Shown here piece by piece: positions 1-64,000 of a DNA stretch of 64,000 nt (position 1 is the first letter of the stretch; every line of letters starts with the position of its first letter). A model generated the notes under the pieces. The model was given only the letters and a program-made list of their open reading frames with translations. It was not told where the DNA came from and did not search any database. Position numbers and translations under genes: made by a program. Source of the stretch: Pacificibacter marinus (lineage in GTDB: Bacteria; Pseudomonadota; Alphaproteobacteria; Rhodobacterales; Rhodobacteraceae); the NCBI RefSeq assembly GCF_018860505.1, contig NZ_JAHKPU010000019.1, forward strand, positions 186,001-250,000, read 5' to 3'.

Positions 1-1
1 T

Positions 2-223
2 CCGGCCAAATACCGTTCACGCGAAGAAGTGCAAAAGATGCGCGAAGAACGTGATCCGATTGAAGCGATCCGGTCTTTGTTGCTCACAGGCAACCACGCC
101 ACTGAGGACGATCTCAAGGCCATCGATAAAGAGATCAAAACCGTGGTCAACGCCTCTGCCGAGTTTGCCAAAGAGAGCCCAGAGCCCGCTTTGGAAGAAC
201 TCTGGACAGACATTTACGCCTAA
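2..223 (+). CDS. pdhA: pyruvate dehydrogenase E1 alpha subunit, C-terminal end (partial)
   Basis: This is the last 73 codons of a gene that begins before the window; the open frame runs from base 2 to the stop at 221-223. The residues include a SREEV segment, an MREERDP segment and an acidic C-terminus ending in LWTDIYA, which fit the C-terminus of the TPP-dependent E1 alpha chain of alphaproteobacterial pyruvate dehydrogenase. The call rests mainly on its position 20 bases before the E1 beta gene. E1 alpha and beta together decarboxylate pyruvate and pass the acetyl group to the E2 lipoyl arm. Confidence 0.9.
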
Positions 224-243
224 TTCGAGGGAGGAATTCACTC

Positions 244-1617
244 ATGGCTATTGAACTACTTATGCCCGCCCTCTCTCCGACAATGGAAGAAGGCACACTT
301 GCGAAATGGCTCGTCAAAGAAGGCGACACCATTTCATCCGGCGATATCATCGCTGAAATTGAAACCGACAAAGCGACGATGGAATTCGAAGCTGTGGACG
401 AAGGCATCATGGGGAAAATCCTCGTGGCTGAAGGCACAGAAGGCGTCAAAGTCAATGAGGCCATCGCGATCATGGTCGAAGAAGGCGAAGACGCATCGAA
501 CTTGAGCGCCTCTGCTCCTGCGGCAACAGCACCTGCTGAAGCAGCCCCAGTTGAGGCAGCCGCCGCACCTGCTGCTGCAGCGGCTCCAGCCTCTGCACCA
601 ACACCTGTTGAGCCTGATTACCCTGAAGGCACAGAGCTGAAATCCACCACAGTGCGCGAAGCATTGCGCGATGCGATGTCCGAAGAAATGCGCAAAGACG
701 ACACCGTGTTCTTGATGGGCGAAGAAGTGGCCGAATACCAAGGCGCTTACAAAATCTCCCAAGGCATGCTGGACGAATTCGGCGCAAAACGCGTCATCGA
801 TACGCCAATCACCGAGCACGGCTTTGCCGGTATCGCAACTGGCGCGTCTTTTGGCGGGTTGCGTCCAATCGTGGAATTCATGACATTCAACTTTGCCATG
901 CAAGCGATCGATCACCTGATCAACTCTGCCGCTAAGACATTGTACATGTCCGGTGGTCAAATGGGCGCGCCTATGGTGTTCCGTGGCGCAAACGGCGCTG
1001 CCGCTCGCGTTGGTGCTCAGCACTCACAATGTTACGCCGCTTGGTACATGCAAGTGCCTGGTCTGAAAGTGGTCATGCCTTACTCGGCTGCTGACGCCAA
1101 AGGCCTGATGAAAACAGCGATCCGCGACGACAACCCTGTGATCTTCCTTGAGAACGAAATCATGTACGGCAAATCATTCGATGTGCCTGTGATGGATGAC
1201 TTCACCATTCCGTTTGGCAAAGCGAAAATCGAACGCGCAGGCGACGATGTGACCATCGTATCCTTTGGCATCGGTGTTGGATATGCGTTGGAAGCGGCTG
1301 AGAAATTGGCCGAAGAAGGCATCGCGGCTGAGGTCATCAACCTGCGGACTTTGCGTCCAATGGATACCGAAACTGTGCTGGCCTCTGTGCGCAAAACCAA
1401 CCGTTGTGTGACTGTTGAGGAAGGCTGGCCACAAGGATCTGTCGGCGGATATGTCAGCAATGTGATCATGCAAGAAGCGTTCGATTACTTGGACGCGCCA
1501 GTGATCAATTGCACAGGTAAAGACGTGCCGATGCCCTATGCTGCGAACCTAGAAAAACATGCTTTGATCACCATCGACGAAATCGTTGATGCGGTTAAAT
1601 CTGTAACCTACCGTTAA
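244..1617 (+). CDS. pdhB: pyruvate dehydrogenase E1 beta subunit with N-terminal lipoyl domain
   Basis: The 457-residue protein has two parts. Residues 1-80 are a lipoyl domain whose [11 protein letters not shown] motif places the lipoylated lysine near K43. An Ala/Pro-rich linker follows at about 88-128, and the rest is a transketolase-like E1 beta chain ([44 protein letters not shown], the C-terminal NLRTLRPMD). A lipoyl domain on E1 beta is a known alphaproteobacterial variant; most bacteria carry it only on E2. The ATG follows a GAGGGAGGA ribosome site and lies 20 bases after pdhA. It is the middle gene of pdhABC. Confidence 0.96.
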
Positions 1618-1629
1618 GGAGACTGACAC

Positions 1630-2934
1630 ATGGCTATCGAACTTCTCATGCCCGCGCTTTCTCCCACAATGGAAGAAGGTACATTGGCCAAATGGCTGGT
1701 GAAAGAGGGTGATACAGTCAATTCCGGTGACGTGATCGCCGAGATCGAAACCGACAAAGCCACGATGGAATTCGAGGCCGTCGACGAAGGTGTGATCGGC
1801 AAGATCACCGTCGCCGAAGGCACCGAAGGCGTTAAGGTCAACGCGCAGATCGCGATTTTGCTCGAAGAGGGCGAAGATGCCTCTGTTATGGCAGATGTTG
1901 GCGCGGCAGCTCCGGCTCCTGCGCCCGCAAAAACAGCGGCCCCCGCTGAAGCGCCAGCACCAGAAACGGCTGTTGCAACCCCTGCCCCATCGGCACCTGT
2001 TGCAGCCACAGGCGAGCGCATCTTTGCCTCGCCTTTGGCACGCCGTATCGCAGCTCAAAAAGGCTTGGACCTGACAGGCATCGCGGGCTCTGGCCCCAAA
2101 GGTCGCATCGTCAAAGCTGACGTTGAAAATGCGACAGCAGCACCAAAAGCCGCAGAGACCACACAAGCAGCTGCCGCACCCGCGCCAGCCGCTGCCCCTG
2201 CGGGCCCATCAGCGGACGCTGTTGCGAAAATGTACGAAGGTCGCGCGTTTGAAGAAATCAAACTCGACGGCATGCGCAAAGTTATCGCTGCGCGCTTGTC
2301 CGAAGCGAAACAGACCATTCCGCACTTCTATCTGCGCCGCGACATCAAACTTGATGCGCTGCTCAAATTCCGCTCTCAGTTGAACAAACAGCTGGAAGCA
2401 CGCGGCGTGAAACTGTCAGTGAATGACTTTATCATTAAAGCCGTTGCCAATGCGTTGCAGCAAGTGCCCGAGGCCAATGCTGTTTGGGCAGGCGACCGCG
2501 TCTTGCAGATGAAATCGTCTGATGTAGCCGTGGCTGTTGCGATTGAAGGCGGGTTGTTCACGCCTGTATTGGAAGACGCAGACATGAAATCGTTGTCCGC
2601 TTTGTCCACACAGATGAAAGACATGGCCAAGCGCGCACGCGAGCGCAAATTGGCCCCCCAAGAGTACCAAGGCGGGTCTTTCGCGATCTCTAACTTGGGC
2701 ATGTTCGGCATCGACAACTTCGACGCCATCGTGAACCCACCACATGCCGGTATCTTGGCGGTTGGTGCAGGCAAAAAGCAGCCTGTGGTTGGCGAAGACG
2801 GCGAATTGACAGTGGCGACAGTGATGTCTGTCACGATGTCCGTCGATCACCGCGTGATTGATGGCGCTGTGGGTGCAAACCTGCTCAATGCCATCGTCGA
2901 CAACTTGGAAAACCCAGTGGCGATGCTTGCCTAA
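1630..2934 (+). CDS. pdhC: dihydrolipoamide acetyltransferase, E2 component of pyruvate dehydrogenase
   Basis: The protein has 434 residues. It starts with a lipoyl domain nearly identical to that of the preceding PdhB ([15 protein letters not shown], lysine near 43). Then come an Ala/Pro linker, a peripheral subunit-binding domain at about 129-167 ([26 protein letters not shown]), a second Ala-rich linker, and the catalytic acetyltransferase core ending in DHRVIDG, with catalytic His near 407 and Asp near 411. It transfers acetyl from lipoate to CoA. A 12-base gap to pdhB and an AAGGAGA ribosome site point to one operon, which ends at the terminator just downstream. E3 is not in the window. 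Confidence 0.97.
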
Positions 2935-2977
2935 GCCTTCTACACAGGGATTATTTGGACCTGAAAGATAAAACATT

Positions 2978-3010
2978 AAGGCCACTGAAACCAGATTTCG
3001 GTGGCCTTTT
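2978..3010 (+). terminator. Rho-independent terminator of pdhABC
   Basis: Bases 2978-2985 (AAGGCCAC) pair with 3001-3008 (GTGGCCTT), with a further inner TGAAA/TTTCG pairing, and the stem ends in TTTT. It lies 44 bases after the pdhC stop. Confidence 0.85.
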
Positions 3011-3052
3011 GTATGTAAAATTATTGACCTGAATACAGCTAGGATCGCTATC

Positions 3053-3925
3053 GTGAGTTTTTATTTCAACCTGAAAACAGAGAATAAAACCTCAGAACAA
3101 GCCATTTTGAATGCGCTTGAAGATCAAGCTGTGCGCGTCAAAAACAACCCTTACGGCGCAGTTTATTTCATTTCCGGCCAGTCTCTTAGAGGCGTCATGA
3201 TTTATGAAACAAAGCGTGGTTATGACATTGGATTAAATGCATTTTCTACCCGTGAAGATATCAAGCTTTGCCGCAGCCTGGCTGCCACCATCGGCTCTCT
3301 CACGCAGGCGACAATTAAGGCCCAAGACGATGATGCCGAGTTGTCACCTACGAGTGTCGCCAACTACGGTGGCGATGCATGGGTCAAGGCCCGTTGGCAT
3401 GAGGCCAAGGCTGTAGCCTCAATGCTTAAAAATGACAAAAGCACCGCGTGCATTGACGGATATCAGGTGCCTTTTGGCATCTCGCGCAAGGACTTCCGAA
3501 ACGCTAAAGAAATTTCTAAGGCCGAGATTTCGGCGATACAAGCGGATGGGATTGAGCTTCAAACCCTCGCAGAACAAGACGATATTCATCATGCTGAGTT
3601 GTTTGAAATCAAGCTCCACGCTTTAAGTGTTTTTAGAAAACTTACGCGATTGTTGCGTGCCAAAGGTGCAGGAAAATCAAACAGCTTCGAGCATTTTGGA
3701 GTGGTGGAAAACACACGCACCCTGACGCCACTGTTGACCAAGCCGGAGCAAGCCTCACGCGTTTATTTGATATCTGCTTCGGGCGAAAAGAGATGGGTGC
3801 CCTTTGACCAATTCACAGCGCACCTGCGTGCTCTTTCACATCGGGAATTTGGTACAGGCGTTTTCGACACAACGCTCAGTGGCAATGATTTTTACAAGCT
3901 GTTCCAAAATGGATCGATAGATTAG
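3053..3925 (+). CDS. unrecognised 290-residue protein
   Basis: I do not recognise this family. The open frame starts with GTG preceded by AGGA at a 9-base spacing; no better ATG is near. The translation has no clear signal peptide or membrane segment. It is mixed and charged, with a basic stretch (FRKLTRLLRAKGAGK) near residue 200 and a C-terminal half containing SGEKRWVPFDQF. The overall look is of a soluble globular protein. It is monocistronic, between two terminators, and convergent with cysE. The base composition looks slightly more A+T-rich than the pdh genes, which could mean later acquisition. Confidence 0.7.
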   Translation: MSFYFNLKTENKTSEQAILNALEDQAVRVKNNPYGAVYFISGQSLRGVMIYETKRGYDIGLNAFSTREDIKLCRSLAATIGSLTQATIKAQDDDAELSPTSVANYGGDAWVKARWHEAKAVASMLKNDKSTACIDGYQVPFGISRKDFRNAKEISKAEISAIQADGIELQTLAEQDDIHHAELFEIKLHALSVFRKLTRLLRAKGAGKSNSFEHFGVVENTRTLTPLLTKPEQASRVYLISASGEKRWVPFDQFTAHLRALSHREFGTGVFDTTLSGNDFYKLFQNGSID

Positions 3926-3942
3926 ACTTGCACAAATCGAAC

Positions 3943-3978
3943 AAAAACCCCCATCACAATGATCTGGTAGGGGATTTT
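3943..3978. terminator. shared terminator between convergent genes
   Basis: AAAAACCCCC at 3943-3952 faces GGGGATTTT at 3970-3978, with one mismatch in the stem and A/T runs at both ends. It could stop transcription from both the upstream plus-strand gene and cysE on the minus strand. Confidence 0.55.
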
Positions 3979-4004
3979 CTATTTCAAATCCAACAATTCG
4001 TGTT

Positions 4005-4817
4005 TTATTTCTCGCGCGCGCCAATCAACTGGTTCATCGACACCGATGGCTGAGAGCACCCAGCCTCGCCAACGATTTTGGCAGGCACGCCAGCAACAGT
4101 TTTACAGTTCGGCACTTCGCTTAGCACAACAGATCCAGCAGCAATGCGCGAACAGGCGCCAATTTTTATATTGCCAAGAACGCTCGCCCCTGCACCGATC
4201 AAAACACCATCGCCAATTTTCGGGTGACGGTCTTCGTCCTCTTTGCCAGTGCCGCCAAGGGTCACGGAATGCAAAATGGAAACGTTGTTGCCAATCACAG
4301 CCGTTTCGCCAAAGACAAGTGAATGAGCGTGATCCAAAAACAGGCCTTGGCCAATTTTACAGGCGGGATGAATGTCGATCGAGAACTGTTCTGACACACG
4401 CATCTGAATGAAATAGGCCAGATCTTTGCGTCCATGCCGCCACAGCCAGTTGGCAATACGGTAGGCTTGGATGGCCTGAAAGCCTTTAAAAAATAACAAG
4501 GGCTGAATGTAACGGTGGCAAGCAGGGTCGCGATCAAACACCGCTACGATATCGGCGCGTGCGCATTGGCCTAGCGTTGGATCATCAGCATAGGCCTCAT
4601 CAATCAACTCCCGCAAAAGCTGTTCGGACATATCCGCCGAAGCCAGTTTTTGTGCGAGACGATATGCCAACGCGTCTTCCAGCGTGGTGTGATGTAGGAT
4701 GCAGGCATGGACTAAACCACCCAAAAGCGGTTCAGCATCAACAGCTTGACGCGCCTCGCTGACGATTTGCGTCCAAACGGGGTCCAGTTCTGAAAGTTTA
4801 GTACGGGTTTTGGCCAT
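4005..4817 (-). CDS. cysE: serine O-acetyltransferase
   Basis: The 270-residue protein has an N-terminal helical region, typical of CysE, followed by a left-handed beta-helix of hexapeptide repeats. Visible motifs are DIHPACKIGQGLFLDHAHSL, with the catalytic His/Asp region, then VIGNNVSILHSVTLGGTGK, RHPKIGDGVLIGAGASVLG and IAAGSVVLSEVP. It acetylates L-serine with acetyl-CoA, the first step of cysteine synthesis. The ATG at 4817 follows AGAGGATCAGCGTG; a GTG sits one codon upstream. Length and domain order are normal. It is a single gene between the unrecognised 290-residue gene and the gene transfer agent cluster. Confidence 0.96.
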   Translation of the reverse strand: MAKTRTKLSELDPVWTQIVSEARQAVDAEPLLGGLVHACILHHTTLEDALAYRLAQKLASADMSEQLLRELIDEAYADDPTLGQCARADIVAVFDRDPACHRYIQPLLFFKGFQAIQAYRIANWLWRHGRKDLAYFIQMRVSEQFSIDIHPACKIGQGLFLDHAHSLVFGETAVIGNNVSILHSVTLGGTGKEDEDRHPKIGDGVLIGAGASVLGNIKIGACSRIAAGSVVLSEVPNCKTVAGVPAKIVGEAGCSQPSVSMNQLIGAREK

Positions 4818-4985
4818 CACGCTGATCCTCTTTTCTTGAGAATACTATAGATAGGCTCGAATTCCAAAACGCAAGTAAACTTGCTGCTGAATCAGCGCAC
4901 AATGGCGTCAAAAAAGCCAACACCCTCACGCCATAAGGCACAAGGGCATTGATTTTGTTATATTTTTATAGACGATAGGCCCGCG

Positions 4986-5696
4986 TTAGGCTGTAGGCAA
5001 AGAGAATTGCGCATAGTGGATCGCCAAACGGATATCACCTGCAGCGAAATCCCCACCTTCTGCAGTCAAAATCAAATCTTCGTCGCTATAATAGGTCAAT
5101 GGCGCGCCCGTGAGACCGCGCATCCAACTGCCAGACGACAAAGAAAGCCCCGCACCATAACGGTTACTCGACCCTGAAACGCCGACTGAAAACCCTGTCA
5201 GCGTCCCCGTAATGTCGCTCAAGACACGCCCTGTCACACCGTAAACGACGGCTTGCCCCGGAAGCGCAAGTGTCACAGCAGACGTCGCTCCTGCGGCAAT
5301 TGGATGATCAATTTCCTTGACCAAAATTTGCATGCCAGCACCATGGCTGGACAAAGATTGCAAGCCCATTTGCCACGTTGTGCCGTCAAAAGCAGCCCAG
5401 CCATTTTGATCTACGATATAGGCACGCATCCCTAGCGTAACGGGAACAAAGACCCACCCACCACTGACATACAGTGCGAGATTGCCCTCAAAGCCAGCCC
5501 AGTCATTCACCGCAGAATTGGCAACACTGTAAGCGTCGCCTTCTTGCGGCGTCAAAGGGGGCGTATTTTCAGTGACAGACTGCAACCGCAGCTGCATCAA
5601 CCCGTCAAGGCGCGTTATAGCCTCGTTGACGGTGACATGTTTTTGCGCCTGTGCGGCCTGCAAAAGGGGCAGTGAAAAGCGGGTTGTATCACTCAT
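4986..5696 (-). CDS. DUF2793 domain protein at the end of the gene transfer agent cluster
   Basis: The protein has 236 residues from the ATG at 5696 (MSDTTRFSLPLLQ). The segment PLLQAAQAQKHVTVNEAI is characteristic of the DUF2793 family, which is commonly found with phage tail and gene transfer agent genes. The upstream in-frame ATG at 5750 lies inside the preceding gene. The chosen start overlaps the preceding stop by 8 bases and has AAAGGA before it. The C-terminal half is Gly/Ser-rich beta-type sequence, consistent with a tail-fibre or particle-surface role. That role is inferred, not shown. Confidence 0.8.
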   Translation of the reverse strand: MSDTTRFSLPLLQAAQAQKHVTVNEAITRLDGLMQLRLQSVTENTPPLTPQEGDAYSVANSAVNDWAGFEGNLALYVSGGWVFVPVTLGMRAYIVDQNGWAAFDGTTWQMGLQSLSSHGAGMQILVKEIDHPIAAGATSAVTLALPGQAVVYGVTGRVLSDITGTLTGFSVGVSGSSNRYGAGLSLSSGSWMRGLTGAPLTYYSDEDLILTAEGGDFAAGDIRLAIHYAQFSLPTA

Positions 5697-8600
5697 TGAG
5701 GTCAATCCTTTTGAAAAGGCCCGCGCCGAAACTATCGGACATCTGGGCAATTTGAATGGTGTAGAGGCCCGTCAGGCCATCTGCGGTCTTTTGTGACGCT
5801 GCATAGGTCCAAGACGGTGACGTCACATAGTCTTCGCGTAGAACGCTGCCCCCTTGCACGACCTGCACGAGGTAGTTTTCCGATGCTTCACCCAAAGGGA
5901 CTTCTGACGATTGCCAGCTATCTCCATCGATGCGCGTGCGCCGAACCCAAGTGACCGACGTGTCACCCGATGCCGAATGCGATGCCCGCAAATGGGCTGG
6001 CGCATAAGGTCGAAGCCCGATGCCATCAAAGGCTTCCACAACGTGGGTATAGCTTGGGTCATCATAGGGTCGTTGCGATGGGCCAATACGGTAATGCCGC
6101 GCGAGCCCCCGCGCGGATTGCGCAATGTCGATTTGGCGCAGGGCATCGTTGATCAATACAAAACGCGACCCTACCGGCCATGACGCCGCGAGACCATCGG
6201 TTCCCGCCTGCCCGCGCAAGCGCAACGAGATTTCATAAGTGGAGGGGCCAACAAGTGTCGCATTGGCAAACTGGAACACTTCCCAATTTGACGCAGACCC
6301 ATCGCCGATGGCGGCCACATTGGCCCCGTTCAACACATCAATCTCGGACGCTGAACTCAATTCACCGCGCACAAGTTTCACGCGCAGCACAGGACCCCGA
6401 TCCCAAAGCGCCGGATCTGCGGCGCTCAAACTTGTTTGCGTGATCCCAATTGTGGCCCAAGCTGGCAGCAGGCTATTAAACCCATAACCACTATCAGAAC
6501 TGGACGCATAAACAGCCGCCGATCCAGGCCATGGGCTTGCTGTTGCTGCGATATACGGTGCATATGGCGTCTCATCGCCAGTCAAAAGTGGCAGGTCCAT
6601 GAATTGGGACAGCACAGGAACAGGCGCTGAAAACGGTTGAGATGTTACAATTTCCTCAACCATGTCAGAGGGTTCATAGATTTCCTCCTCCACGCGAACA
6701 GCTTCGACTTCGCGCGATGTTCCGAGGGTCGCATGGTCAATACGGTAGCGCGTTTTGCCAGTGTCGCTGTCCAACGCGATCACATCGCCAGCGCCAAGCG
6801 CAAAGTTAGACGGAGGCAAGGCAAACCGCGCCGTGTCCCGTGCGATCCGCGCCTCGGCCAACCAGCGTTCAACGATCTGGCGGCCTTCGGTCCGCGTCAG
6901 CGCCAAAGGCAACTCAGATTGTGAGACCAAGCGACTTTGCTCGTCAGGGAACAGAGCCTCCTCGGCACGCGCGCCATAGTCGGCATCGGCATCGACAAAA
7001 GTCAGCCGGACTTTGCCTGCCACTTCAGCCTCTGGTGCCCGTGTAAGTTCAAGCGCGCCCTCTTTATCCGACGACATGGCCAATATATCTTGCGCCACAT
7101 CAGCCTGTGATTTGCCATCACGCGACCTAAAGGTCAAAAGACCATCGCGCTCAATCGCTTCAAACCCGAAAGCCAACATCAAGGGTTGCAACGCGGATCG
7201 TGCGCCTGAGATTTCCCCAACAGTGTAGCCGCGCACAATGCCGTAGAGCTTGGACACATCCACACCGGTCACGCCAGAGCGCGCGCAGATTTCAGTTACC
7301 ACATCCGACAAAGACCGTGCGGTGGAACGCCCATTGAGCCAATGACCCTTGGCGTAATTACCGCCGTCGTTCCACAGCGACGTAACCGTTGGAAACGCCG
7401 GATAGGGACGCCCATCCCAAGCCCAAACATGAGCCCGCGACATATCAACCATCTGCGATCCGTAAACTTCAGAGACAGGGTTGGCCTCGCTTTCCGTCCA
7501 ATACTCCGTCAATGCGCGTACATATTGTAATTGAATGTAATCATCGCGTCGCCCGTTTGAATACTTGGGCAAAGAGCTTTCAGATGACTTCGCATCGATA
7601 AATTTATTAGGTTGGTTTGTGCCTTTATCTATCGCCGCACAGCCAATTTCAGTAAACCAAATTGGTTTTGATTGAGGCTCCCATAGGGTTGGCGTTTCGA
7701 CGCGCACACCTGCAATACGTTCATGATGGTCGTTTTCCCACCAACTGCGAATATCTTTGTAACGCCAAACCCAATCTTCGCCATAAGCGCCATCTTGAAT
7801 CGGTGTACGAATTTGGGCGTCGGCGTGTTCATCATAAGCGTAGTACCAATCATAGCCCTCGCCGCCCTCTATATTGGCTTTGAGGTACTCAAGATTGTAA
7901 ATCGACCCATAGGCTTCATCTGCATGGCCTTCGTCATCGCGCCAGTCAGACAAAGGCATATAGTTGTCGATACCGATGAAATCGATGTTGTCATCGGCCC
8001 AGAGCGCATCCAGCGGGTAATACAGGTTCCCGTTCAAAGAATACCCTGAATATTCGGACCAATCGGCAGCATAGCTGATCTTACAACTCGCCCCTAAAAT
8101 GACCCTCACATCGGCAGCCAATTGAATTAGCGCATCAACAGCTGGAAATCCGTTTGCGCCCCGAATACGAGTGAGCCCGCGCATTTCAGACCCGATGCAA
8201 AACGCATCCACGCCGCCAGCAGCCGCACAGAGATGCGCGTAATGCAAAATCATCCGGCGGTATGAGGCTTCAGCCGGTCCCGAATATAGCACAGCACCGT
8301 CTGAGATTGAAAAATCGCTAGCCTGAGCCGTTCCCATAAAGGCCGCGACCTCCGCCTCTGCAGCGGCTGTGCCATCTGTCGTACCAGTTTGATCAGGTGC
8401 AAACGACGTCGTGATGCGACCACGCCATGGCAAAGCGGGCTGATCATCAGCGCCACTCCACGGGTCCATCAGGCCATTGTCGGCCAATTGATCCATCAGA
8501 ATGAAAGGATAGAACATCACCGCTTGGCCAGCATCTTGCAGAGCAATGATGGCTTCAATCACGGATTGATCCGAAGGCGTGCCCCCATAAATCACACGAT

Positions 8601-9594
8601 CATCAATATCAGTGGGCACGATGGACGCCGTTGCACGGGAAAACCCGCCGGCCGTCCATGGCATAGTGTTACCATCGACATCGGCCTGTTCCACCTTCGG
8701 CATAAGACGACAATTGCCAACACGCAGATCATCACCGAACCAAGACACAACCAAAGAGGTCGATCCGCAATTCGGCAATTCGTCTTTTAACGCGTCAACA
8801 GAGGTTTCAAAATCCGTTTTACCAGAACCGGAGTTCAAATTTGCTGCAACCGTCTCCCCCACATCGCCTGTCAGATAGACTGGCGTGGTGGCCAACGCAT
8901 ATTCACCTGTGCCAGGGATCATCGCCACAGCATTGACCAAATGAGTCATATCGCTTTTGAATTCAGTCGATTGATCGGGACGCATCACTTCAAACGTGAA
9001 CTGCGGCACACGATTGCCAAAGCTTGACAGATCCAAATCCTCAAACACAACATAAGCGACGCCACGATAGGCTGGGACGAGGCCTGAGCCCTCAACCGCT
9101 TCCATTTTGGGGTCCGGCATTTGATCATCCGCGCCCGTATAGACCCGCATGGTCACATCTTCTGGCGCAATTTCAATACCGTCGGCCCAGATGCGACCAA
9201 CGCGTGAAATCTCGCCTTCGCACAGCGCGATCGCCAATGAAATCGAATAGCTGTATTCTGTGACTTGCGGCTGCGACGATGTTCCTTTGCCACCACCACC
9301 TGTTGTGGAAGAGTTTTCTTGGAATTGAGTGGCCCAGATGACCTGCCCGCCCACACGCATGCGACCATAAACCTGAGCGATTCCAGTGCCCTCAGAGGCA
9401 CCGGTCAGCCGGAAACGATCAATTTTACCAGTCTCAACAACTTGGCTGCCTACGCCCATGACACGTTGATCAATAGCACGCCCGATGGTGGCCCCAATAG
9501 CACGTCCGATGACCACGGATGACAGGCCCAATATGCCGCCGCCAACAGAGGCCCCAGCCGCGGCCCCTACTGCAGATAGTACAATCGTCGCCAT
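5689..9594 (-). CDS. gene transfer agent host-specificity (megatron) protein, g15-like
   Basis: The 1301-residue protein matches the large baseplate/fibre protein at the end of RcGTA-type clusters. A Gly/Ala-rich hydrophobic N-terminus (GAAAGASVGGGILGL) leads into a baseplate region containing TGASEGTGIAQVYGRMRVGG. The GTA TIM-barrel-like domain covers about residues 400-720, with IGSEMRGLTRIRG near 466, DFIGIDNYMPL near 540 and PIWFTEIGCAAIDKGTNQ near 648. It is followed by the phage-tail-3-type region and a C-terminal beta domain. In RcGTA this protein sits at the tail tip and contacts the recipient surface. The frame is uninterrupted, and the gene follows g14 after only 3 bases. Confidence 0.94.
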   Translation of the reverse strand: MATIVLSAVGAAAGASVGGGILGLSSVVIGRAIGATIGRAIDQRVMGVGSQVVETGKIDRFRLTGASEGTGIAQVYGRMRVGGQVIWATQFQENSSTTGGGGKGTSSQPQVTEYSYSISLAIALCEGEISRVGRIWADGIEIAPEDVTMRVYTGADDQMPDPKMEAVEGSGLVPAYRGVAYVVFEDLDLSSFGNRVPQFTFEVMRPDQSTEFKSDMTHLVNAVAMIPGTGEYALATTPVYLTGDVGETVAANLNSGSGKTDFETSVDALKDELPNCGSTSLVVSWFGDDLRVGNCRLMPKVEQADVDGNTMPWTAGGFSRATASIVPTDIDDRVIYGGTPSDQSVIEAIIALQDAGQAVMFYPFILMDQLADNGLMDPWSGADDQPALPWRGRITTSFAPDQTGTTDGTAAAEAEVAAFMGTAQASDFSISDGAVLYSGPAEASYRRMILHYAHLCAAAGGVDAFCIGSEMRGLTRIRGANGFPAVDALIQLAADVRVILGASCKISYAADWSEYSGYSLNGNLYYPLDALWADDNIDFIGIDNYMPLSDWRDDEGHADEAYGSIYNLEYLKANIEGGEGYDWYYAYDEHADAQIRTPIQDGAYGEDWVWRYKDIRSWWENDHHERIAGVRVETPTLWEPQSKPIWFTEIGCAAIDKGTNQPNKFIDAKSSESSLPKYSNGRRDDYIQLQYVRALTEYWTESEANPVSEVYGSQMVDMSRAHVWAWDGRPYPAFPTVTSLWNDGGNYAKGHWLNGRSTARSLSDVVTEICARSGVTGVDVSKLYGIVRGYTVGEISGARSALQPLMLAFGFEAIERDGLLTFRSRDGKSQADVAQDILAMSSDKEGALELTRAPEAEVAGKVRLTFVDADADYGARAEEALFPDEQSRLVSQSELPLALTRTEGRQIVERWLAEARIARDTARFALPPSNFALGAGDVIALDSDTGKTRYRIDHATLGTSREVEAVRVEEEIYEPSDMVEEIVTSQPFSAPVPVLSQFMDLPLLTGDETPYAPYIAATASPWPGSAAVYASSSDSGYGFNSLLPAWATIGITQTSLSAADPALWDRGPVLRVKLVRGELSSASEIDVLNGANVAAIGDGSASNWEVFQFANATLVGPSTYEISLRLRGQAGTDGLAASWPVGSRFVLINDALRQIDIAQSARGLARHYRIGPSQRPYDDPSYTHVVEAFDGIGLRPYAPAHLRASHSASGDTSVTWVRRTRIDGDSWQSSEVPLGEASENYLVQVVQGGSVLREDYVTSPSWTYAASQKTADGLTGLYTIQIAQMSDSFGAGLFKRIDLNE

Positions 9595-9597
9595 GAC

Positions 9598-10041
9598 TTA
9601 GCCTCCGTAATCCGGGAATGAAAAACAAGCCGCCACGCGACGGCACCAAGGCAATGTCAGCGCGTTTTCCACAACGCTGTGCCCGCTATAGGCGTGAATA
9701 AAGGTCGGGGCTGCGCCCGCCTGCCCGACAACCCCCAGATGTTTGGCCACGCCATTTTTGCGCATCCGAAAGAGCAAAACATCGCCTTGATCCATCTCGG
9801 CGATCGGCTTTTGCAACAGGTGGCGTTTGGCGGCGAAAAACAGGCGTTCTTCACGCTGCGGCTCTGACCAATCGGGCGTATAGGCTGGCACCAACTCTGG
9901 CTCTGTACCGTACAGCTCGCGCCAAAGGCCTCGCAGCAAACCTAGGCAATCCGTACCAGCCCCCTTGCACGAAGCTTGATGAACATACGGCGTTCCAATC
10001 CAAGCGCGCGCATGTTGCGCTATTTTGGCCCTGCTCATCAT
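9598..10041 (-). CDS. gene transfer agent NlpC/P60-type peptidase, g14-like
   Basis: The 147-residue protein carries the NlpC/P60 fold. The catalytic Cys lies in GTDCLGLLRG (about residue 32) and a His in KHLGVV (about residue 101), with a further His in FIHAYSG. In RcGTA the equivalent tail-tip protein is thought to cut peptidoglycan during DNA entry. Two adjacent ATGs (10041 and 10038) are possible starts; GAGGGG lies just upstream. It overlaps the end of g13 by a few bases and precedes g15 by 3 bases, as in other RcGTA-type clusters. Confidence 0.94.
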   Translation of the reverse strand: MMSRAKIAQHARAWIGTPYVHQASCKGAGTDCLGLLRGLWRELYGTEPELVPAYTPDWSEPQREERLFFAAKRHLLQKPIAEMDQGDVLLFRMRKNGVAKHLGVVGQAGAAPTFIHAYSGHSVVENALTLPWCRRVAACFSFPDYGG

Positions 10042-10952
10042 GCGTTCCCCTCTGTGTTCGCGCTGCTGGCATTCATACTGCCCCCCTCATTGAGATCACT
10101 CGACACAGGATATGATGTCAGCCAGTCCTCGCCTGGGATGTGGGGAAAGCCTTGAAAATTCAGAAAGTTGTCAAACTTCAGACGGCAGGTCTCAACGCGT
10201 CTATCACAACCGGCCTCAATGCGAATTTGATCGCCAACGTCAATCTCGGCACGCAGAGATTCCCAAAGTTCAATCGTGCGACCGCCTGACGAAAGACGGT
10301 CATTTTTGACAACGCCAACAAGACCTTGGGCTCCGCCTGAGAGTACAACAACTCTGCCACTTTCGAACCAACGATCATCAAACCCCTCTAAGGCTGAAAA
10401 GGAAAAGAGTTTTGCGTCATCAATGGATTCAACAGTCACCTCAGTGCTATATCCAAGTGAAGTCCTATCAAAGCCGCAACCAGCCCCGCCCAAAACAGCC
10501 GAACAACTGGATTGATACACACGACCTTGTGGCTGATTCAGCGCCTCAGTAAGCCCGCGCAACTCGGCGCGAAAGCCGCCCACAGCGCGGGTGATTTCAC
10601 CAAACGACCCACTGAACTGCAACACACGTTCCGACGTATTAGCCCAGTTGATCAACCACGCCTTCACAGCTGCACCATCAAAACGACCCGCTTGGATGTC
10701 TGCTTCAGTCACCACAGCGGATGACAAAGCCCCCAAAGCTTCGGTGTTATCGACCGATAACCCCGTGGATTGCTCAAGCGCGTTTGCGGTCAGCCCTGTG
10801 CCTGCCGCAAAAACAAGACCATCGAACTCAAGATCTGTATCATGGTCGGTGAACCCATAGGTTTTACCATCTTTACGAATGACGGCCCAACAGCGGCAGA
10901 CAGTCGTCGTACCACTTGCCAAATGTGTATAAAGTGCGTCGCTATCGGTCAT
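10038..10952 (-). CDS. gene transfer agent DUF2163 baseplate hub protein, g13-like
   Basis: The protein has 304 residues from the ATG at 10952, which overlaps the g12 stop in a TGATG arrangement; a GTG lies one codon earlier. Typical DUF2163 features are the N-terminal CRCWAV and DHDTDLEFDG segments and the C-terminal GCDRRVETCRLKFDN. The conserved cysteines (CRC, SCSAV, AGCGFD, GCDRRVETC) fit the iron-sulfur-binding hub protein described in the RcGTA structure. Position between g12 and g14 is canonical. Confidence 0.92.
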   Translation of the reverse strand: MTDSDALYTHLASGTTTVCRCWAVIRKDGKTYGFTDHDTDLEFDGLVFAAGTGLTANALEQSTGLSVDNTEALGALSSAVVTEADIQAGRFDGAAVKAWLINWANTSERVLQFSGSFGEITRAVGGFRAELRGLTEALNQPQGRVYQSSCSAVLGGAGCGFDRTSLGYSTEVTVESIDDAKLFSFSALEGFDDRWFESGRVVVLSGGAQGLVGVVKNDRLSSGGRTIELWESLRAEIDVGDQIRIEAGCDRRVETCRLKFDNFLNFQGFPHIPGEDWLTSYPVSSDLNEGGSMNASSANTEGNA

Positions 10953-11584
10953 CACACACGCACCTCCACCACAGGTACGTTTGGCACTTCACCCGCCTGA
11001 AAAGACGACACAGACGTCGCTATTCTATCGGTATCAAAACGCACGGGCACGTCAAATTCAAACCCTGCGGTGATCGAAATGCCCTCTTCTGGCGGTGTCT
11101 CGAACGTGATGAGCCCCGTCGTGACGTCAACATCCCATGAAATTGTTTCCTGTAGTTCAACGCCTTGCGTGCCGACCTTAACGGTTCCCAAAACCGGTTT
11201 TGTAATGGGACGAATATAGGTGGCCGCGCCTGAGCTGTAGTTTTTATTCAACTGAAACACCGCTGTTTCACCGTCGCCAGTTCCAATCACTTGATCTTCA
11301 AAACTCACGTCTTGGGACGCCTTGGACGTCTTAAAATCCGACCAATCTTTCCACCGAAAGCCGTATAACTGGCCTTGGCGCGCTTCAAAAAACGCGATCA
11401 AAGCTTCGATATCATCAAGCGACCGCATGCCAAGGCCAGCATCATAGCGGCGCCGCGAATGCGCCCAAGGCGTGTTGCGCTCTTCAAACCCGTTGGCCAA
11501 GGTGACAACTTCGGTGCGCCGCTCAGGGCCACCTACAGAGCCAAAGCTCAGGTTCGCCGGAAATCTTACGTTATGAAAACCCAT
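10952..11584 (-). CDS. gene transfer agent DUF2460 distal tail protein, g12-like
   Basis: The protein has 210 residues. The ATG at 11584 follows GGAGGGGGACCAC. An earlier in-frame ATG at 11599 overlaps this ribosome site and is not preferred. The translation has the DUF2460 pattern: FHNVRFPANLSFGSVGGPERRTEV near the N-terminus (broken here by no gap) and RRRYDAGLG, DIEALIAFFEARQGQLYGF further on. In RcGTA the homologue forms the distal tail ring that joins tube to baseplate. It overlaps g13 by one base. Confidence 0.92.
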   Translation of the reverse strand: MGFHNVRFPANLSFGSVGGPERRTEVVTLANGFEERNTPWAHSRRRYDAGLGMRSLDDIEALIAFFEARQGQLYGFRWKDWSDFKTSKASQDVSFEDQVIGTGDGETAVFQLNKNYSSGAATYIRPITKPVLGTVKVGTQGVELQETISWDVDVTTGLITFETPPEEGISITAGFEFDVPVRFDTDRIATSVSSFQAGEVPNVPVVEVRV

Positions 11585-11644
11585 GTGGTCCCCCTCCATC
11601 GGTGGTGCTGCGGGCGCTTTGGCCCGAAAATTCGAAATGTCGTG

Positions 11645-12307
11645 TTATTGGTTACGCGATCCGCGCCCCAAAGCGCGGCTGAGCTGTGCTGCAACCTGCG
11701 ACTGGGATCTTGTGAAACCTTGCACATCTGGCGTAGTAATATTCATCGTGACGTTCACGCTTTTCGATCCACCAGATGCGACCACCCCAAGTTTGCCATT
11801 GGCACCACGCGACAGTGGCATAATAGCCTCAGGGCCGGCTTCTCCCATCAAACCAGCACCACCGCGCATCGGGAAATAAGTCGGACTAGAGACAACCCCG
11901 CCTGTGGCAAAGGGGGTCACGCGGCCTTGGGAAAAGCTGCCGCCTTTCTCAAACGGCAACAGCCCTTGGATGATGGCTTCAAGCCCATTGCCCAAGGCTG
12001 AGCCGACGTGATTTGTCACAGGGGTCACAGCGGCATTATAAGCCGCGTTCAACATCGACGTTCCTACGCCGCGCATAACTTGTGCCAATGTATCACCATC
12101 AAAAACCAAACCGTCGATGGCGCGTTTTAAACCTTTGGAAATACCACGCTCAAGCGTGCCAACTTCGCGCTGCGTCTCGGCAACAGTCGCTTGAAGGCGC
12201 ACCATTTCTTGGTTGAACGCGGAGGCCATAGCCTCGGCACCGCCCATAGAGTCTTCCATCTGAGACAGCTGGTCTTCGAATTTGTCTAGACCATTAATAT
12301 CAGCCAT
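11645..12307 (-). CDS. gene transfer agent tape-measure protein, g11-like
   Basis: The 220-residue protein starts with a coiled-coil-prone region (DKFEDQLSQMEDSMGG, then a long helix). A Gly/Ala-rich middle follows, and then the conserved phage tail-assembly segment GRVTPFATGGVVSSPTYFP and GAGLMGEAGPEAIMPLSRG. Its short length fits the short tail of gene transfer agents, since the tape measure sets tail length. The start overlaps the preceding small gene by 8 bases. Confidence 0.92.
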   Translation of the reverse strand: MADINGLDKFEDQLSQMEDSMGGAEAMASAFNQEMVRLQATVAETQREVGTLERGISKGLKRAIDGLVFDGDTLAQVMRGVGTSMLNAAYNAAVTPVTNHVGSALGNGLEAIIQGLLPFEKGGSFSQGRVTPFATGGVVSSPTYFPMRGGAGLMGEAGPEAIMPLSRGANGKLGVVASGGSKSVNVTMNITTPDVQGFTRSQSQVAAQLSRALGRGSRNQ

Positions 12308-12536
12308 TGTCTTGCCCTTTCACATCCGTCTTATGTGGCGCCTTGTCAGGATAGGCTTGTGCCAATTCATCAAGTCGCGCGCGACTTAGCGGTGCTGCCC
12401 CTGACCCAGCCCCCAGCATCAAAAGCAGCTCGGCAGGGGTCAGCGCCCAAAATTCAACAGGCCTCAAGCGCAGCCCGTTGATGCCAGCACGCATCAAGGC
12501 TGGCCAATCAAACCCACCCTTTAAAATCAAAGACAT
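12300..12536 (-). CDS. gene transfer agent small tail assembly protein, g10.1-like
   Basis: The 78-residue protein contains FDWPALMRAGINGLRLRP and FWALTPAELLLMLGAG. This matches the small tail-assembly chaperone-type protein (DUF/TIGR02216 group) that lies between g10 and the tape measure in RcGTA clusters. The C-terminal tail is charged. It overlaps g11 by 8 bases and follows g10 after 8 bases, so translation is probably coupled. Confidence 0.88.
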   Translation of the reverse strand: MSLILKGGFDWPALMRAGINGLRLRPVEFWALTPAELLLMLGAGSGAAPLSRARLDELAQAYPDKAPHKTDVKGQDNG

Positions 12537-12544
12537 ATTGCCCC

Positions 12545-12859
12545 CTATCCAGGCACGGTGAACGCGCGCGCAATCAGCGCAGCCCCCACCCGTGCCGCTT
12601 CAAATGGACCACCAGAGATTTCAGCGACAAGGATGTCATCGTACCCGCCAGTCCAGCCGCCCCCGCGCAGACCAGCGACCACAAGACGCAACACATCGCT
12701 CGTGGAAAAATTGCCCGCCTCATAGCGTTCGACCATGGCCACAAGCGTGTCTGTTTCCAGACCTGCTTCGAGTTCGGCCAAAGCACCCAGCGTTAATTTC
12801 AACACATAACGTTTGCCATCCAGCGTCAGCGCCACTTCGCCTGCGAAAGGGTTTGCCAT
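12545..12859 (-). CDS. gene transfer agent tail assembly protein, g10-like
   Basis: The 104-residue protein has FAGEVALTLDGKRYVLKLTL followed by LGALAELEAGLE and a RLVVAGLRGGG segment, the pattern of gene transfer agent family proteins with a tail-tube-chaperone role (GTA_TIM-independent, DUF3356-like). It sits 3 bases after the major tail gene. An exact biochemical role has not been shown for the family as far as I know; a tail-assembly role is inferred from position. Confidence 0.88.
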   Translation of the reverse strand: MANPFAGEVALTLDGKRYVLKLTLGALAELEAGLETDTLVAMVERYEAGNFSTSDVLRLVVAGLRGGGWTGGYDDILVAEISGGPFEAARVGAALIARAFTVPG

Positions 12860-12862
12860 AGG

Positions 12863-13276
12863 TTACACCGCCGTAAAGGTCAGCTCGCCCGCAGACGACA
12901 TGGACAACTCATAGGTTGCCTCGCCGTTGTGCGACCCAGCATATTCAATCGAGGTCAATTGAAACGCGCCTTCGACGGTGCCAAAATCAGGGATGATCAC
13001 CTGAAAATGAGGCACTTCGCCGTCGAAGAAAATCTGACGCGCACGCTCGTCGGTGTTCTCATCTTTGAACACGCCCGAACCTGAAATAGACGCGGATTTC
13101 ACCCCAGCACCGCCCAAAAGTTCGCGCCAACCACCCGAGCTTTCGAGCGAGGTCACATCAACACTTTCAGTATTGAACGAAATGCGCGTCGCCCGTAGGC
13201 CTGCGATGGTTTCGAATTGACCAGCGCCGGTCATGTCGAGTTTGATAAGAAGATCTTTTCCGTTTTGAGCAGCCAT
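12863..13276 (-). CDS. gene transfer agent major tail (tube) protein, g9-like
   Basis: The 137-residue protein begins MAAQNGKDLLIKLD and includes TIAGLRATRISFN, VDVTSLESSGGWRELL and an all-beta C-terminus, as in phage major tail proteins of the TP901-1 type used by RcGTA. Repeated rings of this protein form the tail tube. It lies between the DUF3168 tail completion gene (72 bases upstream) and g10. Confidence 0.92.
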   Translation of the reverse strand: MAAQNGKDLLIKLDMTGAGQFETIAGLRATRISFNTESVDVTSLESSGGWRELLGGAGVKSASISGSGVFKDENTDERARQIFFDGEVPHFQVIIPDFGTVEGAFQLTSIEYAGSHNGEATYELSMSSAGELTFTAV

Positions 13277-13348
13277 TGCCTAAGCCCCTTTGTGAAAAAT
13301 TGCAGCGTTTCTCGTAAGACTTGCTTCGCAAGCTTGGATCGAAGCGCT

Positions 13349-13759
13349 TTAGGTATCTTCGACGCGCGCCATGAACCGAATATCGATCCTACGCACATCA
13401 CTGTCTTGAACGCGCCGCGCTTTCGCGGACACGAAATAAAGCCCGATCAGACGACCACGGGACAGCGTCAAATCGGCATCAACCAACACATCAGAAATCG
13501 CAGCTGCGACCCCTTTGGCCGTCAAGAAACCGGCCGTGTCTGACACAACGCTGATCACGAATTCATGCCGCGCACCGTGACCTGTTTTGTCTGAGGCATC
13601 AGTGACATCCTCTGGCCCAAGGCTGACGTAAAGTGAAGGCACAGTGCCCGTCGGCGCCGCGTCATAGATCGCGCTGCCAACCAACCCCGTGAAGGTCACA
13701 TCAGCGGAAAGTGATTGAAAAACAGCCGTTTGCAAAGCTGCGGATACGCCATAACTCAT
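13349..13759 (-). CDS. gene transfer agent DUF3168 tail terminator protein, g8-like
   Basis: The 136-residue protein shows the DUF3168 pattern: a start with SYGVSAALQTAVFQSL, then GSAIYDAAPTGTVPSLYVSLG and TGHGARHEFVISV. Family members cap the tail tube at the head-proximal end. Its start overlaps the g7 stop by 4 bases, and its length is normal. Confidence 0.92.
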   Translation of the reverse strand: MSYGVSAALQTAVFQSLSADVTFTGLVGSAIYDAAPTGTVPSLYVSLGPEDVTDASDKTGHGARHEFVISVVSDTAGFLTAKGVAAAISDVLVDADLTLSRGRLIGLYFVSAKARRVQDSDVRRIDIRFMARVEDT

Positions 13760-14097
13760 GATGCAACCTCCTCACGCGATTGACAGGCCAAATAATGTCC
13801 CTGCGCGTCCAACTCAGTGACAGACAGGATACGAAACACGCGCCCGCCCTCAAGAAAACGCTGATCCGGCTTGGGGCGTCGCGGCGATCCGACAGGTGCG
13901 CCACGCACAATCACTTTCATTGGAACACGAGAAACGGTCAGAAAATCCTCAGAGCGCTCTGTCCCTGTACCGGCTTGAATATTGGCCCAAAGGGTTCCAA
14001 GCTGCGTCCATGTTTCCACATAGCCGCCCGCCCCGTCAGAGCTCCGCAAAGCCTCCTCCAGCACCAGTTTGCGATTGAGGTGAACCACTACAGACAT
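13756..14097 (-). CDS. gene transfer agent head closure protein, g7-like
   Basis: The 113-residue protein contains LVLEEALRSSDGAGGYVETW, GTLWANIQAGTG and RFLEGGRVFRILSV, which match phage head-tail joining (head closure) proteins. It overlaps g6 by one base and g8 by 4 bases. Confidence 0.9.
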   Translation of the reverse strand: MSVVVHLNRKLVLEEALRSSDGAGGYVETWTQLGTLWANIQAGTGTERSEDFLTVSRVPMKVIVRGAPVGSPRRPKPDQRFLEGGRVFRILSVTELDAQGHYLACQSREEVAS

Positions 14098-14693
14098 CAG
14101 CCGCGCCCCCCGAACAACCGCACATTGCGGTAGCGTTCCAGCAGCGCGCTCACGCCAAAAGGCATCGCACTGCTACTGACCGCTGTTTCATGGCGGTGCT
14201 CGTAAAAATGAGCCGCCAAAAGCATCACGGCATGTGCCAAATCAGCGGGTAGATCCCCCCAAGCGGGGCCATATCCAGCCGTAAATTCGATACGCGCCTG
14301 TCCCGCAACGGGCACAGACGGCAAGACAAAACTGCTGGACACGATCCGCGGGCGGTGTGTGTCTTTATCAAGCAGATATTTGCCCGCATCGACAACAGTT
14401 TCAGCACCCAAACGATCCACGATCACCAAGGCAGTAATCGCGCCCACGGGGGCCACTGGCAGCGTTTGCGCACCAAGATCGCGCCACGCCGAGACGGTCC
14501 AAGCAAAGTCTCGTTCGATCAATACTTTGTCCGTGCGCGCTTCAACTGCAGCCAGTGCTGCACGCAAGTATGTCTCAAGAACCCCGTCCTGAACCCCGTC
14601 GTCGCCAAAGCCCGTGCCCAGCCTCAAATGCTCTTTGAACTGCGCAACCGGGAGCACCGCTAAGGGTACTTGGCTTTGCTCCATTAACATCAT
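14097..14693 (-). CDS. gene transfer agent head-tail connector (adaptor) protein, g6-like
   Basis: The protein has 198 residues from the ATG at 14693, which has GGAG 8 bases upstream. Longer in-frame starts read through sequence that does not look coding. Motifs include LPVAQFKEHLRLG, LRAALAAVEARTDKVLIERDF (split by no gap), IEFTAGYGPAW and DLAHAVMLLAAHFYEHR. These fit the phage connector protein that binds below the portal. The 166-base gap to the capsid gene is the largest within the head module. Confidence 0.9.
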   Translation of the reverse strand: MMLMEQSQVPLAVLPVAQFKEHLRLGTGFGDDGVQDGVLETYLRAALAAVEARTDKVLIERDFAWTVSAWRDLGAQTLPVAPVGAITALVIVDRLGAETVVDAGKYLLDKDTHRPRIVSSSFVLPSVPVAGQARIEFTAGYGPAWGDLPADLAHAVMLLAAHFYEHRHETAVSSSAMPFGVSALLERYRNVRLFGGRG

Positions 14694-14859
14694 GGTACAT
14701 CTCCGATTTCCGGGTCCCCCTGCCACTTGTGATGATGGATGCGCGCCCCCGTGTTGCTCGGACGGAGGGGGAGCAGCTAGACAACACGTCAAACGAGACG
14801 CGCACCCACCGCTCGTGCCTGACCTCGAAAGGTCACACACGAACTCGTTCAGTTACGAA

Positions 14860-16086
14860 TTACGCGACCGAGAACTTCAGCAATTTGATCGCCGCAAAGT
14901 CACTCACATCACCACCGACACGCTTTGTTGCGTAGAACAGCACATGGGGTTTGGCTGAAAATGGATCACGCAAGATGCGCAAATCAGGGCGTTCGGCCAC
15001 AGTGTAGCCTGCAGCAAAATCACCAAAGGCGATGGCCGCTGCATCAGACGCGATGTCTGGCATGTCTTCTGCGATCAACACAGGGTAGCCCATGAGACGC
15101 GCAGGTTCGCCCGCGGCCAAACCATCAGACCACAAGAAGCGGCCATCAGCATCCTTGAGCTTGCGCACTTGGCCAGCTGTTTTCGAGTTCATCACAAATG
15201 TACCGTTTGCGCGGTACTGAGCGCCCAAAGAGTACACAAGTTCGACGATCGCATCCGCCGGATTGGTCACGTCAAAGCCAGCATCAGTGCCTGTCGCGAC
15301 ATATCCCAATGAACCCCAAGTCCAACCATCGTTGTCAATCTGAGCATGTGCCAAAATGCCTGTTGGCTTATCGATGCCGTCACCGTTGATAAAGGCTGAG
15401 GCCTCTGAGGCTGCAAATTTATCCGCTATACGACCCGCCAACCATGCCTCGATATCAAAGGCTGCATCATCCAAAAGACGCTGGGATGCCTTAGGCAACG
15501 CAGACAGTTCAAACAACGGAATAGAGATACGATCAATCGTTGACGTTCCTGTTTCAGAAACAGACCCCGTCTCCGTGACCCAGCCTGTGCCCACGTCAGT
15601 TGTGTCGATCAGAACATCGTAAGATGTCGCCTCGACGTTGACCACATTGGCGATGGACCGAATAGAGGCTGTGGATTTGAGCACTGATTTGATCGTCTCC
15701 GCAGTTTGCGGGTCCACCAAATAGCCGCCATCGCCATTCACGGCTGTGGACATGGATTTGCCTTCAAGGGCCAGACCACGCAACGCGTCATCATCGCCGA
15801 TACGCACATAGGCGCCAAATGCTGATTTATGTGACATATCAACCTCTTGAGATACGGAAAGGGCCGGACGGCCGAAATTGTGTGATTTACGATCAAGCAT
15901 GTTCAGTCGCTCTTCTTGTTCATTAAGCTTCATTTTGATATCGGTCTGAAAGTCTTTGAGATCACTCATGAAACCGGCCAGCGCGGTCTTCACCTCAGTG
16001 GCAGGTCCAGCCGTGGACGACACTGTGTGGGCCGACATATCGGACACACCGGTACCGGCCCGAGCCTTTGTCTCGGTTTTGCTCAT
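14860..16086 (-). CDS. gene transfer agent major capsid protein, HK97 fold, g5-like
   Basis: The 408-residue protein has an N-terminal scaffold-like helical region (about 30-70, with KLNEQEERLNMLDRKSHN), which in RcGTA is removed by the g4 protease. A HK97-fold core follows: AVNGDGGYLVDPQTAE, SIANVVNVEATSYDVL, VGTGWVTETGSVSET, FVMNSKTAGQVRKLKDADGR and GYPVLIAEDMPDI. It ends in KRVGGDVSDFAAIKLLKFS. Length and domain order match the RcGTA capsid protein. The start follows AAAGGA. Confidence 0.95.
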   Translation of the reverse strand: MSKTETKARAGTGVSDMSAHTVSSTAGPATEVKTALAGFMSDLKDFQTDIKMKLNEQEERLNMLDRKSHNFGRPALSVSQEVDMSHKSAFGAYVRIGDDDALRGLALEGKSMSTAVNGDGGYLVDPQTAETIKSVLKSTASIRSIANVVNVEATSYDVLIDTTDVGTGWVTETGSVSETGTSTIDRISIPLFELSALPKASQRLLDDAAFDIEAWLAGRIADKFAASEASAFINGDGIDKPTGILAHAQIDNDGWTWGSLGYVATGTDAGFDVTNPADAIVELVYSLGAQYRANGTFVMNSKTAGQVRKLKDADGRFLWSDGLAAGEPARLMGYPVLIAEDMPDIASDAAAIAFGDFAAGYTVAERPDLRILRDPFSAKPHVLFYATKRVGGDVSDFAAIKLLKFSVA

Positions 16087-16134
16087 CCAAACAATCCTTT
16101 GTGTTTTGTTGGTTAGAGGGTGAGAGCGCTGGCC

Positions 16135-16722
16135 TTAAATGCGAGCCAGCTGCTTGCGTGCGCCGGTTAAGGCATCCGCGAGTTCACGCATCATGGTCTC
16201 AGCATCAAAGGGATCGCTCCCCTTTTCCTCTGTCACCAATCGCGCCTCAGGAAGCATCGGAAAGGTCACCAAAGACACTTCCCACAGCTCCAGTTCAGAC
16301 AAAAGCCTTGCAGCTTTGCCATCAGTTTGGTCGCGCAGCTTTTGTGCACGCACCGTGCGGTAGCCGATCGACAACCCGTCAATCGCCCCCGCTTGTATCA
16401 ACGCCACAGCTTCACGGCCTTTATCAACATCCGTCAGCAAACGCCCTTTGACATAGAGGCCCCGCGCATCTTCTCGCACCTCATCCCAAATACCGATGGG
16501 CTGAGCCGGATCGTGCTGCCAGAGCATTTTCACAGAGCGCCCTTTGACTTTCAGCGCGGCCAAAGATTTGCGGTAAGCGCCTTCTTGAACAATGTCGCCA
16601 CCTTGGTCACGACGTCCAAAAAGCGAGGCATAGCCTTCGATTTCGACACCATCAGTGACCTTAATCTCGTCACCCAAACGCATGAATTTATGCTCTAGCC
16701 CACTGTCATTTTGCTTATACAT
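16135..16722 (-). CDS. gene transfer agent prohead protease, HK97 family, g4-like
   Basis: The protein has 195 residues from the ATG at 16722, 8 bases inside the portal reading frame and preceded by GAGGAG. Motifs of the HK97 prohead protease are GYASLFGRRDQGGDIV, VKMLWQHDPAQPIGIW with the catalytic His, DGLSIGYR with the catalytic Ser, and LWEVSLVTFPMLPEA. It trims the capsid scaffold domain before DNA packaging. Translation is probably coupled to the end of the portal gene, so the portal frameshift could also reduce expression of this gene. Confidence 0.93.
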   Translation of the reverse strand: MYKQNDSGLEHKFMRLGDEIKVTDGVEIEGYASLFGRRDQGGDIVQEGAYRKSLAALKVKGRSVKMLWQHDPAQPIGIWDEVREDARGLYVKGRLLTDVDKGREAVALIQAGAIDGLSIGYRTVRAQKLRDQTDGKAARLLSELELWEVSLVTFPMLPEARLVTEEKGSDPFDAETMMRELADALTGARKQLARI

Positions 16723-17976
16723 CGGGTGTCTCCTCAATTTGCTCATCGCTCTCGTTTGAGGTAAAATCATCGTCTTCGAACACTTCTGCATGGGCTTCAG
16801 CGTTCAAAGGTGGCAGACCCAACATGGCGCGTTTTTCATCCGCTGTGAGAAAATCGGCCTTGGCCACGCGATTCCACTGCGCATCGCGTTCTGGTGCCAA
16901 CGCGGAAACCTGATCCAGATCTGGTTTCAACCCGACAGCCTCACCCGTCATCTCAGACAGCCAATGGCCGATTGCGCCCGTGACCTTTTGCACCAAAGGC
17001 AGCACCGTCAGGCGGTAAAAAGCGCGATTTGCCTCTTGGTAATTGCCATAAGTCGCATCCCCAGGAATACCCAACAGCATCGGCGGCACCCCAAATGCGA
17101 GTGCGATTTCGCGCGCGGCGGCCTCTTTGGTCTTTTGGAATTCCATATCAGAGGGGCTAAAGCCCATCGGCCTCCAATCCAAACCGCCTTCTAACAACAT
17201 CGGGCGGCCTGCATTGCGCGCGCCTTGGTGATGACTTTCCATCTCGCTCAACAGGCGATCATCAGGCGATCATATTGATCTGAGCTCATCGACGATTGCC
17301 CGTCAGAGCCGCCATAAACAATCGCACCTGACGGACGCGCTGCGTTATCAAGCAGACCTTTTGACCAGCGCGACGCCGAATTATGCACATCAATCGCCGT
17401 GGCCGCCGCTTGGATCGGAGACAACCCGTAATGATCATCGCTCGGGTGGAATGATTTGATATGACACACTGGCGATTGCCCATCGATCACGTCAAAACGG
17501 TGTTTGCGATTGCCCACAGCATATTCATAGGCCACGGGCCAACCGTCTTCTCCGGGCACCAATCCCATGCGATCAGAGCGCAAGACATGCAGTTCAACGG
17601 GCACCTGCCCCCAGTCGCCGACAGCTTCCAAATAGCCGTTGCCAGACAACAGGATCTGCGCGTAAAGCGCTTCAAACAGGTCCGCGCGACCCTGTACCGG
17701 ATTGGGACGCGAAATGACCGACAAAAGCGGATGTTCATCGAAACGCGCATCGCGATTTTGCAAGATCATCGGCAAAGCAGCGGCCGCTTCGGCGATCAGT
17801 TTCACAGACCGGAACCCTACCGGATTCCCCGTAAAGCCAACCCGTGTCAGCGTCGTCGTATCACGCGGGCTCCATGCCACACGGCCTGCGCTTGAATAAG
17901 CGATCGCGGGACCCGTGGCTGAGGCTTTCACCTCAGGCTGCGCTTGTGCGCCTCGCTTCATAAAGTCAAACACCAT
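16715..17976 (-). pseudogene. gene transfer agent portal protein, g3-like, frameshifted
   Basis: Two adjacent open frames together make one HK97-type portal protein. The first starts at ATG 17976 (AAGGAG upstream) and carries VGFRSVKLIAEAAAALPM, HPLLSVISRPNP and LSGNGYLEAVGDW. It ends after SSDQYDRLMIAC at 17248. The second holds ESHHQGARNAGRPMLLEGG and AFGVPPMLLGIPGDATYG. At the join, an 11-base sequence is duplicated in perfect tandem (17252-17273). Deleting one copy restores a single frame reading QYDRLLSEMESHHQG. The portal forms the vertex through which DNA is packaged, so this allele should not produce a normal particle unless frame is restored or the window has an assembly error. Confidence 0.9.
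17252..17273. repeat. perfect 11-bp tandem duplication inside the portal gene
   Basis: CAGGCGATCAT occurs twice back to back (17252-17262 and 17263-17273, plus-strand reading). Eleven is not a multiple of three, so the duplication shifts the portal frame and exposes a TGA at 17248-17250. Confidence 0.97.
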
Positions 17977-18336
17977 ATCCGTGTCTCTCCTTAAACGTCT
18001 TGCAGATGCCAAACCGCACCCCGCTATATGACGACGCTTGAACACCTCGTGTCCCACGCCCTCATGGCTCATCTCTCAACTCAAACTTTGGCCCTCGGGG
18101 GCCGCCACTGGGGCTACTCCGCGAGGGCCTGGAAAGGGGACATGATCCGCGATCTCGCGCATCAAAGCCCAAACGCGGTGTCCGCGCCTTCCCAAAAATC
18201 GTCCCAACTGGCGGTCTGTGCAAAGCCTTGGTTGCATCTGCTCGCCTTCGGTAAAAACAGTTTTAGGGGATAGGTTAAAACATCTTACTAGCAGCGCGTA
18301 CGGTGCTGCGCGCGCGGCGCAACACCTGCTTGAAGG
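17977..18336. other. 360-bp gap between large terminase and portal genes
   Basis: No convincing gene is visible. A 54-codon minus-strand frame starting near the middle and an 81-codon plus-strand frame exist but have no recognisable residues and no good ribosome site. The gap is striking because most other junctions in this cluster overlap or are separated by only a few bases. Confidence 0.5.
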
Positions 18337-19758
18337 CTAACCCAGCGTGCGAATACGCGGGCGCGTATGGCCTGCCGCAGGTGCGATCATCACCTCATAG
18401 ATGGCCCAGACAAGCGCATCCAAACGGTCGGGTGACCCTGAGGCTTGAAACCCCTGCGACGTCATCTTGACCATTTGATCCTCTAAGTCGCCAAGCCCAC
18501 GGGTATGAAAAACCCGCCCCTGATCATACAAAGCCGCCACAGGTTCTGCGCGCGCCGCTTTGCCGCGTGTGGCCCGCACAGATTTGTAAGGCACCATAGG
18601 ATCAACTTGACGCAGAACGCTTTCAACCAAATCCCCACCTTGGTTGACCTCCGCCACGATTTTATCGGCTTCCCAGCGCTCAAGCGCATCGATTGCACCC
18701 TTGGCCCAAGCCGTAGGGGATGCCGCTGACATCGTTGCATCTTCCAAAACATATGCGCGCCAATCTTGTGGTGGACCTTGCGTCACAGCCCCCACGACAA
18801 TAATCCCGCATTCATCAGACCCCTTGTGCGAGGTCACAGGTGGATCAACAGCAACAACGATGCGATCAAAATCGGGTAAGCTATCTGCGCGCTCTTCTTC
18901 CAACTTCGCCAATGACCACAAGGCACCGTCTTCCTCGTCCAGTAAGACCCCATCCAATTCTTGCCGCCCCAGCCGCGTGCCGGCATAGCGCCTGCGCACC
19001 TCTTCTAAAAACGAGGGCGCTAAATTCGCTGCGTTGGCCTCGGTTGGCGCACGCGTGACAATGCTGGAGTCCAAATCCAATATTTCTTTGAGAATGCTCA
19101 CATTGCGCGGCGTCGTCGTCACCACTTGGCGCGGATCATCGCCCAAGCGCAGACCGAACTGTAGCATGTCCCACGCCTCGCGCGGCTTTTTCCACTTTGC
19201 CAATTCATCAACCCATGCGGCATCAAACTGCGGGCCCCGCAGCGCTTCGGGATCATTACCAGAAAACACCATAGCCTCTGCCCCGTTGGGCCAGACCAGC
19301 GCACGACGCGTGGCAATCCATTTGGGGCGGCGATCAGGCGGCGAACAGGCCAAAATACCGGAATCGCCAAAGACCATCACCTCGCGTGCTTGATCATAGG
19401 TCTCGCCCACCAGCGCCACGCGTTTGGCACGACCCACCTCAAGCGCGCGCGCGCCTTCCACCATAGAGCGCACCCATTCAGAGCTCGCTCGTGTTTTGCC
19501 CGCACCGCGTCCGCCCATAATCACCCATGTGCGCCAATCGCCCGCCGGCGGCAATTGATGGTCCAAGGCCCAAGCCTCGAACAAAAAAGGGAGCGCCAGA
19601 AGCGCTCCCTGATCGTTGCTTTCCAGATCATTCAAGAACTGGGTCTGCACCGCGAGATCTTCGGACGCGATCCAAGCTATCAAGGATCGCAGCCCGGGCG
19701 GCGTCAAAGTCGATGGCTCCATCAATGGTCGCAAGTTCGAGTTTTCGTCTGTCGTCAT
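18337..19758 (-). CDS. gene transfer agent large terminase (packaging ATPase/nuclease), g2-like
   Basis: The ATPase domain has Walker A GGRGAGKTRASSEW and Walker B AAWVDELAKW. The C-terminal nuclease domain has VVAVDPPVTSHKGSDECGII and ALVWAIYEVM near the end. The N-terminal segment LIAWIASED...LALPFLFEAW is what family members usually start with. The start is uncertain: ATG 19758 has a weak AAAGG site, ATG 19722 has none, and a TTG at 19683 fits the family N-terminus best. All of these overlap the small terminase gene, by about 56-131 bases. The protein cuts and pumps DNA into the head, non-specifically in gene transfer agents. Confidence 0.92.
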   Translation of the reverse strand: MTTDENSNLRPLMEPSTLTPPGLRSLIAWIASEDLAVQTQFLNDLESNDQGALLALPFLFEAWALDHQLPPAGDWRTWVIMGGRGAGKTRASSEWVRSMVEGARALEVGRAKRVALVGETYDQAREVMVFGDSGILACSPPDRRPKWIATRRALVWPNGAEAMVFSGNDPEALRGPQFDAAWVDELAKWKKPREAWDMLQFGLRLGDDPRQVVTTTPRNVSILKEILDLDSSIVTRAPTEANAANLAPSFLEEVRRRYAGTRLGRQELDGVLLDEEDGALWSLAKLEEERADSLPDFDRIVVAVDPPVTSHKGSDECGIIVVGAVTQGPPQDWRAYVLEDATMSAASPTAWAKGAIDALERWEADKIVAEVNQGGDLVESVLRQVDPMVPYKSVRATRGKAARAEPVAALYDQGRVFHTRGLGDLEDQMVKMTSQGFQASGSPDRLDALVWAIYEVMIAPAAGHTRPRIRTLG

Positions 19759-19969
19759 CAACTTTCTGCCTTTCTCTGAGCGCCGTATCTTGGGCTTTTC
19801 GCATCTCTGCGATTGCCTTTTGAACGTCAACTCCGGTGCCCACGTCTCCGCTTTCCAATCGGCACATGGCCGTTTCAAGCGCATCTATGGTGCGTTCGAG
19901 GTTTCGATTTGCAGACCCAAGAATAGATTTTGGGTCAAACTCATCCCCCACAGATGAATGCAAAGTCAT
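19628..19969 (-). CDS. gene transfer agent small terminase-like protein, g1-like
   Basis: The 113-residue protein is mostly helical and charged. Its middle (QKAIAEMRKAQDTALRERQ) looks like a coiled coil, and the C-terminus (DFDAARAAILDSLDRVRRSRG) resembles the TerS of RcGTA. It is the first gene of the cluster, upstream of the large terminase. The ATG at 19969 follows AGAGGCAGGTAAC. The family is short and fast-evolving, so the call relies on position as well as sequence. Confidence 0.85.
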   Translation of the reverse strand: MTLHSSVGDEFDPKSILGSANRNLERTIDALETAMCRLESGDVGTGVDVQKAIAEMRKAQDTALRERQKVDDDRRKLELATIDGAIDFDAARAAILDSLDRVRRSRGADPVLE

Positions 19970-20468
19970 GTGTTACCTGCCTCTCATGCTTTCTCCGCAC
20001 GAGAAACGTGAGACGGGCTCACCCCGTAAAAAACGATCGGTAAAAAGCGGCCCCCTCAGACCGCGCCAATACATTTCCACACGTCTTCTAGCATGACCAA
20101 GCAATGTCACGAGATAAGCAAAAAGTCAAGTTATTTAATGTTTTCAATAAGTTAACGACAAGCTCGTGCAAATTGAAAAATTCTTAACGCCACTTTATCA
20201 AACCCGGTTTGCCCTTTGAAAATCAAAGAAAAAACGTTCATGACTTACGTAAAGATCAGCGTAATGCGCAAATTCGTATCAATGCTGACGCGCTGTATTT
20301 CACGACCCCGCCTCTGACGACAACAAACGGCACGTCTACGCGTATGCAGCTTATTGCCGTAATTTGCTTTGGCATCCCCTTATTTTTACGATTAGCGCTG
20401 GGGCTGTTTCGCCTGACCAAAGTGCGTATTGAACCCAAAGGACAACATGAGCAGCCCGTCCAAAGGTG
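19970..20468. other. 499-bp region upstream of the gene transfer agent cluster
   Basis: This stretch should hold the promoter for the cluster, which is read leftwards from here. I see an inverted repeat GTGAG/CTCAC at about 20008-20022 and an A+T-rich zone at about 20120-20190, but no promoter I can name. The plus-strand frame at 20209-20601 overlaps the transporter gene and does not look coding. Confidence 0.45.
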
Positions 20469-21659
20469 TTATTCAACGGCAGCGCCAAAGATTGCAATCA
20501 CCGCGCAAAGCATTGCGATGACGCAGAAAAACACCATTTTGGTGATCCCTGCACCATCGCGTTTGGCTAAACCAACCGCGATCAGCGCTTGCAGCGTGTA
20601 ATAGACGGCGAAAGCTTTTGACGCCCACGAAATAATCAAAAACACATCCGCGCCCCATGTGATGGCAACGCCAAAGGCCACCAAAATAACATAGCCAAGT
20701 TTGACTGATATCCGCCCCTTTGTGAGTTCATAAATCAATCCACCTGCCCCTGAGGTGTCCGCCACAGCGGCTGAAAACTGCGCCGCTAAAGCGGCAAACA
20801 CCAATAGGATTGGCAGAATAGGCGCAACCAAAGCCATCATATCAATGATCGCCGTTTCCGAAGGCTGGATCTGATCTGCTTCAAACACATAAGCGATAAA
20901 CACTACATAGATCATATAGATAGCTGTAGAGACACCCTGGGCAATCCGCATAGAACGGACCCGCATCTTTGCATCATACTCTTGGCCCAAATAACGCGAG
21001 GTCTCAAACCCTTGCACGGTGACCAACAGGCCAAACAGCAGGCTCACACCAGCCCAACCTGTCGTAGCAACAGGGGCAAATACCATTGCATCTTGCTGTA
21101 CAGTCTCGGCCAAAAACCACCCCAATCCGAACAAAAGTCCCCCAATGATCGCAAGCTTTAGGCCAACCGACAGCTGTTCTAATCGCTCCAAAGCGGTGAA
21201 GCCTTTGGTCCATCCAACAGTCAAAATCACCGCAAAAACAGCCGAGGTCACGATCCGCCCTGCCAGTGCAGTGTCCCAAGGCGTCAAGCTGACTGCAAAA
21301 GACCCAAGCAAATTGAGGTAATAAGCAACCGAAATAATATAGGCAAAAGACAAAGCCCATGAGGCCAAGGTTTCAATGTATTTAGAAATCGGTCCGTGAT
21401 CACGTTGATCCACAGCCACGATATTAAATCGAATGACCCCGCCAATCGCGTAAGCCATCGCACAAAGCGCTGCCATCGCAAGAGGGGTCCCTGCCCCGTA
21501 AGCCTGTGCGAGGATTGGTCCAAGCACCAAAAAACCGCTGCCAATGATCGAGGCCAAAGGGGTCGCAGAGGCGCGCCAAAGCTTTGCCTTGGCCAATCGG
21601 GGCCAAGCTAAAATAGCCCCCACAAGTGCAGTCACAATAAGAATGCCTATGGTTTGCAT
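20469..21659 (-). CDS. APC-like multi-spanning membrane transporter, substrate unknown
   Basis: The 396-residue protein is strongly hydrophobic, with about 11-12 membrane segments. The first is at the N-terminus (TIGILIVTALVGAILAW). The region SIIGSGFLVLGPIL resembles the helix-1 G-rich motif of amino-acid/polyamine/organocation (APC) transporters. I cannot assign a substrate. It lies downstream of mltG on the same strand, but an inverted-repeat structure separates them, so it may be transcribed alone. The start at ATG 21659 follows GAGGGACGACC. Confidence 0.8.
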   Translation of the reverse strand: MQTIGILIVTALVGAILAWPRLAKAKLWRASATPLASIIGSGFLVLGPILAQAYGAGTPLAMAALCAMAYAIGGVIRFNIVAVDQRDHGPISKYIETLASWALSFAYIISVAYYLNLLGSFAVSLTPWDTALAGRIVTSAVFAVILTVGWTKGFTALERLEQLSVGLKLAIIGGLLFGLGWFLAETVQQDAMVFAPVATTGWAGVSLLFGLLVTVQGFETSRYLGQEYDAKMRVRSMRIAQGVSTAIYMIYVVFIAYVFEADQIQPSETAIIDMMALVAPILPILLVFAALAAQFSAAVADTSGAGGLIYELTKGRISVKLGYVILVAFGVAITWGADVFLIISWASKAFAVYYTLQALIAVGLAKRDGAGITKMVFFCVIAMLCAVIAIFGAAVE

Positions 21660-21686
21660 GGTCGTCCCTCAACGCGGCCGGCAGTC

Positions 21687-21728
21687 GCCCTTTAATAGAG
21701 AAAGGGCGCGAAAGCCTCCGCGCCCTTT
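21687..21728. terminator. two mutually exclusive hairpins between mltG and the transporter
   Basis: GCCCTTT (21687-21693) can pair with AAAGGGC (21701-21707). The same AAAGGGCGCG (21701-21710) can instead pair with CGCGCCCTTT (21719-21728). The second stem is 10 bp and perfect with an 8-base loop. The T run lies on the plus-strand side, so it is not a classic terminator for minus-strand transcripts. Confidence 0.6.
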
Positions 21729-21756
21729 TTAAATATTTTCACCTGAACTCAAACAC

Positions 21757-22923
21757 TCAGTTGGCGCTTTCAATCTCGCGCCATTTGGCGACATTGGCGT
21801 TGTGATCTGCCAAGGTAACCGCAAAGGCGTGCCCGCCCGTGCCATCTGCCACAAAGAAGATATAGGGCGTATCATCAGGGTTCACAGCAGCTTGCAACGA
21901 TGCAAGACCGGGGTTAGCAATAGGGCCAGGCGGCAAAGCTGGGATTCGATAGGTGTTATAGGGGCTATCAGATTGCAGTTCAGATTGACGCAATCCCCGT
22001 CCCAACACACCATTCCCATTGGAGACACCGTAAACCACTGTGGGGTCGGTTTGCAGGCGCATACCTTGGTTCAAGCGATTAACAAAGACGCTGGCCACTT
22101 GGCGGCGCTCTGTTGGAATGCCCGTTTCCTTTTCAATGATTGATGCCAAGATAAGCGCTTCTTGCGGTGACGAAATCGGTAAATCATCGACGCGATTTTC
22201 CCAAATTTCAGCAATACGGTTTTCTTGCGCCTCGACCATCCGCGCGATCAGATCATCCACATCTGAGGCGACTTGCACTTCATAACTATCAGGCGCAAGC
22301 GTGCCCTCAGCAGGCACCTCATCTGTATCTATAGAACCGGTAAGGAAATCGACACCTTTAAGACTTTCCAAAACACGCCAAACGGTTGTCCCCTCGGCCA
22401 CAGAAATACGGAACCGTGTATCGGCAGCGCCGCGCACTTCGGTATATTTTTCAGGAACGTCTGTCGGCTCGTTGCCGGTTACATCAGGGAAGAACTCGGC
22501 CACACGCACATAGCTTTGCGTCGCAGGATCAAGTTCACGCACCAACACATCTGTCCGGTTTACACCGATGCGATAGACAACTTCCGTGCCACAAGACGAG
22601 GCTCCACCACGCGTAACAATATCGACGATTTCTTCCATCGATGCCTTTTCAGGCACCAAGAAGGCCCCAGCTTTAAGCTGGCTCACCTTATCGGTATAAT
22701 CCGCGCCTATGCGAAAGATTGATCCGCTACTTACGGCACCTTGCTCTTCCAATTGTTTGGACACCTTCGTCATGGTCGACCCAGAGGCCACCCGCAAACA
22801 GATCGCAGAGGACAAAGGCCCTTCAGCCGTGTATTGACCTTTGCCCCAAGCAATTGCCCCTGCCAAAATGACAAGGGCAACAATGAGCAAACTCAAAGCA
22901 TTAGAAGCGATAGCTCGCCACAT
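21757..22923 (-). CDS. mltG: endolytic murein transglycosylase MltG (YceG-like)
   Basis: The 388-residue protein has a single N-terminal membrane helix (ALSLLIVALVILAGAIAWG), then a LysM-like subdomain and the YceG catalytic domain. The catalytic Glu is in ALILASIIEKETG, followed by ASVFVNRLNQGMRLQTDPTV and the C-terminal PYIFFVADGTGGHAF. It cuts nascent glycan strands in the periplasm and releases them from the membrane. The start overlaps the fabF stop (TAATG), the usual alphaproteobacterial fabF-mltG pairing. Confidence 0.95.
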   Translation of the reverse strand: MWRAIASNALSLLIVALVILAGAIAWGKGQYTAEGPLSSAICLRVASGSTMTKVSKQLEEQGAVSSGSIFRIGADYTDKVSQLKAGAFLVPEKASMEEIVDIVTRGGASSCGTEVVYRIGVNRTDVLVRELDPATQSYVRVAEFFPDVTGNEPTDVPEKYTEVRGAADTRFRISVAEGTTVWRVLESLKGVDFLTGSIDTDEVPAEGTLAPDSYEVQVASDVDDLIARMVEAQENRIAEIWENRVDDLPISSPQEALILASIIEKETGIPTERRQVASVFVNRLNQGMRLQTDPTVVYGVSNGNGVLGRGLRQSELQSDSPYNTYRIPALPPGPIANPGLASLQAAVNPDDTPYIFFVADGTGGHAFAVTLADHNANVAKWREIESAN

Positions 22924-24185
22924 TAGTCGGTCACTTTCTTAAGCACCAAAGATGCATTTGTGCCGCCAAAGCCAAAGGAGTTGGACAAGACAACGTTGAT
23001 ATCGCGTTCCACTTTTTTGTTGGGCGCAAGGTCAATCGGGGTCTCTACAGCTGGGTTATCAAGGTTGATCGTGGGCGGTGCAACTTGGTCACGAATGGCC
23101 AAGATTGAAAAAATGGCCTCAACAGCCCCAGCAGCCCCCAAAAGGTGACCGATAGACGATTTGGTTGATGACATGGTCGCCTTGTTTGCCGCATCGCCCA
23201 AAAGACGCTCAACAGCCGCCAATTCAATCGTGTCCGCCATGGTCGATGTGCCATGCGCGTTGATGTAATCCACTTCGGATGGCGCGATACCTGCACGCTC
23301 CAAAGCCGCCGTCATCGCGCGAAACCCGCCATCCCCATCAGAGGCAGGTGCCGTGATGTGATACGCATCGCCAGACAGGCCATAGCCCACGACTTCGGCG
23401 TAAATCTTGGCACCGCGCGCTTTGGCGTGCTCGTATTCTTCCAATACGACAACTCCAGCGCCCTCGCCCATAACAAACCCATCACGGTCATCATCATAAG
23501 GACGTGACGCCGCTTTGGGGTCATCCCGACGTTTGGTGGACAGCGCTTTACAGGCGTTGAACCCTGCAATGCCCAAATCACAAATCGCCGCTTCAGCGCC
23601 ACCTGCAACCATGACTTCCGCATCGCCCCATTGGATCAGACGCGCCGCATCACCAATGGCATGTGCGCCCGTGGAACAGGCGGTCACAACCGAATGGTTC
23701 GGGCCTTTAAAGCCGTATTTGATCGACACTTGACCAGAAATGAGATTGATCAACGCGCTTGTGATAAAGAAAGGCGACACGCGGCGCGGACCTTTTTCTT
23801 TCAACAAAATCGAAGTGTCGGCAATAGATGACAACCCGCCGATCCCTGACCCAAGCAATACGCCTGTGCGCAGACGGCTCTCCTCGTCCTCAGGTTCCCA
23901 GTTGGCATCAGTCAACGCCATAGATGCCGCCGCAATTCCAAACAAAATAAAGTCATCAACTTTCTTTTGCTCTTTGCGGGGCAACCAATCATCGGGATTG
24001 AATGTCCCATTGGTGCCGTCGCCGCGCTTCACTTCGCAGGCGTAATTCGTGGCCAAATGGCTCGCATCAAACCGTTGAATCGTGTCAGCAGCAGATTCAC
24101 CCGCCAACAAACGCGTCCATGTTTCCTCAACACCACACGCAAGTGGTGATACCATTCCAAGTCCTGTGACAACTACTCGGCGCAT
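22923..24185 (-). CDS. fabF: beta-ketoacyl-ACP synthase II
   Basis: The 420-residue thiolase-fold protein has the catalytic Cys in ACSTGAHAIGDAA and the two active-site His in NAHGTSTMADTIE and SSIGHLLGAAGA. The C-terminus has NSFGFGGTNASLVLKK. It extends acyl-ACP chains by condensation with malonyl-ACP. In most relatives it directly follows acpP. Here a 1.5-kb PilZ gene on the other strand lies between them, so fabF must have its own promoter, probably inside or upstream of the start of that gene. Confidence 0.97.
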   Translation of the reverse strand: MRRVVVTGLGMVSPLACGVEETWTRLLAGESAADTIQRFDASHLATNYACEVKRGDGTNGTFNPDDWLPRKEQKKVDDFILFGIAAASMALTDANWEPEDEESRLRTGVLLGSGIGGLSSIADTSILLKEKGPRRVSPFFITSALINLISGQVSIKYGFKGPNHSVVTACSTGAHAIGDAARLIQWGDAEVMVAGGAEAAICDLGIAGFNACKALSTKRRDDPKAASRPYDDDRDGFVMGEGAGVVVLEEYEHAKARGAKIYAEVVGYGLSGDAYHITAPASDGDGGFRAMTAALERAGIAPSEVDYINAHGTSTMADTIELAAVERLLGDAANKATMSSTKSSIGHLLGAAGAVEAIFSILAIRDQVAPPTINLDNPAVETPIDLAPNKKVERDINVVLSNSFGFGGTNASLVLKKVTD

Positions 24186-24226
24186 TTCGGCCCCCTCATT
24201 TTTAATCTCTCTCTCAATACACGCCC

Positions 24227-25699
24227 TTGGCGAGTGATGAAAGACCCCGCCGCATGTCTAACACCGTTTCGGCGCATCGTTGTAAACCAGATATTGACTG
24301 TCACCCCATAATATCAAGTCACGTCACGCTTTTTCAAACTGGAGAGATCGATTTGCCCCGCCAGCGCACCGGTGCAAGAGCAACCCTTTTCCGACTTGCG
24401 TCACAGCTGCGTCTGCGCGCCTGTGACGTCCTGACGGGATTGATATTTCTATCACGACCTTTTCCCCCACTTTTGAATCTTGGTCTTGCCTCGATTTTTA
24501 TAATCATTTTCAGCCCATTAACCGCTCAATCGGCTCCATCTTGCAACCTTGAAAAATGGCTAACCTCTCTCAACACTGCGGCAAACTCCTATGTCAATGC
24601 GGTGGGAACCCCAAATCAACTATCAGCGGAACGCGCATTTCGCGCACAAATGGAACGCTATTCGCGTGGGCAGTTGGTGAACCAAATTAACGCAGCAGAT
24701 CTGGGGGCCAACAAGGCCGCTTTAGAATCATTTATTGTGGCGCGGCGGCACCTTTACGACCTGTCACAGGACAATTGGACGCAAATGGCCACGCGATTTG
24801 GCGCCGATCCAAGGTTTGCGTCACAAAGCCAAGCCATGAGCACTTTCCTGCAAGAAACCGAATGTGACCCTTTCGCTGAGGATTTTTTAAACGATGATCT
24901 CGCCAAACCTTCTGTTTTAGAGCGCATCAGAAACGCGGCTTCAAGCTTAACGTCCCCTTCCAAGGCGCCAGCACCAACCGACAAAGCCCTCTCATCCCTT
25001 ACGTTTGACCCTGACAATTTCGACGCGTTCAGGGCACCGCGCTATCAGCCGAAAACCGAAAACATTACCATCCCTATATCACCGTCTCAAAATGCGCCGG
25101 TGTATTTGGGCCTGTTCACATTTTTTGCGTCAGCCTCGATTTGGGTCTGGATGCGTGTCGGCCTCGCTCAAAGACGTGCAATCCGCTACCCGTGCACCTT
25201 GCCCATCATGATTTTCGATGGCAGCGCACCGATATTAGGTGAGTTGCGCGACCTAAGCCAAATTGGTGCAAAACTAGAAACCAGCCTGAACGTTAAAGTT
25301 AAATCCAAATTGCTCATCACGATGAGCAACACCAAGCGCCAAGCCCGTGTGACATGGAAAAACCAGCATTTTATCGGCATCAAATTTGAAAAAGCACTCT
25401 CGGCAATCGAAATGACCGACATATTAGAGGTATTTTCCGCACGCGTCGTTGCAGCGCATGAGACAGCCGGTGGGTTTGACGCCCTTGTCGACGACACCTA
25501 CGGGGCCTCAGCGACAAAACTTACGGATCACATTGCACGCATAGATCAAATCGGTCACGAACACCTCGGCCTCGCTGAACTCAATGACGCCGATAAGATA
25601 GAGATTAATAGTGTATTCACGCCGCAGCCGAATCCATCGCCAAGCGGCAAAAATGACAGCCCCTTGCACAAACAAAACGGCTCAAACGTCACGACATAA
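24227..25699 (+). CDS. secreted or membrane PilZ-domain protein
   Basis: The C-terminal part (about residues 313-400) has both c-di-GMP-binding motifs of PilZ domains: an arginine cluster (QRRAIRYP, RxxxR type) and DLSQIGAKLE (D/NxSxxG). One membrane helix precedes it (VYLGLFTFFASASIWVWM, about 288-308). The N-terminal half has a hydrophobic signal-like segment ending in SPLTAQSAPSC and then a helical region (RAFRAQMERYSRG), likely periplasmic. The frame opens at ATG 24227, but a TTG at 24440 would place the signal segment at the N-terminus, so the start is uncertain. It is opposite in strand to the fab genes on both sides. Confidence 0.75.
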   Translation: MASDERPRRMSNTVSAHRCKPDIDCHPIISSHVTLFQTGEIDLPRQRTGARATLFRLASQLRLRACDVLTGLIFLSRPFPPLLNLGLASIFIIIFSPLTAQSAPSCNLEKWLTSLNTAANSYVNAVGTPNQLSAERAFRAQMERYSRGQLVNQINAADLGANKAALESFIVARRHLYDLSQDNWTQMATRFGADPRFASQSQAMSTFLQETECDPFAEDFLNDDLAKPSVLERIRNAASSLTSPSKAPAPTDKALSSLTFDPDNFDAFRAPRYQPKTENITIPISPSQNAPVYLGLFTFFASASIWVWMRVGLAQRRAIRYPCTLPIMIFDGSAPILGELRDLSQIGAKLETSLNVKVKSKLLITMSNTKRQARVTWKNQHFIGIKFEKALSAIEMTDILEVFSARVVAAHETAGGFDALVDDTYGASATKLTDHIARIDQIGHEHLGLAELNDADKIEINSVFTPQPNPSPSGKNDSPLHKQNGSNVTT

Positions 25700-25727
25700 A
25701 AAAACGGCGCCCCATAGGACGCCGCTT
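25697..25727 (-). terminator. Rho-independent terminator of acpP
   Basis: On the minus strand GCGGCG pairs with CGCCGT around a GGGGC-containing loop and is followed by TTTTTTT (25697-25703 on the plus strand as A run). It also lies at the end of the PilZ gene. Confidence 0.75.
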
Positions 25728-25751
25728 CAATACCTGTTCTAAGTCTAAAAC

Positions 25752-25985
25752 TTAGGACGCTTCAGTGATGAATTTAACTGCATCGCCGAATGTTTGGATG
25801 GTTTCAGCTGCATCGTCAGGAATTTCGATGCCGAACTCTTCTTCGAACGCCATAACCAGCTCAACAGTGTCAAGGCTGTCTGCGCCGAGGTCGTCGATGA
25901 AAGACGCTGTCTCTGTCACTTTGTCTTCTTCAACGTCGAGATGCTCAACAACGATCTTTTTCACACGATCTGAAATGTCGCTCAT
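25752..25985 (-). CDS. acpP: acyl carrier protein
   Basis: The 77-residue acidic protein has the [13 protein letters not shown] motif with Ser37 as the 4'-phosphopantetheine attachment site, then [14 protein letters not shown]. It carries acyl chains in fatty acid and lipid A synthesis. It follows fabG on the same strand after 279 bases and has its own terminator downstream. The start has GAGGAAATAAC upstream. Confidence 0.98.
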
Positions 25986-26264
25986 GTTATTTCCTCATAG
26001 TTATATGGGCCCGATGCCCAATTAAAGTGGCCCTCGGGCCTTTCAAAATATCGAAATCTCCGCAAGGACATCACGACATTCTATCGCGGCGACACATTGT
26101 CCCCGCTGCGAATTCTTGGCTGCTAATAGCACAATCTTTACCAGTGGCAAATGATTTGTCCCTATTTGTGCGTATCGCCTGCAGTGTTCAAGTCCCGCCC
26201 CTAAAATAGAGGCCATTTGGCATCGAAATTCTACTGAAAACACCGCACACAGACCAAGTGCCTG

Positions 26265-27002
26265 TTAAAGCATCGCCATGCCGCCATTCACGTGAATCGT
26301 GGCCCCTGTGGTATAGCCCGCCTCATTTGATGCAAGATATAGCACTGAAGCTGCGATTTCTTCCGGTGTACCCATGCGCGCTGCGGGAATTTGAGTGTTA
26401 ATTTTCTCTTTTTGATCATCCGTCAGCTTATCGGTCATCGCCGTTGCGATGAACCCAGGGGCGACACAGTTCACAGTGATGCCGCGTGACGCAACTTCGT
26501 AAGCCAAGGATTTCGACATGCCGATGACACCCGCTTTGGACGCCGCGTAATTGCCTTGACCTGGATTGCCAGTCGCACCAACAATGCTTGAGATATTTAT
26601 GATCCGGCCCCAACGCGCCTTCATCATCGGACGCAAAACACCTTTACACAAGCGCATGGTCGAGGTCAGGTTCACGTTCAAAACACTGTCCCATTCGTCA
26701 TCTGACATACGCATGAACAGATTATCGCGGGTGATGCCTGCGTTGTTGACCAAAATATCCACAGACCCCATGGCCTCTGCCGCCGCTTTTGGCAAAGCCA
26801 CAACACTGTCTTTGTCGCTCAGATTGCAGGGCAAAACATGTGCGCGTTCACCAAGCTCAGCTGCCAAGGCTTCGAGCGGCTCAACACGAGTGCCCGACAG
26901 GCCAACAGTCGCACCAGCCGCGTGAAGCGCCTTGGCAATCTCACCGCCAATTCCACCTGATGCACCGGTGATAAGTGCATTTTTACCTGTAAGATCAAAC
27001 AT
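26265..27002 (-). CDS. fabG: 3-oxoacyl-ACP reductase
   Basis: The 245-residue short-chain dehydrogenase has the cofactor motif TGASGGIGGEIAKAL, NNAGITRDNLFMRM, the catalytic Ser in NISSIVGATGN and the Tyr/Lys pair in YAASKAGVIGMSK. The C-terminus is GATIHVNGGMAML. It reduces 3-oxoacyl-ACP with NADPH. ATG 27002 follows AAGGAATACTAT; a longer frame exists but is not needed. It lies 51 bases after fabD. Confidence 0.97.
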   Translation of the reverse strand: MFDLTGKNALITGASGGIGGEIAKALHAAGATVGLSGTRVEPLEALAAELGERAHVLPCNLSDKDSVVALPKAAAEAMGSVDILVNNAGITRDNLFMRMSDDEWDSVLNVNLTSTMRLCKGVLRPMMKARWGRIINISSIVGATGNPGQGNYAASKAGVIGMSKSLAYEVASRGITVNCVAPGFIATAMTDKLTDDQKEKINTQIPAARMGTPEEIAASVLYLASNEAGYTTGATIHVNGGMAML

Positions 27003-27053
27003 ATAGTATTCCTTATTCACAAAGAGCACCAAGCCCTCATCCAAGAGTTGGGA

Positions 27054-27986
27054 TTAACTTTTAAGTTTTTCAATGTCAGTCGGTGTGCCAACAGCACGAC
27101 ACGCGATCGACTTATCAATACGACGGATCATGCCCGACAAAGCCTTGCCGGCGCCCACTTCAAAAACCTCGGTCACGCCATTTGCAGCCATATAACCCAC
27201 GCTTTCACGCCAACGCACCGAGCCCATAACCTGCTCAACCAACAAAGAACGTATCTCAGTGGGGTCCGTGACAGCCGCTGCGCGTACATTAGCGACCAAA
27301 GGCACGCGTGGCGTCAGAATTTCAACTGTTTCAAGCGCTTCTGCCATGACTTTCGCGGCAGGTTCCATCAAGACACAGTGGAAAGGGGCTGATACCGGCA
27401 ACAACACAGCACGCTTTGCGCCCTTGGCTTTGGCAATGTCACAAGCGCGTTCGACAGCCGCTTTATGCCCAGAGACAACCACTTGCCCCGGATCATTGTC
27501 ATTGGCAGCTTGAACAACTTCGCCCTCGGCAGCCGCTTCAAGCGCCACCTCTTTGACGGTGTCAAAATCGAGCCCCAGCAACGCAGCCATAGCGCCCACA
27601 CCAACAGGAACAGCCTGCTGCATGGCCAAACCACGGGTGCGCAAAAGACGCGCCGTGTCAGAAACAGTCAAAGCGCCAGCGGCCGCCAAGGCCGCGTACT
27701 CACCCAAAGAATGACCCGCCACATAAGAGGCCTGATCAAGACCAAAGCCTTCAGCCTCAAGCGCACGCATCGCGGCCAATGAGGTTGCCATCAAAGCGGG
27801 TTGCGCATTTTGCGTCAGGGTCAGCGTTTCCACATCACCCTCCCAAATCATCGCAGAAAGCTTTTCACCCAGCGCCTCGTCAACTTCATCAAAAATGGCT
27901 TTTGCCTCTGGGTATGCGTCAGCAAGTGCCTTGCCCATCCCAATCGCTTGGGCACCCTGTCCCGGAAAAACCAATGCGCGCGTCAT
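27054..27986 (-). CDS. fabD: malonyl-CoA:ACP transacylase
   Basis: The 310-residue protein has FPGQGAQAIGMGKAL at the N-terminus, the nucleophile Ser in AGHSLGEYAALAAAG and the catalytic His in SAPFHCVLM. It moves malonyl from CoA to acyl carrier protein. It is the first gene of the fabD-fabG-acpP group and is divergent from the ribosomal protein operon. The ATG at 27986 follows AAGGGGTCAAGT. Confidence 0.97.
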   Translation of the reverse strand: MTRALVFPGQGAQAIGMGKALADAYPEAKAIFDEVDEALGEKLSAMIWEGDVETLTLTQNAQPALMATSLAAMRALEAEGFGLDQASYVAGHSLGEYAALAAAGALTVSDTARLLRTRGLAMQQAVPVGVGAMAALLGLDFDTVKEVALEAAAEGEVVQAANDNDPGQVVVSGHKAAVERACDIAKAKGAKRAVLLPVSAPFHCVLMEPAAKVMAEALETVEILTPRVPLVANVRAAAVTDPTEIRSLLVEQVMGSVRWRESVGYMAANGVTEVFEVGAGKALSGMIRRIDKSIACRAVGTPTDIEKLKS

Positions 27987-28324
27987 ACTTGACCCCTTAT
28001 TTATTTCATACCTAGGTCAAAAGACCGTTTTTACGGGTCTAACGACCTGCAAGCGGCGCGGCAAGCTCAACTGAACATAGCGCGTTATACTTTGCAAAGG
28101 TTTGTCTGTGGGCCTCCAAGCCTTTAAACGCGCTTTACCCGTTGAATGCTTCAATTTAAACGCCGCAACACTCCCCAAAGCCCTTGCGCTCTTGGCTCTG
28201 GTCCGTATAAGAGCACATCCTTTCCGCATGGATATGAACCAGCGCAGTCTCTCGTGGTCGGGCTCGCGGAAAAGGACAATGCCCCGACCTATGAAATGCG
28301 CTCGAAAATAGCACTGGAGCTTTC
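27987..28324. promoter_or_regulatory. divergent promoter region between fabD and rpsF
   Basis: The 338 bases hold no supported gene and must carry promoters for both directions. On the minus strand, a hairpin at about 28019-28040 (AGACC...GGTCT followed by TTTT) lies in what would be the fabD leader. This may be chance or an attenuator. I cannot name a promoter motif with confidence. Confidence 0.5.
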
Positions 28325-28678
28325 ATGCCACTATACGAGCATGTCTTCATTTCGCGTCAGGACTTGTCCAACGCACAAGCCGAGGGTCTCGTTGAGCACT
28401 TCTCGACTGTTCTCGCAGACAACGGCGGCAAAGTCGTTTTCTCTGAGTACTGGGGCGTCAAAACGATGGCCTACAAAATCAACAAGAACCGCAAAGGTCA
28501 CTACGCGTACATGCGTACAGATTCGCCTTCTGCTGGTATTCTTGAAATGGAACGCCTTATGCGCCTGCATGACGACGTGATGCGTATTTTGACCATCAAA
28601 GTCGACGAGCACGCGGACGGCCCTTCCGTTCAGATGCAAAAACGTGACGAGCGCGAACCGCGCCGTGAACGTCGTTAA
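28325..28678 (+). CDS. rpsF: 30S ribosomal protein S6
   Basis: The 117-residue protein starts with [16 protein letters not shown] and has [31 protein letters not shown] and a basic/acidic C-terminal tail ([11 protein letters not shown]) typical of alphaproteobacterial S6. It forms a complex with S18, encoded next. GGAG lies 6 bases before the ATG. Confidence 0.98.
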
Positions 28679-28704
28679 TCGTCAGATCAGGAAAGGACCA
28701 TATC

Positions 28705-28932
28705 ATGGCCGCTAAACCATTCTTCCGCCGCCGCAAAGTCTGCCCATTCTCTGGCGACAATGCACCTGCGATCGATTACAAAGACACACGTCTTCTGCAG
28801 CGCTACATCTCTGAGCGCGGCAAAATCGTTCCATCCCGTATCACTGCAGTCTCTGCGAAAAAACAGCGTGAATTGGCTCGTGCCATCAAACGCGCTCGTT
28901 TCCTCGCACTTCTGCCATACGCTGTTAAGTAA
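28705..28932 (+). CDS. rpsR: 30S ribosomal protein S18
   Basis: The 75-residue basic protein has [28 protein letters not shown] and [20 protein letters not shown], the full S18 pattern. The single Cys in VCPFSG is present. It follows rpsF by 26 bases, with AGGAAAGGA in front. Confidence 0.98.
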
Positions 28933-28945
28933 GGGAGCTTAGACA

Positions 28946-29566
28946 ATGAAAGTTATCCTTCTTGAACGCGTCGCAAAACTCGGCCAAATGGGCGATGTTG
29001 TTGCAGTAAAAGACGGCTACGCGCGCAACTTCTTGTTGCCACAAGCCAAAGCTCTTCGTGCGAACGATGCAAACATCGCATCCTTTGAAGCACAAAAAGT
29101 TCAGCTTGAAGCCCGTAACTTGGAAACCAAAAAAGAAGCAGAAGCAGCTGCTGCGAAACTTGATGGCCAACAGTTCATCATCATTCGCTCTGCCTCTGAC
29201 TCTGGTGCGCTCTACGGTTCCGTCACACCACGTGACGCGGCTGAAGCTGCTGAGGCCGAAGGCTTCACAGTGGATCGCAAACAGGTTGCTTTGAAAGCCC
29301 CGATCAAAGATTTGGGTCTTCACGAGGTTTCTGTTGTTCTTCACGCTGAAGTTGAAGCGACTATCGTTCTCAACGTTGCGCGCTCGACTGAAGAAGCTGA
29401 ACTGCAAGCTGAAGGTAAATCCATTCAGCAACTCGCAGCAGAAGCTGAAGCAGAAGCAGAATTCGAAATCTCTGAATTGTTCGACGAAATGGGCGCTGCC
29501 GCTTCTGAAGACTTTGGTGATGACGATGCGCCTGCCGCAGAAGAAGCCCCTGCTGAAGAAGAGTAA
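28946..29566 (+). CDS. rplI: 50S ribosomal protein L9 with long acidic C-terminus
   Basis: The 206-residue protein has the N-terminal L9 domain ([35 protein letters not shown]) and the C-terminal domain. It is about 50 residues longer than the E. coli protein, because of an acidic, Ala/Glu-rich tail ([15 protein letters not shown]). A similar extension is usual in alphaproteobacteria. It is the last gene of rpsF-rpsR-rplI and is closed by a strong terminator. Confidence 0.98.
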
Positions 29567-29590
29567 TCTTCCAACGCATGACGATTTAGA

Positions 29591-29620
29591 AAAGGCCTCG
29601 CATTTGTGGGGCCTTTTTTT
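29591..29620 (+). terminator. Rho-independent terminator of rpsF-rpsR-rplI
   Basis: AAAGGCC(TC) pairs with (G)GGGCCTTT and runs straight into seven T residues, 25 bases after the rplI stop. Confidence 0.9.
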
Positions 29621-29738
29621 CATGTATTTTGCGTATACAGAATGGCCTGCAGTTTGCGATATATTGCCGATCTCATTTTTTAAGCTTCCCTTGAGCGGCG
29701 CTTGCGTGATCATAGGGGCAACATTTTTGGAGCCCCCA

Positions 29739-30221
29739 ATGCCAGCACCCCTTTCCCGTCGCGCCTTTGTCATAGCCGCAATTTCATCCCTAGCCCTGAC
29801 AGCCTGCGGGCGCAAAGGTACGCCTGTGTCGCGAAGTGGATATAATCCACCGCTGTTCCCCAATGAAACACCGGAACTGCGCGCACTGATCAACAAATGG
29901 GCTGATTTTTATGAAATCCCGCGCGAGTTGATCCATCGCCAAGCCGTGCGTGAAAGCACGCATCGGCCATGGGCTTATGCCGCGCCTTACTATGGCCTGC
30001 TGCAAATCCTACCACAAACAGCCCGCACCATGGGACATCGCGGTCCTGCAAGCGAATTACTGGATGCAGATGTGAATCTGAAATACGCAGGCAAGTATTT
30101 GAAAGGCGCCTATTTGGTCGCGGACGGCGACATAGATGATGCGATGAAGTGGTACGCCCATGGCTATTACTATGAGGCCAAGCGTCTGGGGCTTTTATAT
30201 GAGACGGGTTTACGCAGCTAA
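29739..30221 (+). CDS. lytic-transglycosylase-like lipoprotein
   Basis: The protein has 160 residues from ATG 29739 (TTGGAG upstream). Residues 1-25 form a lipoprotein signal with RRAF, a hydrophobic core and the lipobox LTAC. The rest is a short SLT domain: the catalytic Glu in RESTHRPWAYA, then YYGLLQILPQTARTMG and DVNLKYAGKYLKGAY. It probably cleaves peptidoglycan from the periplasmic face. It is unusually compact for the family. The C-terminus overlaps the convergent secreted-protein gene by 4 bases. Confidence 0.85.
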   Translation: MPAPLSRRAFVIAAISSLALTACGRKGTPVSRSGYNPPLFPNETPELRALINKWADFYEIPRELIHRQAVRESTHRPWAYAAPYYGLLQILPQTARTMGHRGPASELLDADVNLKYAGKYLKGAYLVADGDIDDAMKWYAHGYYYEAKRLGLLYETGLRS

Positions 30222-30544
30222 TCCTGCGGCACGGACGCTGCTGCACAATGGAACGGCAGAAATGATCCCGTCGCACCCTCAGCGACAGCCATAAGCGATA
30301 ACATATTGGCCAAGTCATATTCTGGCTTGGTCATCGGGCAAACCGCACCGCGAATGGTACAGCCCGAGTCTAAAAACGCGTCGTGGTCTGCGATAAACCT
30401 GTCAGACAGAATGCCTGTCGCCAGGCCCTCCGTCGCCATATGCCACGCGCGCGTGTAACGATCGCATTTTTCCGCCGTCCATTCTGGCGAAATCGCATGT
30501 GCCGCCACGGGCGCAACCAACAAACATAGACTAAAAAGTCGCAT
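30218..30544 (-). CDS. small secreted protein of unknown function
   Basis: The protein has 108 residues from ATG 30544, which begins a clean signal peptide (RLFSLCLLVAPVAAHA). The mature part has four or more cysteines (KCDRY, SGCTIRGAVC, FHCAAAS), suggesting disulfides in the periplasm. I do not recognise the family. The longer frame reads back into the tig terminator, so the shorter start is preferred. Confidence 0.65.
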   Translation of the reverse strand: MRLFSLCLLVAPVAAHAISPEWTAEKCDRYTRAWHMATEGLATGILSDRFIADHDAFLDSGCTIRGAVCPMTKPEYDLANMLSLMAVAEGATGSFLPFHCAAASVPQD

Positions 30545-30569
30545 CAACTGTCTCGATCTAAAAATTACA

Positions 30570-30599
30570 AAGGCCGCCCCTATTGCTAGGAGCGGCCTT
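30570..30599 (-). terminator. terminator of tig
   Basis: A 13-bp stem (AAGGCCGCTCCTA with TAGGGGCGGCCTT, one G-T pair) with a 4-base loop lies 50 bases after the tig stop. A partial T tract follows on the minus strand. Confidence 0.85.
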
Positions 30600-30648
30600 A
30601 ATATCAACCTATGAGCATGGTACCTCAAATGGCCACCATGTCTCGCAG

Positions 30649-31977
30649 TTACTCAGCGTCGAGGGCTTCGACGGCTTTTTCCAAGTCTTCTTTAGTGACT
30701 TCTTTTTCTGTTACGTCAGCGTTTTCAGCGATCCAGTCGACAACTTTGTCTTCAAAGATTGGCGCTTGAAGTTGCTGGCGCATTTGTGGGTTTTGTTGAA
30801 CAAATTCAAAGAACTGACGCTCTTGACCTGGGTACTGACGCGCTTGGGTCATAACCGCTTGGGTCAGCTCAGCATCGGTAACTTCGATCTCTTGCTTTTG
30901 GCCCATATCAGCCAACAACAAACCAAGGCGCACGCGGCGTTCAGCCAAAGATGTGTGCTCTTCAGTTGTTTCGATCTCTGGGTGATCGTGGCCTTCGACT
31001 TCTGGGTTTTCTTCATGCCACAGCTGATGCGCGATTTGGTTTGCTTCAGCTTCAACAAGAGAAGGTGGCAATTCGAAGGAGACTTTGCCGTCAAGCTGAT
31101 CAAGCAACGCACGCTTCATGATCGCGCGAGACGCACCAGCGTATTCGCCCTCAAGGCGCTCAGTCACTTGAGCTGTCAAAGCTGCCAAATCTTCTGAGCC
31201 GAATTTTTTAGCCAATTCGTCATCAATTGCAGCATCTGCAGGGGCTTTTACGTCTTTGATTTTGCACTCAAAAACAGCCGCTTTGCCAGCAAGATTTTCT
31301 GCGCCATATTCCTCAGGGAATGTGACTTCAACGTTTTTCTCTTCGCCAGCTTTTACGCCAACAAGTTGATCTTCAAAGCCAGGGATGAAAGAGCCTGAGC
31401 CAAGAACAAGTGGGTAATCTTCAGCCGCGCCGCCGTCGAATGCCTCGCCGTCAACTTTGCCCAAGAAATCAAACACAACTTGGTCGCCGTCTTCTGCTGC
31501 ACCGTCTTTGGTTTCAAAGTTCTGAGCCGTTTTCGCGAGGTTCTCAAGAGCTTCAGTCACTTCAGCCTCAGAGGCTTTCACAACGAGCTTTTCGAGTTTC
31601 ACGTCGGACAGGTCAGCTTCTGGAATTTCTGGCAGTGCTTCGTAAGTCACATTGACGACAACATCGTCGCCCTCTTTCCAATCTTCGCCGCCATCCATTT
31701 TCACATCAGGCTGGCCTGCTGGGCGATCGCCGGATGTCTCGAAGTGAGATGTCATCGCCGCATCAACAGATTCCTGCATCGCTTCGCCAAGAACTTTTGG
31801 GCCGAATTGTTTTTTGAGCATCGCCATAGGCACTTTGCCTTTGCGGAAACCCTTCATTTCGATTTCTGGCTGCGCGTCTTTGAGCTTGGCATTTACTTTT
31901 TCGTCAAGCTGAGCTGCAGTGATAGTGATCTGATAGCCGCGCTTCAGACCTTCGTTGAGGGTCTCGGTGACCTGCAT
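30649..31977 (-). CDS. tig: trigger factor (ribosome-associated chaperone and prolyl isomerase)
   Basis: The 442-residue protein has three domains. The N-terminal ribosome-binding domain has [19 protein letters not shown], the usual signature GFRxGKxP. The FKBP-type prolyl isomerase domain is at about 150-245 ([35 protein letters not shown]). The C-terminal helical chaperone domain follows. It binds nascent chains at the exit tunnel. Length is normal, and it is a single gene. Confidence 0.97.
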
Positions 31978-32311
31978 GTTGGCGTCCTTTATTATACGTC
32001 TAGACTTTACGTCATCGTTAGACCGCCCCCAAAGGCAGCCCTATAAATCAGGGGTTCTTCTAGGGGGTCAACTGCGCGCATGCAAGACGATTCCATAGGA
32101 TAGGGGCGGAACATGGCACCTAAGGGCTATTTGTCGAAGTGTTGAAAGCAGGGCACAGTCGCCATTTGGCAAAAAACGCCAGACGATTTGAGTCCCATCG
32201 CCATCCCAAAACTGCTAAACGACCCAAAACGAAAGTATTAAAAATTTGGTACTAAGTCGTGGCCGCCTTTTATTTTGAAGGCGCCACGTTCCATACCCAA
32301 CGAGGCGTAGC
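31978..32311. other. 334-bp intergenic region between tig and the lipoprotein gene
   Basis: It lies between two divergent genes, so it should contain both promoters. I see no RNA gene, repeat or coding frame that I can support. Confidence 0.5.
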
Positions 32312-33112
32312 ATGAAACACACTCTTTTATATTCTCTGGTTCTCTCCGTATCTTTTTTAAGCGCATGTGATGTTTCAACAGGCACTGAGACAGACGCTGA
32401 GGATGACGTAAACTCAGGTAGTAGCGCAGGAGACCAAGCGAATTACAATGAGTATGTCGCAAATCGTAACGATGCGATCTCAGTTTTGGATGAGTTCGAG
32501 TCCGATGCGGATTTGGAGGCTGCGCTGTTGGAGGATGCGCCAGAAAACGCGACAGCAAGCCTTCAAGGCACTTATGCGATCAACGCTATTGATGAAACAT
32601 TTGATGATGACGACGACGACGACGACACTAGACTGGTCGGGGACATGACCATGGACGTCGACTTTGGCGACGCAACCGTTTCAGGGTCGTTGACAAACAA
32701 CTTTTTAGACTCAGATGCTACAGATGAAAGTAAAGTCACCGAACTGGATGGCAGTGTCGCCTTTGCGGGAACGCTAGACTTCGATGATGGTTTTTACGAC
32801 AGCACCAATACAAACCAATGGCAGCTAGAAGCTTCGGGCACAGGTACATTAACAGACAATACAACAGTAGCATCAGATGGCGCCCAATACCGGCTCGACA
32901 TTGATCTCAACGGGAATTTTTATGACACCTCAGACATAGGCAATGTTGCTGGCGTTGGTGAGCTAGGCGATGTAGCAGCAGGTGGTCTTATTGAAGGCAA
33001 CATAGATGTGACCACAGATGGTGACACAGTTATTTACGACATCACCGGTTCTGAACTCTACGGCACGGATGATGACTCAAGCGGTTTCCTTGTCTACGAG
33101 CTTGAAGACTAA
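32312..33112 (+). CDS. acidic surface lipoprotein of unknown function
   Basis: The 266-residue protein has a lipoprotein signal (LLYSLVLSVSFLSAC, Cys19). The mature part is very rich in Asp/Thr/Gly and beta-type, with repeated patterns such as DGSVAFAGTLDFDDGFYD and YRLDIDLNGNFYDTSD that suggest a beta-barrel or beta-clam lobe. It includes a run of eight Asp coded by GAT/GAC repeats near residue 98. No catalytic motif is visible. It has its own terminator. A calcium-binding or ligand-binding surface role is only a guess. Confidence 0.75.
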   Translation: MKHTLLYSLVLSVSFLSACDVSTGTETDAEDDVNSGSSAGDQANYNEYVANRNDAISVLDEFESDADLEAALLEDAPENATASLQGTYAINAIDETFDDDDDDDDTRLVGDMTMDVDFGDATVSGSLTNNFLDSDATDESKVTELDGSVAFAGTLDFDDGFYDSTNTNQWQLEASGTGTLTDNTTVASDGAQYRLDIDLNGNFYDTSDIGNVAGVGELGDVAAGGLIEGNIDVTTDGDTVIYDITGSELYGTDDDSSGFLVYELED

Positions 33113-33150
33113 GGGCCAAGATCACTTGTGCGACCTAAGCTTTACGTATT

Positions 33151-33186
33151 CAAAGCCAAACCATCTTTTAAAGGTGGTTTGGCTTT
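33151..33186 (+). terminator. Rho-independent terminator of the acidic lipoprotein gene
   Basis: AAAGCCAAACCA pairs with TGGTTTGGCTTT around a short loop, followed by ATTCTTTT, about 40 bases past the stop. Confidence 0.85.
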
Positions 33187-33280
33187 ATTCTTTTCTACAC
33201 CCCAAAGTTTCTATGCCCTCAAATTTTAAAATACTCGCGTGTACCTGCGTGATCTTTTCCGCCTTCACACTCTTTAATCG

Positions 33281-33312
33281 CTGACGCCCCAGCGTCATCT
33301 TGGGCGGTTACA
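33281..33312. promoter_or_regulatory. palindromic element upstream of phnC
   Basis: TGACGC-CCCA-GCGTCA is a perfect 6-bp palindrome, and the overlapping GCCCCAG...CTTGGGC can form an alternative stem. It lies about 75-100 bases before phnC and could be a regulator site. It does not clearly match a PhoB box as I know it. Confidence 0.4.
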
Positions 33313-33383
33313 AAAGCTTCACCAGAATCACACATTAGTTAAACACGCCATGCGTATCGATCCCCTTAACACGGGAGTACGTG

Positions 33384-34202
33384 ATGCTGCGTTTTGAATC
33401 TGTAACGAAATCTTTTGGCGCCAATACCGCCGTCCATGCGGCAAGCTTTGTTGTCGAAAAACCGATGATGATTGGTATTATCGGGCGCTCTGGCGCAGGT
33501 AAATCCACCTTGCTGCGCATCCTGAATCGCCTCAATGATGCGACATCGGGCGAGATCACTTTTGAGGGTCTTAATGTCACAGCCCTGCGCGGCACGGCCA
33601 AGCGCAACTGGCAATCGCAATGCGCGATGATCTTTCAACAGTTTAATCTGGTGCCGCGTATGGATGTTGTATCGAATGTGTTGCACGGCACGTTGAACCG
33701 TCGTTCAACCCTGTCCACGATGTTTAACCTATACCCAGATGCAGACATCCATCAGGCCATTTCCATTCTGGATCGCTTGGGCATCGCAGAGCACGCCCCC
33801 AAGCGCGCCGAAGCCTTGTCTGGCGGACAGCAACAGCGCGTCGCGATTGCCCGCGCCTTGATGCAAGACCCGAAAATTATTCTGGCCGATGAACCCATCG
33901 CCTCGCTTGATCCGATGAACGCGCAAGTGGTCATGCAATCCTTGCGCGATATTCACGAACAAGACGGGCGGATGGTCATCGCCAACCTTCACACCCTTGA
34001 TACAGCGCGTCGCTATTGCGACCGCGTGATTGGCATGCGGGCTGGACGTATCGTGTTCGACGGCACGCCAGATCAATTGACCACAAGCATGGCACGCGAA
34101 ATCTACGGTGCTGATGCAAGTTTTTCTGAGGCGACCACGTCGACCCAGATTGAAACGACCACGGCGGCACAAACTCTAATAGATGACGTTGCGGCCCTAT
34201 AA
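33384..34202 (+). CDS. phnC: phosphonate ABC transporter ATP-binding protein
   Basis: The 272-residue ATPase has Walker [12 protein letters not shown], signature [15 protein letters not shown], Walker [14 protein letters not shown] and the H-loop in [11 protein letters not shown]. It drives uptake of phosphonates with PhnD and PhnE. ATG 33384 follows GGGAG; a GTG sits one codon earlier. It is the first gene of the uptake operon. A 55-base gap separates it from phnD. Confidence 0.95.
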
Positions 34203-34257
34203 TTTTTCCCCTTCTGCCTCGCATGGCGGGGCTGTTTCAACCAAAGAGAGACTTCAG

Positions 34258-35163
34258 ATGAAAAAGATCATCGCACTTGCACTTATGACAACAGCCATCT
34301 CTGGTTCAGCTTTTGCTCAAGAGATCACAGAATTCCGCATCGGCATCTTGGGCGGTGAAAACGCGCAAGACCGCATGAACAGCAACCAATGTTTGGCTGA
34401 CTACGCGACCGAAGCTTTGGGCGTTCCAACAAAATTGTTTGCGCCAGCTGACTACAATGGCGTGATCCAAGGCTTGCTCGGCGGCACAATCGACATGGCG
34501 TGGCTCGGCGCATCTGCTTATGCAGCTGTATACTTGGCTGACGAAGACGTTGTTGAACCCATCTTGGTCAAAACCAACCTTGATGGCTCATTCGGCTACC
34601 ACTCCATCGGTTTTGCACGCGCAGACAGCGGCATCACATCTTTGGAAGACATGAAGGGTAAAGTCTTTGGCTTTGGCGATCCGAACTCTACATCCGGTTA
34701 CTTGATCCCCTCCATCGAAATCCCCCAGTCCAGCGATGAAATCACAATGGAATCTGGCGATTACTTTGGCGAAGTTAAATTCACCGGTGGTCACGAGCAA
34801 ACAATCGTTGCTGTGAACAACGGCGACATCGACGCTGGTGTGACTTGGGCTGACGGCCAAGGCGAATGGGAAGACGGCTACAACTCTGGCGCGTTGCGCA
34901 AGGCGGTTGATGCAGGTCTCGTTGACATGAACGATCTGGTTGAAATCTGGCGCTCTAAAACGATCCCAGAAGGTCCAATCGTTCTGCGTTCGACTTTGCC
35001 TGCTGATGTAAAAGAAAAAATGACCGAAGTTGTTGGTTCATTGCACAAAAATGACCCAGATTGTGCCTACAGCGTTGCAGCTGGCGAAACGGCTGGCTTC
35101 TTCCCAATCGGTCATGACGCTTACCTGTCTATCATCGCGGCACGTTTGGCTAAAAACAACTGA
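34258..35163 (+). CDS. phnD: phosphonate ABC transporter substrate-binding protein
   Basis: The 301-residue protein has a signal peptide (KKIIALALMTTAISGSAFA, cut near residue 20). The type II binding-protein fold has GILGGENAQDRM, LGGTIDMAWLGASAYA and FGFGDPNSTSGYLIPS, the last being the phosphonate-binding Ser/Thr-rich loop of PhnD. It captures phosphonates in the periplasm. ATG 34258 is preceded by AGAGAGAC. A strong hairpin follows the gene and would lower expression of the permeases relative to this protein. Confidence 0.95.
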   Translation: MKKIIALALMTTAISGSAFAQEITEFRIGILGGENAQDRMNSNQCLADYATEALGVPTKLFAPADYNGVIQGLLGGTIDMAWLGASAYAAVYLADEDVVEPILVKTNLDGSFGYHSIGFARADSGITSLEDMKGKVFGFGDPNSTSGYLIPSIEIPQSSDEITMESGDYFGEVKFTGGHEQTIVAVNNGDIDAGVTWADGQGEWEDGYNSGALRKAVDAGLVDMNDLVEIWRSKTIPEGPIVLRSTLPADVKEKMTEVVGSLHKNDPDCAYSVAAGETAGFFPIGHDAYLSIIAARLAKNN

Positions 35164-35183
35164 TCCCAGTTACTTTGACATAG

Positions 35184-35218
35184 AAAGCAGGCCCTGAAGG
35201 TTCAGGGCCTGCTTTTTT
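35184..35218 (+). terminator. strong hairpin-T terminator inside the phn uptake operon
   Basis: AAAGCAGGCCCTGAA and TTCAGGGCCTGCTTT are exact reverse complements (15 bp) separated by two bases and run into TTTTTT. It sits between phnD and phnE, 12 bases before the phnE start. Confidence 0.9.
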
Positions 35219-35230
35219 AAAGGAAAAAAG

Positions 35231-36097
35231 ATGACAGATATCAGCGAAATCCATACGCATTATATGGCGCAAGCACGCCGAAAACGGGGGTTGAATGGCA
35301 TATTGCTGATCCTGTTTGTGGCACTTTTGGTTGCCGGTTTCATGACCGCAAATGATCGCAACGCTGGCGGTTTCTGGGACGGTTTGCCCAATGCTTTAGA
35401 TTTTCCTGCCGATGTCGCAAGCGAAGCCATCGCGCGCATCGCTTACTTACCTGGCTATTTCGTTAAATACCTTCCTTCGATGATTGAGACGATCAACATC
35501 GCAGGAGCTGCGACCCTGTTTGGCGCAATTGGCGGCTTGATGGCCTCGCTGATGGTCACTCGTGGCTTGGCGCCATTTCCATGGTTGATCGGCCCACTGC
35601 GCCGTGTGCTGGATATCTTGCGTGCTGTCCCTGAAATTGTCGTCGCATTGGTGCTGATTTTCATGCTCGGCGGCGGCCCTATTCCGGCGATGATCGCAAT
35701 TGCCTTGCACACCGTTGGCGCATTGGGAAAACTGTTTTCCGAAGTCAATGAAAACGCATCGCTCAAGCCTGTCGAGGGGCTCGCGTCAGTTGGGGCAAGC
35801 TGGACCCAACGCATGTGGTTTGGTGTGATACCGCAAGTGGCCCCGAACTATATTAGCTATGCGCTGCTGCGCTTTGAAATCAACATCCGTGCCTCGGCCA
35901 TTCTGGGCTTTGTTGGCGCAGGCGGCATCGGCTATGACCTGCGCAACACAATGTCTTGGGGCCAAGGTAAATTTGACGAAGCCGCAGCCATTTTCTTGTT
36001 GTTGTTCATCACCATTGTCGTCGTCGATCAAGTGTCAAGCTGGGCGCGTGACCGGTTGACTCACGGCAAATCATCAGAGCGGAAGGTCGCGTCATGA
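35231..36097 (+). CDS. phnE: phosphonate ABC transporter permease, first copy
   Basis: The 288-residue protein has an N-terminal membrane helix (GILLILFVALLVAGFM) and a permease domain with about five further helices. The EAA-type loop that contacts PhnC is EVNENASLKPVEGLASVGAS, followed by RMWFGVIPQVAPNYISY. It pairs with the second permease. AAAGGAAAAAAG precedes the ATG. Its stop overlaps the next gene by 4 bases. Confidence 0.94.
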   Translation: MTDISEIHTHYMAQARRKRGLNGILLILFVALLVAGFMTANDRNAGGFWDGLPNALDFPADVASEAIARIAYLPGYFVKYLPSMIETINIAGAATLFGAIGGLMASLMVTRGLAPFPWLIGPLRRVLDILRAVPEIVVALVLIFMLGGGPIPAMIAIALHTVGALGKLFSEVNENASLKPVEGLASVGASWTQRMWFGVIPQVAPNYISYALLRFEINIRASAILGFVGAGGIGYDLRNTMSWGQGKFDEAAAIFLLLFITIVVVDQVSSWARDRLTHGKSSERKVAS

Positions 36098-37410
36098 CTG
36101 CCAGCACCACCGATATTCACACCAGTGTTCTGCCACTCTTCCAACGCAAGCGCGTGACCGCAATCGCTTGGCCTTTGGTCATCATACTTTATCTGTGCTA
36201 CACGCTTTTTTCTTTTGATATTCTGGGCCTTGGTGAACGTGTAAATCTAAAGAACGCGCAAACCTTGGTCAGCGATGCCTATAGTTACAAAACCCATGTG
36301 ACACTCGACAATCGCAACGGCGCGACCTCTGTGTCCATCGAAGGTGAGCGCAAAGGCACATACCCCGACGGCACAGCCCCCGAATGGGTCACGCTTGGGG
36401 CCGATCAAACAGCAGATACATTGGTTGATTTGGGCGACGGGTATCTTGTGACTTTGGGCGAAACTGTACGGTTCGAAATTCCTGATTATGGCACATTTAC
36501 CGCCACACCGGGCAGAACCGGCGTCAATGCAACCTTTCCAGCAGGCGACCTGCCCAACTGGATCAGCGCCTCCAAAAACCGTGTGGCCATCACAACAGAC
36601 GCAGGCCGCCTGAGCGTCACGCGCAATCGTGCGGAAGTTTTCAAATATGCCTACGGTTGGGAGTTGTTCTTTTTCACTCTCGATAGCCCCTATCACGGTA
36701 TGGGGATTGCGACATTGGCCAGCCATGCCTTTTCAGGCGAAGCGGGCGCCATCGCCAATGATTTTTGGACCAATAAAATGTGGCGTCACGGCGACGTGGC
36801 ATGGGCCTTGGTCGAAACTGTCTTGATGGCCTTCCTCGGGACGTTTGGTGCGGCCATCATCGCCCTGCCCCTTGGCTTTTTAGCCGCAAGAAACTTTACC
36901 CCTCTGGGCAGCCTGCGGTTTGCCGCGCGTCGCGTGTTTGACTTTTTGCGTGGCGTGGACGGATTGATCTGGACCATCATCCTCAGCCGTGCCTTTGGCC
37001 CCGGCCCCCTCACAGGGTCTTTGGCGATTTTGCTGACGGACACAGGATCATTCGGCAAGATGTTCTCAGAAGCGCTTGAAAACGTCGACGAGAAACAGAT
37101 CGAAGGCATTTCCTCAACCGGCGCGAAACCTTTGCAGCGCTACCGTTTCGGGGTCATCCCACAAATCACGCCGGTGCTGTTGTCACAAGTGCTCTACTAT
37201 TTCGAATCCAACACACGTTCGGCCACAATCATCGGTGCGATCACCGGTGGCGGTATCGGATTGTTATTGACCCAAGCGATTGCCACGCAAAAAGACTGGG
37301 AAGAAGTGAGCTACTACATCGTTTTGATCATCTTGCTGGTGATGTCGATGGACAGCCTCTCTGGTTGGTTGCGCAACAAGTTGATCAAAGGCGACGAGGG
37401 CGGTCACTGA
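36094..37410 (+). CDS. phnE: phosphonate ABC transporter permease, second copy, with large N-terminal domain
   Basis: The 438-residue protein is about 150 residues longer than the first permease. One membrane helix (VIILYLCYTLFSFDILGLG) is followed by a soluble, beta-rich region at about 50-190 (TLVDLGDGYLVTLGETVRF, YGTFTATPGRTGVNATFPAG), probably periplasmic. The permease domain then follows, with EALENVDEKQIEGISSTGAK as its ATPase-contact loop. It starts inside the first permease gene. Long second PhnE proteins are common in Rhodobacteraceae phn loci. Confidence 0.93.
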   Translation: MTASTTDIHTSVLPLFQRKRVTAIAWPLVIILYLCYTLFSFDILGLGERVNLKNAQTLVSDAYSYKTHVTLDNRNGATSVSIEGERKGTYPDGTAPEWVTLGADQTADTLVDLGDGYLVTLGETVRFEIPDYGTFTATPGRTGVNATFPAGDLPNWISASKNRVAITTDAGRLSVTRNRAEVFKYAYGWELFFFTLDSPYHGMGIATLASHAFSGEAGAIANDFWTNKMWRHGDVAWALVETVLMAFLGTFGAAIIALPLGFLAARNFTPLGSLRFAARRVFDFLRGVDGLIWTIILSRAFGPGPLTGSLAILLTDTGSFGKMFSEALENVDEKQIEGISSTGAKPLQRYRFGVIPQITPVLLSQVLYYFESNTRSATIIGAITGGGIGLLLTQAIATQKDWEEVSYYIVLIILLVMSMDSLSGWLRNKLIKGDEGGH

Positions 37411-38054
37411 TGCCAACGGCTTTGATCACGGGGGCCAATCGCGGCATTGGAGCCGCTCTTGCAACCGCCGCTGAAGCCCAAGGCATGACAGTCATTCGTG
37501 CGACGCGCGCAGGCCAAGGTGGCGATATTTGCTTTGATCTGCGCGCCCCCGAAGATGTGCGCAGATCAATCGCTGCACTTGACCAGCCAATAGATCTGTT
37601 GATCAACAACGCTGGTATCATCGGACCAAAGCGGCAATCCACGACAGACATGGATTTCAACGGCATGGCAGAAACATTCGCGGTGAATGTGGCCGGTCCG
37701 CTGAGTGTCAGCAACGCCTGTCTGCCACTGCTCCGTCAAAGTTCAAACCCGCGTATTCTCACCATGTCCAGCCAAATGGCATGGATGGGCTACGCAAAGT
37801 CTGATCGCATCGCCTATCGCGCCTCCAAAACAGCGGTGAACAAAGTGATGCAGGGGTTGGCCACGGATTTATATGCTCAAGGCATCACAGTTGGCCTGAT
37901 TGATCCGGGCTGGGTCCGCACCGAGATGGGAGGGGATGACGCCGAGTACAGCCCCCAAGAGGTGGCGCAAGGTGTCATCGACGTGGCTCAGACGATAAGC
38001 CTAGAGCAGACTGGAAAGTTCTTCAAATGGACGGGCGAAGAAAGAGCATTTTAG
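37410..38054 (+). CDS. short-chain dehydrogenase in the phn operon
   Basis: The 214-residue Rossmann-fold protein has the cofactor motif [20 protein letters not shown], a catalytic Ser in MSSQMAW and the [10 protein letters not shown] motif. The ATG shares a base with the phnE stop (TGATG), so translation is coupled to the transporter. The substrate is not evident. Coupling suggests a role in phosphonate or alcohol/aldehyde side-group metabolism, by inference only. It is one base from the acetyltransferase gene. Confidence 0.85.
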
Positions 38055-38055
38055 C

Positions 38056-38670
38056 ATGGCACGTTTAAGCGAGAACACACCGTTCATTCACTCTGACTGC
38101 GACATCAATGACAGCACCTTTGGCGCATACGTGGAAATCGGGCGCGGCAGTCGTTTGGCGCATTCAAGCTTGGATGATTATTCCTATTGCGACCGTTTTG
38201 CAGACATCGCCAATACCTCTGTGGGTAAATTTTCAAACATCGCCGCTTTCGTGCGCATTGGTGCCACGGATCATCCGATGGACAAAGCCAGCTTGCACCA
38301 TTTTCATTACCGCTCAGCCGATTACTTTGAAGATGCGGGCCATGATGACGCGTGGTTCGAACACAGGCGGTCGCGCCGTACAACAATAGGCCATGACACT
38401 TGGCTGGGCCACGGCGCGCAAGTGCGCCCTGGTGTCACCATAGGCCATGGCGCGGTTGTGGCAGGTGGCGCGATAGTCACCAAAGACGTGCCACCCTATA
38501 TGATCGTCGCCGGCCTGCCCGCCACGCCGATGCGCCCTCGATTTTCAGATGATATTGCCGCGCGTATGATCGCGCTGGCGTGGTGGGATTGGCCGCATGA
38601 CCAGCTGCGCGAGACTTTGGATGATTTCCGCAATCTGTCTGCCGAGGCCTTTCTTGAGCGCTACGAATAG
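38056..38670 (+). CDS. hexapeptide-repeat acetyltransferase, phosphonate-associated type
   Basis: The 204-residue protein has hexapeptide repeats at both ends of the domain ([31 protein letters not shown] and [19 protein letters not shown]). The loop FRYRS-like region [15 protein letters not shown] and the C-terminal PWWDW-like WWDWP are typical of the transferase family found in phn operons (chloramphenicol acetyltransferase-like). It may acetylate an aminophosphonate, as PhnO does in E. coli. Only one base separates it from the SDR gene. Confidence 0.86.
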
Positions 38671-38691
38671 CGTCACTTTTAATCTCGACGG

Positions 38692-39405
38692 CTAGGTGTC
38701 AGCCAAGGTCAGTGTCACCTTATCGCCCGCAAACCACGTGCGCCCCACCTCAATCGGCACGCCATCGGTATCAACATTGACGCTGATGGTGCGCAGGATC
38801 GGCGCGTGCTCAGAGATTTGCAAATGCAAGGCCTGCGTCGCGGTCGCAAGTTTGGCATTTATCCGCGTTGAGGCCCGCGTGTAATCCGTCACGCCAAACT
38901 GCGCGAGCGCCGCAGTGACAGAAGAGTTATCCGTCAGATAGCTCAACAACTCAGGAAAGCGCTCGGCGGGAAACACACTGCGAAACAAGGCGATGGCTTG
39001 ATTGTCGGACAGTGACAGCCCCTCATACATATGCACCAAGGCCCCCTCGTCCAATTCAAGCGCTGCGCGCTCTGCTGCATTGGCGGGGCGGGTTTCGCGG
39101 GACAAAACGGTTTTGGCGGGGGTCCGCCCTGCGGCTTTCAGATTTTGGTGATACCGCACTCTTGGCCCGATGGGATAGTCGGTGGGGGTCGTTTGCACAA
39201 ACACGCCCGATCCGCGCCGTCTATAAATAAGCCCCTCATCTGCCAATGCCGACATGGCGTGACGCACGGTGTGACGGTTGACGCCGAAACGCGCCGCCAA
39301 GGCCGTTTCCGTCGGAAGCTTATGCCCCCTCGCATAAACGCCTTCAGCGATGTCGTTGCGCAGCGAGGCTGCGATAGCTTTCCAGATCGGGGTGCGTGGC
39401 GGCAT
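38692..39405 (-). CDS. phnF: phosphonate operon repressor, GntR/HutC family
   Basis: The 237-residue protein has an N-terminal winged helix (LPTETALAARFGVNRHTVRHAM, here in two parts by the usual turn) and a C-terminal UTRA effector domain (VHMYEGLSLSDNQAIALFRS, GVPIEVGRTWFAGDKVTL). It is read leftwards, away from phnG, across a 93-base shared control region. In other bacteria PhnF represses the phn genes. The gene ends 21 bases after the convergent acetyltransferase gene. Confidence 0.92.
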   Translation of the reverse strand: MPPRTPIWKAIAASLRNDIAEGVYARGHKLPTETALAARFGVNRHTVRHAMSALADEGLIYRRRGSGVFVQTTPTDYPIGPRVRYHQNLKAAGRTPAKTVLSRETRPANAAERAALELDEGALVHMYEGLSLSDNQAIALFRSVFPAERFPELLSYLTDNSSVTAALAQFGVTDYTRASTRINAKLATATQALHLQISEHAPILRTISVNVDTDGVPIEVGRTWFAGDKVTLTLADT

Positions 39406-39462
39406 GTCACTAAAACTTCACAGTAAAGGGGATTGGAATGAACGGGGCACTTCAGTATTATT

Positions 39463-39484
39463 TGTATAGTTGTATAGTATATCT
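39463..39484. promoter_or_regulatory. candidate PhnF operator between phnF and phnG
   Basis: TTGTATAGTTGTATAG holds two GTATAG direct repeats at 8-base spacing, followed by TATATC. It sits in the divergent phnF/phnG region about 20-35 bases before phnG. HutC-type repressors often bind short AT-rich repeats of this kind. Confidence 0.5.
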
Positions 39485-39498
39485 CAAAAGGTGTCTAG

Positions 39499-39954
39499 AT
39501 GAATGTCATGACCGACCCAAACGCCGCTCGCAAGGCGTGGCTGGGACTGCTGGCCAAAGCGCCCGCCCGCGATGTCGCCCAACATTGGGCCGCCCTTGAT
39601 TTGGCTGCGCCACACCAGATTTTGCGTGCCCCTGAAATCGGTGGCGTCATGGTGCGTGGCCGCGCTGGCGCAATTGGCGAAGCGTTCAATTTGGGCGAAA
39701 TCACCGTCACCCGCGCCTCAGTCAAACTTGAGGATGGCACGGTTGGCCATGGCTATGTGCAAGGGCGCGACAAGAACCATGCACTGCAAGCGGCCTTGAT
39801 TGATGCGTTGATGCAAACCGATGCCGCCGCACGCGTGCGTGACGGTGTTCTCACCCCACTCAAAGCGACAATGACGCAAAAGAAATCCACCCGCGCCGCC
39901 AAGGCTGCCGCGACCAAGGTCGATTTTTTCACCATGGTGAGAGGAGAAGATTGA
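39499..39954 (+). CDS. phnG: C-P lyase complex subunit PhnG
   Basis: The 151-residue protein has the PhnG pattern: RKAWLGLLAKAPARDVAQHW, APEIGGVMVRGRAGAIG, FNLGEITVTRASVKLEDG and GHGYVQGRDKNHALQAALID. PhnG is part of the PhnGHIJ core that transfers methylphosphonate onto ATP and cleaves the C-P bond. It is the first gene after the PhnF control region and overlaps phnH by one base. Confidence 0.96.
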   Translation: MNVMTDPNAARKAWLGLLAKAPARDVAQHWAALDLAAPHQILRAPEIGGVMVRGRAGAIGEAFNLGEITVTRASVKLEDGTVGHGYVQGRDKNHALQAALIDALMQTDAAARVRDGVLTPLKATMTQKKSTRAAKAAATKVDFFTMVRGED

Positions 39955-40514
39955 TGCAAGCCCATGTTTTAGAAGGCGGCTTTGACAATCATGCCGTTGA
40001 CTCGTCTCACGCGTTTCGTGCTGTGATGACCGCGATGGCCCGCCCGGGTCAGATTGCAACGCTGCAAGGCGCATTGCCTCCTGCGCCTTTATCGAAGGCC
40101 GCTGGCGTGGTATTATTGACGCTTTGCGACCCTGAAACACCCATTTATTTGGCCCCAAGTCACGACTCGCAACAACTGCGCGATTGGATCACATTTCACA
40201 CCGGCGCGCCTTTTGTGACGGCTGAGGCAGCGATCTTTGCGGTTGGCACATGGCAAGACCTGCCTGTGTCCGCCTTTGCCATTGGTACGGCAGAATATCC
40301 AGATCGCTCTGCTACTTTGATTGTCGAATGCGAGTCCCTGTCCAATACAGGCGCAGTTTTACGCGGCCCCGGCATCAAGGATCAAACCGCACTGTCTTTA
40401 CCAAAGACCGACGCCTTCCAATCCAACGCAGCCTTGTTCCCGCTGGGCCTAGATTTCATTTTCACCTGCAGCGACCGCCTTGCGGCGCTGCCACGTACAA
40501 CGAGGGTCGGCTGA
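39954..40514 (+). CDS. phnH: C-P lyase complex subunit PhnH
   Basis: The 186-residue protein has FDNHAVDSSHAFRAVMTAMARPG (family start), LTLCDPETPIYL and GPGIKDQTAL, which fit PhnH, a core subunit. ATG 39954 overlaps the phnG stop (TGATG) with AGGAGAAG in front. Its stop overlaps the phnI ATG in the same way. Confidence 0.96.
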   Translation: MQAHVLEGGFDNHAVDSSHAFRAVMTAMARPGQIATLQGALPPAPLSKAAGVVLLTLCDPETPIYLAPSHDSQQLRDWITFHTGAPFVTAEAAIFAVGTWQDLPVSAFAIGTAEYPDRSATLIVECESLSNTGAVLRGPGIKDQTALSLPKTDAFQSNAALFPLGLDFIFTCSDRLAALPRTTRVG

Positions 40515-41602
40515 TGTATGTTGCTGTCAAAGGTGGCGAGCGCGCCATCGATAATGCCCACGCTTGGCTTGCTGAAGAGCGCCGTGGCGACACGGATGTG
40601 GCCGAGCTGAGTGTCGCACAAATTCGCGAACAAATGGCGCTTGCGGTCAATCGCGTGATGGCCGAAGGATCGCTTTATGATCCCGACTTGGCCGCCCTTG
40701 CGATCAAACAATCGCGTGGCGATTTGATTGAGGCGATTTTCCTGATCCGCGCTTACCGCACCACCTTGCCTCGGTTTGGCGGGTCTAACCCGATCGACAC
40801 TGACACTATGCAATGTGATCGTCGTGTATCGGCCACATTCAAAGATGCGCCGGGGGGGCAAGTGTTGGGACCAACCTTTGATTACACCCACCGTCTTTTG
40901 GATTTCAAATTGGCCGCGGATGGCGAAGCGCCCAAAGCCCCATCGACGACGGCCCCGACCGAGCCAACGCCACATATCATGTCATTTTTGGATCGTGAAA
41001 ACCTGATCCAACCCGAAAAAACAAGCGACGCCACGCCAGACGATTTGACGCGCAAGCCCTTGGAATTGCCCGCCAGCCGAGCGCTGCGATTGCAATCTTT
41101 GGCCCGCGCCGATGAAGGATTTATCCTTGGCATGGCCTATTCCACCCAGCGCGGATATGCGCGCAACCACGCCTTTGTGGCCGAGCTGCGCATCGGTGCT
41201 GTTGCGGTCGAAATGGACATTCCTGAACTGGGATTTGCCATCGATATTGGCGAGATCACGGTGACAGAATGCGAAACAGTGAACCAATTTCAAGGGTCGA
41301 AAACCGAACCACCACAGTTCACCCGTGGCTATGGCTTGGTCTTTGGCATGACCGAGCGCAAGGCAATCTCGATGGCTTTGGTGGACCGTGCCTTGCGTTG
41401 GAAAGAACTTGGCGAAGACAATCTTGGCGCGCCTGCACAAGACGAAGAATTCGTTTTGTATCATAGCGATAACATCCAAGCGACAGGGTTTTTAGAGCAT
41501 ATCAAACTACCCCATTACGTGGATTTCCAATCCGAACTTGAACTGATCCGCAAGCTGCGTCGTGAGGCGCAAGACGCCATGTCACAGGAGGCCGCCCAAT
41601 GA
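40514..41602 (+). CDS. phnI: C-P lyase complex subunit PhnI (nucleosidase)
   Basis: The 362-residue protein begins MYVAVKGGERAID and carries LAIKQSRGDLIEAIFLIRAYRTTLPR, here in the usual place near residue 75, plus DYTHRLLDFKLA and the later LGMAYSTQRGYARNHAF, GEITVTECETVNQF and HIKLPHYVDFQSEL. PhnI displaces adenine from ATP with the phosphonate. It starts with a one-base overlap and overlaps phnJ by 4 bases. Confidence 0.96.
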   Translation: MYVAVKGGERAIDNAHAWLAEERRGDTDVAELSVAQIREQMALAVNRVMAEGSLYDPDLAALAIKQSRGDLIEAIFLIRAYRTTLPRFGGSNPIDTDTMQCDRRVSATFKDAPGGQVLGPTFDYTHRLLDFKLAADGEAPKAPSTTAPTEPTPHIMSFLDRENLIQPEKTSDATPDDLTRKPLELPASRALRLQSLARADEGFILGMAYSTQRGYARNHAFVAELRIGAVAVEMDIPELGFAIDIGEITVTECETVNQFQGSKTEPPQFTRGYGLVFGMTERKAISMALVDRALRWKELGEDNLGAPAQDEEFVLYHSDNIQATGFLEHIKLPHYVDFQSELELIRKLRREAQDAMSQEAAQ

Positions 41603-42468
41603 GCGATTACAACTTTGCCTATCTGGATGAACAGACCAAACGCATGATCCGCCGCGCGATCTTAAAAGGCTTGGCGATCCCTGGGTATCAAGTGCCCTTT
41701 GCCAGCCGCGAAATGCCGATGCCTTATGGTTGGGGTACAGGCGGCGTGCAGGTTTCAGCCGCCATATTGACGCCTGATGACACCTTTAAAGTGATTGATC
41801 AGGGCGCCGATGACACCACGAATGCGGTGTCGATCAGACGGTTTTTCCAAAAGACCGCAGGCGTTGCCGTGACTGAGGCCACAACCGAGGCCAGCGTCAT
41901 TCAAACCCGTCACCGTATTCCAGAACAAGACCTGCGCGATGATCAGATTTTGGTCTATCAAGTGCCGATCCCTGAACCTTTGCGGTTTTTGGAACCCTCC
42001 GAGGTGGAAACCCGCAAGATGCACAGTCTCGAAGAATACGGATTGATGCATGTGAAATTATACGAAGACATCAGCCAACACGGTGATATCGCCACAGCCT
42101 ACGCCTATCCGGTCAAGGTTGAAGGGCGCTATGTGATGGACCCCTCGCCTATTCCGAAATTCGACAATCCGAAATTGGAAATGGCGGGCATTCAACTGTT
42201 TGGCGCAGGGCGCGAGCAGCGCATCTATGCGATCCCGCCCTACACACAAGTCGTGAGCCTTGATTTCGATGACTATCCATTCCAGCCGACCAAAGCCGAT
42301 CACGCCTGTGATCTGTGCGGCGCAGAGGATAGCTATTTGGACGAGCTGATCGTCGATGACGCAGGCGGACGCATGTTCATGTGTTCAGACACGGATTACT
42401 GCACGAGCCGCCGCAAAAACGGCCATGTGGGCGCGCAAGGCGTACCATTTAAGGAGGACGCAGCATGA
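41599..42468 (+). CDS. phnJ: C-P lyase PhnJ, radical SAM enzyme
   Basis: The 289-residue protein has the PhnJ C-terminal cysteine set: C237 and C240 (CDLC), C262 and C268 (MCSDTDYC). Three of these bind the 4Fe-4S cluster and the fourth is the catalytic Cys by comparison with E. coli. The N-terminus has AYLDEQTKRMIRRAILKGLA and the middle LMHVKLYEDISQHGDI. It breaks the C-P bond of phosphonate-ribose to give phosphoribosyl cyclic phosphate and methane from methylphosphonate. Confidence 0.97.
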   Translation: MSDYNFAYLDEQTKRMIRRAILKGLAIPGYQVPFASREMPMPYGWGTGGVQVSAAILTPDDTFKVIDQGADDTTNAVSIRRFFQKTAGVAVTEATTEASVIQTRHRIPEQDLRDDQILVYQVPIPEPLRFLEPSEVETRKMHSLEEYGLMHVKLYEDISQHGDIATAYAYPVKVEGRYVMDPSPIPKFDNPKLEMAGIQLFGAGREQRIYAIPPYTQVVSLDFDDYPFQPTKADHACDLCGAEDSYLDELIVDDAGGRMFMCSDTDYCTSRRKNGHVGAQGVPFKEDAA

Positions 42469-43235
42469 CGCCCCTGTTGCAAGTTGAAAACATCGCAAAA
42501 TTCTACGGCGCACGGATCGGCTGCACCGATGTGTCCTTTGATCTTTACCCTGGCGAAGTCATGGGGATCGTGGGCGAGAGTGGCTCTGGCAAGTCCACTT
42601 TGCTGAACTGTTTGGCAGGACATCTAACACCAGACCAAGGCGCTGTGCGCTTTGACACGCGCGCTGAAGGGCTACGCGATACCATAACCATGTCCGAACC
42701 CGAACGCCGGATGCTCAGCCGCACTGATTGGGCCTTTGTGCATCAACATGCCCGTGACGGATTGCGCATGAATGTCAGCGCTGGCGGTAATGTTGGCGAA
42801 CGTTTGATGGCCGTGAATGCGCGCCATTATGGTGATATCCGCGCTGAGGCCATCGATTGGCTCGGACGGGTGGAAATCACCGAAGACCGGATTGATGATC
42901 GTCCCACGGCGTTCTCAGGCGGCATGCAGCAGCGGTTGCAGATCGCACGCAATCTGGTGACAGGCCCGCGTCTGGTGTTTATGGATGAACCCACGGGCGG
43001 ATTGGATGTGTCGGTGCAGGCGCGTCTGCTGGATCTGTTGCGCGGTCTTGTGCGCGAGATGAACCTCAGCGCGATCATCGTCACCCATGACTTGGCTGTT
43101 GTACGCCTTTTGGCGGATCGGCTGATGGTGATGAAAGACGGTCATGTGATTGAATCGGGCCTGACAGATCAGGTGCTAGACGATCCGCAACATGCCTATA
43201 CGCAACTTTTAGTTTCTTCCGTTTTGCAGGTGTAA
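42465..43235 (+). CDS. phnK: C-P lyase-associated ABC-type ATPase PhnK
   Basis: The 256-residue ATPase has Walker A GESGSGKSTLLN, signature FSGGMQQRLQIARNL, Walker B LVFMDEPTGGLDVS and H-loop IIVTHDLAVVRL. PhnK docks on the PhnGHIJ core in E. coli and does not act in transport. It overlaps phnJ by 4 bases and precedes phnL by 4 bases. Confidence 0.96.
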   Translation: MTPLLQVENIAKFYGARIGCTDVSFDLYPGEVMGIVGESGSGKSTLLNCLAGHLTPDQGAVRFDTRAEGLRDTITMSEPERRMLSRTDWAFVHQHARDGLRMNVSAGGNVGERLMAVNARHYGDIRAEAIDWLGRVEITEDRIDDRPTAFSGGMQQRLQIARNLVTGPRLVFMDEPTGGLDVSVQARLLDLLRGLVREMNLSAIIVTHDLAVVRLLADRLMVMKDGHVIESGLTDQVLDDPQHAYTQLLVSSVLQV

Positions 43236-43239
43236 CACA

Positions 43240-43923
43240 ATGATTTCTATTGAAAACGTTTCAAAGTCCTTCGTATTGCACAACCAAGGTGCCGCAGAAA
43301 TCCCAGTGATGCGCGAGGCATCCTTGCAGGTGGCCGCTGGCGAATGTGTGGCCCTGATCGGTCAATCGGGTGCGGGCAAATCCACGCTGATGCGAATGAT
43401 CTACGGCAACTATCTGACCGCATCAGGCCGGATCATGATCGGTGATGTTGATGTGGCAAAAGCCGCCCCGCGCGAGATCATTCAACTGCGCCGCCGCACG
43501 CTTGGCTATGTCAGTCAGTTTTTGCGCGTCGTACCGCGCGTATCGACTTTGGATGTTGTTTCCGAACCACTGTGGTCCACAGGCACCGAACGCGATGTCG
43601 CGATCAAACATGCGAAGGGTCTGTTGGAACGCTTGAATATTCCTGAACGCCTTTGGTCCCTTAGCCCCACAACATTTTCAGGCGGCGAACAACAACGCGT
43701 CAACATCGCACGCGGTTTTGCCTATCAATACCCTGCCCTGTTGTTGGACGAACCAACCGCTAGCCTTGACCCGACCAACCGCGCAACTGTGCTGGATATG
43801 GTGTCTGAGGCCAAAGCGCGTGGCGCTGCGATCATCGGGATTTTTCACGACCATGCTGCACGTGATGCAATATGCGACCGTCAATTGGATGTGACCCAAT
43901 TCACCCCTGGATTGGCAGCATGA
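43240..43923 (+). CDS. phnL: C-P lyase-associated ABC-type ATPase PhnL
   Basis: The 227-residue ATPase has Walker [29 protein letters not shown] (a PhnL feature), signature FSGGEQQRVNIARGF and Walker B LLLDEPTASLDP, with H-loop GIFHDHAARDA. PhnL partners with PhnK on the core complex. Its stop overlaps phnN in an ATGA arrangement. Confidence 0.96.
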   Translation: MISIENVSKSFVLHNQGAAEIPVMREASLQVAAGECVALIGQSGAGKSTLMRMIYGNYLTASGRIMIGDVDVAKAAPREIIQLRRRTLGYVSQFLRVVPRVSTLDVVSEPLWSTGTERDVAIKHAKGLLERLNIPERLWSLSPTTFSGGEQQRVNIARGFAYQYPALLLDEPTASLDPTNRATVLDMVSEAKARGAAIIGIFHDHAARDAICDRQLDVTQFTPGLAA

Positions 43924-44459
43924 GCGGGCGCCTTATCGCCATCGTCGGGCCGTCAGGCGTTGGCAAAGACAGCGTTATGGCGGCTTTGGTGGCGCATGAT
44001 CCGCGGTTCAAACTGGCGCGGCGCGTTATCACCCGCCCCAGTGATGCGGGTGGCGAAGACTTTGACGGCGTGAGTGAGGCTGCATTCTTAGCACGCGAGG
44101 CCGCAGGTGATTTTGCCCTCAGTTGGCCCGCGCATGGATTGCACTATGCCATTCCCGCAGACGTCGATGCTCTGTTGCAAGATGGATATGATGTACTGGC
44201 CAATCTGTCCCGCTCTGTTTTGGCCCAAGCCAACACGCGTTTCGACCGGTTTGACGTGATCAATCTGACAGCCAAACGCGCGGTTTTGGCCAAGCGCTTG
44301 GCCGCACGGGGGCGCGAGACGGCAGAACAAATCGCATTGCGTCTTGACCGCGTCGCCACATTGCCCGCTGGCATAGACGCCCATGAGATCGACAACAGCG
44401 GCGCACTTTCGGACACTGTGCAGGCCGTGATGGCAAGCCTTTATCCGGTCAAAGCGTAG
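43920..44459 (+). CDS. phnN: ribose 1,5-bisphosphokinase PhnN
   Basis: The 179-residue guanylate-kinase-like protein has Walker A GPSGVGKDSVM, RRVITRPSDAGGEDFDGV, and LSWPAHGLHYAIPA. It phosphorylates ribose 1,5-bisphosphate to PRPP, the last step of the C-P lyase route. ATG 43920 overlaps the phnL stop. Its 3' end overlaps the convergent DUF1045 gene by 19 bases. Confidence 0.94.
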   Translation: MSGRLIAIVGPSGVGKDSVMAALVAHDPRFKLARRVITRPSDAGGEDFDGVSEAAFLAREAAGDFALSWPAHGLHYAIPADVDALLQDGYDVLANLSRSVLAQANTRFDRFDVINLTAKRAVLAKRLAARGRETAEQIALRLDRVATLPAGIDAHEIDNSGALSDTVQAVMASLYPVKA

Positions 44460-45115
44460 CGGTGGATTTGATGAAACATACCATCAGCATCCTGCCCCAT
44501 GACCGTGATCGCATCGATTGTGAACGGATTTGGCACATGCGGCATCACCTGCGGCGCAAGCTTGGTCATAACCGTTGTCGCGACCTCTTTGGGCAGGCTG
44601 CCGCTCAAGGTCAGGTGAAAATGGAAGTCCTCAAAGATAAAAGGATACCCCCAGTCCAACATTTGTTGATCTTGGCGTGCATTCAACATCGCCTTGCGGC
44701 GGCGTGCGATGTCAGCTTCGGTCAAGGGCGCGCGCAAATGATCAAAATCTTTGACGATCGCGCAGGCAAAATTCTGCAAACGGGCACTGGCAGCTTGGGG
44801 GCGCAAGGCAACAAACCCGCGATCATCGCGCAATTCAAGCGCACCGATATCAAAGGCAGCCTGCCCCTTGGCAAAGGCTTCGGCAACGCGGTTCACCTGC
44901 TCCAAACTTGCCCCATCCGCCAATCGAAACGGCGCTTTCAGCGTGGCGTGCAGCCCGTATTTACGCGGCGTTGCGGTGATCTTCGCCACATCAACACCAG
45001 CGACATCGCAGTGCGACAGCCGACAGCCTTGTGCGCTGTCCCAACCCAACCAAGCCGCGCCAAAAGCGGCCAGATCACCGCTCGGCGTGTAAAAAATTGC
45101 ATACCGTTCAAACAT
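44441..45115 (-). CDS. DUF1045 phosphonate-locus protein, 2H phosphoesterase-like
   Basis: The protein has 224 residues from ATG 45115 (FERYAIFYTPSGDLAAFG). It carries two HxT-type motifs, LHATLKAPF near residue 60 and FHFHLTLSG near residue 170, which is the layout of the 2H phosphoesterase fold. Those enzymes open cyclic phosphates. The gene is on the opposite strand between phnN and phnM. It shares a 50-base divergent region with phnM and a 19-base 3' overlap with phnN. The family is known from phn operons, but I know of no proven reaction. It may replace PhnP, which is not seen here. Confidence 0.85.
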   Translation of the reverse strand: MFERYAIFYTPSGDLAAFGAAWLGWDSAQGCRLSHCDVAGVDVAKITATPRKYGLHATLKAPFRLADGASLEQVNRVAEAFAKGQAAFDIGALELRDDRGFVALRPQAASARLQNFACAIVKDFDHLRAPLTEADIARRRKAMLNARQDQQMLDWGYPFIFEDFHFHLTLSGSLPKEVATTVMTKLAPQVMPHVPNPFTIDAITVMGQDADGMFHQIHRYALTG

Positions 45116-45165
45116 TTTCTTTCCTCCGCAGAGCCAATCATCTGCCAAAGCCGTGTGACATTGCC

Positions 45166-46311
45166 ATGACAAACCATACCATTTTCGCCAATGCCAACCT
45201 TATTTTGAACGATGAAGTCCTGCGAGGCTCCTTGCGGGTCAAAGACGGGATCATCACCGATATCGACACAGGGCCAGCGGTGCCAACTGGTGCGATTGAT
45301 CTTGAGGGCGATTATCTTGCCCCCGGCATGGTCGAATTGCACACCGACAATCTAGAGCGCCACTTGGCCCCGCGCCCCAAAGTGGACTGGCCGCACCGCG
45401 CCGCGATTTTGGCCCATGACCGCGAGCTTGCAAGCACTGGCATCACCACAGTCTTTGATGCGCTGCGTGTGGGATCTATCATTTCAGCCCAGAAAGGCCG
45501 ATACAGCAAATACGCGCGTTCTATGGCGACCGAAATTTTAGAAATGCGCACGGCGGGAACCCTGCGGATCAGTCACCACATTCACCTGCGCGCTGAGGTG
45601 TGTTCGGAAACACTGCAAGAAGAACTGGATGAGTTCACGCCAGAGGATCGCATCGGGTTGGTCTCGATGATGGATCATACGCCAGGCCAACGCCAATTTG
45701 TTGATGTGCAGAAATTCAAAGATTACATCTGTGGCAAACAGGGCCTCAATGACGCCGAATTTGACACCTATGCTGCTTTCTTATGTGGCCTACAAGCCAA
45801 GCTTGGTCCACAGCATGAACGCGCCACAGCCAACGCAGCGCAACGCCTTGGGGCAACACTTGCAAGCCATGATGATACGACAGCAGCACAGGTGGCACAA
45901 AGCCTTTCACACGGTGTTCGGCTGGCCGAATTTCCGACCACATTAGAGGCTGCAAACGCCTGTAGAGACGCAGGGATCGCAACCATCATGGGCGCGCCGA
46001 ACCTTATTCGCGGAGGATCGCATTCGGGCAATGTTGCGGCCTGTGAACTGGCGCGACTTGACCGATTGGATATCTTGTCGTCTGACTATGTACCTTCTGG
46101 GTTGCTCATGGCAGCGGTTCAACTGGGCGACCTTTGGGGGGATTTGGCGCGCGGGATCAGAACCGTGACAGCGCACCCTGCCAAAGCGGTTGGGTTGACA
46201 GACCGCGGGTCGCTCAAGATCAATCAACGCGCTGACCTTATTCGGTTTTCGATTATGGATGGCACCCCCGTTTTAAACGAAACATGGAGTGCAGGCCAAC
46301 GCGTGGCTTAA
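45166..46311 (+). CDS. phnM: C-P lyase pathway hydrolase PhnM
   Basis: The 381-residue amidohydrolase-like protein has the metal-site segment VELHTDNLERHLAPRP, HHIHLRAEVCS, VSMMDHTPGQRQF, LASHDDTTAAQV, GAPNLIRGGSHSGN and DILSSDYVPSGLL. It removes pyrophosphate from the phosphonate-ribose triphosphate made by PhnGHI before PhnJ acts. ATG 45166 lies in the 50-base gap shared with the divergent DUF1045 gene. It is the last gene of the locus. Confidence 0.95.
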   Translation: MTNHTIFANANLILNDEVLRGSLRVKDGIITDIDTGPAVPTGAIDLEGDYLAPGMVELHTDNLERHLAPRPKVDWPHRAAILAHDRELASTGITTVFDALRVGSIISAQKGRYSKYARSMATEILEMRTAGTLRISHHIHLRAEVCSETLQEELDEFTPEDRIGLVSMMDHTPGQRQFVDVQKFKDYICGKQGLNDAEFDTYAAFLCGLQAKLGPQHERATANAAQRLGATLASHDDTTAAQVAQSLSHGVRLAEFPTTLEAANACRDAGIATIMGAPNLIRGGSHSGNVAACELARLDRLDILSSDYVPSGLLMAAVQLGDLWGDLARGIRTVTAHPAKAVGLTDRGSLKINQRADLIRFSIMDGTPVLNETWSAGQRVA

Positions 46312-46342
46312 ACGTTATCTGCCAGATTGCGAAACATGTTTA

Positions 46343-46388
46343 ATATCAAAGGGCGTCGTGCCAATTTGGCCATTATGCCCTTTGATAT
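46343..46388. repeat. nested perfect inverted repeat after phnM
   Basis: ATATCAAAGGGC (46343-46354) and GCCCTTTGATAT (46377-46388) are exact complements. The loop contains a second exact inverted repeat, GCCAA-T-TTGGC (46360-46370). No T run follows. It lies 31 bases past phnM and before the convergent AraC gene, so it may be a bidirectional terminator or a regulator site. Confidence 0.8.
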
Positions 46389-46454
46389 GAATTGACAAAA
46401 ACGGACTAAGGTCACGCAGGCTGATCAACAGGCAGCACAATAAAGCGACATAGC

Positions 46455-47480
46455 TCACTTCGACAGCAAGGTATCCGATGGTTTTTCACCAAAACGCAAA
46501 CGATATGTTTTAGCGAATTCACCCATGTGAATATACCCGAGGCGCGCAGCGATTTCGCTTACTTTTTCTTCCGGGTCTGCGGCAAGCAACTCCTGACGTG
46601 CCTTCAATAACCGCTGCTCTCGCAAGAACTGGCCAGGCGTGCAGCCGCGGAATTTCCGAAAGTTCATGTTCAGCGTTCGGACGCTCACGCCTGCTACATT
46701 TGCGATCTCTGACAATGTTGGTGCTTCAGCGGCATACTCAACCATATAGCTTTCTGCATTTCTAATGCTGTGTGGCGTGATGCAATGTTGCTTGGCATCA
46801 AGGTCCAAACCGCTCCTCACCGCCCAGCTTCTAAGCAAGTTACTCGCAAGCGTTTCCTCAATATGGCGGACATTGCGAGGTGTTAAGGTTCGGTTTTCGT
46901 CATTTAAAAGATGAAACGCATAGAGCAAACTTGCATGCCAGCATGTATCGACACCTCCGAATCCGATGCGCGGATTCCATGCCTCGCGGTCTGGAACATT
47001 TCCAAACCAACTCAAGCCGATCTCGTCAAGCATCTGGTGAGGAAAGATCAACCCAAGCTGAACATTATCTGCGCTCATGTTCGTTTCGGTCGATATTTTA
47101 GACAGATCTACAATGGCACTTTCACCCGCGCCTTCTGCGACATCAGCCCCTCCATTCGCAGAGGTAATAGCATGTCCTTGTAGGTTTGTTGTCACAACGA
47201 CTGGTGATCCGCTCACCTGTTCGGCGTTGATGCGTATGCCCATGTCGTACCGTGTGCGCGATATTCCGATACGCCCGACCTGCGCGACTTGGATTTTACT
47301 TTGTAGTTTTTCAATTTTTCCGCTTGGTGAGAACGTCACAGCGCCAGCACGTTCACTTCCCCATGCCGACAATTCATCCCAATCAGAGGCCGTGAAGGAC
47401 TGCTCGCCGCAAAGTGGTTTGGCAAAAGTACGCAATGGGGAATTTTGAATCGTTAAGCGCAAATCATTATTCATATTCAT
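46455..47480 (-). CDS. AraC-family regulator, first of a divergent paralogous pair
   Basis: The 341-residue protein has an AraC-binding-like N-terminal domain with the short motif DWDELSAWG near residue 33. The C-terminal double helix-turn-helix covers about 245-335 (LSEIANVAGVSVRTLNMNF, GCTPGQFLREQRLLKARQEL, VSEIAARLGYIHMGEFAKTY, RFGEKPSDTL). The start has GGAG 7 bases upstream. The protein resembles the other AraC regulator in the window over its whole length (SLSWFG/GLSWFG, FRGxTPGQFLREQRL). The effector is unknown. Confidence 0.9.
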   Translation of the reverse strand: MNMNNDLRLTIQNSPLRTFAKPLCGEQSFTASDWDELSAWGSERAGAVTFSPSGKIEKLQSKIQVAQVGRIGISRTRYDMGIRINAEQVSGSPVVVTTNLQGHAITSANGGADVAEGAGESAIVDLSKISTETNMSADNVQLGLIFPHQMLDEIGLSWFGNVPDREAWNPRIGFGGVDTCWHASLLYAFHLLNDENRTLTPRNVRHIEETLASNLLRSWAVRSGLDLDAKQHCITPHSIRNAESYMVEYAAEAPTLSEIANVAGVSVRTLNMNFRKFRGCTPGQFLREQRLLKARQELLAADPEEKVSEIAARLGYIHMGEFAKTYRLRFGEKPSDTLLSK

Positions 47481-48197
47481 AACTACTCTCCTATGCCTAA
47501 CAGACTGTCTCGATTGTGGATCACGGTAGGAGCTCGTATTTTATGAGCTCGCTATAAAATAATGTTATATGTCAACTCCTTGTCGCCTAGTGGGACAGTG
47601 CTCGGCGCATTATTTATGTCATGCCTGACATCACCGAAATGCTCGGTATACGCCGTTACATTTCATCAAAGACCGTGGTGTGATCTGCGTTTTTTTCAAA
47701 ACTCAGAAAGAACAGTGCTGTCTCTTTAAGAGTAACACATCCCTTAGGTTGTACCTACACCCATCGAGGCTTTCTTAGGGCTGAATGGGGCAAAGTGCGA
47801 ACAAGATTGCCACTTTCAGATAGGATTGCCATTTTCCGACACTCCAGAAACCCTTCTCTCCCTTCCTACGGCGACACAATCGCACCACACGAAATCGTCC
47901 ATTGTCATACCGTGAACGCGACACGTGACTATAAGGAATGGCGGCCGAACTGGCACTTCACTTGGTACAGATGCAAAGCGGCCTGCCGCTTTATTTTCTA
48001 GCAACTCGGGCGGCCATAAAACAGCATTCAAGGCACATCAATGCACAAAAAACAGGCCGCAGCGACGCGCCGCTACAAATATGCCGCTCAATCAAAAACT
48101 GTGCTGGAACCTCAACTATAAGCTGAGTAAAGAAAGCATGTATGATTGTGTTAACTATGAAGTATCGATTTAAATCCTCAATAGCTAGGACACGATT
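47481..48197. promoter_or_regulatory. 717-bp region between the two divergent AraC regulators
   Basis: No gene is supported. It holds several possible regulatory repeats: GAGCTC twice around an AT-rich centre (about 47531-47551), a perfect palindrome ATGTCA-TGCC-TGACAT (47616-47631), and two direct repeats GATTGCCACTTTC and GATTGCCATTTTC starting at 47805 and 47824. The 19-base spacing is close to the roughly two-turn spacing bound by AraC dimers. Confidence 0.55.
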
Positions 48198-49241
48198 TTG
48201 GCCACCTCCAAACATATGAATCCTTCGCATTTATGCACCTTCAAATTAGACAACTGGGATGAGTTGTCTAATTCGGGCGATTGGGATGAGCTATCTGAAA
48301 AACTGACCGAGATTTGTTCTCCTGTGAAAATTATACCGCTTGGACAATCTCCGTTGAGCACACTCCATTCGACGCAAATAGGTCGCATCAGGATTTCACA
48401 AACCAATTACGGTGCTGCGGTGGTGACTGACGTCGATGAAGTCAAGGGGGCCCCTATTGTCGCTACGACCAACATTCGCGGCAATTCCAACCCAACAACT
48501 GAAAATGGAACAACCATAACAAACCCTGCTGGTAAAAGTTTTGTATTCGACATCTCCAAGCGCCCTCATACATCGCAATTGGATAAAGACAACATTCAAG
48601 TCCAGTTCGCGTTTCCGCCTAAACTATTGAATGAAATGAGTCTTAGCTGGTTCGGAGAAAGCCTAGATCAGTCCGATTGGCAGATTAAAACCGATTTTGG
48701 AGGGTATGGAACAAGTTGGCATGCAGCCATAACCTATGTTACTCAACTTCTCTCAAATCCGATAAATCACATCAACGCGCGTCAAATAAAGCATATAGAA
48801 GAAACCATATGCGTGAACCTACTTGAGCACTGGGCAGCACAATCCGGTGTGGATTTAAACACGGGCGGATATAGCATTGTTCCGCAAGTTGTGCGCGTGG
48901 CAGAAGAGTACATCGTCGAACACGCCGGCGAGGCGCCGACATTGGCACAAATCGCGCAAGAGGCAAATGTCAGCGTCAGAAGTCTTTCCTTGAATTTCAA
49001 AAAATTTCGCGGCTCTACTCCGGGGCAGTTTTTACGAGAGCAACGCCTGCAAACTGCGCGCAAGCTTTTACTTGACGCTGGCCCTGGACAAACGGTCCAA
49101 CAAATCGCGCATAGGTTGAGTTATTCGCACATGGGCGAGTTCGCGAAAGCCTACCGCGAACGCTTTGGAGAGCTCCCATCAGACACCCTAAAACATACCG
49201 CATACCACAAACATATAACGGATCGACGAGAGACAATCTGA
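48198..49241 (+). CDS. AraC-family regulator, second of a divergent paralogous pair
   Basis: The 347-residue protein is similar in length and layout to the other AraC regulator. The N-terminal domain holds the WDELS motif twice (NWDELSNSGDWDELSEKL). The C-terminal helix-turn-helix region has LAQIAQEANVSVRSLSLNF, FRGSTPGQFLREQRL and HRLSYSHMGEFAKAYRERFG. The start is a TTG with AGGA 7 bases before it; ATG 48216, six codons on, lacks a site. A short C-terminal extension (HTAYHKHITDRRETI) is absent from its paralogue. Base composition is more A+T-rich than the phn locus. Confidence 0.85.
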   Translation: MATSKHMNPSHLCTFKLDNWDELSNSGDWDELSEKLTEICSPVKIIPLGQSPLSTLHSTQIGRIRISQTNYGAAVVTDVDEVKGAPIVATTNIRGNSNPTTENGTTITNPAGKSFVFDISKRPHTSQLDKDNIQVQFAFPPKLLNEMSLSWFGESLDQSDWQIKTDFGGYGTSWHAAITYVTQLLSNPINHINARQIKHIEETICVNLLEHWAAQSGVDLNTGGYSIVPQVVRVAEEYIVEHAGEAPTLAQIAQEANVSVRSLSLNFKKFRGSTPGQFLREQRLQTARKLLLDAGPGQTVQQIAHRLSYSHMGEFAKAYRERFGELPSDTLKHTAYHKHITDRRETI

Positions 49242-49442
49242 TCTAAGTGTCTAGCGTGTGACTATGTACACAAAAGCAATGCGAGATGACATATATCGCA
49301 AAGACAGGCCAATGTCGGACCGGCGAAAATATATGAAAAGCGCGACACGGCCCTATCAGACTTTAAGCGGCCACAGGTCTGAAAACGGCAAGGCGCCTTA
49401 GGCACTCTGGCCGATTTCAGCAAAACATTGGCTTGTGGACGT

Positions 49443-50360
49443 CTAACCTTTTGAATCAATCCGCAGGCTGGGTGGTAGCATAAGCACGGAAGCCTTGCTC
49501 GGGCTTGGCTTTACATCTGAACGCAACAACTCGGCCAAAACAACGTTTTCGTCCTTCGTGTGCTTTTGTATCGCAGAATTTAAGGCGGTATAAATGCTAC
49601 GCATGTTGCTTTTGCTGCAATCGTAGTGGGCCGAATTTTCGGCTGTGGCATCGCTGCCTGCTGTCGCGACATCGGCCAATTCGTGAAGCAACTCGTTTTC
49701 CGCCTCAATTTCCAACGAGGAACTGCCAAGGCCTTCACTCAGCTCACGCACCAATTTAACCTTACTCCTCAACTGAGCAACTGTGTTTGGCTTATCATCG
49801 GGTGTTGAGGTCTCAATGAGTTCAACGGGGGTCTCTTTTTTATCGGCAGGATGTCTTAAATGCCGCTTGATGATATCTTCAGACTTATCGCCGTTTTTCT
49901 TAGCCTCTTGTTCAGCTTTCAAACGTTTCTGCCGAGCGGCTCTGACCGCTGCCCGTTTTTTTTGTCTGGCACGCGCCCGTGCCTCGGACTGACCATCTTG
50001 CTCAGGCTTATTTTTTGCTTTGATAGCCTCTGTAGCGGGGGCTGGCTCTTGCGCCCCTTGGCCGCTTTCAGATTTCGCACTATCGGCAGCTTTGGGTGAC
50101 TGCGTTTTTGCGACAGGCGCCTGACTGACCGAGCGATATGCTGGGCTTTTAGGCCCTCGCGCGCGATACACGTCCTCCTGTACATCGGCGGAAGGAACCT
50201 CTGGGGTCAAAGGGGCTGCACCAAAAGATCTATCATCCGCCACGACGCCCTTAAAATACTCAGCTATCGCGCGCATTGTCGATTGAGGATCATCAAAGCC
50301 CTGCAAAGTACAGCTAAACGTCCCATAAGTTACAGTTATCATTTTGCTATTGTTCATCAT
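49443..50360 (-). CDS. charged repeat-rich protein with Rhodobacteraceae N-terminal module
   Basis: The 305-residue protein begins with MITVTYGTFSCTLQGFDDP and TMRAIAEYFKGVVADDRSFG. I recall this start on larger Rhodobacteraceae proteins that are often loosely named chemotaxis protein CheA. No kinase, Hpt or response-regulator domain is visible. The middle is low-complexity, Lys/Ala/Arg/Glu-rich and probably disordered or coiled coil (QKKRAAVRAARQKRLKAEQ). The C-terminal part is helical and ends in a LLRSDVKPSPSKASVLMLPP segment. It appears to be a short version. Function is unknown. Confidence 0.75.
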   Translation of the reverse strand: MMNNSKMITVTYGTFSCTLQGFDDPQSTMRAIAEYFKGVVADDRSFGAAPLTPEVPSADVQEDVYRARGPKSPAYRSVSQAPVAKTQSPKAADSAKSESGQGAQEPAPATEAIKAKNKPEQDGQSEARARARQKKRAAVRAARQKRLKAEQEAKKNGDKSEDIIKRHLRHPADKKETPVELIETSTPDDKPNTVAQLRSKVKLVRELSEGLGSSSLEIEAENELLHELADVATAGSDATAENSAHYDCSKSNMRSIYTALNSAIQKHTKDENVVLAELLRSDVKPSPSKASVLMLPPSLRIDSKG

Positions 50361-50460
50361 ATCCTGCTCGGCCCAATTTTTGTTTAGGTTATCGCCGATC
50401 TCCGTCGACGCTTCGCTTATTCAGGACACAAGTTTTGCTTCGGCTGCGTGTCCGGTGCAG

Positions 50461-50492
50461 CCTGCCGAGCAAGTGGGGAATTGCTCGGCAGG
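50461..50492 (-). terminator. strong hairpin after the RTX/Hint gene
   Basis: CCTGCCGAGCAA (50461-50472) and TTGCTCGGCAGG (50481-50492) are exact complements with an 8-base loop. It lies 26 bases after the stop of the RTX/Hint gene. The longer T run is on the plus-strand side, so the hairpin may act in either direction or protect the transcript end. Confidence 0.75.
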
Positions 50493-50517
50493 ATTCGATT
50501 GTTTTTGAACAGAAGCG

Positions 50518-52641
50518 TTAAGAGAAAATACGCTTGTCGTTGCGGGCTGAACGCTCTGCCAATTTGCGGGCTTGTCGTCCGGGCACCAAAAGGCGCACGG
50601 CGTCTGTGCCAGCATCAGGGTCGGCTTGCAGTCCAGGGAAAATCGCATAAATTTCTTCACGCGCTTTCGGGCTGATCGATTTGAGAGCTTCGGCCCCCGT
50701 GTAAAGGCTTTCTGTTCGTGCGCCGTTTGAAAACACGATCTGATGCTCTTCAAACAAGAAGTGCACATAAGTCACTTCGGCCATGTCTTCCGCGACCTCA
50801 ACACCATCAAGTTCGATCAAATGCTTGGCGCCAACCAAGACTTCATTCACACCGAACATACGCTCTGCGATCTTTGAATTCGCAAGAACGCGGTGTTGTG
50901 GGGAAACGGTCAAATCTTGCGTCGGCATGTCATTGCCCAAAGCCCCAGCGCGGATACGGATTGGGCGGAGTTTTGGGTTCTCTGTCAGGTCTTGCGCAGA
51001 CAATTTGCGCATGCCGATCCAACGGATAGGCTGATACCCATCATCAAGTGTCAGAACCTTATCACCAACTTTGAGGTCCTCGACGGCAATTTCGCCCTCG
51101 CATGTCTTGATCAATGTTCCTGAAGCGAAACAAACCACAGCCGTTTGATCTTCGGTTAACCCACCAGTGATCCCTGTCATCGTCAACGTCGGACCAGACA
51201 TATCGGTGCCGTCAAAGTTGACAACCCCATCAGCCAGATCATGGTTGAGTGCGGTAATCGCATGTGCAAAATCGGTGCCGTTTGCGGCGTTGTAATCTGC
51301 TAGGGTGCTGTCGTTAAAAATGGCGCTTAGATCAACAAAATCATTATTTGTTGTGTCATCATCGTCATAAGGGCCACCGCTATCGGTGCCGAAATCGGTG
51401 ATAATATCATTGCCGCGATCGGTGCCTGACCAAACAAATTCATCGTCACCAGAACCACCTGTCAGCGTATCATCGTCATCACCGCCATCGATTAGATCGT
51501 TGCCGCCGCCGCCACTGAGAGTATCGTCTCCACCTAAGCCCCAGAGCTTGTTGTCAACATTATTACCTGTGATGGTATTTTCACCAGAGTTGCCGCGCAC
51601 GTTTTCAAAGTTGTGCACCTCAGTAATAAAACCAATATTTGTGGCAGCGCCCGTGTCATTCAGGGTAATTCCTACATCATATCCATCGACAACTGCAGCA
51701 TCAAACGCGACAGTATCTTCGCCGTCGCCGCCATCTAAGACTTCAGTGACTGATGACGATGTGTCGAGGAATCCGACCTCAGCAGTGTCGTCGCCCCCTT
51801 CAAGGTAAACCTTGTCATTGCCACTGCTTGTGGTCCCTGCGAGCCAAGTGTCATCACCGTCACCGCCGTAGACAGTATCATCGCCTTCGCCACCTTCGAT
51901 CGTGTCATTGCCTTCGCCGCCATAGATGGTGTCGGCACCAGCCCCGCCGGAAATGGTGTCGTTCCCCTCATCGCCATGGATCGTATCGTCTCCATCGCCA
52001 CCATTGAGGATATCGTCCCCAGTACCGCCGTGGATTTCATCATCACCGCTACCAGCATTGATTGTGTCGTTGCCAGAGTAGCCATAGACAACGTCATCGC
52101 CAGACTGATAGCCGATCCCTAACCAACCGGGGTCATAGTCGGTAATTTCATCGCCATCGTCATCTTCATACCCGACATTCATAACGTCGTCGCCAGATTT
52201 CCCGTCCACAACACCAGGGGTGCTTGGCGCGAGATCAAACGTTTCGGATGCGTCGATATCCAAAGACATGCTAATCGCGGTTAAAGCGGGAAAGCCTTCG
52301 GGGGCATACAGATAGATTTGAGTGCCTGTGCCGGTCTCTACTGAGAAAGCCATAATGGGGGTGGTGCCAACAAGAATACCACCGATGACGCCGCCCAGTC
52401 CTCCGCCAAGCAATCCAGCAGTTCCTGACCCAAGATATGTCATCGCTTGGTCTGGGTTGCCGTCGATCGCTACAGTGCTGGTGCCGCTGGCATCAAGCGT
52501 ACCATCATCATCCGTAAAGACACCGGAAACCGGAGTCTCAATAGCAGGCAAAAGAGTCGCGTCCAGCAGACCAGTATAAAGATCAAGGAGTTCGCCATTG
52601 TAAGCGTACAGGCTGTCGTTTGCGGTTAGTGTAACACTCAT
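50518..52641 (-). CDS. secreted RTX-repeat protein with C-terminal Hint domain
   Basis: The 707-residue protein lacks a Sec signal. An Asp-rich N-terminal region leads to RTX-type nonapeptide repeats in two blocks, about residues 190-265 (GGDGDDTIHGDEGNDTIS and similar) and 365-405 (GGDDTLSGGGGNDLIDGG). These bind calcium after export, usually by a type I system. The Hint domain (Hint_2 type) starts at about 502 with CFASGTLIKTCEGEIAVEDL and includes SPQHRVLANSKIAERMFG. It may self-process the protein. No type I exporter lies next to it. The ATG follows AAAGGATCGCAGTT. Confidence 0.88.
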   Translation of the reverse strand: MSVTLTANDSLYAYNGELLDLYTGLLDATLLPAIETPVSGVFTDDDGTLDASGTSTVAIDGNPDQAMTYLGSGTAGLLGGGLGGVIGGILVGTTPIMAFSVETGTGTQIYLYAPEGFPALTAISMSLDIDASETFDLAPSTPGVVDGKSGDDVMNVGYEDDDGDEITDYDPGWLGIGYQSGDDVVYGYSGNDTINAGSGDDEIHGGTGDDILNGGDGDDTIHGDEGNDTISGGAGADTIYGGEGNDTIEGGEGDDTVYGGDGDDTWLAGTTSSGNDKVYLEGGDDTAEVGFLDTSSSVTEVLDGGDGEDTVAFDAAVVDGYDVGITLNDTGAATNIGFITEVHNFENVRGNSGENTITGNNVDNKLWGLGGDDTLSGGGGNDLIDGGDDDDTLTGGSGDDEFVWSGTDRGNDIITDFGTDSGGPYDDDDTTNNDFVDLSAIFNDSTLADYNAANGTDFAHAITALNHDLADGVVNFDGTDMSGPTLTMTGITGGLTEDQTAVVCFASGTLIKTCEGEIAVEDLKVGDKVLTLDDGYQPIRWIGMRKLSAQDLTENPKLRPIRIRAGALGNDMPTQDLTVSPQHRVLANSKIAERMFGVNEVLVGAKHLIELDGVEVAEDMAEVTYVHFLFEEHQIVFSNGARTESLYTGAEALKSISPKAREEIYAIFPGLQADPDAGTDAVRLLVPGRQARKLAERSARNDKRIFS

Positions 52642-53614
52642 AACTGCGATCCTTTTGTATGGTTGACGGCCGAAGGCAGCCCGCTTTTCAGCACACTGGC
52701 ATCACGCACAGAGGCACAGCCTGTGGTTGTGGGAAAATTTTGTGGAATATTATGATCTGCCACGTATTTATCCTTTCCAGTGTCAACTCAGTAAAAACAC
52801 AACCTTCGAAGCGGCCCAGATTTGGGTTTCTAAAGGCAAATTTAATTTTCTATTGAGATAAATTTGACTGAAATGATTCCGTTTGTCGTGCAGAAATCAG
52901 CCCTGAAAAGCGCTATCGGGTTGATACTTGCCAATCACAGACAGGCGCTTCCGTTTGCCGATATCTGCAAGTGTTTTTTAGCTAATCCAAAAGTTGAAAA
53001 TTTATGCATGAATGCGCGCATGGATCTAAAAGCGGAAAGAATCAGACGAAAGTAATTGAAAATAAGCAATTTTATAAATTTTGAGTGGCATCGCTTTCCC
53101 TGCACCCTCAATTGTGACTTAGCTTTACACCGCTTGAAACGCGCCTTTGACCCCATCCTCAGGATCAAATCGAACCAAGAACAAATCCGATAGATACGCG
53201 TTGAACAGCTCCGATTTTGTGAGATGCCTTATCGTTTTCGGGCTTGAAGATTGGGAACCTGCAGCGGTGAAACCCATCACATTTTTTGCTCGTTCATAGG
53301 CAGGCTCATGGACCATCTCAAGACCGTCAACAAGTCGCTTTTCTATGACCCATCGCGCTCCAATTCCCGCTTAAGGAGAATAAGGTATTTTCTGAGGCTA
53401 CAATTTACACTTTGAAACACGCTCAAAACACGCGATCCTTAACATAAGAACGCTCCGTTCAACGATGAAACCCCAAGTGGAAAATCTTGCAACAGCGTTT
53501 GTTCTACACCTGCATAAGATTGGATTGTTGACACATGCCATGACAGCCATATCGCGTGGCCTACCCTGTCAGATAACAGGCGGGGCCGGCAGTAATCGCA
53601 TGAGGCGAGATCTG
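52642..53614. other. gene-poor, A+T-rich stretch with possible gene debris
   Basis: Nothing is clearly coding. A 63-codon minus-strand frame at 53125-53316 has sequence that could be a degraded gene (AYERAKNVMGF, NAYLSDLFLVRFDPEDG) but no recognised family. A 63-codon plus-strand frame at 52864-53055 is not convincing. The promoter of the RTX/Hint gene should lie just after 52642. Confidence 0.45.
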
Positions 53615-53734
53615 GCTATCCGAGCATTGAAGATGGCCATCTTCGAATACATCAATGGCCTCGTAAATCAGCCACGCCGTCACTCAACATTGGGCTCGAA
53701 AAGCCCTGTCGCCTTTGAGAGAAGTATGGCTCAA
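53615..53734 (+). pseudogene. IS3-family transposase (OrfB) remnant with internal deletion
   Basis: The frame reads AIRALKMAI, which resembles the middle of the IS3 integrase core. It then passes directly into FEYINGLVNQPRRHSTLG and SKSPVAFERS, the usual C-terminal end of IS3 OrfB. The intervening 50 or more residues of a normal protein are missing. The frame continues past the IS part into the reverse strand of the integrase remnant, so no proper stop is left. No intact terminal repeats are visible. Confidence 0.7.
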
Positions 53735-53759
53735 ACAAGCACTTGGAGCGGCGCTAGAG

Positions 53760-54121
53760 CGCGACAGGCCCAACTTGTCTTCGATCTGCTGCTTGCTTAC
53801 AAACGCCGCGTCGATCTTGGCGAAGGTATTGCCATGCGCTTCGCGCGCAAGAGCTTTTGCTTCTTGTTTGGCTTCACTAGGGGCAATGCCCTCAGCCACT
53901 TGGGATCGCACAACCTCTTTGGCCTTGCGCGCCTGTGCAAGCGATACGTCGGGATACTGACCAATCGACAAAAGCCGCTCTTTCCCGTGCATTCTGTATT
54001 TGAATTACCAAAGCTTTGAGCCGCTTGGCTTCACCAAGATATACAGGCCTTCAAAATCAGAAACTTTATAGGGTTTATCCTTAGGCTTTAAGAATCGCAG
54101 CTGAGAATCGCTTAAAGGCAT
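53760..54121 (-). pseudogene. P4-type tyrosine integrase remnant, N-terminal part with in-frame stop
   Basis: From ATG 54121 the frame reads LSDSQLRFLKPKDKPYK and GLYILVKPSGSKLW. A TAA stop at 54005-54007 follows, and then the same frame carries on with FKYRMHGKERLLSIGQYPDV and LAQARKAKEVVRSQVAEGI. This is the DUF4102 N-terminal domain of P4-type integrases, broken by one nonsense codon with no frameshift. The core-binding and catalytic domains are lost where the IS3 remnant begins. It lies just beside tRNA-Thr, the usual place for such integrases. Confidence 0.85.
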
Positions 54122-54186
54122 CTGGGGGTATCCAGTTTTCACACATTTACCGATACCCCCACTAGCACCCCCAATCTGGGGGTATC
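54121..54186. repeat. repeats upstream of the integrase remnant
   Basis: TCTGGGGGTATC occurs at 54121-54132 and 54175-54186 in the same direction. GATACCCCCA at 54152-54161 is the same core in inverse orientation, with a partial ACCCCCA at about 54166. They lie between the integrase start and the tRNA gene, where arm-type or recombination directionality sites would be expected. Confidence 0.75.
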
Positions 54187-54285
54187 TGGTCGGACAGCAC
54201 AAAACGCTATCGGACAAAGGAACATCTCAAAACCCTTATAACAAAGGGCTTATTACATGTCTTTGGATATTTTCGGATGGTGAAA

Positions 54286-54361
54286 TGGTGCCCCCACACG
54301 GACTCGAACCGCGGACCTACTGATTACAAATCAGTTGCTCTACCAGCTGAGCTATAGGGGC
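54286..54361 (-). tRNA. tRNA-Thr (anticodon UGU)
   Basis: The minus strand folds as a 76-nt tRNA. The acceptor arms are GCCCCTA and TGGGGGC, the D-arm has AGCTCAGCTGGTAGAGC, and the anticodon arm ACTGA-TTTGTAA-TCAGT gives UGU. The T-loop is GGTTCGAGTCC and the encoded end is ACCA. The 3' end faces the integrase remnant. Confidence 0.96.
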
Positions 54362-54374
54362 ACTGAGGGATCGT

Positions 54375-54941
54375 TTAAGGATTTTGCTGGGGGGGTGCAA
54401 GAGGGTTTTTGAGAGTTTTTTGCACTAATTCAAAAACTTTTTCAGCCGTACTCTCGGCGAGGACTAGGAACACCTTTTTTTCTTGGATATTTGGCATTTC
54501 CAAGGTCGCGAGTTGGCTGTCGAGTAAAGTGGTCGGCATGTAATGATTTTCGCGTGCGGCCATGCGAGTGAGAACCGCATCGCGTGAACCGTGCAGCAAA
54601 ATGATCCGTGCGCCGCCTGATTCCTTTTGCAACAGGTCACGGTAGCTGCGTTTCAGGGAAGAGCAGCTGACCACAGCACCACCGTGCTTTAGGGCTGCAT
54701 CCCGTGCGGCACGGGCCAAAGTGGTCAACCAAGGCATGCGCATCTCATCGGTCAAAGGATGTCCTGCAGACATATGAGCGACGTTTTCAGGCGGATGATA
54801 GTCATCGCCCTCTAGAAAAGGGTATCCGGCCTCCTTGGCCAGAGCAGAGGCGATGGTGGATTTGCCACAGCCAGAGACGCCGCCGATGATGATAATATCA
54901 GAGGCGATAATATCAGGGATGTGGGATAGAGTGTCAGACAC
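54375..54941 (-). CDS. gntK: gluconokinase
   Basis: The 188-residue P-loop kinase has GVSGCGKSTIASALA near residue 21, then FLEGDDYHPPENVAHM and GHPLTDEMRMPWL, which define gluconokinase. CSSLKRSYRDLL and ARENHYMPTTLLDSQLATLE follow. It phosphorylates gluconate to 6-phosphogluconate for the Entner-Doudoroff route. It lies 27 bases after the ABC permease on the same strand, just upstream of tRNA-Thr. Confidence 0.95.
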   Translation of the reverse strand: MSDTLSHIPDIIASDIIIIGGVSGCGKSTIASALAKEAGYPFLEGDDYHPPENVAHMSAGHPLTDEMRMPWLTTLARAARDAALKHGGAVVSCSSLKRSYRDLLQKESGGARIILLHGSRDAVLTRMAARENHYMPTTLLDSQLATLEMPNIQEKKVFLVLAESTAEKVFELVQKTLKNPLAPPQQNP

Positions 54942-54968
54942 GATATGCGCCCTTTATGTAAGATCAAT

Positions 54969-56672
54969 TTATGTAATGTCAGACGCGTTTTCAGAGCGCG
55001 CCATAAGCAATACAGCCACAAGCCCCACAGCGATCACCAAAAGCGCCGCAGGAGAGGCTTGTTCTAGCTGTTCCAATGAGGCCTTTTCGTGGACCCGCGT
55101 GGCCAAGGTGTTGTAATTGAATGGACGCAGCAGCAGCGTGGCAGGCAGCTCTTTGACGCAATCCACGAAGACGAGCAGCAAAGCGGTGCCAACGGAACCA
55201 CGGATCAGCGGAATATAGACGCGGCGCAATGTGCCACCCAGAGTTTGCCCCAAAGAGCGCGCGGCCATCGGCAAGGACGGCGCGACACGCCCCATCGCGG
55301 CATCTGCCGCCCCCTGCGCGATGGCAAAAAAGCGTACGCAGTAAGCAAAGATGATCGCAAAGGCAGAGCCTGTCAGCAAAAGCCCGATCTCATGTCCTGT
55401 GATCTTCACGATCAGATCCGCCAAGGCGTTATCAAAGGCCGCAAGAGGAAACAGAATCCCGATCCCTAAAACAGCACCAGGGGCGGCATATCCGAGCGTG
55501 GTGAGGGGCAAGACCATACGCGGCAAAGACCGCCCTGTCAGGCGTACGCCGTAGACCATGAACAAAGCAGCCGTGACGGTAAAGATCGCAGCAAGACCCG
55601 CTACAGTGAGGGTGTTTTTGAAAGCAGAGATCAGACCAGGGGCCAACCATTGATCGGGTTCGCCCAGCGCGTGCCCCAAGATCACATAGACAGGCAAAAT
55701 AAAGCCGACCACAAAAGGCACTGCGCACAGGCCCAGCGCCAACCAAGCGTGCCAGCCGGTGAGGCGGATCGCAGATATGGGTCGCGGATGACGTGCGCCA
55801 CTGTGATAGCGGGCTTTGCCACGCGAGGATTTCTCGAACGCGAGCATCAACAACACAACAAGCAGCACCACAGAGGCGATTTGCGCCGCCCCGCCTGCGT
55901 TGCCTGTCTCTAACCATGTTGAGAAAATGCCTGTGGTCAGGGTTTGCACCGCAAAATAGGACACAGTGCCGTAATCTGACACGGTTTCCATCATCACGAT
56001 GGCAGTGCCCGCAGCGATGGCTGGGCGCGCCATAGGCAGGCCCACGCGCCAAAAGCGCGCGAAAGGCCCTGCTCCCAAAGCGCGAGACACTTCATAAATC
56101 GAACCAGAATGCTCGCGAAAGGCAGAGCGTGCCATCAAAAAGATGTAAGGCGTCAACGCGGCGGCCAAAACGATGATCGCAGAACCGAGAGAGCGGATTT
56201 CAGGAAAGGCGTAATCGCGCGAAGAGTGCCACCCGAACATAGATCTAAGTGTCGTTTGCACAGGGCCAGCGTATTCCAAAAAATCGACCAAAGCATAGGC
56301 GCCGACATAGGCCGGAATCGCCAGCGGCAGCAACAGCAGCCATTCCAGCGATTTAGACAAAGGGAACCGATACATCGTCACCAGCCAAGCAGCCCCTGTG
56401 CCCACACAAGCCGAAAGCAACGCCACGCCAAAGGTCAATAGCGCCGTCGTGATGGCGTAACGCGGCAAGGTGGTGGCCAAAAGATGCGGCCAGATGTTTT
56501 CTGTCGGATGAAAGGCGATCCACAGCACGCTGACGATCGGCATCAACACCAAAACGGCAATCACAACAGAGCCGACAGACCAAAGACTGGCGCGTTTGAC
56601 AGAGCGCAACCCCGCTAAGCTGCGACGTTTATGGACCGGATCGGCCTGCGGTTGAGTGATTTCGTTGGTCAT
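54969..56672 (-). CDS. ferric iron-type ABC transporter permease (FbpB-like)
   Basis: The 567-residue protein from ATG 56672 is a fused double permease with about 12 membrane helices. It has two EAA-type loops, YEVSRALGAGPFARFWRVGLP and, in the second half, AARSLGQTLGGTLRRVYIPL, typical of FbpB/AfuB proteins that import Fe3+. No binding protein or ATPase gene is beside it in the window, so its partners must be elsewhere. A longer frame upstream overlaps the next gene and is not preferred. Confidence 0.88.
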   Translation of the reverse strand: MTNEITQPQADPVHKRRSLAGLRSVKRASLWSVGSVVIAVLVLMPIVSVLWIAFHPTENIWPHLLATTLPRYAITTALLTFGVALLSACVGTGAAWLVTMYRFPLSKSLEWLLLLPLAIPAYVGAYALVDFLEYAGPVQTTLRSMFGWHSSRDYAFPEIRSLGSAIIVLAAALTPYIFLMARSAFREHSGSIYEVSRALGAGPFARFWRVGLPMARPAIAAGTAIVMMETVSDYGTVSYFAVQTLTTGIFSTWLETGNAGGAAQIASVVLLVVLLMLAFEKSSRGKARYHSGARHPRPISAIRLTGWHAWLALGLCAVPFVVGFILPVYVILGHALGEPDQWLAPGLISAFKNTLTVAGLAAIFTVTAALFMVYGVRLTGRSLPRMVLPLTTLGYAAPGAVLGIGILFPLAAFDNALADLIVKITGHEIGLLLTGSAFAIIFAYCVRFFAIAQGAADAAMGRVAPSLPMAARSLGQTLGGTLRRVYIPLIRGSVGTALLLVFVDCVKELPATLLLRPFNYNTLATRVHEKASLEQLEQASPAALLVIAVGLVAVLLMARSENASDIT

Positions 56673-56783
56673 TGTGCAGACCGCATACGCGAAACCGGTT
56701 TCGCTGTCCAGAAAAGCGCATATACTATAAACAGCACTGTCCATATTCTCGCTCAAATGCGCAACACGAGGCTCCACCTTTCT

Positions 56784-57653
56784 ATGAACATCTCATTCCA
56801 TATCGGCGCGCATTGTACTTATGGCTCGAAACTTATGCGTGGGCTGCTGAAAAACAGGCCCATATTGGAACAGCATGGTGTGATCGTGCCGCCCCCTTCG
56901 CGCTATCGCGAGGTCTTGCCGCAAGTGATGAAACGGGTCAAGACCAGCCGCGCCACCCCTGAGGCGGAACAGATGGTGCTGGACGAGATCGCCGACACCC
57001 AAGACTGCGACCGCATCGTGATGAGCTATGAGGACGTGATCTGCCAACCTCAGGCGATTTTTCACGGGAATCGTCTGTACGGTAAGGCCGAGTTCAAACT
57101 GAAATGGCTGCGCAACGTGTTCCCCCATAGCCCGATGGAGTTTCACATCGGTGTGCGCAATCCGGCGACGTTTATTCCCGAAGCCTGCCCCGATCCCAAA
57201 AGCTATACGAGTTTTATCGGCCAAACAGATTTGGACGCGATCCGCTGGTCTGATTTCATCAATGCGATCCGCACCGCCTGCCCTGATGTGCCTATCACTG
57301 TATTCGCCTATGAAGATACGCCGCTAACTTGGTCACAAATCATGCGAGAAATCGCGGGGCTTGACCCTATGGTGCCCATTGAAGGCGGTTTAGATATCTT
57401 GGCGCAAATCATGCAGCGCGAGGGCATGAAACGTCTGCGCACCTATTTGCACACACATAAACCGCAAAACGAAATTCAACGTCGTCGCATTCTGTCTGCC
57501 TTTTTGGACAAATATGTGGACGAGGATGCGAATGAGGAAGAAATCGATCTGCCGGGCTGGGATGACGCCTTGGTGGACCGCCTGTCTGAGCTATACGAGG
57601 ACGATCTCTACGAGATAGATCGCATCCCTGGCGTGTCCTTTATCCAGCCCTAG
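56784..57653 (+). CDS. sulfotransferase-like protein of unknown function
   Basis: The protein has 289 residues from ATG 56784. The N-terminus (ISFHIGAHCTYGSKLMRGLLKNRPILEQHG) resembles the first strand-helix of sulfotransferase-fold proteins, which usually read HIGxxKTGTT. Here the Lys/Gly-Thr of the phosphate loop is replaced (HIGAHCTYGSK). The middle has EFHIGVRNPATFIPE. The rest is helical and acidic. I would call it a sulfotransferase relative with doubtful activity. It is divergent from the iron-permease gene. Confidence 0.7.
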   Translation: MNISFHIGAHCTYGSKLMRGLLKNRPILEQHGVIVPPPSRYREVLPQVMKRVKTSRATPEAEQMVLDEIADTQDCDRIVMSYEDVICQPQAIFHGNRLYGKAEFKLKWLRNVFPHSPMEFHIGVRNPATFIPEACPDPKSYTSFIGQTDLDAIRWSDFINAIRTACPDVPITVFAYEDTPLTWSQIMREIAGLDPMVPIEGGLDILAQIMQREGMKRLRTYLHTHKPQNEIQRRRILSAFLDKYVDEDANEEEIDLPGWDDALVDRLSELYEDDLYEIDRIPGVSFIQP

Positions 57654-57736
57654 ACTGTATCCAGTCCCCTAGCCTCTCTAGCCCTCTAGCGCGCAAAGTC
57701 ATCGAAAGCCCCCTTTCGGGCCTATGCGCTGTAAGC

Positions 57737-58465
57737 TTATTGGGGCTTATGCGCTTTGATCAAACCATCCAAGCCTGACACAGGGTGCGCTTTCAGCCAT
57801 TTGGCCACTTTGCAGCCCGCAGTTTCGTAATATAGATCGCTGTCTTTTCCAGCCTCGTACCCAGCTGCGCGACGCCAGTCATGGTCTGCGACCGGCAAAT
57901 CCACTTGCGCGTCATCACATGTCGCAGGATCAAGATCAAAACGCGCATTGCCTGACACATAGGTGGCGATGCCTTCATCCACCCAAGCAGGAAAGCTGTA
58001 TTGCCCGCGTACTCCAAGCTGCGCGTGTAAGACCACATGGGCCAGTTCATGCGCGATAATCGCAGTGTCGTGACCGTAAGGGCCAAGATAGAACAGCTTA
58101 TCCCCATAAGTCAGCGCCAAAGGTTGGTGCCCGCCCATGAGGGCATTACAGGTTTGCGTGAAACACACCAGAACACGTGGATGCGCCGCTATCGGGCCAA
58201 AGGCGGCCTCGACACGGTCTGTGGCAACCTCATAACGGCGTAAAATGTCGCTACCATCTGCGCCAGCGTTTGGCTCGATGTAAATATGATCCCCGACCTT
58301 GGAAAAGCCAAAGCAATTGGGGCAAAGCCCTGCCAAGACCGGTGTCATCCCCAAGACGGCAAGGCCGATACCAAACCCCGTCACCAGTGCCAAAATGGAC
58401 AACAGGACGCGGCGCCAAATGCGCGCGCGTCCTGTAGCCTGTGTCGTGTTATTTATATGCGGCAC
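57737..58465 (-). CDS. membrane-anchored zinc metallopeptidase-like protein
   Basis: The 242-residue protein has one N-terminal membrane helix (VLLSILALVTGFGIGLAVLG). The HExxH motif is in IIAHELAHVVLH near residue 138, and a downstream FPAWVDEGIATYVSG supplies the third metal ligand as in gluzincins. The domain probably faces the periplasm. Cysteines in CPNCFGF, CFTQTCNA and other places may form disulfides. The substrate is unknown. Confidence 0.82.
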   Translation of the reverse strand: MPHINNTTQATGRARIWRRVLLSILALVTGFGIGLAVLGMTPVLAGLCPNCFGFSKVGDHIYIEPNAGADGSDILRRYEVATDRVEAAFGPIAAHPRVLVCFTQTCNALMGGHQPLALTYGDKLFYLGPYGHDTAIIAHELAHVVLHAQLGVRGQYSFPAWVDEGIATYVSGNARFDLDPATCDDAQVDLPVADHDWRRAAGYEAGKDSDLYYETAGCKVAKWLKAHPVSGLDGLIKAHKPQ

Positions 58466-58541
58466 AAATATACGCGATACAAATTGTCACCTCGTGCTTC
58501 GTGACGCAGTGCCAGATTGGCCCTGAGCCACGACTTTGGGC

Positions 58542-58820
58542 CTAGCCCATGCCCAGCGCTTCTTTGTACATTTCCAGTACAGCTTCTTCTTCGGCGATCT
58601 CATCGGTGGATTTTTTGCGCAGCGCGATCACTTTACGCAGAACCTTGGTATCGTAGCCGCGCCCCTTGGCTTCGGCCATGACTTCTTTTTGCTGATCCGC
58701 GATGTCTTTCTTTTCCATCTCGAGGCGCTCAAAACGCTCTACGAATTGGCGCAACTCGTCTGCGGTCACACGGTAGGTTGCATCTGGACCAGAGGGGGTG
58801 TTGTCGTCGATATCCATCAT
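58542..58820 (-). CDS. gapR: DUF2312/GapR chromosome-binding protein
   Basis: The 92-residue helical protein has [37 protein letters not shown] and [12 protein letters not shown], the signature of GapR (DUF2312). In Caulobacter GapR binds overtwisted A+T-rich DNA ahead of replication forks. It is widespread in alphaproteobacteria. Two adjacent ATGs are possible; AAAAGG lies 7 bases before the first. Confidence 0.93.
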
Positions 58821-59076
58821 GATAAGGCCTTTTGATTGTATGCGTTGGTCGAGATCATCGGACCTCTGTTTGATCTGATCCCTAGCGTCCCTGCCCCCCT
58901 ATGGCAAGAGAGTGCAGGCGCGCGGGCGTGCGCTTTGGCGGGATGTTGCACCCCTGCTTGTCTCATTCCCCTTATGACAGCGCCCTATAAGCCTTGAGGA
59001 TAAGCCTTGGGTATAACTTGCGCCCTTTGACCAGACACAGTAAGCGACCCGCAACCTATTTAGAAAAGGACATACC

Positions 59077-59292
59077 ATGGATATGCTCATCTACTTTGGC
59101 GTCGCCTTGACGTTGGCTGGCGTTGCTTTGCTGGTGTACTGTATCGTTCAAGCGCTCAAAGCGAAAAAGCTTGGCGGTTCAGACGACGAGGTGCGCGCGC
59201 GGTTGCAAAAAGTGGTCACACTAAATTTGGTGGCTTTGATGATTTCGGCCATCGGTTTGGGCGCTGTCACTATCGGTGCCATCCTGTCCTAA
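59077..59292 (+). CDS. small two-helix membrane protein
   Basis: The 71-residue protein has two predicted membrane segments (LIYFGVALTLAGVALLVYCI and LVALMISAIGLGAVTIGAIL) with a short charged loop between them. It resembles small conserved Rhodobacteraceae membrane proteins of unknown role. AAAAGGA precedes the ATG. Confidence 0.75.
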   Translation: MDMLIYFGVALTLAGVALLVYCIVQALKAKKLGGSDDEVRARLQKVVTLNLVALMISAIGLGAVTIGAILS

Positions 59293-59634
59293 AACGGGCA
59301 GCTCAGGCGACCTGTATCTCTTTGCGAATCTCACTCTATGCGAATCTATATGTATTCTCAGTGAACAGCTGGAGGATACCCTTCCCAGTTTTGCCCAATT
59401 TCTTGTCAATTCGTGCGCAAACCCACCCAATTACACCTACAGTTTCCATGCAAGAAACAGTTAATCAATTGGGCAGGGAAAACCTTTTGATCGTCGCCGA
59501 AAGACCCTAATCAATAGGTAAATCGTTAACCAAGTTCGTGGCACTTCGGAGGGAGGGAAAACAATCCCAACGCCCCCTGAACCTGTCACGATCGGCAACG
59601 CCGCCCAGATACGCAAAGATTGGACACCACCGCA
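59293..59634. other. 342-bp intergenic region
   Basis: No coding frame or RNA gene is supported. It contains short repeats TGCGAATCT (two copies near 59323 and 59339) and presumably the promoter of the alpha/beta-hydrolase-like gene. Confidence 0.45.
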
Positions 59635-60630
59635 ATGGACCACACGCCTGACACAGATGGACCACGCCTTCCATTCGGCGACATTTCGGATCTGCCCCGC
59701 GATGAATGGCTCGAAGCCATCGAAGATATCGGCGAAGAAGCTGGATATTTTGAGCCTTTGGGCAAAGATCATTGCGTGATGTTCTTAGACGACAGCCCGC
59801 GTCTGCTGGTGACCTTCGAATCCTATGAAAGCATCACAGAACGCAGCGACGACGGCTTGCCGCTCGGTCTGCACTTTGCGCAAAAAAACGGTTGGTCTCA
59901 TTTGGCCATTATCGCCCATGGCAGTGACCCAACATCGCATTGGTTCCGCACCCCCAACATCTATGGCTATTTTGACCGTTTGGTGAATGACGGGTTTTTC
60001 GAAGATTTCGACCAAGTGGCCTTTTACGGGGCTGGGGCCAGCGGATATGCCGCCTGCGCCTATTCCGTCGCCGCCCCCAGTGCCACAGTGATCGCCATCG
60101 CCCCCCAAGCCACATTGGACGCCCGCCTGACCAGTTGGGACACCCGTTTCGGCAACACTCGCCGCATGGATTTCACCACCCGCTATGGATTTGCTCCTGA
60201 CATGGTCGACGCGGCCGATACGGCTCTTGTGCTTTATGATCCGCAGGTCGCTTTGGATGCCATGCACGCAGCGCTTTTCAATCGCCCGCACACCCGTTTG
60301 CGTCCTCTACGCAACTTTGGCGCTGATCCCGAATTCGAGATGCTTGAAATGAACGCGGTTGAGCCGCTCCTTGTGGCTGCGATGGATGGTGATTTGAACA
60401 CGCGCAACATCACACGCGCCTTACGCAATCGCCACGATCATATGGGGCACCTGCGCCGCCTGTTGAATGAACTCACCGCCAAAGATCGGCCCGTTTTGAC
60501 CCTGCGTTTGTGTAACCATGTTCTTAAAACCCGCGATGCTTGGCGGTTTAGGAAAGCGCAAAAGGCGGCCAAAGCTGCCATCGCTGACCGTCGTCAAGCC
60601 GCCCAAGGCAACGCAAACTCTGAGGACTAA
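59635..60630 (+). CDS. alpha/beta-hydrolase-like protein, uncharacterised
   Basis: The protein has 331 residues from ATG 59635; a TTG at 59620 is a poorer start. The middle has HLAIIAHGSDPTSHWFR and a nucleophile-elbow-like FYGAGASGYAACAYS (GxGASG, Ser at the expected place). IAIAPQATLDARL and YDPQVALDAMHAAL further on could supply acid and base. The fold looks like an alpha/beta hydrolase. Relatives are sometimes named phosphoadenosine phosphosulfate reductase in Roseobacter genomes, which I see no basis for. Function is unknown. Confidence 0.75.
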   Translation: MDHTPDTDGPRLPFGDISDLPRDEWLEAIEDIGEEAGYFEPLGKDHCVMFLDDSPRLLVTFESYESITERSDDGLPLGLHFAQKNGWSHLAIIAHGSDPTSHWFRTPNIYGYFDRLVNDGFFEDFDQVAFYGAGASGYAACAYSVAAPSATVIAIAPQATLDARLTSWDTRFGNTRRMDFTTRYGFAPDMVDAADTALVLYDPQVALDAMHAALFNRPHTRLRPLRNFGADPEFEMLEMNAVEPLLVAAMDGDLNTRNITRALRNRHDHMGHLRRLLNELTAKDRPVLTLRLCNHVLKTRDAWRFRKAQKAAKAAIADRRQAAQGNANSED

Positions 60631-60642
60631 TCCTACCGCGCC

Positions 60643-61260
60643 CTATTCGGTCAAGCCACCGTCGTCTTCGACAAAGGCACAAATCTGGTCCACGCCTTGG
60701 CCTGCACGCAACGATGCCATCACAAAGGGCAACGCCTTGCGTGCGGCCTGCGTGTCGTGTTCCAACTGCGCCAGATCGACCCCAACATAGGGGGCCAGAT
60801 CGACCTTATTGACCACAAGTAAATCAGACCGTGTCAACCCAGGGCCTTTCTTGCGCGGAATGTCTTGTCCTGCGGCCGTGTCGATCACATAGATCGTTAA
60901 ATCCGCAAGCTCAGGCGAAAAGGTCGCTGCCAAATTGTCGCCACCGCTTTCGATCAAAATCACATCTAAATCGGGAATTTTATCGTTCAAATCGGCTATC
61001 GCTGCCAGATTGATCGATGCATCTTCACGGATCGCTGTATGCGGACAGCCGCCTGTTTCCACACCACGGATACGCTCGAGCGGCAAAATTTGCTGCCGCA
61101 TCAAAGCCTCTGCATCCTCACGCGTGAAAATGTCATTGGTGATCACCGCCACGGAATACCGCTTGGACAGCTCTTTAGCCAAAGCCCCCGTCAGCGTGGT
61201 TTTGCCCGCCCCAACCGGCCCGCCGATGCCGACCCGCAAAGGTCCGTTTTTTGACGCCAT
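60643..61260 (-). CDS. ureG: urease accessory GTPase UreG
   Basis: The 205-residue protein has the P-loop [17 protein letters not shown], then [32 protein letters not shown] with the metal-binding [18 protein letters not shown] and the specificity motif [11 protein letters not shown]. It delivers nickel to urease with UreE, UreF and UreD. ATG 61260 follows AGGACAAGAAA. It is the last gene of ureEFG in transcription order. Confidence 0.96.
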
Positions 61261-61299
61261 TTTCTTGTCCTTCAATTCTTTAATTCAGTCCTAAATGCT

Positions 61300-61971
61300 T
61301 TAGCTTTTGAACAGTCGCACATCCATGTCTTCATGCTGTGCAGCGCCTAGATCTGCAGCAAATGCGCTTGATGTCAGCCCTTCCTCAGTTGCGCCCAGCG
61401 CCGTACGTGCTTGCGCTGCAATCTGGTCATGCAGCCCCGCCAAAACACTTTGCCCCGCCGCTTGCCCCAAAGGCACAAATCGCACAGCAGCGCTGACAAT
61501 ATTGGCGGTAAAACTATGTAAATACAGCGCAATCACTGTTTCAGCCTCGACGCCCAAAGCTCGCGCGGCCTGCCCTACAGCCACAGGCAAAGCGCAAGGC
61601 GTAATGTCAGGCCCACCCATCTGCGCCACGGTGCGCACAAAAGCTGTGCCCTGATCCGAGGTCTCCATCCAACGTTCACGCGTGCCAGCCAAGGCCTCGG
61701 CCAAATCCGCCAAGTCCCTTGGATCACCCCCTGCCAAAGTCATCGCCAAAAGCCAAGCATCCACCTTGCCGCCACCATAAGCCAAGGTGTCCGACAGCCA
61801 AGCCTTCAAAGTCGCGGCATCATTCACCTTGCCCTCAGTGATCGCCAATTCCAACGCATGGGAATAGGCAAAAGCCCCCAAGGGAAAAGACGGAGACAGC
61901 CATTGCGTCAAGCTGAGCAGCCCCAGATTGGCGTCAAGCGTGACAGGCGTTGGGTTTGTCTCACCCCTCAT
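61300..61971 (-). CDS. ureF: urease accessory protein UreF
   Basis: The 223-residue helical protein has SLTQWLSPSFPLGAFAYSHALE, the UreF signature (given here in two overlapping parts by most alignments), then AWLSDTLAYGGGKVDAWLL and LYLHSFTANIVSAAVRFVPLG. ATG 61971 lies 11 bases inside the end of ureE, in its His-coding tail. UreF helps the GTPase-driven nickel transfer. It ends 39 bases before ureG. Confidence 0.95.
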   Translation of the reverse strand: MRGETNPTPVTLDANLGLLSLTQWLSPSFPLGAFAYSHALELAITEGKVNDAATLKAWLSDTLAYGGGKVDAWLLAMTLAGGDPRDLADLAEALAGTRERWMETSDQGTAFVRTVAQMGGPDITPCALPVAVGQAARALGVEAETVIALYLHSFTANIVSAAVRFVPLGQAAGQSVLAGLHDQIAAQARTALGATEEGLTSSAFAADLGAAQHEDMDVRLFKS

Positions 61972-62503
61972 GTGCGTGCCCGTGATGCATGTGATCGGGG
62001 TGCGTGTGATCGTGAGAATGGTCATGGCTATGGTCGTGATCGTGACTGTGCCCCTGCGCAGGCCCATGATCATGCCCCATCGTACGCCCATGCCCGTATG
62101 CCCCGCCCTCAGGCGTGAACGCCGTGCAGATGTCACGCACCTCTGCGCCCAATTGCAGCACCATCGCCTTGATCACCGGATCGCGCCTGATCACCAGCTG
62201 ATCTGTCCCCAATGCGCAAGGTGTATGGCGATTGCCGATATGCCACGCATAGCGCAACATATCTGGCCCTGTGATCGATAACAGGTCTTCGTCGGCGGCT
62301 TGGATTGTCACAACCCGACCATCCTCAAGCAAAAATCCCTGCCCCGCCATCACCGAAACCGTCTGTGGCAAATCGACGTAGAACGCCTCGCCGCTAAGCA
62401 TCGTCAATTTCTTACGCCGCAGCAGTCGTTGATCATAGCTCAACGCCACGCTGTCTTCGCTTTGCGCATTTTGCACGACCTCAAATGATTTTTGCAGGCT
62501 CAT
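61961..62503 (-). CDS. ureE: urease nickel chaperone UreE with His-rich tail
   Basis: The 180-residue protein has the UreE core (SYDQRLLRRKKLTMLSG, IGNRHTPCALG, VIKAMVLQLGAEV) and a C-terminal tail of more than 30 residues that is about half His (HDHDHSHDHSHDHTH and similar). The tail binds nickel. Urease structural genes and ureD are not upstream on this strand within the window; two plus-strand hypotheticals are there instead. Confidence 0.95.
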   Translation of the reverse strand: MSLQKSFEVVQNAQSEDSVALSYDQRLLRRKKLTMLSGEAFYVDLPQTVSVMAGQGFLLEDGRVVTIQAADEDLLSITGPDMLRYAWHIGNRHTPCALGTDQLVIRRDPVIKAMVLQLGAEVRDICTAFTPEGGAYGHGRTMGHDHGPAQGHSHDHDHSHDHSHDHTHPDHMHHGHAHEG

Positions 62504-62592
62504 GCCACACTCCTTTGTTGAAAATTGGCCTGTTGAAATTTGGGGTTTCTTAACCGATTCGCCCCCAAAAAGAGCGTAAGGAGATTCTGCTC

Positions 62593-63297
62593 ATGCCCCA
62601 TACCCTGTTGCCCGCTGTTGACGAATTGGCCGACCTGCGTCGCAACCTTGCCGATTTGCGTCAGCGCGAACTTGAATTGTGTGATGAAATTCGTGCGACC
62701 GCGACCGAACTCGGGGCCACGCAGATCGCGGGCGACACGCGTATGGCTATGATTGAAACGCGTAGACCGCGACAATTGGATACCTCCAAACTGCCCAACG
62801 AGATTTTGAACAATCCCGATATGTTTAGCGCTGCCCTCCAGACCCATGTGCTGCTTTGGCCAAAGACAAGCACGGCAAAAATGAACGATGCGCAGGGTGT
62901 TTGCGAACGTGTCGAGGACAGCAGCTCTCTTGACCCTACCGCCGAGGTTCCGATCTTTGAGACCACGGGGGCGGATGCTCCACTGCCCGCGCGAGATATG
63001 CCCACGCTCGACGTCCACGAAATTGCCAAGACCGCCGAAGAAATCGTACCACCTGCCGACCTGCGGGCCACGCAGTTCACGGAATTGCAGCCCATGGGCG
63101 ATTTGACAGAAGAAGACCTCGATGCTGCGATTTATGCCGCCGACCAAAGCATGCCTGCCGCGACTGATCCCGATGCGGTCCTCAGCGCCGATGTCTTGCA
63201 AGCCGACGCCGACACCCGCGTGGAAAATTCGGAAACATTTGAAACCAAAGAGCCTGCGCCTTTCGTGACGCGCCGCATCATCGGAATGACCGCCTAA
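62593..63297 (+). CDS. coiled-coil protein, paralogue of the 111-residue gene downstream
   Basis: The 234-residue protein has an N-terminal coiled coil (VDELADLRRNLADLRQRELE), a conserved LDTSKLPNEILNNPDMFSAA segment near residue 63, and an acidic low-complexity C-terminus. The N-terminal 85 residues match the gene at 63367-63702. No enzyme motif is seen. AAGGAGA lies before the ATG. A longer open frame on the other strand here is a shadow of this gene. Confidence 0.75.
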   Translation: MPHTLLPAVDELADLRRNLADLRQRELELCDEIRATATELGATQIAGDTRMAMIETRRPRQLDTSKLPNEILNNPDMFSAALQTHVLLWPKTSTAKMNDAQGVCERVEDSSSLDPTAEVPIFETTGADAPLPARDMPTLDVHEIAKTAEEIVPPADLRATQFTELQPMGDLTEEDLDAAIYAADQSMPAATDPDAVLSADVLQADADTRVENSETFETKEPAPFVTRRIIGMTA

Positions 63298-63366
63298 AAG
63301 GGCCGCAATCACAGACCGTCTCGGCACAAAAGTACCGCCAAACGTAGATCCAGAAGGAAACATCGC

Positions 63367-63702
63367 ATGTATCAGCCCAATTGCCCCGTCGACGAACTTG
63401 CAAAACTGCGTGCGAAAATCGCTGAACTGCGCGCCCGTGAAACCACGCTTGAGAGACGGTTTATTGAGCTGCGCAATCAAGGCACGTTTACGGGGTTCGC
63501 GGGCAATGTTGTGGTGAGCCACTGCGCCCATGACGTCTTTGATATTTCCAAATTGCCCGAGACCATTTTGAACGACCCCGCGTTTTATGCGCGACGCCAA
63601 GTCACTTCTGTGCGTATAGAACCGCATGTGGACATCGACGGCCAATCGTGGATCGCGGGCATCAGTCAACCCGCTGCTTCCAATATGATTGAGCATCAAT
63701 AA
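63367..63702 (+). CDS. short coiled-coil protein, paralogue of the 234-residue gene upstream
   Basis: The 111-residue protein starts with VDELAKLRAKIAELRARETT, then has FDISKLPETILNDPAFYARR in the same place as its neighbour. The acidic tail is absent. It follows a good GAAGGAAACATCGC site. The pair suggests a local duplication; no function is known to me. Confidence 0.75.
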   Translation: MYQPNCPVDELAKLRAKIAELRARETTLERRFIELRNQGTFTGFAGNVVVSHCAHDVFDISKLPETILNDPAFYARRQVTSVRIEPHVDIDGQSWIAGISQPAASNMIEHQ

Positions 63703-63755
63703 CGCACGACGACAAACTGCTACATGCCGAGCCGTTGCAACGCTAAGCTGCGGCA

Positions 63756-63998
63756 TCAAAAAACAAGCCGCTTGCGCGGTGCCACTCCACGATACGCCGC
63801 GCCCATGTAATCGGCCAGCAAAGCCATATCCATTTGGCTCAACTCCACTTGAGACCAACCGTCGTCTTGCGCTTCAACAACGCCAGAACGACAAAATTCG
63901 AACAAAGCCGTATGTTGCGGGGCGCCAAGTTTAAGCAACCCAACGCCCTTGCCGCGTAAGACAGCAAAGGCATTGTCCTCATGCGAAAAGACCTGAGC
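63756..63998 (-). CDS. C-terminal end of an unrecognised protein (partial)
   Basis: An open frame runs from the window end to a stop at 63756, reading HEDNAFAVLRGKGVGLLKLG, APQHTALFEFCRSGV and MDMALLADYMGAAYRGVAPR. The start is beyond the window. I do not recognise the family; it is not a urease subunit. Confidence 0.6.
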   Translation of the reverse strand, partial: AQVFSHEDNAFAVLRGKGVGLLKLGAPQHTALFEFCRSGVVEAQDDGWSQVELSQMDMALLADYMGAAYRGVAPRKRLVF

Positions 63999-64000
63999 CC

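Follow-up and report, generated by a model that had tools for sequence, protein, structure and literature searches.

Why should a single gene of an otherwise conserved gene transfer agent (GTA) cluster be interrupted by a short perfect duplication, and does the interruption represent a recent loss of function, a reversible allele or a fault of the assembly? This question is raised by the portal gene in a stretch of 64,000 nucleotides (termed the window), which forms part of contig C5 (516,171 bp) in a draft genome of 3.65 Mb and 51 contigs. We consider it likely that two recent and independent loss-of-function alleles exist, one here and one in a sister species, and that the allele in the window arose by a genuine 11-bp slip in the portal gene, g3.

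The portal gene and its cluster

The window carries an RcGTA-like head-tail cluster on the minus strand, which extends from about 19.9 kb to 5.7 kb and comprises genes for terminase, portal, protease, capsid, g6-g14 and g15 (Table 1). The g-numbers were assigned from gene order and family, with the gene order of RcGTA assumed as the guide. Co-linear head and tail families of the RcGTA type are present, including the GTA_TIM megatron and GTA-gp10. From the sequence alone the rest of the cluster had been judged intact, and this holds for the genes tested, all of which are open; the statement covers the assigned genes, with the small genes g1, g3.5 and g10.1 outside it. A guessed g10.1 at 12308-12544 showed eight stops when read and was dropped. 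The first 41 terminase codons probably lie upstream of the true start, because the corresponding frames of relatives have stops there. Just upstream of the terminase gene is an ORF of 396 aa (20469-21659) that has no Pfam match and shows approximately 70% identity in Pacificibacter marinus DSM 25228; only its first 31 residues match in the F2R14 genome described below, and it has no match in the fetched stretch of P. maritimus.

Table 1. Positions of the assigned GTA genes, the portal fragments and the duplication in the window.
Feature	Position	Strand	Evidence
Large terminase (g2), open	18340..19884	minus	PF03237, PF17289
N-terminal portal fragment	17251..18072 (listed ORF 17248-18072)	minus	PF04860 positions 2-178, E 6.3e-40
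Perfect 11-bp tandem duplication (CAGGCGATCAT x2), within portal gene	17252..17273		sequence; absent from F2R14 and two intact relatives in alignment
C-terminal portal fragment, different frame	16718..17251	minus	PF04860 positions 181-321, E 3.5e-41; ORF list
Prohead protease (g4), open	16138..16791	minus	PF04586
Major capsid protein (g5), open	14863..16086	minus	PF05065
g6 head-tail connector, open	14100..14840	minus	PF05135, weak
g7 head completion, open	13759..14097	minus	PF05521
g8 tail completion, open	13352..13759	minus	PF11367
g9 tail tube, open	12866..13276	minus	PF06199
g10, GTA-gp10 family, open	12548..12859	minus	PF11836
g11, tape measure by position and length, open	11648..12307	minus	no Pfam match; conserved in three relatives
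g12 (DUF2460), open	10955..11599	minus	domain match
g13 baseplate hub, open	10041..10955	minus	PF09931, PF09356
g14 NlpC/P60 peptidase, open	9601..10041	minus	PF00877, 22.9 bits, just below cut-off 23
g15 megatron, 1301 aa, open	5692..9594	minus	GTA_TIM PF13547 E 1.9e-145, PF13550, Rcc01698_C

The HK97-type portal gene (g3) is split into two frames, a reading that rests on alignment to intact relatives and on tblastn, which places the halves in frames -1 and -3. A complete portal gene is expected of an RcGTA-like cluster; that of the window genome is divided between these frames. The proposed identity as a GTA portal is confirmed by the PF04860 matches and by the intact homologue of DSM 25228, which matches the RcGTA portal Rcc01684 over residues 20-395 of 396 (E 5e-176); by alignment the break lies at about residue 245 of 396 of Rcc01684. 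The true start of the gene is probably the MVFDFM codon near 17991, behind GGAGAG, and from this start the N fragment would be approximately 247 residues long, the last few of them out of frame. The N half stops at a TGA (17250-17248, minus strand) that shares two bases with the TTG (17251-17249) opening the downstream ORF, and re-initiation at this TTGA overlap could yield a C fragment.

The 11-mer CAGGCGATCAT stands at 17252-17262 and again at 17263-17273 as a perfect tandem pair, and occurs nowhere else on the plus strand of the window. The duplication proposed for this site was thus located in both its copies, and Tandem Repeats Finder agrees, reporting period 11 at 17248-17273 with 2.4 copies and 93% matches. 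When the window was aligned to the intact portals of DSM 25228 and P. maritimus, its sole length difference over the aligned stretch was 11 bases; together with the PF04860 matches of the halves in two frames, this bears out the claim that the duplication breaks the gene. A TCA at the left edge of the array resembles the end of the repeat unit, and a slip between these short matches may have given rise to the second copy, a suggestion that we word with caution because the fit has one mismatch. No other perfect tandem pair in the window has a unit of 10-40 bp. Among 200 sequences simulated from the dinucleotide frequencies of the window, such pairs occurred at a mean of 0.105 (at least one pair in 21 sequences), and pairs with a unit of exactly 11 at a mean of 0.03 (6 sequences). 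On the 516-kb contig, scanned for units of 7-60 bp with an N run excluded, nine perfect pairs have units of 10 bp or more, so that perfect tandem repeats are uncommon there, not unique.

A putative activator gene of the GafA type is present elsewhere in the window genome, as a DUF6456 gene on contig C14 with an open frame of 408 aa. Both this genome and F2R14 carry such a gene together with a GH108 endolysin domain; we take DUF6456 to be a mark of GafA and the GH108 domain to be that of the GTA endolysin.

A separate lesion in the sister species

By the relatives of its portal N half and by a tree of the activator-type (DUF6456) protein, the window genome falls with Pacificibacter. Among the best 80 of 197 relatives of the N half, 'Pacificibacter marinus' F2R14 ranks first (98% across N-half residues 1-271), followed by P. 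marinus DSM 25228 (89%), P. maritimus (83%) and Celeribacter species. Because DNA identity between the window region and F2R14 is 91-92% over two stretches summing to some 65 kb, the two genomes are treated as sister species and not as strains. The tree joins them with support of 98/96 and groups the pair with DSM 25228 and P. maritimus with support of 96/95; 9 of its 16 inner branches are unresolved and several rows are long-branched. It took 19 of the 20 same-genus genomes (G000, the window genome, and G001-G019, among which G009 is F2R14), G005 being omitted because its copy sits at a contig end. Sampling was one genome per species. No further strain of the window species was present among these best 80 N-half relatives or among the best 80 of 165 IMG/VR matches, and no environmental allele in the latter was assigned to the species because the top match, at 89% identity, lies at the level of DSM 25228.

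The portals of DSM 25228 and P. maritimus are intact. That of F2R14 is without the duplication and lacks 2 bp from a GC run approximately 29 bp downstream of the duplication site (CACCAAGGCGCGC, versus CACCAAGGCGCGCGC in the window), which leaves ORFs of 280 and 171 residues that overlap by about 44 bases. As judged from the alignment, the F2R14 portal is broken independently and by a different lesion, a point that is new relative to the sequence-only reading. A shared ancestral lesion was rejected because each sister is without the other's change. Programmed frameshifting was likewise rejected as a common cause, since lesions of +11 and -2 bases would need opposite shifts at different sites. 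The repeat is missing at the site from F2R14, DSM 25228 and P. maritimus, the three relatives aligned, and was present in 2 of 315 fetched loci, many of which do not cover the portal; both were cut from the window genome, and no fetched relative has it.

Beside the break lies a tract, between about 17000 and 16400, in which identity between the window and F2R14 is 0.65-0.88, compared with 0.85-0.98 in most of the surroundings. The tract takes in the C-terminal end of the portal and the beginning of the protease gene, and stays in frame. Synonymous divergence (dS) between the two genomes is 0.81 in the portal C half and 0.90 in the protease, versus 0.21 in the portal N half; within the tract the sisters are 78.1% and 75.2% identical to DSM 25228 and 73.7% identical to each other. 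The tract is probably a homologous-recombination import in one of the two sister lineages, for which no donor was found among 160 loci. Such an import was considered as the cause of the break and set aside, as the tract begins approximately 250 bp downstream and stops short of the lesion.

Between the window and F2R14, 13 GTA genes or parts of genes (4037 codons; portal C half and protease kept out because of the divergent tract) give dN 0.0189, dS 0.299 and dN/dS 0.063, and 22 flanking genes give dN 0.0145, dS 0.299 and dN/dS 0.049. A dN/dS of 0.063 implies that unconstrained time makes up at most about 6% of the combined two branches, a bound that assumes such time to be the sole source of amino-acid change. 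The cluster therefore resembles a recently pseudogenized GTA, with a disabling change, otherwise conserved genes and little further decay. The suggestion that the loss is recent is supported by this conservation, and is extended by the parallel loss in F2R14.

Frequency of broken portals and quality of the assemblies

An uninterrupted full-length portal match was found by Pfam search in 15 of 20 same-genus genomes, the window genome included. The exceptions are the window genome and F2R14, in which the match is split, G005, which has a short N-terminal piece, and G015 and G016, which have no match. Of the 80 genome loci that the N half retrieved, two have a true frame break, namely F2R14 and Maritimibacter sp. 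55A14 (L035, near reference residue 345); seven other stops lay at protein ends and one locus (L078) was cut short. Across 160 loci drawn from the overlapping genome and IMG/VR sets, breaks were counted in 4/159 portal, 0/147 terminase, 0/152 capsid and 3/154 protease genes, after incomplete genes had been dropped (terminase 9, capsid 3, portal 1, protease 3) and loci with no match left uncounted (terminase 4, capsid 5, protease 3). The four broken portals are those of F2R14, L035, L240 and L264 (internal stop), and L240 is probably the same organism as L035, with equal match ranges and identities. The idea that the portal is a special mutational target is unsupported by these counts.

In a family-wide search, at least 243 of 296 genomes gave a portal match. 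Twenty-nine of the 243, picked for weak scores or several matches, were re-examined: a split was seen in one portal, that of G267, where five G stand in a row next to it, and truncation in four (G205, G031, G059 and G125); the rest are complete or almost complete, distant second matches being taken for prophage portals. The resulting count is a lower bound, because breaks near the 3′ end, as in L035, escape the screen. The split in G267 (L152), near model position 233, and the end of the G205 portal (L153), at about 235, lie fairly near the points at which the portals of the window and F2R14 break. Broken portals are thus uncommon elsewhere, at roughly 1-3% of genomes, a frequency at which two independent breaks in two sisters are unlikely under a uniform rate, and weakened or conflicting selection in the Pacificibacter lineage is suggested.

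Three of the 20 same-genus genomes (G005, G015 and G016) have neither a gp10 nor a Phage_capsid match, yet retain a GH108 endolysin domain and DUF6456, the G005 copy of the latter being partial where its contig ends. In these genomes the activator-type and lysis-type genes appear to outlive the structural cluster. In G005 about 113 portal N-terminal residues stand inside an open frame of 771 codons (L157, near 5245-5583), possibly a fusion left by deletion of the cluster.

Frame scans of the GTA region found 1 of 36 genes of the window genome broken with DSM 25228 as the reference and 1 of 38 with P. maritimus, the portal each time; for F2R14 they found 2 of 41 with the former reference and 1 of 42 with the latter. 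The additional suspect in F2R14, an alignment of 55% identity with three internal stops, is read as a wrong-strand ORF, and by these scans the portal appears to be the only clear break among some 40 neighbouring genes in both broken genomes. With F2R14 proteins placed on the window genome, 1 of 60 was suspect (one stop), and in the reciprocal comparison 3 of 60 were suspect, of which two carry one stop each and the third is a PilZ-domain ORF that matches in two frames; repeats with a higher length limit gave 1/55 and 3/53. The PilZ-domain ORF lies at 24227-25699 in the window, and its first hundred residues match F2R14 in another frame (65%), which reflects either a frame difference or a wrong start.

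Over the whole 516-kb contig, the portal was the one frameshift among 53 testable genes, the remainder of the 292 references being beyond comparison because synteny with the contig of DSM 25228 is limited. A second, unrelated region gave 2/80 suspects when F2R14 proteins were placed on the window genome, one a stop-bearing alignment and the other a possible 5′ frame difference. With DSM 25228 as the reference, this region gave 2/57 on the window genome and 2/55 on F2R14, and these suspects are probably faults of the reference ORFs because the same places recur in F2R14. P. maritimus on the window genome gave 0/15, and the window genome on F2R14 gave 1/75. At G000:C14:15410-16200, the first 55 residues of a gene match an F2R14 protein in a frame other than that of the rest. 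By these measures the window assembly does not appear to be full of indels, and a generally poor assembly is unsupported, the few suspects apart. Completeness is 96.67% for the window genome and 95% for F2R14, both drafts, whereas 16 of the 19 other same-genus genomes reach 99-100%, which counts against certainty. Outside the window, at G000:C5:375643-375792, a run of about 109 N has 9-bp tandem units on both flanks and forms a scaffold gap where a tandem array probably lies.

Competing readings and the expected consequences of portal loss

An error of assembly or sequencing in one or both genomes, with the portal intact in the cells, is an unlikely explanation. The draft state and lower completeness of the two assemblies, the N gap on the contig and the few frame suspects elsewhere speak for it, but the window genome shows no other frameshift among its 36 and 38 scanned neighbours or the 53 contig genes, and each of two sister assemblies would need its own, unrelated error in the same gene, inside a span of about 60 bp. 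Error in both assemblies at once is unlikely, and base-calling errors do not usually take the form of an exact 11-bp tandem insertion. More plausible, although we hold it only tentatively, is that selection has weakened on the lineage and that the lesions mark early neutral decay of the cluster and not favoured breakage; this overlaps the preferred reading, from which it differs in cause and not in the nature of the allele. Lesions in two sister species, and the lack of gp10 and Phage_capsid in 3/20 same-genus genomes, are consistent with such decay. So is the ratio of GTA to flanking dN/dS, which is 1.30 between the sisters and 0.61-0.70 in five other pairs, and so are the nonsynonymous to synonymous counts on the terminal branches, 34:205 for GTA and 34:394 for flanking genes (Fisher P 0.011 jointly), which indicate a possible slight relaxation of selection on GTA genes. 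However, the flanking genes are few and were selected post hoc, significance is lost when each branch is taken singly (P 0.09 and 0.12), the dN/dS is still 0.063 with no further disabling change in the genes tested, and other genomes stand closer to the broken pair than the GTA-less ones do.

Reversibility had been proposed on the grounds that a tandem repeat can revert by slippage, so that a population might mix producers and non-producers in phase variation of a suicidal public good. Loss of one copy from a perfect direct repeat is possible in principle, conservation of the gene lasted until recently, and revertible alleles of another social system, agr, have been published, which arise by a duplication plus inversion and by a poly(A) tract (PMC6686034). 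Nevertheless, there are two copies only, the three aligned relatives, two of them intact, show no conserved or copy-variable array at the site, the repeat is confined to loci from the window genome in a set that often does not reach the portal, and the F2R14 lesion is of another type and not another repeat state; a switch of this kind is therefore unsupported, and we regard it as very improbable. Scarcely better placed, and still improbable, is a broader form in which short slippage mutations in the portal repeatedly switch GTA production of Pacificibacter off, and perhaps on, such that populations are standing mixtures of producers and portal-null cells and the two isolates are snapshots of the off state. 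A two-piece portal, with both halves made through translational coupling at the TTGA, would fit the overlap of stop and TTG start and the conservation of both halves; yet the halves of F2R14 break elsewhere and overlap by about 44 bases, and conservation can predate a lesion, and we give this possibility almost no credence. An 11-bp target duplication left by a departed transposon is not preferred because no leftover element bases lie between the copies.

Under the preferred reading of two recent and independent null alleles, a slip in replication or repair would have copied 11 bp a second time within g3, part of an RcGTA-like cluster that has long been conserved, shifting the frame near residue 245 of about 395 and removing the complete portal, and a separate slip would have struck the same gene in the sister species. 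The RcGTA portal is dodecameric and stands at one vertex of the capsid in place of a pentamer (PMC7296036). Since the portal is the vertex for entry of DNA to the head and its exit, a cell expressing the cluster would be unable to package or deliver DNA, and loss of the approximately 150 C-terminal residues should abolish packaging. In Caulobacter, in a GTA-overproducing background deleted for rogA, the GTA-dependent gain in survival disappeared when the gene for terminase, portal or major capsid protein was deleted (PMC9632790). The alleles would then be real in the cells, the particles would not be made, and non-producers would have risen repeatedly in the lineage.

The window cluster has the same families, in the order g2 to g15, as RcGTA of Rhodobacter capsulatus (portal Rcc01684, PDB 6TBA and 6TE8). 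Unlike RcGTA, an active producer, it has a g3 split by a duplication. Pseudogenized GTA clusters have been taken as recently emerged cheater lineages, as presented by Kogay and Zhaxybayeva (2024, PMC10883770). Like the clusters treated there, the present one is conserved, bears a disabling change and is expected to belong to a non-producer; it differs in being a resolved case, with one recent lesion per genome, in two sister species, and with activator-type and lysis-type genes kept. We read the two broken Pacificibacter portals as a case of this published idea of young cheaters. There is also a likeness to revertible agr-negative Staphylococcus aureus, in which a social trait is disabled by a sequence change able to revert (PMC6686034); there reversion was observed, whereas the Pacificibacter portal is known from the allele alone. 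In the open-licence literature no paper that joins Pacificibacter and gene transfer agents was found, nor, by title or partial abstract, any case of a GTA portal frameshift.

How suicidal GTA production persists is an open question. In a model, GTA-positive populations proved unable to resist invasion by GTA-negative cells, and in the same paper Redfield and Soucy discuss the restoration of defective GTA alleles by transduction (PMC6209664). Parallel and very young portal-null alleles, with intact cousins alongside, provide a natural test of whether such alleles are short-lived cheaters, the onset of a lineage-wide loss, or revertible. A portal-null cell in which activator-type and lysis-type genes are retained is also informative, because its behaviour settles the meaning of the allele. 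The window cell, which keeps DUF6456 and GH108, may still express the cluster and lyse, and lysis without export of DNA would make it a failed producer and not a cheater.
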